This document shows positions 1-30,322 of a stretch of DNA of 30,322 nucleotides, in pieces. Source of the DNA: a virus. How positions within the stretch are numbered: position 1 is the stretch's first letter; every line of letters begins with the position of its first letter. Location: IMG/VR virus record IMGVR_UViG_3300030116_004531, positions 1-30,322 of that record. One strand, 5' to 3'. Under the pieces are notes generated by a model. That model saw only the letters and a list, made by a program, of their open reading frames with translations. It searched no databases and was not told where the DNA came from. Position numbers and translations under genes: made by a program.

Positions 1-1740
1 GGACAAAGAAACCATAATGTTTATGTTATAGCACAAGCAATGAATGAGTTTGGAATTAACAAATCAACTGCATCTATTATATGTAACAACTATGCCACAA
101 AAGATTTTTCTTCAGCTGAGATTGAAACTACTATTAACTCAGCATATAGCAAGACACATTTATTTAACACAAAGTATTATGAGAACAAAGAGATAATAGA
201 TGATGTCAAGCAGAGATTAAAAAGAGGTGAGCCAAAGAAAGATGTTAAGAAGGATTTACAAAGAACAGATATACCAGAGCACACGATTGATGCAGTAATA
301 AAAAAAGCTGAGGAGGGAAAGGATGAAGAGTTCTGGACAAAGAGTGAGAAGGGGGTAATAAAGATAGTGCCTTTGTACTTTAAAAAATTTTTAGAGGATA
401 GTGGATTTTATAAGTACGCTCCAGAAGGAAGCAAGAGTTTTGTTTTTGTTAGAGTAACTAATAACCTGATAGACCATTCAACAGAAAAAGAGATAAAAGA
501 TTTTGTATTAGACCACCTGTATCAAATTGAAGATGTATCAATTTATAATTACTTTGCAGAGCAAACTAGGTACTTTAAGGAGGAATTTCTCACATTAATT
601 AACACAATTGATGTAATTTTCATAGAAGATACAAAAGATAGCTCATTCTTATACTTCAAAAATTGTGCAGTTAAGATTACAAAAGACAAGGTTTCAAGCA
701 TAGATTATGTAGACCTCGATGGGTATGTTTGGAAAGACCAAGTGATAGACAGAGCCTTTAGAGAATGTCTTCAGACTGAGTGTGATTACAAAACATTTAT
801 TAAAAATGTCTGTGCAGGTGATGAAAAGAGAACTATATCTATGGAGTCTACGATAGGCTTTTTAATGCATGGACATAAGAACCTCTCATATTGTCCAGCA
901 GTAATACTTAATGATGAAGTAATCTCTGACAATCCAGAGGGAGGTACTGGTAAAGGTATTTTTATGAACGCTCTGAGTCATATGAAAAAGCTTGTCACTA
1001 TTGATGGTAAAGCATTTGCTTTTGAGAAATCATTTGCCTATCAACTAGTATCAGTTGACACTCAGATATTATGCTTTGATGATGTAAAGAAATACTTTGA
1101 CTTTGAAAGATTGTTTAGTGTGGTAACAGAAGGTCTGACACTTGAAAAGAAAAACAAAGATGCAATTAAGATACAATTTAGTAAGAGTCCAAAGATAGCT
1201 ATAACCACAAACTATGCCATCAAAGGAAATGGTAATTCTTTTCAGAGAAGAAAATGGGAATTAGAATTGTATCAGCATTATAGTAAAGCATATACACCAC
1301 AAGATGAGTTTGGTAAATTATTTTTTGGAGACTGGGATGATGATGAGTGGTGTGTGTTTGATAACTACATGATTGAATGTCTTCAGTTGTATCTGAAAGA
1401 AGGCTTGATTGAAAGTGAGTTTGTTAATCTGAAGATAAGACAACTATCAGCAGAAACATCGCATGATTTTATCGAGTGGTGTGGACTGCTTGAGGGTCAG
1501 CAGGAGAATGAGAAGTTAGCAGTAGGGATTCAGATAAATAGAAATGAGGTTTACTTTGATTTCATTAATGAGTACCCTGACTATGCACCAAAATCAAAGA
1601 TGACTATTAGTAGACAAAGGTTTTATAAATGGCTACATGCTTATGCAGAATTTAAGACTGGACTACCTGCAATAGAAGGAAGAGATATGATAGGAAGATG
1701 GATAAGATTACAAGAACCTGAAGAAGAAGCACCTTTGTAA
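1..1740 (+). CDS. Primase C-terminal / SF3 helicase replication protein, 5' partial
   Basis: Probable replicative primase-helicase. The frame is open to base 1, so the Met at base 40 is internal and the true start lies outside the window. The first ~65 residues (RNxVY..., a conserved 'NEFG' segment, then acidic 'F-S-x-x-E-I' and 'SAY') resemble the PriCT-1 type primase C-terminal domain found in Bacteroidota elements. An SF3/D5-like helicase follows: a Walker A with GGTGKG at about 931-960, an acidic Walker B (ILCFDD) near 1066-1083, a motif-C-like ITTNY near 1198-1212, and an RRKWELE segment downstream that could supply the arginine finger. A catalytic primase domain is not visible in the part present and may lie upstream. 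The family call is from motif recognition; SF3 helicases unwind DNA as hexamers at the fork. It leads a run of co-directional replication genes. Confidence 0.8.
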   Translation, partial: GQRNHNVYVIAQAMNEFGINKSTASIICNNYATKDFSSAEIETTINSAYSKTHLFNTKYYENKEIIDDVKQRLKRGEPKKDVKKDLQRTDIPEHTIDAVIKKAEEGKDEEFWTKSEKGVIKIVPLYFKKFLEDSGFYKYAPEGSKSFVFVRVTNNLIDHSTEKEIKDFVLDHLYQIEDVSIYNYFAEQTRYFKEEFLTLINTIDVIFIEDTKDSSFLYFKNCAVKITKDKVSSIDYVDLDGYVWKDQVIDRAFRECLQTECDYKTFIKNVCAGDEKRTISMESTIGFLMHGHKNLSYCPAVILNDEVISDNPEGGTGKGIFMNALSHMKKLVTIDGKAFAFEKSFAYQLVSVDTQILCFDDVKKYFDFERLFSVVTEGLTLEKKNKDAIKIQFSKSPKIAITTNYAIKGNGNSFQRRKWELELYQHYSKAYTPQDEFGKLFFGDWDDDEWCVFDNYMIECLQLYLKEGLIESEFVNLKIRQLSAETSHDFIEWCGLLEGQQENEKLAVGIQINRNEVYFDFINEYPDYAPKSKMTISRQRFYKWLHAYAEFKTGLPAIEGRDMIGRWIRLQEPEEEAPL

Positions 1741-1759
1741 CATGTTGATAATCAGTTCA

Positions 1760-1791
1760 TTTGTTTATTTTGTAAAACTTTTGTATCTTTG
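1760..1791 (+). promoter_or_regulatory. Bacteroidota-type promoter, TTTG / TATCTTTG
   Basis: TTTG at 1760-1763 and TATCTTTG at 1784-1791 are separated by 20 bases. This fits the -33 TTTG / -7 TAnnTTTG promoter of Bacteroidota. The box ends only 4 bases before the ATG at 1796, so a transcript from it would have almost no leader. Both elements are visible; promoter function is inferred. Confidence 0.6.
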
Positions 1792-1795
1792 TTGT

Positions 1796-2194
1796 ATGAA
1801 AACTATCGACATTCGACATAAACAACAAGAAGTTGGTCGAAGAAAAACTATAAAAACAAATCTTTACTTACATTCAAAGTCAAAGTACATCGGCTCTAAA
1901 GTTAGAGGTGGTGTAGGTAGGGATGGAGCACAGTTTAAAGACTGGTATTGTTTCTATAGGCAAACAAACAAATTGTTTACTATGAATCACAGAGGGGATT
2001 TCCCTAAAGTATTTAGCTATGGAAACACCATTGCTAAATCTGCAAGTAATGCTCGTGAGTGGTATGGATTGAAAATACCAAGCACAGGTTGGACAAAGGT
2101 TCAGTTTATATATCATGAACCAATAACATTCAGACAACAAAATTCAGGAGATTGGTTTCCCAAGTTTTTAAAATATTTATTAAATGAAATTTAG
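1796..2194 (+). CDS. Hypothetical phage protein, 132 aa
   Basis: Not recognised. The frame extends upstream to a Met at 1742, but that extension is hydrophobic (VYFVKLLYLCC) and covers the promoter at 1760-1791. The start MKTIDIRH at 1796 is therefore preferred. The protein is basic and rich in aromatic residues (several W, Y and F; the C-terminal half has 'AREWYGLK' and 'GDWFPKFLKYLL'), as in small DNA-binding proteins, but no domain can be named. It overlaps the helicase start downstream by 11 bases, so the two are probably co-translated. Its position between primase and helicase suggests a role in replication or early takeover. Confidence 0.65.
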   Translation: MKTIDIRHKQQEVGRRKTIKTNLYLHSKSKYIGSKVRGGVGRDGAQFKDWYCFYRQTNKLFTMNHRGDFPKVFSYGNTIAKSASNAREWYGLKIPSTGWTKVQFIYHEPITFRQQNSGDWFPKFLKYLLNEI

Positions 2195-3416
2195 GGATTA
2201 CCAAACTCTGATAATTGAAAAAGCGAAGGGTGTGCTACTAGCACACCGCTTCGTTTATCTTTCCATGCAGGTAAGGACAGGTAAAACTCTGACTGCTATG
2301 GGAACTGCTCAGAAGCTAGGCGTTAAGTCGATGTTGTTTGTTACTAAGAAGAAAGCTATCTCTTCTATTGAAGCTGACTATAAGAAGCTTAATCCAAACT
2401 ACGAGATAATTGTAATTAATTATGAGAGTCTCCATAAGGTTCAAGGAAGGTTTGATTTGATTGTGCTGGATGAAGCTCACTCAATGGGAGCTTTACCTAA
2501 GCCAAGTAAAAGAGCCAAGCAAGTTAAGGAGTTAATCACTTTAAATCAACCCTATGTTATTCTGATGTCAGGAACTCCAACACCAGAGTCATTCTCTCAG
2601 ATGTATCATCAGGTATATGCTTGTCCAAAGAATCCCTTCAGTAGTTTTAAAAACTTTTATGCTTTTGCTAGAGTGCATGTTAATGTATATCAAAAGAAGC
2701 TAGGCGTTCATAGTGTGAATGTTTATCTTGATGGTAAACAAAGCATAATTGATGAGATGAAACCATACATGATTAGTTACACTCAAAAGGAGGCAGGGTT
2801 TAAAGCTCAGACAAACGAGCATGTTTTGAAAGTAAGATTGAAAGACAGGACTTATGAGATTATAGATGAGCTGAGAAAACATAAGGTAGTGGAGAGTGAC
2901 AAAGTAAACGATGCTATACTAGGAGACACCGCAGTGAAGGAGATGTCCAAAGTTCATCAGCTTTGTTCTGGTACAGTAAAGTTTGAAAGTGGTGATAGCA
3001 TGATTATTGATAAAACAAAAGCTGAGTTTATACGAACTAAATTTAAAAATAAGAAGCTGGGAATATTTTATAAATTTACTGCCGAGTATAAGGCTCTTAA
3101 GGAGGTCTATGGCGATGATTTGACTAACGAATTAGAGGAGTTTAAGACAACCAATAAAAACATAGCTCTTCAGATAGTATCTGGAAGGGAAGGTATCAGT
3201 TTGAAAGAAGCTGATTGTCTTGTGTACTACAACATTGACTTCAGTGCTTTGAGTTACTGGCAGTCAAGAGATAGGATGACAACCAAAGACACCAAGGTTA
3301 ATGATGTCTATTGGATTTTTTCAGAGGGGGGAATAGAAGAAAATATTTACAAAACAGTGTCAAAGAAAAAAGACTATACCCTCAGACACTTCAAAAAAGA
3401 TTTATTAAGTTTATAA
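2184..3416 (+). CDS. SF2 (Snf2-like) DNA helicase/translocase
   Basis: ATP-dependent DNA helicase or translocase of superfamily 2, 410 aa. Motifs in order: N-terminal Q-motif-like 'FRDYQ' (3-7), Walker A 'RTGKT' (31-35), motif II 'DEAH' (96-99), motif III 'SGTPTP' (129-134), then in the C-terminal RecA lobe a motif-V-like 'GREGISL' and motif VI 'QSRDRMT'. The size and the compact two-lobe layout match the small Snf2-like helicases common in phages, which lack extra chromatin-type domains. Such proteins are associated with replication, recombination or repair, but the exact substrate cannot be read from the sequence. It overlaps the preceding gene by 11 bases, and a 2-base gap (TAA-TT-ATG) separates it from the next gene. 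Confidence 0.85.
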   Translation: MKFRDYQTLIIEKAKGVLLAHRFVYLSMQVRTGKTLTAMGTAQKLGVKSMLFVTKKKAISSIEADYKKLNPNYEIIVINYESLHKVQGRFDLIVLDEAHSMGALPKPSKRAKQVKELITLNQPYVILMSGTPTPESFSQMYHQVYACPKNPFSSFKNFYAFARVHVNVYQKKLGVHSVNVYLDGKQSIIDEMKPYMISYTQKEAGFKAQTNEHVLKVRLKDRTYEIIDELRKHKVVESDKVNDAILGDTAVKEMSKVHQLCSGTVKFESGDSMIIDKTKAEFIRTKFKNKKLGIFYKFTAEYKALKEVYGDDLTNELEEFKTTNKNIALQIVSGREGISLKEADCLVYYNIDFSALSYWQSRDRMTTKDTKVNDVYWIFSEGGIEENIYKTVSKKKDYTLRHFKKDLLSL

Positions 3417-3418
3417 TT

Positions 3419-3631
3419 ATGAAAGAAAAAAAATTAATCGAGATGTTAAATCGAGTAGATAAGATTGAAAAAACTATGGAGCTTATAATTAAAGAGGTAA
3501 ACAACCTTAGAAATTTTTCAGTTAGTGTGCTTGAAGTTTCTAAGAGGATGCCTTCTTACGAAAAAGCTGTTAAGAAACTAAGACAGGATATCGACAAGGA
3601 ACAAAAGGAAAAAGAAAAAGAAAATAAATAG
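3419..3631 (+). CDS. Small coiled-coil hypothetical protein, 70 aa
   Basis: Not recognised. The start at 3419 (MKEKKLIEML) is chosen because it lies 2 bases after the helicase stop; the longer frame from 3311 would run inside the helicase gene and adds a low-complexity basic tail. The product is strongly helical and charged, with heptad-like leucine/isoleucine spacing over the first 35 residues and a K/E-rich C-terminus. It is likely a small coiled-coil partner of a replication protein. No motif supports a specific role. Confidence 0.6.
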   Translation: MKEKKLIEMLNRVDKIEKTMELIIKEVNNLRNFSVSVLEVSKRMPSYEKAVKKLRQDIDKEQKEKEKENK

Positions 3632-3633
3632 TT

Positions 3634-3641
3634 TAATTTTG
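3634..3641 (+). promoter_or_regulatory. TAnnTTTG box (TAATTTTG) before nuclease gene
   Basis: TAATTTTG lies 4 bases before the ATG at 3646, the same geometry as the box before 1796. No TTG/TTTG element is seen at the expected distance upstream, so this is weaker than the promoter at 1760-1791. If active, the message would be nearly leaderless. Confidence 0.4.
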
Positions 3642-3645
3642 TAGT

Positions 3646-3885
3646 ATGACAGAGCAACAGATTCAGTCAAAAAAAATAAAAGAATTAGAAGCTGAAGGTT
3701 ACTTTGTTATTAAGCTAATTAAAACAAATAAGAATGGTATACCTGATGTTGTAGCTTTACATAAAATACATGGTGTAAAATTTTTTGAAATTAAAACTCA
3801 GAAAGGTAAAGTATCAAAGCTTCAACAGTATAGGATAAAAGAATTAAAAGAACATGGATTCAAAACAGAGATTTACAGGGGATGA
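3646..3885 (+). CDS. Minimal VRR-NUC family nuclease, 79 aa
   Basis: Small PD-(D/E)xK nuclease of the VRR-NUC type. Visible signature: an N-terminal Gln (Q5), 'GIPD' at 31-34 supplying the metal-binding Asp, 'EIK' at 48-50 followed by T-x-K-G, and a Gln pair at 60-61 (LQQYRI). At 79 residues it is a stand-alone core, as in phage homologues; the eukaryotic relative FAN1 carries the same fold in a much larger protein. Family members act on branched or flapped DNA, so a role in processing replication or recombination intermediates is likely. It sits two genes after an Snf2-like helicase, a pairing often seen in phages. The downstream frame overlaps its end by 32 bases if the longer start there is used. 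Confidence 0.8.
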   Translation: MTEQQIQSKKIKELEAEGYFVIKLIKTNKNGIPDVVALHKIHGVKFFEIKTQKGKVSKLQQYRIKELKEHGFKTEIYRG

Positions 3886-4213
3886 ATACTATTATGAAAT
3901 GGAAGAAACTTTTTTAGAAGACCTTGAAGAGCTTCCTCCTCTTTATAGTGCAGCTATCATTATGCAGCTAGACAAATTGGCCTCTGAGATGTATGAAGAG
4001 AATAAAAAATCTAAGCCAAGTAAAAAATTTGGATTGGTTGCTGGAGTTGTTCCGTTATCTGATGCTCTTTTTTTTAGCGTGGAGTATCTAAATTCTAAGA
4101 GTATGTTTCCATTGTTTTATAAATTTAATATTATATCTTCGGATGAATATCTTGACTACTTAAACTTAAATAAAACTATAATCCATGATAATCGAAACAC
4201 AAAATCAAATTAA
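3854..4213 (+). CDS. Hypothetical acidic protein, 119 aa
   Basis: Not recognised. The start is uncertain: the Met at 3854 overlaps the nuclease gene by 32 bases, while an in-frame Met at 3899 (MEETFLED) leaves a 13-base gap. Neither has a clear ribosome-binding site. The N-terminal third is acidic and leucine-rich, the middle is short and basic (KSKPSKK), and the C-terminal part is mixed alpha/beta with aromatic residues. It overlaps the following DnaA-like gene by 29 bases, consistent with a tightly packed early operon. Confidence 0.6.
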   Translation: MDSKQRFTGDEYYYEMEETFLEDLEELPPLYSAAIIMQLDKLASEMYEENKKSKPSKKFGLVAGVVPLSDALFFSVEYLNSKSMFPLFYKFNIISSDEYLDYLNLNKTIIHDNRNTKSN

Positions 4214-4595
4214 AATAATTAGAGATGCGGTTGAAAAACACTTCAATGTAAATTTAAATCAACCAAGTAGAGTACGAAAGACCACCCATGCAAGATATAT
4301 TTATTTTAGATTGTGTAAAGATTTTACTTTTTCTACTTTATACGAGATAGGTAATGAAGTTGATAGACATCACGCAACAGTGGTGGAGGGATTAAAACAA
4401 TTTGATAATATAAAGTTTATTAATGACCGCCAATATTTAAATCCTTATCATAAGCTTAGAAACTATCTTTATGATAAATTATCAATTAAAGAAAGCGAAG
4501 ATAGTTATACAACTATGAAAGAGCTTATCAACCAAAATAAAATACTAAAAGAAAAATGTAAACTTTTAGAGGAGGAATTGGAAAAAAATTCCTAA
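4185..4595 (+). CDS. DnaA domain-IV-like DNA-binding protein
   Basis: 136 aa. Residues ~15-75 look like the C-terminal DNA-binding domain of the initiator DnaA: a basic segment (RKTTHARYIYFRL, 31-43) corresponds to the helix with the conserved R, and 'EIGNEVDRHHATVVEG' (54-69) matches the signature region whose usual form is 'RDH-S/T-TV'. There is no AAA+ ATPase domain, so this is not an initiator by itself. The last ~25 residues form a short Lys/Glu coiled coil (KELINQNKILKEK...), probably for dimerisation. Inference: it recognises DnaA-box-like sites in phage or host DNA and helps initiation, or competes with host DnaA. The start overlaps the upstream gene by 29 bases. Confidence 0.65.
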   Translation: MIIETQNQIKIIRDAVEKHFNVNLNQPSRVRKTTHARYIYFRLCKDFTFSTLYEIGNEVDRHHATVVEGLKQFDNIKFINDRQYLNPYHKLRNYLYDKLSIKESEDSYTTMKELINQNKILKEKCKLLEEELEKNS

Positions 4596-4614
4596 CTTTA
4601 AATCACATCCGCTT

Positions 4615-4842
4615 ATGTCTTACAATGTAAATGACATCGAAAAGATACTTAGCTTCACGAGTTGGAGTAAAAAAAAGAAAATCGATAAGCTTTTAGAGAT
4701 TGATGCAGATTTGTACTGCAACCTAGGGAAAGAAACAAGTAAAACACAAATAGCTAATGTAAAAAAGCTCTCTAAAAAAATATATAGAGCTATTAAAACT
4801 GTCGACGAGTACACAGGAAGGTTATTGTTAAGAGAACAGTAA
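4615..4842 (+). CDS. Hypothetical phage protein, 75 aa
   Basis: No known function. A small basic helical protein with the pattern 'ILSFTSWSKKKKIDKLLEIDADLYC' followed by 'KLSKKIYRAIK'. I recall similar short proteins in replication regions of Bacteroidota phages, but cannot confirm it here. The stop of the preceding gene is 19 bases upstream. A weak box, TAACTTTA, one base off TAnnTTTG, lies about 17 bases before the ATG. Confidence 0.65.
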   Translation: MSYNVNDIEKILSFTSWSKKKKIDKLLEIDADLYCNLGKETSKTQIANVKKLSKKIYRAIKTVDEYTGRLLLREQ

Positions 4843-4852
4843 ACCTTATAAA

Positions 4853-5041
4853 ATGAATATAACACCGCTAGAAAAAAAGCGAATCCAGAACATTAACTTC
4901 ATAATGTCTGATATTCATGAATCCGTAAATCAAATCTATGAAACTTTAATAGACCAAGAGTATGATGATACTCGGAAGTCCATTCTGACTCTTAATAGTA
5001 AATTAAAATCTATTAACGAATCAATTAACCATGAGTTATAA
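4853..5041 (+). CDS. Hypothetical small helical protein, 62 aa
   Basis: Not recognised. Almost entirely helical by composition (E, I, N, K, S rich), with regular hydrophobic spacing (INFIMSDIHESVNQIYETLI), suggesting a small coiled-coil or helical-bundle protein. It starts 10 bases after the preceding stop and overlaps the phosphoesterase by 11 bases, so it belongs to the same transcript. Confidence 0.55.
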   Translation: MNITPLEKKRIQNINFIMSDIHESVNQIYETLIDQEYDDTRKSILTLNSKLKSINESINHEL

Positions 5042-5750
5042 AGACTTTCGCCCTCGCCTCAGAGGAAACAAAAAAACAGCATTTGAAAACCTAACTAAAA
5101 AAGAAAGAAGAATATTAGTGATAGGAGACCTTCACGCACCTTTTACGCTTGAAGGATATATTGACTTTTGCATTGACACTTATGCTAGATATAATTGTAA
5201 TCAAGTAATATTCATTGGTGATATTATTGATAATCACTATGCAAGCTTTCACACTACAGACCCTGATGGTCTTGGAGGTGGTGATGAGCTAGAGTTAGCA
5301 GTAGAGGATGTAGCTAAATGGTATGAAGCTTTTCCTGTTGCTGATATAACTATCGGAAACCATGACAGAATGATAATGCGTAAAGCTTTTGATTCACAAA
5401 TTCCAAAGAGATGGATTAAAAGTTACAACGATGTACTTGGAACTCCAGACTGGAACTGGGTAGAAAACATTGTATATGATGATGTCCTTTACGAGCACGG
5501 TGAGGGAAGTCAGGCTGCAATGAAAGCAAGGAACAATATGATGTCTTCTGTATGTGGCCACACTCATACTTCTGCGTATGTACAATGGTATGTAGGTAAA
5601 AGGTTTAGAGTGTTTGGGATGCAAGTAGGTTGCGGTATTGATGCTAAAAGTTATGCAGCTGCCTATGCAAAAAACTTCAAACGCCAGGCTATTGGCTGTG
5701 GCGTTGTTATTGGAGGGCACACTGCTTTTAATTGTTTAATGAACTTATGA
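5031..5750 (+). CDS. Calcineurin-like metallophosphoesterase
   Basis: 239 aa, dimetal phosphoesterase. The full set of calcineurin-superfamily motifs is visible: 'GDLH' (32-35), 'GDIIDNH' (63-69), 'GNHD' (109-112), a later metal His in 'YEHGEG' (154-159) and 'GHTHT' (176-180). A short basic stretch (RPRLRGNKKTA) precedes the fold. Members cleave phosphoester bonds in nucleic acids, nucleotides or proteins; the substrate here is not evident. The gene ends the recognisable part of the plus-strand module, and its stop codon overlaps the ATG of a 29-codon frame (ATGA). Confidence 0.85.
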   Translation: MSYKDFRPRLRGNKKTAFENLTKKERRILVIGDLHAPFTLEGYIDFCIDTYARYNCNQVIFIGDIIDNHYASFHTTDPDGLGGGDELELAVEDVAKWYEAFPVADITIGNHDRMIMRKAFDSQIPKRWIKSYNDVLGTPDWNWVENIVYDDVLYEHGEGSQAAMKARNNMMSSVCGHTHTSAYVQWYVGKRFRVFGMQVGCGIDAKSYAAAYAKNFKRQAIGCGVVIGGHTAFNCLMNL

Positions 5751-5836
5751 TGTCAAAAAGACCAGTAGTAGATTTTATGTTGGTAATATTAATAAATATT
5801 ATTATTTTCTACGCTATCTTCCAATACGTCTTTTAG
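5747..5836 (+). CDS. Single-span membrane micropeptide, 29 aa (candidate)
   Basis: A very short frame that begins with ATGATG, the first ATG overlapping the phosphoesterase stop (ATGA coupling). The product has a basic N-terminus (MMSKRP), then a hydrophobic span of about 18 residues rich in I, L, V and F, and ends at QYVF. This fits a one-helix inner-membrane peptide. A holin-like or other membrane role is possible, but nothing specific can be shown. Its 3' end overlaps the convergent 58-codon gene by 23 bases. Confidence 0.45.
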   Translation: MMSKRPVVDFMLVILINIIIFYAIFQYVF

Positions 5837-5990
5837 CTCTTCGTTGAGTAAGTCGTTTACGAGTTTTACTTTTCGGATGCTTTCTGTTGGGAAGAGAATC
5901 TACATCTTTAGTTTCTCTAAGCCACTGTTGTGCCATGTCAGGTTTTTCTCTGAACATCCATCTCATTTGTGCTTTACTTTGGAACGGCAT
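5814..5990 (-). CDS. Small basic phage protein, 58 aa
   Basis: A short gene starting 2 bases after the stop of the 2530-aa gene (TAA-TT-ATG). The product begins MPFQSKAQMRWMF and continues with a 'KPDMAQQWLRET' segment, a short 'SLP' turn and a highly basic tail (KSKTRKRLTQRRAKRRIGR). The KAQ-x-R-x-MF...P-x-MA-x-W pattern recurs in small proteins of many phages, whose function is not established as far as I know. The tail implies nucleic-acid binding. It is the last gene of the ejection-protein operon and runs 23 bases into the opposing 29-codon frame. Confidence 0.75.
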   Translation of the reverse strand: MPFQSKAQMRWMFREKPDMAQQWLRETKDVDSLPNRKHPKSKTRKRLTQRRAKRRIGR

Positions 5991-5992
5991 AA

Positions 5993-8900
5993 TTAATCAA
6001 ATATTTCATCAAGTTCTAAATCTAGGTCTAAGTCAAGGTCTAAGTCAAGGTCTAAGTCTGTATCTGTTGAAGGTGTTATAAGTTTTGTTTTGGTAGTTTT
6101 ACGAGGCCCAGATATTTGATATTCTGAGAAGTTTAATAATCTTAAAACAGCTTCACCCAAGTTTTCATAGTCACCATCTATAACTTTCTGGACATTTTCA
6201 GTCCATCTTTTAGTGGTTGAAACTGGAGCACCTGTAAGTTCAAGCATATTAAATAAAGCTTTTTGTATAGCTTCAGCACGTTTAACTGGGTCTTCTATTG
6301 CTAGTGCTCTAAATAAATCTCTTAGTGGTTTTGCAACTCTATCATAAAATGGTAATGCAGGGACTTGTCCTGACCAAGGTTTTCTTTGATAAACATCAGC
6401 AAAATATGTAATCATTTCTCCAAGTATGAACAATGCGTTTAAATTACCAAGCACAGCAGCTCTAATTAAATCTTCATCATCATCATCTCTAAATGGTCTG
6501 AGAACACCTGGAAGTCCAAGAGATACATATTGAAATATTAGAGGCATTACAAAATGATATAATACAAAAGTTCTTATGTTTTGACCTATCGTTCCTTTAC
6601 CGGCTTTAGCATCCATAGCTTTCAATTTTCTACCAAGATTTCTCATAGCTATGATTTCTTTTCTAAGGTATTGTTTAGGTGTAGTTAAATACATATTTAA
6701 CTGACGAGTTATTGGGTCTGAGTTTTGAAATATATCTCTATCTTGTAAGTCTTGAGACTGCTGAGTAGTTTTTACATCTTTTTCAAATTTAACTATAGCA
6801 TGGTCTATAGCTTCCTGCTCAGTTGCATTAGGATTTTTCTTTTTAAACTCTGCTTTATAATAAGAATAGTTAGGTAAACCACCAAGCATAATAGCAGTTC
6901 TATCACCCCACTTTATCATTGACATTAAAAAATTAACTGCCCATATATTACTCTTAGTTGGAATAAAATTTGCAAATGCTTCTGGATTATACGTTTCAAT
7001 TGTTCTAAGTATATTATCATTTTTTCTATCCTGCATGTATACTGAGTTGTCCCTTACTTCTTTCCATATTTTAGCTTGCTCTGATTTGTTTTTTGCTGAA
7101 TATTTAATCCAATTAGCTTCACCAATCTCATTCATAAAAGTTGGTATAGAAGTAAGCTGCTTTATAGCTATACTTGGATTTAATCCTAGTGTTGAAAATA
7201 TAAATACATTATTAAAATTATTTAATATTTGACCTGCTTTAATTCTTCCTTTGGTAATACCTCTAACTGCAATTTTATCAATCATGTTTGATACTAAGTT
7301 GTAAAATTGCTGACCATGTATATCTACTATAGCATCTTTGATATATTTATTTTTAAATAATTTATCTATGTTTCTTAAATTCTCTGCATATGCAGCAAAG
7401 TATTCCATTTCTCTTGCGTAATTGAAAACATTATCAACTATACTTACAGCTTGAAGTGGGTTATTATTTCTTAATCTTAACTTAGTAAAGTTTGAGGCAA
7501 CCTGTGTATTAAATGGCTCGTTATCTCCAAGCAAATTTACAGGCTCAAACTCCATTCCTTCTCTGATAAGTGGGCCTGAATAATATTTATTAAATGGCAT
7601 ATTGGTTCTGTATATTTTTTTATATACTTGATTATAGTAAGGATAAACCGATGGATAATATTCATTAACAATAAAATCTGCCATTGTTTTTGCTTTATCA
7701 TCTAGCCTTGCCTCCATATCAGCCATGGTCTCAGCATACTTTTCTCCAAACATTTTCTTGAATGTGTTTAAAAGAGCTGGGTCTTTGAATTGTTGAACGT
7801 AATTAGCCATTTGATGTTGAGATAAATACATAGTATTTTCTAATATAACTTCATCCAAAGCTCTTTTAGTTTGGTCATTTTTATTTTTATTATAAGTTTC
7901 TTGCGCTTTATCTACGGCAGCTTTATCTTTATAGAACTCGTTATCTGTTTGCTCAAAATCTCTATAAATTTCTTCATATCTTTTACCGTATATTTCCACC
8001 AGTTTATTAGTCATTAGTTCTCTAAATATCAACATTCTTTGCTTAAACTTTCTAGTTGAAGCATCTACTTTTTGTGTGATTAATTCTTGTAGGTTTCCAC
8101 CAAACATTTCACCTGGAAGTACATCTAACCTATCCATCAACCCTTCCATTGCTTCTGCTGCTCCAAATCCAAAGCTATCATTTACATATCTTATAAACTC
8201 GTACAACTCAATGATTTTTTTTCTAAAAAAATTATCAGATTTTTCTTTTCTTTTTATATTCTGTCTTTTTGTTTGTCTTTTTTCTAACTGGCTTTTATAA
8301 TCAGGCGCCTGCATATCTACTTTTTCGCCAGTAATAGATTCAAAACCAATTTGTATATCATTTCTATACTCCCTGTTTGCTAGCTCTAATTGTCTTTGTA
8401 GTTCCTGCCTACCTCCCTTAATTAAAGTTTCTAATTCACTTAACGTATTTAGAAGTAAATCAGTGGTATACATATCATCCATTTCCATCAACATAGCTTT
8501 ATTATAATTTAAAGCTATTTGTATATCTGTAGCTTTAGCAAAGTCTTCGTCTGTTGATTCTTCATTAAGACCAATTGCAAAAAGCTCAGCATTTAATTTA
8601 TCTATTTGTTCTTGAGCTTTCTCCACACTAATCCCAGAAGCAAATAAACTATTTTTTATTCTTTTAATTCTTGCGTTTGTATCAACATCAACTCCTTTCG
8701 CTTTCTTTCTTCCTGATACTACTGCTTCGTATTTTTTTGCTAATAACTTATTTATTTTAGATAGAATAATTCTGTTATTTTTTGTAACAACAACATCCAT
8801 TACTTCCTCCATTAAGTTTTCCAAGTTAGCCTGTGAAGATTTAGAGTTTACCTGTTGTATTTTTCTTATAAGATTTACAGCTTCGCTTTTAGTAAAAGAA

Positions 8901-11900
8901 GTTCTAGGTAAATTTCTTCTCATGAAATTTATAAGTTCTTGCTGAAGCTTTTTAATATCACTTATACCTTTAGTTCTTTGCCTTATTATTTCTCTGGAGT
9001 TTTTTAGTTGCGTTAACAAGTCAGTAGAAATTTTTTCATCTAATGCTTTTTGTAAATCAACTAACATCTGAGCTTGAGTTGTAGACATTTTAGTTTTATC
9101 AGCTGCCTTTTGGTATGCAGGTAGTCCCATAAAAAATTCAAAAACCTGGTCAGTTATTTCTCTTTCAGACAGAGGTTCTTTAATAGTTTTGTTTTTTCTT
9201 CTGAGGTCTCCTAATTTTTTTTCTACTTGTAGGAATAACTTAAGTCCAGCTTTAGCTCCGCCATCTATGCTTTTAAAGCTTTCAGGTAAAACACCAAGAA
9301 GTAAAGAATCAATTTCAAAAAGTTCTTTAATTTTTTTTACTGGCAACTTTTCTTTTCTTCTTAAGTAATCATAAATAAGCGCATCCTTTATACCCTTACT
9401 TCTTGCCTCTTTTACTTTGTCTTGATAGAACTTATCATCTCTTTGTTGTCTACCAACTCTAGGCGGCTTATATCTTTTGCCATCTTTAACTAAAAAGTAA
9501 TCTCCACCTTGACCAAACTGATTGTATCCAGACTTTTTAACCTCATAACCAAGCGGCGCAACCATCTGTTTTAGTTCTCTTTCATTTGCTTGAGATGTAA
9601 TAAAACCACTGGTGTTCATATTAAACATTTCAGTAACTTGTTTTATATCTCTTTGCTGCCTAGGTTTAGATTTAAGTTTTCTTTTTCCAATACCATATGG
9701 AGCTACAACTTGTGATTGCACACTTCTAGGTTTACCTTCTATACTTTCTGCGGGTACATCAATAATTTGTGCAGCATTTATTATTTTATCAGGGACTCCT
9801 ATTACCTCACCTAAAACCTCATTGGCATAAGTAGAATGATTAGACCCTGCTTTTGTGCCTGTATATTTATAGACAAGCATGATATCATTTTGTTTAAAAT
9901 CATTTTCTTTGTAAAAGCCATCTCTTAAATCATCAGCTGTTATGTCAAAACCTCCAATACTTTGCATGTATTTATGAAACTCTGTGTTAGGTTTCAATAG
10001 CTGGTCTTGTATACCATTTAAAAATGTTTTTCTTTCTGGTGATTCTCTTAAAGCTTCCCATGAATCAAAAGAATCTAGTACATTTTTTATAGATTGAACG
10101 GGCTTAGTTAACATGGCAGCTTCTTTAAAAGATGCGTAGTCACCAAGCTTTGAAATAAATATATCATATACAGACTTATTAAATAATTTGCTTCGGGTTG
10201 GTGAACCACTAATTATAAATATATAATCACCTTTTAACTGTTGTTCTAATGCATTTAAACTTTTACCGGAAGCCCACACCACATTGCCTTCTTGTGCAAA
10301 AGGAAAACTTGGCCCTCCATCTATAGGATTACCTTCAACTTCACCTACACCAAGTTGGTCTGCAACCCAAAATGTAACGGTCTGGTCTTTACTTATTATG
10401 TCATTGATAAGGGCATCAATATCTATTTTCTTTGATTCATCTATTAAAGATAAAGGATAGCTAGTTTTAAAATCTACTACTTGTTGTCTGCCCTTAGGCT
10501 TCTTTAGTTTTACTGGTGGGCCTATAGGGCCAGGCTCTTCTTGATTTAAATTTAAAACTTCAACATCTGTTTCTGTTATTGTTTCTCCTGCTGCTACTTT
10601 ACCTGATATAGTGTTAAGCAAATCTATTACATCACTGTCTGATTTTGTAAACTCAAACCCAAAGTTAATACCTAGTTGTTTTAAAAAGTCTTGTATAGCT
10701 TTTAATACTTTATTTTTTTGTGGTTTAGTTAGCTGAGTATATTCTGCTGACATTATTCCAAGTAGTTCTGCCAACCTTTCTTCATTCTGAAAATCAGGTT
10801 GGTCATTATACAGAGCAGCGAAGTCATCTATTCTTTTACCTAGAGCACTTCCTTTTGGTAAAGCTTTTCTAACAGACCTCATCATGCTGTCTGCGAGTTT
10901 TGCTGCTTGAGGGTCACTCATTTTGTTTACTACAAGAGCATGGAACACCTCGTGTGGAACAGTGGTGTTAGTTGCTTTTTCTAAATTAACATGAATGATG
11001 TTTGAATCTGGGTCAAAGAAACCTTTACCTGCTGGGGCGTACTTTTCAAACTCTGCATTGCTTTGATGTAAAACAATCCTTGTGTTTGGAAGCACACTAC
11101 TTATTGCGTTAGCAGCTTTTGTGGCAATGTCTGTAATAGTACTTACTATTTTAGTTGTCGTTTCAGGAGCAGCTATATTGTTTATAACTAAATTATCGCT
11201 AACAGTTTCTACACCCTCAGTGGTTTCAGTAAAGAAAGTTTGTGTTGCATCTAATTTTTCAGAAGGTTCAGGCGCAGCAAACACTTCATCAAGAGTTTCT
11301 TCAGTAGTTTCTTTTTGCACTGGCCTTTCGTTTATTTTTGCAAGCTCTGCGTTTATTTGTTGTATCTCTTCTAAATCATTTTTAACAAGATTAGGGTCTT
11401 TGTTTTGAGTTGCATCATCTAATTTTTTTCTTCTTACTAACTTGTTCATTACATCAGCAAACTCAGCATCAGAAATATTTTCTGGAATTTGGTCAGCCAA
11501 TGCGATAGCTAAATCATAATCTGCTTTAATCTGTTTTGCTTGCTCTGGTGTTAAGATGCCTTGATTTATCTGAGCTTTTAATTTATTGGTAAATGCAGTT
11601 TGACTTATGTTTGGGTCATTTTTTATAATCTTAAAAGCTGCCAGCTGCTGTGGTGTCAGATTATTAAAGTTGTTTCCTGCATATGCATTAGATACTGCGT
11701 TAGGAACACCAAGAATAAAACCACCAACTGCTTCTTGCGCTCCTGAGTATAATACATCTAATATAAATTCTGTTGCAGTTTCAGGAGTTTCAAAAAACCC
11801 TTTATCTTTCATGTCATTGTAAATAACCTTTACTACATCTTCGGTTACTTGCTGTAAAGCACCAGTCTCAAACTCAGCAGCTGCTGCTCCTGTTACAGTC

Positions 11901-13585
11901 AAAGCAGCTTTTGTTGCAGGTGAAAGCGCTTCTTGTCTTATAAACTCTTTAAAAGTTGAGGGGCTAGCATTATTGGGTGTTTTATCTAGAGCTCTTTTGA
12001 GAACGTTGGTTATTAAACCTTTTTGATTTATTACATTTCTAAATCCTAAGTTTTCTAAAAATGCAGAAGGTATTGCTATTACAGATTTCAATGTTGCCTT
12101 TTCGCTTTCCGGTACATCATCAAACATAGGATTCTTTGCCATCTCTTCATCTACAAAACTTGAAGTAAGTGTGTAAAGATTAGCCATACGCTGTGGGAAA
12201 CTTGGTGTAAGTAAAGCTGGAAGAGATTCAGCTAAACCATACAATGCTCCTCCCCAAAACCCTTCAGTTTTAGCAGCTTCATATTGTTCTGATACAGACT
12301 TGTTTGTCCATTCCTCTAAGACATCTTCTCTTATCATATCAGATATAGGAGCTACTTGTTTTTTATTATCGTCTCTAATTTTTTTATTAATTAAATTAAT
12401 TGCTGGTATTTTTTCTGTAACTTTTTCTTCAGCAAAAGGAGCTGTTACCATTCTCTCTTGGTCAGAAGGTTTATTATAAAATTCTTGGATTTCTTTTATA
12501 CTAAGATTTTCAGCGTTGCTTGGAACACCAAAACCAAACTCCTGTCCATATTTTAACATAGCTTCTTTGTATGCTCCTTCACCCATTTGAAGCTCCATTG
12601 GAAATAAAAACATCCCAGCATCAATAACGGCTTGTGTATATTCCGAACTCATTCTTGTAAATCCTGAAAGAAACTTTTTAATTCCTAACCTACCCAGAGA
12701 ACCTTGCTGCTCTTTCATTGCAAAGTAATCACCAGTGGCTTGGTTCAATTCAGCTTCTTTTTGATTAAAAAGATTTGTAGATTTTTCAAGGTTAATCCTT
12801 GCTTGGTTGTGGTCTTTAATTCTTTGATTTAAATCATCAATAAAAGCTTTGTTATTTATAAGCTGCATATCAGTCATAGTTTCTACAGCAGCTATTTCTT
12901 CTTCTAATCGGTCTGAATTTTTTACAAATAAATCATAGCCATCTTGTAATTGTTTTGCTTCATCTGCAAATTTTTTGTTTGCTTTTTGAAAGGCTTCATC
13001 AGATTCAAATTTAATTTTGTTTGCATTATACCCAATCTGTTTCTTTTTTATATTTATAGATTCTTCTCTGTTATCTATAATGAAATCTTTAAGCTCTTGT
13101 TCCCTTGCTTCTTTATCTCTTAATAAACCTAAGGGTATTTTTTTAGACTGACCATTAGCAGCAGTTACTTTTATTTCTTTACCTAAAATATCGGCTTCAT
13201 CAAAAGTAAAACCTTGGTCACCATATAAATAATTAAGTTGGGGGACTATAAAACTTTCTCCTTTTTCAAGAAGCTCAGGTGTTACACCTGTTAACTCCTC
13301 TCTATCTTTAAGCCTTTGAAGTTGGGAAGTTACTTTATCTACGGGTTGCTCCAATGAACCATTTACCGATGGAGAATCCGATGCTGGTTGCTGAAAGTCT
13401 TTTTTTTTTCCAATAAGATTTTCAAAATCTTCTTTGGATTTAGTATAACCTTTAGACTGCACGTACCCATACATATCCTCTAACACATCATCATTAGAAT
13501 ATATAAGTGTAGTAAAATCATCTATAGTTTTACCATACCCTTTAGATTGAGCTCTACTATATAAGTCTTCTAATACTTCTTCCAT
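5993..13585 (-). CDS. Giant polyvalent-type internal virion / ejection protein with HExxH motif, 2530 aa
   Basis: Probable DNA-ejection protein, the counterpart in position and size class of T7 gp16. Layout: two copies of a 30-residue repeat (VLEDxYxxxQSKGY, 4-58); a helical region; hydrophobic segments around residues 310-345 and 450-660 that could cross a membrane; a metallopeptidase-like 'HEVFH' at 878-882 (HExxH; 10940-10954 on the plus strand) preceded by 'NIIHVNLEKA', as in zinc peptidases; a predicted alpha/beta region from about 1050; long helical parts; a C-terminal region resembling large-polyvalent-protein-associated segments (GLNPSIAIKQLTS, KWGDRTAIMLGG); and a terminal Asp-Leu repeat. 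No lysozyme or transglycosylase motif was found. It follows the 502-aa protein after 2 bases. Function is inferred from order, length and motifs. Confidence 0.75.
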   Translation of the reverse strand: MEEVLEDLYSRAQSKGYGKTIDDFTTLIYSNDDVLEDMYGYVQSKGYTKSKEDFENLIGKKKDFQQPASDSPSVNGSLEQPVDKVTSQLQRLKDREELTGVTPELLEKGESFIVPQLNYLYGDQGFTFDEADILGKEIKVTAANGQSKKIPLGLLRDKEAREQELKDFIIDNREESINIKKKQIGYNANKIKFESDEAFQKANKKFADEAKQLQDGYDLFVKNSDRLEEEIAAVETMTDMQLINNKAFIDDLNQRIKDHNQARINLEKSTNLFNQKEAELNQATGDYFAMKEQQGSLGRLGIKKFLSGFTRMSSEYTQAVIDAGMFLFPMELQMGEGAYKEAMLKYGQEFGFGVPSNAENLSIKEIQEFYNKPSDQERMVTAPFAEEKVTEKIPAINLINKKIRDDNKKQVAPISDMIREDVLEEWTNKSVSEQYEAAKTEGFWGGALYGLAESLPALLTPSFPQRMANLYTLTSSFVDEEMAKNPMFDDVPESEKATLKSVIAIPSAFLENLGFRNVINQKGLITNVLKRALDKTPNNASPSTFKEFIRQEALSPATKAALTVTGAAAAEFETGALQQVTEDVVKVIYNDMKDKGFFETPETATEFILDVLYSGAQEAVGGFILGVPNAVSNAYAGNNFNNLTPQQLAAFKIIKNDPNISQTAFTNKLKAQINQGILTPEQAKQIKADYDLAIALADQIPENISDAEFADVMNKLVRRKKLDDATQNKDPNLVKNDLEEIQQINAELAKINERPVQKETTEETLDEVFAAPEPSEKLDATQTFFTETTEGVETVSDNLVINNIAAPETTTKIVSTITDIATKAANAISSVLPNTRIVLHQSNAEFEKYAPAGKGFFDPDSNIIHVNLEKATNTTVPHEVFHALVVNKMSDPQAAKLADSMMRSVRKALPKGSALGKRIDDFAALYNDQPDFQNEERLAELLGIMSAEYTQLTKPQKNKVLKAIQDFLKQLGINFGFEFTKSDSDVIDLLNTISGKVAAGETITETDVEVLNLNQEEPGPIGPPVKLKKPKGRQQVVDFKTSYPLSLIDESKKIDIDALINDIISKDQTVTFWVADQLGVGEVEGNPIDGGPSFPFAQEGNVVWASGKSLNALEQQLKGDYIFIISGSPTRSKLFNKSVYDIFISKLGDYASFKEAAMLTKPVQSIKNVLDSFDSWEALRESPERKTFLNGIQDQLLKPNTEFHKYMQSIGGFDITADDLRDGFYKENDFKQNDIMLVYKYTGTKAGSNHSTYANEVLGEVIGVPDKIINAAQIIDVPAESIEGKPRSVQSQVVAPYGIGKRKLKSKPRQQRDIKQVTEMFNMNTSGFITSQANERELKQMVAPLGYEVKKSGYNQFGQGGDYFLVKDGKRYKPPRVGRQQRDDKFYQDKVKEARSKGIKDALIYDYLRRKEKLPVKKIKELFEIDSLLLGVLPESFKSIDGGAKAGLKLFLQVEKKLGDLRRKNKTIKEPLSEREITDQVFEFFMGLPAYQKAADKTKMSTTQAQMLVDLQKALDEKISTDLLTQLKNSREIIRQRTKGISDIKKLQQELINFMRRNLPRTSFTKSEAVNLIRKIQQVNSKSSQANLENLMEEVMDVVVTKNNRIILSKINKLLAKKYEAVVSGRKKAKGVDVDTNARIKRIKNSLFASGISVEKAQEQIDKLNAELFAIGLNEESTDEDFAKATDIQIALNYNKAMLMEMDDMYTTDLLLNTLSELETLIKGGRQELQRQLELANREYRNDIQIGFESITGEKVDMQAPDYKSQLEKRQTKRQNIKRKEKSDNFFRKKIIELYEFIRYVNDSFGFGAAEAMEGLMDRLDVLPGEMFGGNLQELITQKVDASTRKFKQRMLIFRELMTNKLVEIYGKRYEEIYRDFEQTDNEFYKDKAAVDKAQETYNKNKNDQTKRALDEVILENTMYLSQHQMANYVQQFKDPALLNTFKKMFGEKYAETMADMEARLDDKAKTMADFIVNEYYPSVYPYYNQVYKKIYRTNMPFNKYYSGPLIREGMEFEPVNLLGDNEPFNTQVASNFTKLRLRNNNPLQAVSIVDNVFNYAREMEYFAAYAENLRNIDKLFKNKYIKDAIVDIHGQQFYNLVSNMIDKIAVRGITKGRIKAGQILNNFNNVFIFSTLGLNPSIAIKQLTSIPTFMNEIGEANWIKYSAKNKSEQAKIWKEVRDNSVYMQDRKNDNILRTIETYNPEAFANFIPTKSNIWAVNFLMSMIKWGDRTAIMLGGLPNYSYYKAEFKKKNPNATEQEAIDHAIVKFEKDVKTTQQSQDLQDRDIFQNSDPITRQLNMYLTTPKQYLRKEIIAMRNLGRKLKAMDAKAGKGTIGQNIRTFVLYHFVMPLIFQYVSLGLPGVLRPFRDDDDEDLIRAAVLGNLNALFILGEMITYFADVYQRKPWSGQVPALPFYDRVAKPLRDLFRALAIEDPVKRAEAIQKALFNMLELTGAPVSTTKRWTENVQKVIDGDYENLGEAVLRLLNFSEYQISGPRKTTKTKLITPSTDTDLDLDLDLDLDLDLELDEIFD
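6012..6059. repeat. 12-bp tandem repeat encoding an Asp-Leu tail
   Basis: Three perfect or near-perfect 12-bp units (aggtctaagtca) at 6024-6059, with a degenerate fourth at 6012-6023. On the minus strand they encode repeated Asp-Leu near the C-terminus of the 2530-aa protein. The unit length is a multiple of three, so copy-number change would lengthen or shorten the acidic tail without a frameshift. Confidence 0.8.
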
Positions 13586-13587
13586 AA

Positions 13588-15096
13588 TTAATAATTTGAG
13601 TAATCAATACCACCTTCATCTGTCATTGCATCTGGATTAGCAGTGTAATACAAGAATACTTCTTGGTTATTGTCAAGCACTGCTTTTAATTTCTTTTTGA
13701 AATCAACTATATCTTGATAATCTACATTTCCAGAAGTGTCAAAGTTATACACTTCAGCATTACCTAAAGTAATTTTTCCTCTTTCATCTACAACAAATGG
13801 TGTGTTTAAAAGAAGATTTCGAAGCTCATCGTTAGAATATTTTTCACCCTCTTGAATATTAGTTAAAAATTCAGTTTCATACCAAGTGTTAGAATCTTTG
13901 ACTATTGATTGGTCTCTTTCTCTTTTTAATCTAGCTTTTCTTTCAGAGGCAGTTTCCTCAACAGGTTTATCTTCAAACACTAAATCTTTAAAAGCCTCAG
14001 CAGAAATTCCAGGAATCGAAGCTAAAGCTAAATCTAATAACTCTTGAGGTATTTGTTTTCCTGATTGATTTATTAATCTAAGCGTGCTTAAATATTGCTC
14101 AAAACTTCTTTGTGGGTCTAAAGTTTTAGGTTGTTTTGGAGTAGGCTCTCTTCTGTCGACCCCAATCATTCTAATCATTTTGTCTTTTACATGGTCAAAG
14201 GCTGCCTGTTTTTGCTCCTCTGTAATTTCAAACTCATTGGTATCTTGATTAAAAAATAATTCATTTATATTATCTGTTTTTTCTGTAACTATTTTATAAT
14301 TCATACTATCAGCTAATACACTTTCAAGCTCAAAACCTTCATCTATTAACGCCTCTATTTCTGTATCAAATCCTTTCATCAACTCTTCGTTACTAACTAA
14401 TTCATCATACAACATTCCTTTATATTCTAAAGTTCTACCCTTGGAATCTTGCATAAATTTCTTTTCTAAATTATCAACTACATTTTTTACTTGCCCATCT
14501 ATATCATATCTGTCTCTTTGAAAAGTAGAAAAATATCCCAGCTGTGAAACATCTAAAGTTTTACCACTAGGCTTGCCATCCTTTGTTAATTCTGATATAA
14601 TTAACTCTCCTGATTTAGGGTCAACATCCACTGATACTCTACCAAAATCTGTATAGTTTTGAACCAACTCGTGCATGAATGTTTCTATTTGAGAAGCCTC
14701 TCCACTCTGAGAACGCTGGGCAAAATTATCAAAGTTTTTATTAAAATTTTCTGCTGCATTAAAAAGTAAATCTGTTCCTGACCTTAGTGTGTTTTCAAAA
14801 GCATTGTACTCTTGTAGAGTTTTGTTTTTGTTTTTAAACATATTAAGGTTATCTAAGGAATATTGTGTCATCTGTTGAGTCATAGATGACAATAAATTAT
14901 TTAAAGCAGTATTCTGTCCGACAGGTCTGTTTTGTAAAGTTTTATTAAAATCAGCTCTATCATTTAGAATTTTATTTTTTGTTGCTATTCTTTCCTCTTC
15001 ATCTGCTTTTAATTGGTCAGTAAATTTTTGACTTACTTCTGCCCAGTTAACAAACAATGGTTCTTTATCTCTAACGTATCCGTATCCTGTAGGCAT
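13588..15096 (-). CDS. Probable internal virion protein, 502 aa
   Basis: No domain recognised. The protein is hydrophilic and mainly helical, rich in N, Q, D, E and K, with no membrane segment or signal peptide. The first ~140 residues look like long helices (e.g. SSMTQQMTQYSLDNLN), and residues ~390-420 are highly charged (ASERKARLKRERD). Its place between the alanine-rich 259-aa protein and the 2530-aa giant matches the gp14-gp15-gp16 order of T7-like ejection proteins, so a gp15-like role in the ejection channel is the best inference. It starts 10 bases after the previous stop and ends 2 bases before the next start. Confidence 0.65.
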   Translation of the reverse strand: MPTGYGYVRDKEPLFVNWAEVSQKFTDQLKADEEERIATKNKILNDRADFNKTLQNRPVGQNTALNNLLSSMTQQMTQYSLDNLNMFKNKNKTLQEYNAFENTLRSGTDLLFNAAENFNKNFDNFAQRSQSGEASQIETFMHELVQNYTDFGRVSVDVDPKSGELIISELTKDGKPSGKTLDVSQLGYFSTFQRDRYDIDGQVKNVVDNLEKKFMQDSKGRTLEYKGMLYDELVSNEELMKGFDTEIEALIDEGFELESVLADSMNYKIVTEKTDNINELFFNQDTNEFEITEEQKQAAFDHVKDKMIRMIGVDRREPTPKQPKTLDPQRSFEQYLSTLRLINQSGKQIPQELLDLALASIPGISAEAFKDLVFEDKPVEETASERKARLKRERDQSIVKDSNTWYETEFLTNIQEGEKYSNDELRNLLLNTPFVVDERGKITLGNAEVYNFDTSGNVDYQDIVDFKKKLKAVLDNNQEVFLYYTANPDAMTDEGGIDYSNY

Positions 15097-15106
15097 AATT
15101 TACATT

Positions 15107-15886
15107 TTATTCTGCTGCTAGACCAGAGGAAGAGCCCATACTCATTCCCGCTGATTGATTTGTATTAGTAGGTATATCAGTTATATCAACCTCTTCTTCT
15201 TCTTCAAACACATCTTTTTTTCCTAGATTAGCAGCTAACTGAGTTAATAATTCAATACCCGCTCCTGTTGCTCCCATCTGTCTTGCTCTTTCGTCAGCTG
15301 CCATTGCTTGTAAACCTTTTATTTGTTCAAGTTCTAGCTGTGCAGCGGCTGCATCTGCTTGTGTCCCACCTATAGCTTGTCTTAATTGTAAAGCAGCAAG
15401 TCTATCATCATAAGCAGCCCCAGCTTTTTGCTGTGCTTCTTGCAAAGCCATAAGACCTCTACCTCCAGCTGCCAGTCCTCTTCTGTCTCCCTCTGCTACC
15501 CTTTGAAGAAAGTCTCCAGCTGTTGCTCTAGTTGTATCTAATGCCATTTCTAATCCAGTTGTTGGCACAGATAAACCTGCAAATCTATCAGTATTTAATC
15601 TACCTTGAGCGCTTGTAAATAAATCATCAATTTGTCCTTGAAATTGATTTTGTAATCCTTGAGATTTTCGGGCTTGTCCAAAACTAAATGCTGCTGGTGC
15701 ACCTTTCGTTAGTAATTGGCTTCCCACTTTAGAAACTGCTGCTTTACCTATTGCTGGTAATGCTTTTTTTGTTACAAATTTACCTACTGCTGGTAATGCT
15801 TTTTTAGCTAAAAATTTTCCTGCTGCGGGTAAAGCTGTTTTAGCTACGAATGTTCCCGCTGCTGCGAGTGCTGAACCTATTGGCAT
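15107..15886 (-). CDS. Alanine-rich internal virion protein with amphipathic N-terminal repeats, 259 aa
   Basis: Probable gp14-like ejection protein. After MPIGSALAAAGTFVA, the N-terminus has three 12-residue repeats of the form K-x-ALPAxGKFxx (about 16-51), which are cationic and amphipathic and could insert into a membrane. Residues 60-220 are Ala/Gln-rich helices (QARKSQGLQNQF, LQLRQAIGGTQADAAAAQLE), typical of small phage internal core proteins. The C-terminus is acidic (EEEEEVDITD) and then Ser/Gly-rich. One base separates its ATG from the GNAT-like gene stop. The family assignment rests on composition and gene order. Confidence 0.7.
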   Translation of the reverse strand: MPIGSALAAAGTFVAKTALPAAGKFLAKKALPAVGKFVTKKALPAIGKAAVSKVGSQLLTKGAPAAFSFGQARKSQGLQNQFQGQIDDLFTSAQGRLNTDRFAGLSVPTTGLEMALDTTRATAGDFLQRVAEGDRRGLAAGGRGLMALQEAQQKAGAAYDDRLAALQLRQAIGGTQADAAAAQLELEQIKGLQAMAADERARQMGATGAGIELLTQLAANLGKKDVFEEEEEVDITDIPTNTNQSAGMSMGSSSGLAAE

Positions 15887-15887
15887 A

Positions 15888-16295
15888 TTATATTTTTTTT
15901 ATCATTTCATTACAGTTTACATCTCCCTGTACATAACCCCACTCTTCATAGGTTTTCATTAGGTTATCATTTTTAAGGATAGCGTAAACAAATTTACTTC
16001 CTTGTTCTTGACAGATGCTTGTCAGCAATCCAATCAAGTGTTTTACTGCATCGTGTCTTAATTTTTTATCTACATTTTTATCTGAGATAATCCATTCTAC
16101 CCACGATACTTTTGAGTTGGTAAAATACACAAAACCTGCGCAAACAGGTTTATCTTTGTATAAAACCATTATTCCTCCTTGTCCATCTTCTGGTAAAAAT
16201 TCTTTTGGTGGAGGAGTCCAACCCCATTCTTTCCACCAATTTACCAAAACTTCATCATAATCAGAAGGATTTAATTCATTTATATTAAATTCCAT
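15888..16295 (-). CDS. GNAT-like acetyltransferase fold protein, 135 aa
   Basis: The product from the ATG at 16295 is MEFNINELNPSDY..., of a length usual for a single GNAT domain. A central beta hairpin ('GGIMVLYKDKPVCAGFVYF', 'SWVEWIISDKNV'), a helix in the position of the CoA-binding loop, and a C-terminal 'YAILKNDNLMKTYEEWGYV' that closely follows the GNAT beta5-alpha4 pattern support the fold. The classic R/Q-x-x-G-x-G/A loop is not intact, so enzyme activity is uncertain. Similar proteins occur beside tail and ejection genes in marine phages. The longer frame starting with TTG at 16304 is rejected because it would start inside the TATCTTTG box. It opens the ejection-protein operon. Confidence 0.6.
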   Translation of the reverse strand: MEFNINELNPSDYDEVLVNWWKEWGWTPPPKEFLPEDGQGGIMVLYKDKPVCAGFVYFTNSKVSWVEWIISDKNVDKKLRHDAVKHLIGLLTSICQEQGSKFVYAILKNDNLMKTYEEWGYVQGDVNCNEMIKKI

Positions 16296-16301
16296 TCTAT
16301 G

Positions 16302-16309
16302 CAAAGATA
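16302..16309 (-). promoter_or_regulatory. TAnnTTTG promoter box (TATCTTTG) for the ejection-protein operon
   Basis: On the minus strand TATCTTTG ends 6 bases before the ATG at 16295. No TTG element is seen at the -33 distance. It lies in the 20-base gap after the fibre gene, and the four downstream genes have gaps of 1-10 bases, so this box could drive all five. The leader would be very short. Confidence 0.5.
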
Positions 16310-16315
16310 CTAAAT

Positions 16316-17887
16316 TTAAGGAAAGCTTTTCATTACATCTGCTTCAATAGCAAATAATTCAGTTGATGTTGTGTTCTCATTTGTAAGTGTAAAATTCAGT
16401 TGATGTCCTAACATTCCTAATGCTTCGGCTTCTACATTCTTAATGTATAAAATATATGGGTCAGCAACACTTAATGGTTGTGCACCTGATAAATTAGTAT
16501 TTACAAATAGTCTATTAATACCACTGGCTAGACTTATTTCTATGTTAGTTATTTGACCAGCAAATTTTACTGTTGTATATGCTGGCTCTGAAAAATATAA
16601 ATAATCTCCAATACTTATAATATTGCCAATAGCAACTAAAGGATTTGTAGAAAAATTTACTGTTAAGACATTGCTTTGAAGCGACCAACTTGCAGCTTTT
16701 CCAATACCATTAGCTGACCTTAAGGCATATTCATCAGCAGCAGCAGGTGTTTGATTTGTTTTTCTTAAATAAGCAAAATAAGCTCCTTCCTTCTTTTCAA
16801 ACCATCTATAGTCTATAAATCCTTCGTCTTGTATATCTGTTTTCATATTTACAGTCCAGGCAGAATCAGATTCTAAATTCAATGCTTTAAATACTTTGTT
16901 TTCTAGTGGGTTTTGATTAAATACACTTGTTATCTGTGAATTAAATTGCTGACCATAAAAGTTATTTCTAGTTTCGTTGGTGTTGTGTTTGTATAAATTC
17001 CCACCATTAAAAGAATATAAATAGTTATTCATTCCAAGCATGTACTCAGGAATGTAAGAATAAAAAGAAGGCCACCCTTTAACGCTATCACTATAAGTTA
17101 AAGTATATTCAGTTGTTACCGGTGAGGGGACAGGAGGTACAGTGCTGGGTGTCGGAGGTGTCGGAGGTGTCGGAGGTGTGGGTGTTGGAGCGCCTGGTAC
17201 GCTACAAGTATTTGAATTGTAAATTAAATTATTCTCACCACCCATATATCCATGGTAATAACATTCATAGCTTATTGTACCATAACCTCCTACAACTGTT
17301 AAGGTTACATCACCATAATAATATGTGTATGTATTACCATCTAATCCTACTTTTGGCCCTACCGCCGTAGTTCCTGTATATGTTATAACATTAGTTAAAT
17401 TAAAATTATGAAACGCTATCGGATGAGCTGCTGGAACATTTTTTAAAACGTATGTTCCTACATTTGTACCATACGTACCATAATTGCCTCCAAAAACAAA
17501 CTTGTTTCCTCCTGATATGTTTTGTATAGTAGTCTCATTTTCAGCTCCTAAACAATACTGTGGTGCTGGTGTTGGAGCAGGTGTCGGAGGACTAGGGGGT
17601 GTAGGGGGTGTGGGCGGTGTTGGTGGCGTAGGTAATGGGCTAGGAGCATAAGTTCCACACGCTGATGTACAAGGTACGTCTATAATAGTAGTAGTACCCG
17701 ATATTGAATTTTTTTGTACTGGCTGTCCATTAAAATTTGTTGCGCTTATATCTATACAAGGCAAGGAAACTTCCCCCTCTAACAGTGAAATCCTTTGCTC
17801 AGTACCATCACAACAAATAATTGACCATCTACATACTCCACCAGTAGCTCCTATTGGACAGGTTAATTCATACGTTAAACACGACAT
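16316..17887 (-). CDS. Pro-rich tail-fibre-like protein with cupredoxin-like domain, 523 aa
   Basis: Probable virion appendage protein. Residues 1-80 form a Cys-rich domain (C3, C10, C19, two at 25-26, C44, C73, C77). Residues 82-109 are a Pro-Thr-Pro-Pro linker. Residues ~110-228 are beta-rich with a type-1-copper-like site: 'HPIAFH' (155-160), then 'YECYYHGYMGG', giving Cys209, His212 and Met215. A second Pro-rich linker (231-257) leads to a ~265-residue beta-rich C-terminal domain that I do not recognise. No signal peptide is seen, as expected for a phage structural protein. It has its own promoter just upstream and lies directly after the oxygenase and glycosyltransferase genes, so its linkers are candidate substrates for those enzymes. 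The fibre call is by composition and position. Confidence 0.65.
   Translation of the reverse strand: MSCLTYELTCPIGATGGVCRWSIICCDGTEQRISLLEGEVSLPCIDISATNFNGQPVQKNSISGTTTIIDVPCTSACGTYAPSPLPTPPTPPTPPTPPSPPTPAPTPAPQYCLGAENETTIQNISGGNKFVFGGNYGTYGTNVGTYVLKNVPAAHPIAFHNFNLTNVITYTGTTAVGPKVGLDGNTYTYYYGDVTLTVVGGYGTISYECYYHGYMGGENNLIYNSNTCSVPGAPTPTPPTPPTPPTPSTVPPVPSPVTTEYTLTYSDSVKGWPSFYSYIPEYMLGMNNYLYSFNGGNLYKHNTNETRNNFYGQQFNSQITSVFNQNPLENKVFKALNLESDSAWTVNMKTDIQDEGFIDYRWFEKKEGAYFAYLRKTNQTPAAADEYALRSANGIGKAASWSLQSNVLTVNFSTNPLVAIGNIISIGDYLYFSEPAYTTVKFAGQITNIEISLASGINRLFVNTNLSGAQPLSVADPYILYIKNVEAEALGMLGHQLNFTLTNENTTSTELFAIEADVMKSFP
17142..17186. repeat. 9-bp coding repeat, Pro-Thr-Pro linker 2 of fibre gene
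   Basis: Tandem gtcggaggt units (17151-17177, three identical copies with degenerate flanks) encode Pro-Thr-Pro repeats on the minus strand. The identical units suggest recent expansion. Confidence 0.7.
17589..17633. repeat. Degenerate 9-bp coding repeat, Pro-Thr-Pro linker 1 of fibre gene
   Basis: Five 9-bp units encode PTPPTPP on the minus strand, but the units differ at synonymous positions (CCA, CCG, CCC and CCT are all used). The protein repeat is kept while the DNA repeat has decayed, which points to selection on the peptide. Confidence 0.65.
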
Positions 17888-17904
17888 ACTATAAAATTAT
17901 GTTA

Positions 17905-17936
17905 CAAATTTACGAAAATTTATTGGTGTTAATCAA
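17905..17936 (-). promoter_or_regulatory. Bacteroidota-type promoter, TTG / TAAATTTG, for fibre gene
   Basis: On the minus strand a TTG at 17934-17936 and TAAATTTG at 17905-17912 are 21 bases apart, matching the -33/-7 pattern. The box ends 17 bases before the ATG at 17887. The -33 element lies in the 3' end of the glycosyltransferase gene. Confidence 0.6.
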
Positions 17937-18549
17937 TGAAGCCCCATATACCAGTTTGATGATGTTTAGTAAAACATACCCCATGAGAGTTATTAAATAA
18001 ATGCGCAGGCAATATTTCTATGTGTTGTTTATCTTGCTCTATAAAATTAGATAAAGCTATTGGCCCAACAGTTTTTCTAACAATAGTACCTCTTATGTCT
18101 TCTTCGTAATCTGGGTAAGCTCTTACAGCTTGTAAATTTTCAATAATATTTTTTCGGGAGTAAGTCAGAAACCGTGTCCAAAACTCTGATGGTGGTGAAA
18201 TCATCATACTGTTTTGTACAATCTCATCACCAGAAGAAGCACCAATAATATATATTTTATTTTTATCTATTTGATGTAAAAATGGCGATATTAACTCTAT
18301 ATCCATATCAACATACGCACCACCAATTTTTTCTAATATTAAACTACGCACATAATCAAGCTTAAAAATCTTGTGAAGCATATCTAAAACTTTAAAAAAC
18401 TCTGGGTCGTTACATTTAATAAACTCATCTATCTCTTCATCATCCCATATCTTGACACAACAGTGAGCTCTTTTCCAAGAGTCCAAACAATGATGCCATT
18501 TTTGAGACCATTTGGTTTTATCCTCAGGAGCTAGGAAGTGTAAAATCAT
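17929..18549 (-). CDS. GT32-type glycosyltransferase (Gly_transf_sug, DxD)
   Basis: Sugar transferase of the GT32/Gly_transf_sug type, 206 aa from the preferred start at 18549. Visible features: an N-terminal 'ILHFLAP' strand, 'KWSQKWHHCLDSWKR', 'LDYVRSLILEKIGGAYVDMDIEL' with the metal/nucleotide-sugar DxD (DMD, 81-83), and a C-terminal 'NNSHGVCFTKHHQTGIW' with the conserved His. These match the family from Och1-like and bacterial capsule enzymes. The acceptor is unknown. The longer frame from 18618 would overlap the oxygenase gene by 95 bases and adds residues that do not fit the fold; the shorter start overlaps by 26. No membrane segment is seen, so the enzyme is cytoplasmic. It sits with the oxygenase between two Pro-rich virion genes. 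Confidence 0.8.
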   Translation of the reverse strand: MILHFLAPEDKTKWSQKWHHCLDSWKRAHCCVKIWDDEEIDEFIKCNDPEFFKVLDMLHKIFKLDYVRSLILEKIGGAYVDMDIELISPFLHQIDKNKIYIIGASSGDEIVQNSMMISPPSEFWTRFLTYSRKNIIENLQAVRAYPDYEEDIRGTIVRKTVGPIALSNFIEQDKQHIEILPAHLFNNSHGVCFTKHHQTGIWGFID

Positions 18550-19780
18550 GAAGCTTGTAATGTATATAAAAATTTCTAAAATACTTACCGGCAAAAGGTT
18601 CTTTTCTAGCATGCTCACATACAGCAGATTCGTAAAGAATCATATCTCCTGGTTGGGCATAAACTTTATACCATTCTCCATCATGACCTTTTATATCAAG
18701 AGGCCAATCATCTGCGTATTTTTTATTAGGGCAGCCGCAAGTTAAGTCTTTATCTACTATTATTATAGAAGATATGTGATGAGTTTCAATTCTATCTGTA
18801 TGTTCTGTTAGACTAGAACCTTTTTGATAAGACCTTATACCATAAATAAAACTTGGTTCTAATTTTCTTCCACAAAAATTTTCGTGCACATCTTTAAGGG
18901 TAGTGTGTAATATATTTTTTACAGTAGGTAAGTTGTCAAAGCTTAGCATAGTTGTGTCACCTGGTACATAATGGTCTTTACCATCAAAGTTTTCTTCTAC
19001 CTCTTTTAATTTTAAAAGCTCGTAACATTCTTTAATAAGATTCCACATATCTGGAGGACATTTTATTAATTCAAAACCATTAGGTGTGAGCTTAGGTATG
19101 CCTTCAACGGACTCATTAGGTGTATTATTAACTTTTACTACTTTACTCTCTAAAACTTGCTCAATAGCTGCGTCTTGTGTGTCTTTGTTTTCTACTAGAT
19201 TTTTATGTTTTTCCTCATCGCCTGCTCCATCCCAACTGTTTTCTCTCCACCAAGAAGTAATAATATATTTTTTACCTTCTTTGACGGCTACACCTTCATG
19301 TAAAGTTTCATCTAAAGTTTTTCCATCTCTCATGTTTTCCCACCAAAGAGCTTTACCTTTTTCTGCTTTTACACTTTTTTGTAATTTAGGAAAGTTTGTT
19401 TCTCCACCAGTAAAATCATCGTTTAAATAAATCATTAACGTGTGAGTCCTGTTGCCTGATTGCAAACAGTGCATATCATAAGCAGGGCCACTAAAAAAAT
19501 CATTGTGAGGTTTGAAATATTGTCCAGGCTCATACAACTGCCCTTGCAATGCTTCTCCTTTGTTTATAGGTAAATTTAAATGCTCAGCAATTTTTTTATG
19601 TACACTTTGTATTATTACATTATTTGTGTCTAAATTTGATGTGCTTGATGTTCTATGGTCTGTAACGTCAGAACGGTCTGTGCCTCCAACAACAACAGAA
19701 GAACGTGAATGATTTGCGTCAATCATTTTAATTATTTCATCACACTCTTCGTGAGAAATAAAGTTTGGTATTTCGTGCAT
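18524..19780 (-). CDS. Prolyl-4-hydroxylase-like protein with two 2OG-Fe(II) oxygenase domains
   Basis: 418 aa with two iron/2-oxoglutarate oxygenase domains in tandem. Domain 1 (1-180) is P4H-like: 'PHND' gives His92-x-Asp94, 'GGETNFP' (125-131), the distal His161 in 'LHEG', and the 2OG-binding Lys171 ten residues later in 'KKYIITSWWR', the spacing of prolyl 4-hydroxylases. A charged linker (~185-230) follows. Domain 2 (~235-412) has 'EHTDR' with His327-x-Asp329, 'PGDMILYESAVCEHAR' with the distal His390, and a basic 2OG-contact candidate (Lys399 or Arg402). Both iron triads look intact. P4H enzymes hydroxylate prolines in Pro-rich or collagen-like peptides; whether this one does is inferred from its neighbours. 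No signal peptide. It starts 34 bases after the tail gene. Confidence 0.85.
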   Translation of the reverse strand: MHEIPNFISHEECDEIIKMIDANHSRSSVVVGGTDRSDVTDHRTSSTSNLDTNNVIIQSVHKKIAEHLNLPINKGEALQGQLYEPGQYFKPHNDFFSGPAYDMHCLQSGNRTHTLMIYLNDDFTGGETNFPKLQKSVKAEKGKALWWENMRDGKTLDETLHEGVAVKEGKKYIITSWWRENSWDGAGDEEKHKNLVENKDTQDAAIEQVLESKVVKVNNTPNESVEGIPKLTPNGFELIKCPPDMWNLIKECYELLKLKEVEENFDGKDHYVPGDTTMLSFDNLPTVKNILHTTLKDVHENFCGRKLEPSFIYGIRSYQKGSSLTEHTDRIETHHISSIIIVDKDLTCGCPNKKYADDWPLDIKGHDGEWYKVYAQPGDMILYESAVCEHARKEPFAGKYFRNFYIHYKLHDFTLPSS

Positions 19781-19800
19781 TAGATTTTATTTAATTTTTA

Positions 19801-19808
19801 TAAAGATA
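19801..19808 (-). promoter_or_regulatory. Weak promoter-like box (TATCTTTA) before oxygenase gene
   Basis: TATCTTTA on the minus strand, one base off TAnnTTTG, lies 20 bases before the ATG at 19780 in the short gap after the tail gene. It could give the oxygenase-glycosyltransferase pair its own transcript. No terminator is seen between the tail gene and this box. Confidence 0.25.
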
Positions 19809-19814
19809 AAAAAT

Positions 19815-22800
19815 TTATGGACAACCAGTACAACTTGTAAATGAAGTTCCATTCCAATATCTAGCATAAGCCCCATCACTTATATAAACAGCGTTAGGAT
19901 GTAAGCTAGAACATGTGTTGCTCGTTCCATACCATGCTGTTGCTGTACACAATGTTCCTGTATCAAAGTAATTAGTTTCTCTTCTTGCAGCTAAACAAGC
20001 ATTGTTACCACTTGTTGTATCTCTTCCAATATTATTTATTGCAAAACAAGAAGCAGGTGTAGGCGTTGGCGGTGTAGGAGGTGTAGGCGTAGGTGCAGCT
20101 TGACAAGAAGCACAATCACTAAAACTATCAAAATTAGTATACACCGGCCCAGATGTTCCTCCTAGATTTTGATATGAATAACATATTCCAGATACTTTAA
20201 TTACATTAGGGAACGTTGTTCCTCCTGGCCCACTTACGGTTGTTATTATATCTAATCCACCTGTCGCACAATCTCCATAGTTTGCATAAACAGTTGCAGG
20301 TACAGGCGGTGGTGTAGGTGTTGGCGGCGTAGGCGCTGGAGTAAACCCACCACAACTTGAGCGTATATCCACATAAGTTACTTGAGAATCATAAAAAGTT
20401 GCCGCTGCATCTATTATCTCCCAATATTTAGTTCCATCAAAATCAGGATTAGGCCCAGCTGCACTTCCATTTAAAGTTAGAGCTAAATTATTAGCTAATG
20501 TAGCTGCCGTTAAGTTAGTCACCCTTACTTTATAAGTTGGGCTTGTTGTGTAACACTCTCTTATTTCAATGTCTTGAGTTACAGTAGTCGGAGTTGGCGG
20601 CACTGGTGGTGTTGGCGGCGTAGGCGCTGGTGGACATCCAGAAGTTGTTGGAGGGCTTCCAACTGGTTGAATGTTTTGACATGGTAAACCTTGGTCTGAA
20701 TTTTGTCCTGCATCTCCAGCATATCTAAAGAACAGTGGGTTTGAACCTGATGTACCGTCTACAAATCTTTGGTCAAAAGTTGGCTGTGTCGCTGATTGAT
20801 AATAACAATCTTGATGACTACCACACGCTATTAATCTGTAAAATAAAGCTGGTGGTACTGGTGGTACTGGTGGTACTGGTGGTACTGGTGGTACTGGCGG
20901 TACTGGCGGTACGGGAGGCTGAATTGTTCCTAAACACTCACTACAATTATCATACTGCAAGCTTGGAACATCTACACTACTCGTTGAACCAGTTGTTGAA
21001 GGATTATGATAACATATATCCGTACCACTAACATTTGATTTTATAAATCCTGGGAACGTAACTCCTATACCATCTACTAATCTAAAAATTTGTTTTGTAG
21101 TGCTGTCTTCACAATCTTCATACTCTCTATAAATATAAGTTGGTGTTGGAGGTACAGGTGGAGTTGGCACTGTAGCTTGACATGTTGCACAATCTGCAAA
21201 AGTTGTCAGAGAGGTAATATCTGTATTTGAAACTGATGATGTTGTTTGTGGGTTTTCATAACATTCTCCATCAAATTTGATAAACCCAGGGAAACTATAC
21301 CCTACTGGCCCTCTTACAATTGTCAATACTGTTGCATCATTACATTGTTGATATTGTTTAAAATCATAAACTGGTGGTGTTGGTGTTGGAACAGTAGGAT
21401 TTCTGTAATCGTAAACCAAATATAAGTTATTACCTGTCGTCGGAACTGTAAACGAACCTTTATAATATCCTGGCGCTCCAGTAGTATTTAATGGAATACT
21501 ATTAATTAATCCAAGTAAAGTAGTAATATCTGTAATTGTGTTTGCATACGTTGTATCTGTTCTTAAATATCCATACCCATTTGCGGTTGCATTAAAAACA
21601 AAATCATCAAAATTAATTTTATTAGTAGCAACTGTCATAACCGAACCATTTGTTGGAATTAAACCAACTCCTTGATTACCGCTTACAATGTTATATTGAG
21701 AAATAACAAAAGCATCAGTTCCAGTGCTAAACGGAACTAAGTTTGATTGAGTAGCTGAAAATAAACTACCATCTGTCCAACTCGCTTCATTATGTATAAA
21801 TTTACCGGAATCAATAGCATCTGTCACACAAATACTATATAAGTTCAGTAAAGTTCCAGATGGACACTCTACAGTAATTTCTATAGTGTCATCAGTACTA
21901 GAGTTAGATGTAACTTCTATAACCACTTGATTTGCTGTGGTAGAATCTTTGTCAAAAGTAAACTGTCCACTTGTATACACTAATCCACTAGTATGCTCCA
22001 CTCCATTATATATAGCTTTTATTGTGTAACCAACTACACCTATTGCTCCTTCAGTTTCTATTATGCTTCCTGTTTCAGTTTCAATATCTTGAGAAGTAGC
22101 TTCTGTAATTATAGGCTGCGAACCTTCAAGAGGAATATTATATTTTACAACTACAGTTCCTAACTGTTCTTCTAAATCTACACAATAAATAAACTCACTC
22201 CCTGCTGGTACAGTTATATCTCTTGTTACTCCACAAGCTGTACAAATAGCAACCTCAGGCTTTAATATTGTGTTTGATGTTAAAACATATTCATTCATGT
22301 ATGGGTCATATGCCCCAAGTTTTTGAGTGGTAAAAGAAGCTGTAAATAAATCTCTAAACCAACTTCTCATTCCTGCCTCAGATATTACTTGAAGTTGTTC
22401 GTTAGCAGCTGAGCTACCAACTAAGTTAATTACCGCACTTCTTTTTGCATCTGTAAAATATTTGCTTTCACCCCACGCAGCAAAACTTTCTGGATGATTA
22501 CTTATACCATAATTCTCTATTCTTGCAATTTGTTTACCTAATACCTCAGGCACAGAAGTTAACTGTCCATCTCCACTTGCATCACTAAGTAAATCTTTAC
22601 CAGCTAAAACATAAGAAATTTTATCTTCTTGTAATACTAGAATATCATCTCTACGACCAAATAATATTTCTACATCACCAAATGTTTCTTCAAGTGGTTT
22701 AAAATTAGCAAGTCCTAAATTAAATTCATTAAGTTTATTGACATTACTTTCATCATTAAAAACTCCACTGTAAGTTAAATCAGCAAACCTATGAGCTTTT

Positions 22801-25800
22801 TGAAATGTAGTATTTGAAGTAGTAAATGTTCTATTACCTAAATTAAACTGCTGTCCAAAAGAAGCGTCTAATATTTTATAACTTTCAACACCATTACCAA
22901 AAGCAAAACAATTAGAAAAATCTGTTCTAACTTCTCCAGCTGTCCCTGCTTCAATATCTTGATTTGTAATATTTCCTAAATGGTTTCCGAGCACATCTAT
23001 TTCAAATGATTCTGCACTTTCATACCATAAATCAGGTAAAGCAGGCTTAGGTTCAGTTTCAAATACTACAACTGAATCTCTTCTATATATTGTGAAATCA
23101 ACTCTTACTTGAGAGTCGCCTTTACTACTTCTGGATGCACACCCCTCCGTACCTGAGACAAGTAGGTAGTAACTATTAGGAGATGTACTGGTATCTTCAT
23201 GTAGTCTGTAATAATTTGTTGAGGTAGGACTAGTTGCTGTTGAACCAAAAATGGTTGCTATTGCACTCCTTCCATTTGAACCTGAATTTGCTCCTGATGG
23301 TAGTCCACTAGACTGAGAAGCTGTTGGTATATACACATTATTTATATTAGCTGGAGATACTATAGCATTTTGCTCAATAATAGTTTGAAGGTTTTCATTA
23401 TTAAAAAATTCTTGTATGTTGGCGTAAGTATCACTACAAATTATAGTTTGTTCTAATACACTATTTCTGCCCTCACACTGGTTACCAGTCCCAACTCTAG
23501 TTTGTTCAATTTTCATAACCACTCTTGTTCCAACGGGTAAAGTGTAATTTGCTGTAAAAGCTCCAGCAGCATCTCTTAAGAAAAACGGATATGCAATAAC
23601 GGGATATCGACCAGCCGCTTTAGCTTTTATTGCCGGCACTTTTTCATCCACAATATCATCTTCATCCATGGTAGCTGCAAATGATATACTATTCATTTTC
23701 ATATAAACACCTTCAGGCACTTGCACAGAGTTACCATTTAATGTTACTGTAATAAAATCTTTTATTTGAGTTTTTACCTCTAATACAGTGGCCTCAGTGC
23801 ACTGAGATAAAGGGCCACTCACATCTCTTTTTACAATAAGTCTATCTCCATCTTTTACCTTACCTATATTATCTCCTTCTAGTAAAAAAAATACGTTATT
23901 AGTATTATCGTCTTCAAGAAAGATGCTTGAATAAACAGTGTCATAAGTATCTTTATCTGCTTTTATACAAAACTTATATCTTGTGGCAAAACTTGGAGCT
24001 CTTTGAGTTACAGGTATTGTAACTAAAATTTCATTTTTTGAAGTCGATTGAGCACAAGGAATATTAATTGTATTATTTGTAGACACTAATGCAGTGGAAG
24101 CTCTATTAAAACTATCCATGTAAATTATACCAACTTCATATCCTCTATTACTGTGAAGACTACCAGCATTTGGAACTTCTTGTAAAGTTGCAGAAGAATT
24201 TGTAATCTTAAAATATTCATATATTAAATCTGAACCTCCATTTAATTTATACTCAGCCGCAAGTAGCTGTAGTTGTAACGTAGATGGTAATATTACACTT
24301 GCAGCAAAACCTTCTCCAGCTAATGGTAAAGCAGGCGTGGAGCTCGTGATTCCTGTTTGATTGACATCATATTGAGGAGCAGTGCTACCAAGTTGAGGTT
24401 CTAATAAAAAATTAAAATTATCTGTCAGTGTCGTTCCAGCACCACCTTGTGCATTTGCTACTGTTTGTATAGCACTTGATATTGTTCCAAATTTGGTTTG
24501 AAAATCTGTTGTAGCTATTAAATCATTGATTGGTGTTGCACTACTACTAAAATCTTGTATAAGAGTGTAAGAAAAATGTATAGTAGTTGGGCCGGTAGTT
24601 TGGTCAGGTGCAGAAGCACTACCTAAATACCATGAATCATGTTCAAATGTAAATGAGAAATTTATTGTAGCTCCAACAATTAATTTACTTTCTTGTCCAG
24701 CAAAGTTTATTCTTAAAGCACTATTTGCTATAGTGGTAGTACTACCAAAAGTATAACCAGAACTAGCTGTTGTAACGGTCAAAGTATCTTCACCTATCTC
24801 AGATGAACTTAGAGAAGTAACATAACTTAAAGTCAAAGGTTGATTGTAAGTATCTTTCAAGTCATAACCTTCTACATAATTACCAAAAACTAAACGGTTA
24901 GCCATAAGTGTTTGAGCTTTGGCTAAAGTAGGGACATTGTCATATAATCTTAATATTTCACTCTCTGGTAAAACAGAAAAAATTTTGCTTTCAGAAAACG
25001 TAAAAGTATAAAAAGTGTTATCTGATAATCCAGATTCCGCTTTATTAATTCTTTCAATAACTTTAATAGTAGAATCGTTTGCATTTTTAAATAAAATATC
25101 TACTCCTTTGACAAGTTCACTACCTGAGTTGTAAGTAACTATTGCTGCATTATATTTATTTTCCATACCCTCATTTGCAAAACTTTGTGCGCTAAAATTA
25201 AATGCTTTAGGAGCAAAAGCAGGTTCTGAAAATTGTGAGGTTGCAGAATACTCATCATTAGCATATTTATACCTATAACCGAAACAGACAAAATTATCTG
25301 TCAAATAAGTGTCTTCGTTGTTTGCTTGAATTAGCTGAAAAGTAGGAGCTTGTAAAGGTGGTTGTTTTACAACTAATATTTCTCTTCTATCAAATTGGTC
25401 TTGTTGATTGCCTGAAGTGTTGGCAGCAGGATTAGGATAGTTTTTATCTATATTAATTACTCTAGGTGGATTAGTATTGTCAGTAAAAAATAAAAGATTG
25501 TCTATTTTATCTACACCAGTAATTAAAAAAGATGGGTCAAAATTTAAAGTTGTATTTACCGCACCTCCATTATCTATACTTATTACATGATATACAATTC
25601 CTCCTGTCTGAACATTATAAGAAACTATTAAATCTAGTTTACCGGTTGCTCCCTGTGTAAAAGCAGGGTCATGGACAAACCAATATATGGTTTCATTAGC
25701 ACTATCTTCAAAAGAACCTATACATCTTGCAGATGAACTTAACGCAGTACCATCAGTGTATGTAAGGGATGTAAGCTTGGTATTACCTTTTGAGTTTTCT

Positions 25801-25937
25801 ACTGAACCTATTTCTGATTGTTCTGTAGAACCAAGCCTAACATTAATAGCATTTGTATATTCTCCATTTGGTAAAAGCCTTTCTTCAAGGCTTTTGTTCA
25901 TACGGCCTGCTATAAAATTTCTTTGAATGTTTGCCAT
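19815..25937 (-). CDS. Large tail (nozzle/stabilisation-like) protein with Pro-rich modular C-terminus, 2040 aa
   Basis: The first ~900 residues resemble the tail stabilisation proteins of crAss-like and related podoviruses: an N-terminal 'GRMNKSLEERLLPNGEYTNAINVR' type segment, then 'LLFFTDNTNPPRVINIDK', beta-rich throughout, probably a platform or nozzle attached to the connector. Further beta-rich regions extend to ~1500. The last ~520 residues are a string of Cys-containing domains separated by Pro-rich linkers. Three of them (~1520-1590, ~1600-1670, ~1880-1945) share one pattern: Y-x3-C, then F-P-G/N-x-I-K, C-Y, a Thr/Ser-rich stretch and D/N-C-x2-C. Three others are unrelated or divergent. 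No coiled coil or membrane segment is seen. The gene starts 1 base after the connector gene. The fold call is from recall; the module repeats are visible directly. Confidence 0.75.
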   Translation of the reverse strand: MANIQRNFIAGRMNKSLEERLLPNGEYTNAINVRLGSTEQSEIGSVENSKGNTKLTSLTYTDGTALSSSARCIGSFEDSANETIYWFVHDPAFTQGATGKLDLIVSYNVQTGGIVYHVISIDNGGAVNTTLNFDPSFLITGVDKIDNLLFFTDNTNPPRVINIDKNYPNPAANTSGNQQDQFDRREILVVKQPPLQAPTFQLIQANNEDTYLTDNFVCFGYRYKYANDEYSATSQFSEPAFAPKAFNFSAQSFANEGMENKYNAAIVTYNSGSELVKGVDILFKNANDSTIKVIERINKAESGLSDNTFYTFTFSESKIFSVLPESEILRLYDNVPTLAKAQTLMANRLVFGNYVEGYDLKDTYNQPLTLSYVTSLSSSEIGEDTLTVTTASSGYTFGSTTTIANSALRINFAGQESKLIVGATINFSFTFEHDSWYLGSASAPDQTTGPTTIHFSYTLIQDFSSSATPINDLIATTDFQTKFGTISSAIQTVANAQGGAGTTLTDNFNFLLEPQLGSTAPQYDVNQTGITSSTPALPLAGEGFAASVILPSTLQLQLLAAEYKLNGGSDLIYEYFKITNSSATLQEVPNAGSLHSNRGYEVGIIYMDSFNRASTALVSTNNTINIPCAQSTSKNEILVTIPVTQRAPSFATRYKFCIKADKDTYDTVYSSIFLEDDNTNNVFFLLEGDNIGKVKDGDRLIVKRDVSGPLSQCTEATVLEVKTQIKDFITVTLNGNSVQVPEGVYMKMNSISFAATMDEDDIVDEKVPAIKAKAAGRYPVIAYPFFLRDAAGAFTANYTLPVGTRVVMKIEQTRVGTGNQCEGRNSVLEQTIICSDTYANIQEFFNNENLQTIIEQNAIVSPANINNVYIPTASQSSGLPSGANSGSNGRSAIATIFGSTATSPTSTNYYRLHEDTSTSPNSYYLLVSGTEGCASRSSKGDSQVRVDFTIYRRDSVVVFETEPKPALPDLWYESAESFEIDVLGNHLGNITNQDIEAGTAGEVRTDFSNCFAFGNGVESYKILDASFGQQFNLGNRTFTTSNTTFQKAHRFADLTYSGVFNDESNVNKLNEFNLGLANFKPLEETFGDVEILFGRRDDILVLQEDKISYVLAGKDLLSDASGDGQLTSVPEVLGKQIARIENYGISNHPESFAAWGESKYFTDAKRSAVINLVGSSAANEQLQVISEAGMRSWFRDLFTASFTTQKLGAYDPYMNEYVLTSNTILKPEVAICTACGVTRDITVPAGSEFIYCVDLEEQLGTVVVKYNIPLEGSQPIITEATSQDIETETGSIIETEGAIGVVGYTIKAIYNGVEHTSGLVYTSGQFTFDKDSTTANQVVIEVTSNSSTDDTIEITVECPSGTLLNLYSICVTDAIDSGKFIHNEASWTDGSLFSATQSNLVPFSTGTDAFVISQYNIVSGNQGVGLIPTNGSVMTVATNKINFDDFVFNATANGYGYLRTDTTYANTITDITTLLGLINSIPLNTTGAPGYYKGSFTVPTTGNNLYLVYDYRNPTVPTPTPPVYDFKQYQQCNDATVLTIVRGPVGYSFPGFIKFDGECYENPQTTSSVSNTDITSLTTFADCATCQATVPTPPVPPTPTYIYREYEDCEDSTTKQIFRLVDGIGVTFPGFIKSNVSGTDICYHNPSTTGSTSSVDVPSLQYDNCSECLGTIQPPVPPVPPVPPVPPVPPVPPVPPALFYRLIACGSHQDCYYQSATQPTFDQRFVDGTSGSNPLFFRYAGDAGQNSDQGLPCQNIQPVGSPPTTSGCPPAPTPPTPPVPPTPTTVTQDIEIRECYTTSPTYKVRVTNLTAATLANNLALTLNGSAAGPNPDFDGTKYWEIIDAAATFYDSQVTYVDIRSSCGGFTPAPTPPTPTPPPVPATVYANYGDCATGGLDIITTVSGPGGTTFPNVIKVSGICYSYQNLGGTSGPVYTNFDSFSDCASCQAAPTPTPPTPPTPTPASCFAINNIGRDTTSGNNACLAARRETNYFDTGTLCTATAWYGTSNTCSSLHPNAVYISDGAYARYWNGTSFTSCTGCP
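20851..20913. repeat. 9-bp tandem repeat encoding Pro-Pro-Val linker
   Basis: Seven consecutive 9-bp units, five identical (ggtggtact) followed by ggcggtact and ggcggtacg. On the minus strand they encode PPVPPVPP in the linker between modules 2 and 3 of the 2040-aa tail protein. The near identity suggests recent slippage, and copy number can change without breaking the frame. Confidence 0.85.
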
Positions 25938-25938
25938 T

Positions 25939-26859
25939 TTATTTTATCCACTTATTCTCCCCTCTAATATTCATCATCAATCTGCTAGGGTGAATGTTAC
26001 TTAATCTAATCTTAGCATTTCTTAATAAAGCTTGTTTGTCTTTTCTCGCTCTATTAACTATGTATTCTTGTACGCCAAATTTATTGTTTAAAAGAGAGTA
26101 TTTTATGTATGCATATAAATAATCTTCAAACAACTTATTAATTTTTACATTTGTATCATCACCGTTTTCCATACCATCAGATATATATTGAAGAATACAC
26201 TGCTGATTTGCCATAGTTGAATCAAAATTTATTACTCCGTTAGCTTTATCAATAGTAAATGTAGGATTAAAATTAGCTGTTTCAGTGTTAAGACCATATC
26301 TTGCCCCAATCCTAGATTCGTATATATCATCCTCACAATTATTACAACCAGGATTTACAGCCTCTTCTCTAATATCATTTAAATAAATACTTTTTAATGA
26401 GCCGTTAGTTCTTGCTGTATCTAAAGAAGAGGTTTGAGTATTAACATTATCACTAGCATCATATGTAAATGCAGAGCTACCAGTTTGCACATATTGTGTG
26501 GCTGATTGAACCTGGATATTTTCTACTAAATCTCTAACCACATTGTCTTTAAATAAAGATAACTTTACCCAGTTGACGTAGTCTGAAGGTAACACAAATT
26601 TAAGGTCATCATATACAGTTAATTCTAAAGCTTTGATTTCATTTAACGCATCATAATTTAATTCTTGTATACCTCTTTTAGCAAAAAATAAAATTTTAAA
26701 TCTATTTACGTTATTTACCATTTCATGGTTTCCTTGATACATAAGTAAAAAGTTTTTTACTATATCGCTCAAAGAAATAAACTGATAACTTCCAAAGTTA
26801 GCGTTTGTTGGATTTACTCCATCATTAGTGTAATATTTTTTTTGGTCTATATATCCCAT
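25939..26859 (-). CDS. Probable head-to-tail connector (adaptor) protein, 306 aa
   Basis: Structural protein next to the tail gene. The N-terminal half is helical, with 'FKILFFAKRGIQELNYDAL' followed by a strand-rich 'ALELTVYDDLKFVLPSDYVNWVKLSLF', a pattern I associate with connector/adaptor (gp4- or tail-tube-A-like) proteins of podoviruses. A variable middle contains a Cys pair (NPGCNNCEDD). The C-terminus is helical and basic, ending 'PSRLMMNIRGENKWIK'. It sits 2 bases after the upstream gene and 1 base before the tail gene, so the three are almost certainly one transcript. The role is inferred from order and remembered similarity. Confidence 0.6.
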   Translation of the reverse strand: MGYIDQKKYYTNDGVNPTNANFGSYQFISLSDIVKNFLLMYQGNHEMVNNVNRFKILFFAKRGIQELNYDALNEIKALELTVYDDLKFVLPSDYVNWVKLSLFKDNVVRDLVENIQVQSATQYVQTGSSAFTYDASDNVNTQTSSLDTARTNGSLKSIYLNDIREEAVNPGCNNCEDDIYESRIGARYGLNTETANFNPTFTIDKANGVINFDSTMANQQCILQYISDGMENGDDTNVKINKLFEDYLYAYIKYSLLNNKFGVQEYIVNRARKDKQALLRNAKIRLSNIHPSRLMMNIRGENKWIK

Positions 26860-26861
26860 AA

Positions 26862-27596
26862 TTATTTTTGATTATCTAATAGTTGTTCGTCTTGTAACCC
26901 ATATTGCACGACTTCTTTTTCTCTGATAGACAATCCTGCATATTGTAATATTTTAGCCACTAAATCATTTGTATCATCAATTGGTAATTCAAAATCCTGG
27001 TAATCGCTAGCTGATTGGTCAAACAATGGTTCACCATTATAAAGTGTTACATAAGTCCATTTAGGGTCTTTTGGATACCTAATATATTGTGCTTGCACAT
27101 CACCACCTGCATTTATTGAGGATGGAAATATTGTAATTGAATCTCCTTCTTGCGTATAGGCAGGAAATGTTGTGTTAGGTGTAGTCAGCAAAGAACTGTT
27201 AAGCAAAGTAATTTTATTGTGTGTGACTTTTTCAGCCTCTCCTAATAAGTTGCCTCCTGAGTAACATAATACTTTGTTTAGTAAATAGTAATCTGAACCA
27301 GTTGTGGCTACTGTTGGTAAAAAGTAAGTGCTTGTTCCTAATGTCTTTTGTGTTAAAAATGCAGTTACTGAAAATGTGTCAATAACCTCTTCATATCCTA
27401 ATTTTATATTTGCATAACCAGTACCTGAAACTCTTGCATTTTCTTCATTTATTTGCTGATTATAATTAAAAAAATATTCATCAAATAAATCTAGTTGTGC
27501 TTGTTTGGCAAACAAATTAAAATCACTTGGAGATATATAACCATAGTTATTTTTATTTATAATTGCTAATACAGTATTTCTTACAGAATTTATCAT
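26862..27596 (-). CDS. Probable connector/head-completion protein, 244 aa
   Basis: First gene of the connector-tail operon. The N-terminal ~40 residues are helical (SPSDFNLFAKQAQLDLFDEYFF), followed by a beta-rich core (YYLLNKVLCYSGG, ITIFPSSINAGGDVQAQYIRYP) and a helical C-terminus ending 'YGLQDEQLLDNQK'. The helical start with a beta body is common among phage ring and adaptor proteins, and similar sequences sit between capsid and tail genes in Bacteroidota phages. No enzyme motif. A TAnnTTTG box 14 bases upstream and a terminator before that make this the start of a transcription unit. Confidence 0.55.
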   Translation of the reverse strand: MINSVRNTVLAIINKNNYGYISPSDFNLFAKQAQLDLFDEYFFNYNQQINEENARVSGTGYANIKLGYEEVIDTFSVTAFLTQKTLGTSTYFLPTVATTGSDYYLLNKVLCYSGGNLLGEAEKVTHNKITLLNSSLLTTPNTTFPAYTQEGDSITIFPSSINAGGDVQAQYIRYPKDPKWTYVTLYNGEPLFDQSASDYQDFELPIDDTNDLVAKILQYAGLSIREKEVVQYGLQDEQLLDNQK

Positions 27597-27610
27597 TTAA
27601 AATCTTTTTA

Positions 27611-27618
27611 CAAAGATA
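27611..27618 (-). promoter_or_regulatory. TAnnTTTG promoter box (TATCTTTG) for connector-tail operon
   Basis: TATCTTTG on the minus strand ends 14 bases before the ATG at 27596 and begins just after the U-tract of the preceding terminator. The -33 TTG is not evident, because the terminator hairpin occupies that space. Confidence 0.5.
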
Positions 27619-27620
27619 AA

Positions 27621-27653
27621 CAAAATAAAAAAGCACCCTGATTTGGGTGCTTT
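27621..27653 (-). terminator. Rho-independent terminator after the 94-aa gene
   Basis: Minus-strand hairpin AAAGCACCC / GGGTGCTTT (27653-27645 with 27638-27630) with a 6-base loop, followed by six U and further U-rich bases. It begins 24 bases after the stop of the 94-aa gene. Confidence 0.85.
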
Positions 27654-27676
27654 CTCTGTCGATAGTAAAGGAAGGA

Positions 27677-27961
27677 TTATATTGTTCCTATAGCGATACT
27701 AGTAAATACTAGCCCACCATCTTTCGATACTGGTACTGTTGCATTTGTCCAAGAAGTTTCTGCTGCTGTTACCAGTGCAGTATTAACATTCTCACCAAAC
27801 CCTGAAGTCAGTCCAGTTCCAGTAACCGTTAATTTGTGCGTCCCATTAGCTAGAAAAATATCTCCCGCAGTAGAACTTGCTGTCTCTGCGTAAAGTATTT
27901 GGTCTACGTTAATGTGTACGTTACCGTCACTTGCTGTATCTAATGTTATATATTTTGGCAT
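27677..27961 (-). CDS. Probable capsid accessory (decoration-like) protein, 94 aa
   Basis: A small beta-rich protein, Thr/Ala/Gly-rich, with no Cys (MPKYITLDTASDG, HINVDQILYAET, GTHKLTVTGTGL). It has no enzyme motif. It is set apart by its own promoter box and a strong terminator, and lies two genes downstream of the capsid gene. This fits an abundant capsid accessory or head-fibre protein, but that is inference. It resembles no family I can name with confidence. Confidence 0.6.
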   Translation of the reverse strand: MPKYITLDTASDGNVHINVDQILYAETASSTAGDIFLANGTHKLTVTGTGLTSGFGENVNTALVTAAETSWTNATVPVSKDGGLVFTSIAIGTI

Positions 27962-27991
27962 CGTTAAAAAATTTATGCGTTAAACAAGTTA

Positions 27992-27999
27992 CAAAGTTA
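27992..27999 (-). promoter_or_regulatory. TAnnTTTG promoter box (TAACTTTG) for the 94-aa gene
   Basis: TAACTTTG on the minus strand ends 30 bases before the ATG at 27961 and overlaps the stop codon of the 268-aa gene. No clear -33 TTG. It probably gives the 94-aa gene an independent transcript. Confidence 0.5.
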
Positions 28000-28803
28000 C
28001 GAATTTTTAAGTAACGTTTTTAGGTGCTTATACATTTCAACACCATCGTCACTTTGAAAGAACGAAGCTATTATATATAAAGGGTCTTCACCGTATGGTA
28101 TGTTACACATTTTCTTTTTATTAGAAGGTGTATTATACCAAACTTCTTTCTTTTGGTTTCTTAATTGTAACAAATTTTTATCTAACATGTTTTGAATAGA
28201 AGCATTTAATTTAAGCATAGGGTCTTTTAACATCATCAAAAATCCTTTAGGGTCTTGCTTAGCAAATATTAAAATATCTCTTCTAAGTTCAGCAGTAGAC
28301 ATTTTAGTTACATCTTGCTGAAACAAAACTCTACCAATGTTTTCTACCTGTTCTACATCTAATTGTCTTGCCTCTATAAGTGCGTCTACTTCTGCATTTA
28401 AATTATCAACCACATCTTGTGCTTCTTTTTTCTTGTTTATTTCAACAAAAATACTTCCATTAGCTGGATGCAATGCTAAAAATTTTTGTAATATTTGATT
28501 TGTTTTAGGTACAAACAAAAACCCATCTTCAAAAACAATAGGTTCTAAAATAGCATTATCATCTTGCTCGTCTTGAAAAGGAGAGTTCTGATTTCTTGCA
28601 TATCTTAAAGGTCTGTTTATTCCTGTCTCTTCATCAAAATATAATAAAGGCACACGGTTGGTGTGTCTTGATGCCAATATCAATGATAAAGGAGCTACCT
28701 CTCTGGTAAGCTTATAAGTTTTATTAACAAACTTTGGTGATGAATCTGCGGGTTTGATTTTCAAACCACCCGACTTTACTGCGGTTTTCTTTTCTTTTTT
28801 CAT
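27997..28803 (-). CDS. Hypothetical virion-region protein, 268 aa
   Basis: Not recognised. The N-terminus is very basic (MKKEKKTAVKSGGLKIKP). A beta-containing stretch of about 80 residues follows (TYKLTREVAPLSLILASRHT, PLLYFDEETG), then a long helical, charged part (VDNLNAEVDALIEARQLDVEQVENIG) and a C-terminal region with 'NPIYGEDP'-like loop character (NIPYGEDPLYIIASFF). It lies between the capsid gene terminator and the 94-aa gene, so it is probably expressed by read-through at a lower level. A capsid-assembly or DNA-packaging accessory role is possible from position only. Confidence 0.6.
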   Translation of the reverse strand: MKKEKKTAVKSGGLKIKPADSSPKFVNKTYKLTREVAPLSLILASRHTNRVPLLYFDEETGINRPLRYARNQNSPFQDEQDDNAILEPIVFEDGFLFVPKTNQILQKFLALHPANGSIFVEINKKKEAQDVVDNLNAEVDALIEARQLDVEQVENIGRVLFQQDVTKMSTAELRRDILIFAKQDPKGFLMMLKDPMLKLNASIQNMLDKNLLQLRNQKKEVWYNTPSNKKKMCNIPYGEDPLYIIASFFQSDDGVEMYKHLKTLLKNS

Positions 28804-28827
28804 TTGATTTAATTTAATTTAAAATTT

Positions 28828-28856
28828 AAAAAAGGGGCACAAAGTGTACCCCTTTT
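28828..28856 (-). terminator. Rho-independent terminator after the major capsid gene
   Basis: Minus-strand hairpin with stem AAAAGGGGTACA / TGTGCCCCTTTT (one G-U pair), loop CTT, ending in a run of six U. It starts about 11 bases after the capsid stop codon at 28867. Confidence 0.85.
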
Positions 28857-28866
28857 GAATTAATTA

Positions 28867-30322
28867 CTATTGCTTAAATAAGAAGAAGTTGTTTGCACCT
28901 AGCGTACATACAGCTCTTTCACTTAAGAAGTTAACTTGCATGTTATCGATATCAGTTGTCGCAGCACCACCAGCAGAACCAGTAATCCACGTCTTATATC
29001 TTCTGTCTTCAGTTTCTGAAGCTCTATATCTTACATGTAAGAAAGGTCTCTTAGCGTTCTTACCAAGAATTTGGTCGTATACGCTAGTTGAACCAGCTGG
29101 TACTAATAAACCATTGATTTTACCAGAACCAGTATTTGTTGGTAAACCACCTCTCATTGTAGGGTCGTTTAGGTATTTCCAATCTGTTTTGTAGAAGTCG
29201 TAACCTCTTCTGAATCCAGAGAATCCTAAGTTTAATGCCATTTCTTCGTCATTGTCAAATAGACCGTATGAAGTACCACCTGCGCCATAAGCGTTTTGAG
29301 CAGCTAACATATCGTCAATGTCAAATGCGAATTGTCTGTCAACGAATAATACGTTTTCTTCAATAGCACCTTGCTTATCTAATCTACTGATTATAGAATC
29401 AAAGTCAGCTAAAGTAGTAGGGTTACCACCACTCCAGATGTTTCCTCTGTTTTCTACTGCAAAGAAAATACCATCAGAACCAGCACCTGGGTTTGCAGCA
29501 CCACCTGAGCTACCTAGGATTGCCGCAGCACCAGAGTTTTGCTCTGCTGGCACAGCTTCAATCATTGCTGTTTCTAAATAATCGTCAAATCTAAGTCTTG
29601 TTTCGTGCTCAGATTTTAAGTACCATAAATATCCTGTAGCTCCGTCTTCAGTTGTAATTTCAATCCAACCAATCTGAGCCATATCAGAACCATTTACTGT
29701 ATATGTATCTTTAATAATGATTGGCTTGTTATCGAAAATGAAGTCATTTGCTTCTAACGAACCTACCATACCTGCTGTTCCTTTTTTAAATTCAGAACCA
29801 TAAATAAACACCGTACAATCAGCATTACCTGCTCCAGTACCTGCAGTTACTAAACCACCTGCTTCGTAGAAGTCAGCTGTGAATTGTCCTGCACCACCAG
29901 CAGCATTATTTACTGCACTTACAACCGCTTTGTTCATACCTGAACCATCATTTTGAACAACTACAATAGTTTGTCCTACTCTGATTACTTGCTCAGCATT
30001 TGCTGGGTCTAAGGCATCATTAACCTGGAATGTTGCTTGGTCTGCATTTACTAATGCTCCTGTACCTACTTGTGTATATTTAGTGTGTAACCTACCTTGC
30101 TCAGCCCATTTGATAAGGTCTGAATTTGTAGGCATTTCCGCTCCCACCATTCTTAAAAATGATGAAATCGTTCTATTACCATATCTCTCAAATTCTTTTT
30201 CGTAAGTATCAGGTAGATACTGATTTAAGAAATCGAAGTTGACAATATAGTTTTGAGCTGTTGGAGTTCTTTCTGAACTCGGCGTCAACGCAAATGTGGG
30301 TGACGCTGCAACTTGTCCTGCC
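28867..30322 (-). CDS. Major capsid protein, 5' partial
   Basis: Probable HK97-fold major capsid protein. The frame is open to the right edge of the window; the first in-window start codon is a TTG at 30288 and there is no stop or ATG before the edge, so the true start is outside. Visible features: an N-terminal 'YIVNFDFLNQYLPDTYEKEFERYGNRTISSFLRMVGAE' type helix region, a Gly/Ala-rich domain, 'DRQFAFDIDDMLAAQ' and a closing 'FLSERAVCTLGANNFFLFKQ', which strongly recalls crAss-like and related capsid proteins. It is followed by its own terminator. Portal, scaffold and terminase genes would be expected beyond the right edge. Confidence 0.8.
   Translation of the reverse strand, partial: AGQVAASPTFALTPSSERTPTAQNYIVNFDFLNQYLPDTYEKEFERYGNRTISSFLRMVGAEMPTNSDLIKWAEQGRLHTKYTQVGTGALVNADQATFQVNDALDPANAEQVIRVGQTIVVVQNDGSGMNKAVVSAVNNAAGGAGQFTADFYEAGGLVTAGTGAGNADCTVFIYGSEFKKGTAGMVGSLEANDFIFDNKPIIIKDTYTVNGSDMAQIGWIEITTEDGATGYLWYLKSEHETRLRFDDYLETAMIEAVPAEQNSGAAAILGSSGGAANPGAGSDGIFFAVENRGNIWSGGNPTTLADFDSIISRLDKQGAIEENVLFVDRQFAFDIDDMLAAQNAYGAGGTSYGLFDNDEEMALNLGFSGFRRGYDFYKTDWKYLNDPTMRGGLPTNTGSGKINGLLVPAGSTSVYDQILGKNAKRPFLHVRYRASETEDRRYKTWITGSAGGAATTDIDNMQVNFLSERAVCTLGANNFFLFKQ

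Follow-up and report, generated by a model that had tools for sequence, protein, structure and literature searches.

A predicted prolyl 4-hydroxylase and exchangeable glycosyltransferases beside Pro-rich tail genes point to possible hydroxyproline-linked glycosylation of phage tail linkers

In a group of uncultured phages an enzyme kit lies between two tail-tip genes that encode long Pro-rich linkers, and the same kit is found behind Pro-rich tail genes in unrelated phages; these viruses therefore probably modify their own tail linkers by hydroxylation and glycosylation, in the style of algal and plant cell-wall proteins. We give a probability of roughly 70% to this reading, in which linker prolines are hydroxylated and then O-glycosylated; there is no biochemical or mass-spectrometric evidence for it. 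A sequence-only reading of the DNA had proposed such a modification of the phage's own linkers. Co-occurrence, the families of the glycosyltransferases (GTs) and recurrence in siphoviruses all strengthen the proposal, while the modification itself is still inferred.

An enzyme cassette between the halves of a split muzzle

The stretch of DNA analysed (the window) is 30,322 nt long with 34% GC. An ORF check placed all four ORFs of interest at the positions given earlier, all on the minus strand (Table 1). The enzyme genes had been described as overlapping each other between two genes whose products have Pro-rich linkers, and this is the order observed: 34 nt separate the gene of the 2040-aa protein from that of the predicted prolyl 4-hydroxylase (P4H), the P4H and GT genes overlap by 26 nt, and a gap of 41 nt lies between the GT gene and the gene of the 523-aa protein.

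The two flanking genes had been called virion genes, a claim supported by homology. The 2040-aa core is homologous to gp114 of Cellulophaga phage phi18:3 and the 523-aa C-terminus to gp115, both of which are annotated from MS/MS proteomics, i.e., as virion proteins. Their identity could be refined. Profile searches satisfied muzzle membership for both proteins (phrog_14478 in the larger, PF25729 in the smaller), and, judged by homology, the genes are the N- and C-terminal parts of a crassvirus-type muzzle that is a single fused gene in some relatives. In phi38:1 and the elemo phages the MUZ_C core and the muzzle N-part form one fusion, whereas in phi18:3 the muzzle gene is split in two, as it is in the window. 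MW202828, phi18:3 and the elemo phages are the nearest isolates. PDB sequence searches with the 2040-aa and 523-aa proteins gave no match.

Table 1. Positions of the features in the window
Feature	Position	Strand	Basis
Tail-tip protein, muzzle-like, 2040 aa, whole gene	19815-25937	(-)	ORF
Core of muzzle-like tail-tip protein, aa 1-1513 of 2040	21399..25937	(-)	phrog_14478 E=2.9e-213; phi18:3 gp114 homology
C-terminal extension of muzzle-like protein, six Pro-rich linkers alternating with small Cys-containing beads	19815..21398	(-)	
Pro-rich linker 1, aa 1514-1524 of 2040-aa protein	21366..21398	(-)	
Pro-rich linker 2, aa 1589-1601 of 2040-aa protein	21135..21173	(-)	
Pro-rich linker 3, aa 1671-1699 of 2040-aa protein, (PPV)n tract without Ser or Thr	20841..20927	(-)	
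Pro-rich linker 4, aa 1767-1785 of 2040-aa protein	20583..20639	(-)	
Pro-rich linker 5, aa 1865-1883 of 2040-aa protein	20289..20345	(-)	
Pro-rich linker 6, aa 1947-1963 of 2040-aa protein	20049..20099	(-)	
Double-domain 2OG-Fe(II) oxygenase, 418 aa, predicted prolyl 4-hydroxylase	18524..19780	(-)	PF13640, phrog_61, PDB P4H matches, AlphaFold/Foldseek, two conserved Fe triads
P4H domain, N-terminal; Fe ligands H92, D94, H161; 2OG Lys K171; RTSS motif	19211..19780	(-)	
Second oxygenase domain, C-terminal, substrate unknown; H327, D329, H390, R402	18524..19159	(-)	phrog_2954/phrog_3531; conservation
GT32-type glycosyltransferase, 206 aa, DxD	17929..18549	(-)	PF04488 above cut-off; DxD invariant in 12 homologues
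Second tail-tip protein, 523 aa, N-terminal half with linkers plus muzzle C-terminal domain	16316..17887	(-)	PF25729 crAss_MUZ_C E=6.3e-19; phrog_38031 E=5.8e-94
Pro-rich linker A, aa 81-110 of 523-aa protein	17558..17647	(-)	
Pro-rich linker B, aa 231-258 of 523-aa protein	17114..17197	(-)	
Muzzle C-terminal core, aa 259-523 of 523-aa protein	16316..17113	(-)	PF25729

The earlier linker counts, six in the 2040-aa protein and two in the 523-aa protein, were both correct. The six are confined to the last ~530 aa, where Cys-containing "beads" of 63-79 aa space them. Pro reaches a maximum of 14 per 20 residues in the larger protein and 13 in the smaller, and no other window ORF of at least 100 aa, the set over which Pro density was compared, rises above 6. 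Some linkers of P4H-bearing loci, such as (PPV)n, (PV)n and (PQ)n, lack Ser and Thr over 18 or more residues, so that hydroxyproline would be their natural O-acceptor, although the acceptor residue is an inference. Linker composition was ruled out as a clean separator of loci with and without P4H, (PT)n linkers being present in both.

The oxygenase

The predicted enzyme had been described as a double P4H-like oxygenase, and the PF13640 match (E=1.6e-15, cut-off passed) and the P4H matches bear this out. The best PDB matches are bacterial, algal, viral and human P4Hs, not other 2OG enzymes; in the PDB sequence search the B. anthracis P4H matches at E=6e-30, and the algal and PBCV-1 P4Hs at E of about 1e-15; a sequence match to PBCV-1 vCPH (5c5t) at E=1.5e-16 was also obtained. 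The top fold match by AlphaFold/Foldseek is 3gze, the algal (Chlamydomonas) P4H with a (Ser-Pro)5 peptide. The three Fe ligands and the 2OG Lys of the N-terminal domain are invariant in alignment A5 of homologues, and the Fe triads of both domains are conserved across the family. The first domain is a true P4H relative; peptidyl-proline hydroxylation itself is inferred. The P4H description thus stands for the N-terminal domain, and has to be refined for the second, whose substrate is unknown and for which no solved relative was detectable by sequence in the PDB. NCBIfam searches gave no name for the key enzymes, and a search of genome_contigs yielded no cellular relative of the two-domain enzyme. 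INPHARED contained no cultured relative that carries this P4H.

The glycosyltransferases and their turnover

The assignment of the window's GT to GT32 with a DxD site holds: it scores 34.3 bits with PF04488, where the cut-off is 23, and the motif is DMD at residues 81-83, both D being invariant in the 12 homologues. An upstream GTG is an alternative start and would give 229 aa. GT32 is not known to use hydroxyproline, and the specificity of the window's enzyme is unknown. The 206-aa protein had no match in the PDB sequence search, and neither it nor the hydroxyproline-arabinosyltransferase-like (HPAT-like) protein described below had a tblastn match in INPHARED phages.

Among relatives the GT slot holds a GT32, GT60 or HPAT-family protein, plus O-FucT and sugar-nucleotide enzymes; a carbamoyltransferase gene is also among the exchangeable cassette enzymes of sister phages. 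The HPAT-family protein of sister phages (277 aa) is above the PF23452 cut-off of 23.9 bits in the representative, with 31.6 bits in L035 and 25.2 bits in L341, a modest match that reaches E<0.01 in only 6 of the 13 members of alignment A6. Its predicted structure (pTM 0.85) has a GT-A-like fold, with GT6 nearest; HPATs have a GT-A fold. P4H lies just upstream in 37 of the 38 newly fetched viral HPAT-like loci, the remaining locus being truncated. The GT60 proteins of sister phages (273-408 aa) are above the PF11397 cut-off (E 9.3e-26 to 6.1e-78). HPAT and GT60 are two GT families with hydroxyproline-directed members; transfer by the phage proteins, for GT60 of GlcNAc to hydroxyproline or Thr, is inferred. 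A scan for GT60 did not serve as an independent replicate, since most GT60 genes beyond the main group lack a Pro-rich ORF in their vicinity.

Co-occurrence of the enzymes with Pro-rich linkers

A comparative search for P4H, GT and Pro-rich tail genes had been suggested, and the idea was to be dropped if the enzymes proved equally common without such tail genes. Across 136 relatives with the whole muzzle interval visible, the P4H-linker association is strict: 63 loci have both, 7 have linkers without P4H, 66 have neither and none has P4H without linkers. The refuting outcome was not met, with P4H in 0/66 linker-less loci and linkers in 63/63 P4H loci. GT is present in 67/70 linker loci and in 1/66 linker-less loci. 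Isolates without P4H have no linkers in the muzzle-like protein, and near-complete linker-less contigs (55-66 kb) carry no P4H elsewhere. A Pro-rich ORF lies near every one of the 96 distinct P4H homologues for which upstream sequence exists, immediately upstream in 91. P4H, GT and a Pro-rich candidate substrate are encoded together and co-occur, as the gene content of a hydroxyproline-glycosylation system would require, while a sugar on hydroxyproline is inferred.

Within the main group, common descent weakens the statistics. Only 2-4 trait changes occur on the MUZ_C tree, an independent-pairs test is without power, and the raw association there is largely one ancestry. Because the 2x2 table rests on so few changes, we sought unrelated phages. 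Siphovirus contigs that have a tape-measure gene but lack a muzzle show the gene order Pro-rich tail protein, P4H, then HPAT-like protein or GT32; the spacing is 11-12 nt and the overlap 4 nt. Two context changes have to be placed on the P4H tree. The tie between the enzyme pair and Pro-rich tail genes, as claimed from the window, therefore extends to unrelated phages.

Proposed mechanism and alternatives

We propose that the cassette is a kit for the modification of virion proteins. The N-terminal domain of the 418-aa enzyme would hydroxylate proline in the PxP/PPxPP linkers of both tail-tip proteins during their synthesis, using O2, Fe(II) and 2-oxoglutarate; sugar would then be added to the linkers by the adjacent GT, with the freshly formed hydroxyproline as the most likely acceptor. 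The resulting tail-tip appendages may be stiff, protease-resistant and glycosylated, like "beads on a string". Swapping of the sugar enzymes (GT32, GT60, HPAT-like, O-FucT, sugar-nucleotide enzymes, carbamoyltransferase) may alter the glycan while the hydroxylase stays. Substrate, sugar, timing and benefit are all inferred.

An unlikely but possible alternative is that P4H only stiffens the linkers, the GTs acting separately and targeting Ser/Thr in the linkers or the beads, or else different tail residues, without any Hyp-O-glycan. The seven linker-bearing loci without P4H keep GT60 and have Thr-rich (PT)n linkers, so that linkers can exist, and may be Thr-glycosylated, without hydroxylation; three loci have P4H without an adjacent GT, and a mucin-type enzyme of T. 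cruzi also belongs to GT60 (PMC6939170, PMC8724618). Against separate action stand the hydroxyproline-directed members of both HPAT and GT60, the tie of viral HPAT-like genes to P4H, the Ser/Thr-free linkers of P4H-bearing loci, and the overlap of the P4H and GT genes together with their recurrence as a pair in unrelated phages.

It is less probable still that the enzymes target host molecules and that the muzzle region is merely an insertion hot spot. The solved B. anthracis P4H entry 5v7y has a title that says EF-Tu is modified, and the genes for carbamoyltransferase, O-FucT and sugar-nucleotide enzymes might take part in the chemistry of capsule or LPS, with surface polysaccharide remodelling as the result. 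However, none of the 66 linker-less relatives has P4H in this slot, which in them is mostly filled by a structural gene, and the siphoviruses carry the pair behind a Pro-rich tail gene at a different locus. Least credible is pure ancestry, one ancestor happening to have enzymes and linkers without functional dependence: the few changes on the MUZ_C tree allow it, but the occurrence in unrelated siphoviruses with a Pro-rich tail protein, with two context changes, and the repeated replacement of the GT while P4H and linkers persist count against it.

Returning to linker hydroxylation and glycosylation, we lean slightly towards a broader form of it, a mobile, modular Hyp O-glycosylation system of two-domain P4H and exchangeable GTs that moves with the linker/bead adhesin module between unrelated phages. 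Its chemistry would be comparable to plant and protist Hyp-glycan pathways, and by swapping the GT the phage could alter the glycan on its tail.

Comparison with known systems

We found no report of a phage system building Hyp-linked glycans in full-text literature searches, and a Baltic virus survey termed the use of viral P4H "cryptic" (PMC9301287). If true, a phage would be using chemistry familiar from plants, algae and protists to build Hyp-linked glycans on those of its own appendages that face the receptor. P4H and GT genes that now count as auxiliary metabolic genes would gain a defined function, small cytoplasmic enzymes would become available for Hyp-glycoprotein production in bacteria, and it would suggest tail glycans as a fast-changing trait in phage-host contact.

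The crassvirus muzzle, gp44 of phiCrAss001, is hexameric and sits at the tail tip (PMC10172136). Its MUZ_C domain is shared by the window's 523-aa protein, but the window has two genes, linker-bead extensions and an enzyme cassette in between, and a hexamer can only be inferred. Cyanophage and other phage 2OG oxygenases (phrog_61, phrog_2954) are homologous single domains, and in S-SCSM1 the C-domain homologue adjoins an annotated O-fucosyltransferase; they differ in having no fusion of P4H with the second domain, and those examined had no adjoining Pro-rich tail gene. Similarly, the single-domain phage P4Hs of Erwinia Y3 and Salmonella Sen-NF had no neighbouring Pro-rich genes. PBCV-1 vCPH is also a virus-encoded P4H with a sequence match, but it has a single domain and belongs to a virus of a eukaryotic alga; we know of no GT cassette adjacent to it.

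In the Skp1 pathway of Dictyostelium and Toxoplasma (PhyA + Gnt1), a cytoplasmic P4H makes Hyp, and Gnt1, a member of CAZy GT60, then adds alpha-GlcNAc (PMC6939170). GT60 likewise occupies the GT slot of several sister phages, although the window's own GT is GT32 only. Skp1 is modified at a single Pro of a ubiquitin-ligase subunit, in oxygen sensing, whereas in the phage many Pro of virion linkers would be modified. The plant and algal extensin-type system (P4H + HPAT/GT95) works in the eukaryotic secretory pathway, while the phage enzymes are presumably cytoplasmic; the phage P4H is double-domain, the HPAT homology of the sister-phage protein is remote and the sugar is unknown. The likeness is that P4H acts there on Pro-rich repeats and is followed by HPAT, as an HPAT-family protein stands beside P4H in sister phages, and that the window's oxygenase finds its top fold match in a Chlamydomonas P4H holding a Ser-Pro peptide.

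Organization of the Proposed Modification Locus

In the window, a virus record of 30,322 bases, the oxygenase, the glycosyltransferase (GT) and the two Pro-rich genes were all found on the minus strand at the positions proposed in the sequence-only reading, and its linker counts, six in the 2040-aa protein and two in the 523-aa protein, were borne out. The oxygenase gene lies 34 nt from the 2040-aa gene and overlaps the GT gene by 26 nt, while 41 nt separate the latter from the 523-aa gene. In the 2040-aa protein, the six linkers fall within the final ~530 residues, alternating with Cys-containing domains (beads) of 63-79 residues; the 523-aa protein carries its two in the N-terminal half. No further Pro-rich ORF was present among window ORFs of at least 100 aa.

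The 2040-aa protein was assigned to the virion structural family phrog_14478 (E=2.9e-213), with the strongest match over residues 5-766; its residues 1-1513 align with Cellulophaga phage virion proteins. PF25729, the Pfam crassvirus muzzle C-terminal domain (MUZ_C), was detected in the 523-aa protein (E=6.3e-19). The phiCrAss001 muzzle forms a hexamer of ~1 MDa at the tail tip, with proposed roles in gating ejection and in cell contact (PMC10172136). Both muzzle parts are fused as a single gene in phi38:1, Calle_1 and the elemo phages, are two adjacent genes in phi18:3 (annotated from MS/MS proteomics), and are separated by a 183-aa ORF in MW202828. None of these phages carries Pro-rich linkers in its muzzle genes or P4H/GT enzymes at the muzzle locus. 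The homology of both window proteins to muzzle parts thus places the enzymes inside a split muzzle locus, between two linker-carrying parts. In most relatives the 138-aa gene (phrog_17252), annotated as an N-acetyltransferase subunit in MW202828, comes after the muzzle C-part, whether linkers are present or absent. The 2530-aa protein, without a PHROG match, occupies the giant-structural-protein position of related phages and is probably cargo.

Coordinates of the features discussed
Feature	Record	Position	Strand
2040-aa muzzle part	window	19815-25937	minus
Oxygenase, 418 aa	window	18524-19780	minus
GT32, 206 aa	window	17929-18549	minus
523-aa muzzle part (MUZ_C)	window	16316-17887	minus
138-aa gene	window	15888-16304	
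2530-aa protein	window	5993-13585	
C-terminal oxygenase domain homologue	L089 (cyanophage S-SCSM1)	9013-9708	
GT60	L294 (linker-less muzzle locus)	12244-13470	
GT60 and giant linker ORF	L307 (XacN1)	11995-13368 and 22192-25359	
GT60 and giant linker ORF	L310 (RAS14)	11998-13434 and 22675-25395	
Small oxygenase-like protein	L077	11257-11820	
Small oxygenase-like protein	L070	11661-12212	
Fragmented genes	L323	1183-6976	
Fragmented genes	L336	6014-8828	

Identity of the Enzymes

The N-terminal half of the oxygenase matches bacterial, algal, PBCV-1 and human prolyl 4-hydroxylases (P4Hs). The AlphaFold model of the oxygenase (mean pLDDT 85.9, pTM 0.53) finds its top PDB match in 3gze, a Chlamydomonas P4H structure that includes a (Ser-Pro)5 substrate. 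Residues H92, D94, H161 and K171, and likewise R43-T44-S45-S46, are invariant in the aligned family. A second oxygenase domain (H327, D329, H390, R402) makes up the C-terminal half, with H327 and D329 nearly invariant. The GT scores above the PF04488 cut-off and retains its DxD motif.

A homologue of the C-terminal domain lies in the sugar cluster of cyanophage S-SCSM1, directly adjoining a gene annotated as GDP-fucose protein O-fucosyltransferase (O-FucT). In the Erwinia Y3 and Salmonella Sen-NF phages (L308, L309), a P4H-like gene with a single domain is located next to or close to an asparagine synthase gene and lacks a Pro-rich neighbour, so P4Hs may serve other purposes in phages as well.

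Co-occurrence with Linkers

Sampling relatives through the neighbouring ring protein, MUZ_C and P4H gave 136 loci that span the full interval. P4H and linkers were both present in 63 and both absent in 66; seven had linkers only, and none had P4H only. A GT was found in 67/70 linker loci versus 1/66 linker-less loci. The sequence-only reading would have been refuted by enzymes equally common without Pro-rich tail genes, which was not the case (P4H in 0/66 linker-less loci). Near-complete linker-less contigs (55-66 kb) contain no P4H, GT60 or PF04488 match anywhere. In 57 linker-less loci, the slot is occupied by a homologue of the linker/bead gene that some P4H-positive phages carry. The sole linker-less muzzle locus with a GT60 has it next to a 786-aa protein.

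State changes on the MUZ_C-core tree are few (linkers 2, P4H 4, GT 3); the counts are therefore non-independent and raw Fisher values are not probabilities. Because of this dependence, cases were sought outside the group.

Settings outside the Main Group

Viral HPAT-like genes were found at 48 loci, 38 of them newly fetched; a two-domain P4H is immediately upstream in 37 of the 38, the remaining one being truncated. Several of these loci (L335, L340-L342) are siphovirus-like. They lack a muzzle but encode a tape measure (phrog_1533; E=3.7e-77 for L341) and a protein of 1121-1173 aa whose PVPVAPTPVP-type linkers are very long, followed after 11-12 nt by the P4H and then, with a 4-nt overlap, by the HPAT-like gene. 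In L435, which has a homologous tape measure, a 631-aa protein carrying (PQ)n linkers is followed by a P4H and then by a GT 44% identical to that of the window; L440 has a Pro-rich protein, then a P4H, then a GT 46% identical. Context changed twice on the P4H tree. The window bead domain also occurs between linkers of the siphovirus proteins (iterated profile search, E about 1e-10 to 1e-16), and from these shared beads the linker/bead module and the enzymes appear to travel together. A Pro-rich ORF is nearby for 96/96 distinct two-domain P4Hs with upstream sequence, immediately upstream in 91.

The Xanthomonas and Stenotrophomonas jumbo phages XacN1 and RAS14 carry a GT60, in XacN1 with an annotated carbamoyl transferase beside it, and at a distance of ~9 kb a giant ORF whose linkers are of the (PT)n type; neither whole genome contains a PF13640 oxygenase.

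Turnover of Sugar Enzymes

HPAT is the hydroxyproline O-arabinosyltransferase family in Pfam, and PF11397 is here equated with GT60, the family of Skp1 Gnt1. Gnt1 adds GlcNAc onto hydroxyproline (Hyp) produced by a cytoplasmic P4H (PMC6939170); a polypeptide alpha-GlcNAcT of T. cruzi is a GT60 as well, and members of the family from protists initiate mucin-type glycans on Ser/Thr (PMC8724618).

Among the 80 best viral contigs with the 418-aa enzyme, it comes after a muzzle part with linkers in every case where the upstream sequence can be seen, and before a MUZ_C gene with linkers in every case where that gene can be seen. The content of the interval between P4H and MUZ_C varies between phages: GT32 (window type); a 220-aa GT-like and a 277-aa HPAT-family protein; O-FucT, GT60 and epimerase; sugar-nucleotide dehydratase, GT-like and HPAT-like proteins; O-FucT, carbamoyltransferase and a further small oxygenase-like protein; radical SAM and GT60; or a GT60-GT32 fusion. 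This third oxygenase-like protein (183-187 aa in L077 and L070) has no Pfam match and accompanies carbamoyltransferase in a subset of cassettes. P4H, HPAT-like or muzzle genes are fragmented in two single contigs (L323, L336), where assembly error and decay are indistinguishable.

Acceptor Residue and Proposed Mechanism

Tracts of at least 18 residues that contain nine or more Pro but lack Ser/Thr occur in many P4H-positive loci, as (PPV)n in the window and (PV)n or (PQ)n elsewhere, and in 0/7 complete P4H-negative linker loci; these seven retain GT60 and have Thr-rich linkers. Three loci have such tracts without a visible P4H: in L238 and L281 the tract is in an ORF at the extreme contig end, leaving P4H status undeterminable, and L396 is outside the main group. 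This pattern would be expected if the acceptor is hydroxyproline with P4H and possibly Thr without it. The evidence is only circumstantial, since (PT)n linkers are frequent in P4H-positive loci as well.

Beyond the observed enzyme identity, conserved catalytic residues, gene coupling, co-occurrence, turnover and occurrence in unrelated phages, the mechanism is inferred: the P4H would hydroxylate the linkers during late gene expression and the GT would then glycosylate Hyp (or Thr), so that the appendages would be stiff, protected and coated with sugar. Initiation could fall to the window GT32. In L057-type phages, a homologue of this GT32 follows a GT60 within a fusion, compatible with a second-sugar role there. 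L003, a 61-kb near relative of the window, has no GT60 elsewhere and a single PF04488 match, the GT32, which favours the window-type enzyme acting alone or with host enzymes. Full-text searches, limited to open-licence papers, found neither Hyp glycosylation by phages nor such a gene arrangement described; Hyp-glycosylation chemistry of this kind is already known in eukaryotes.
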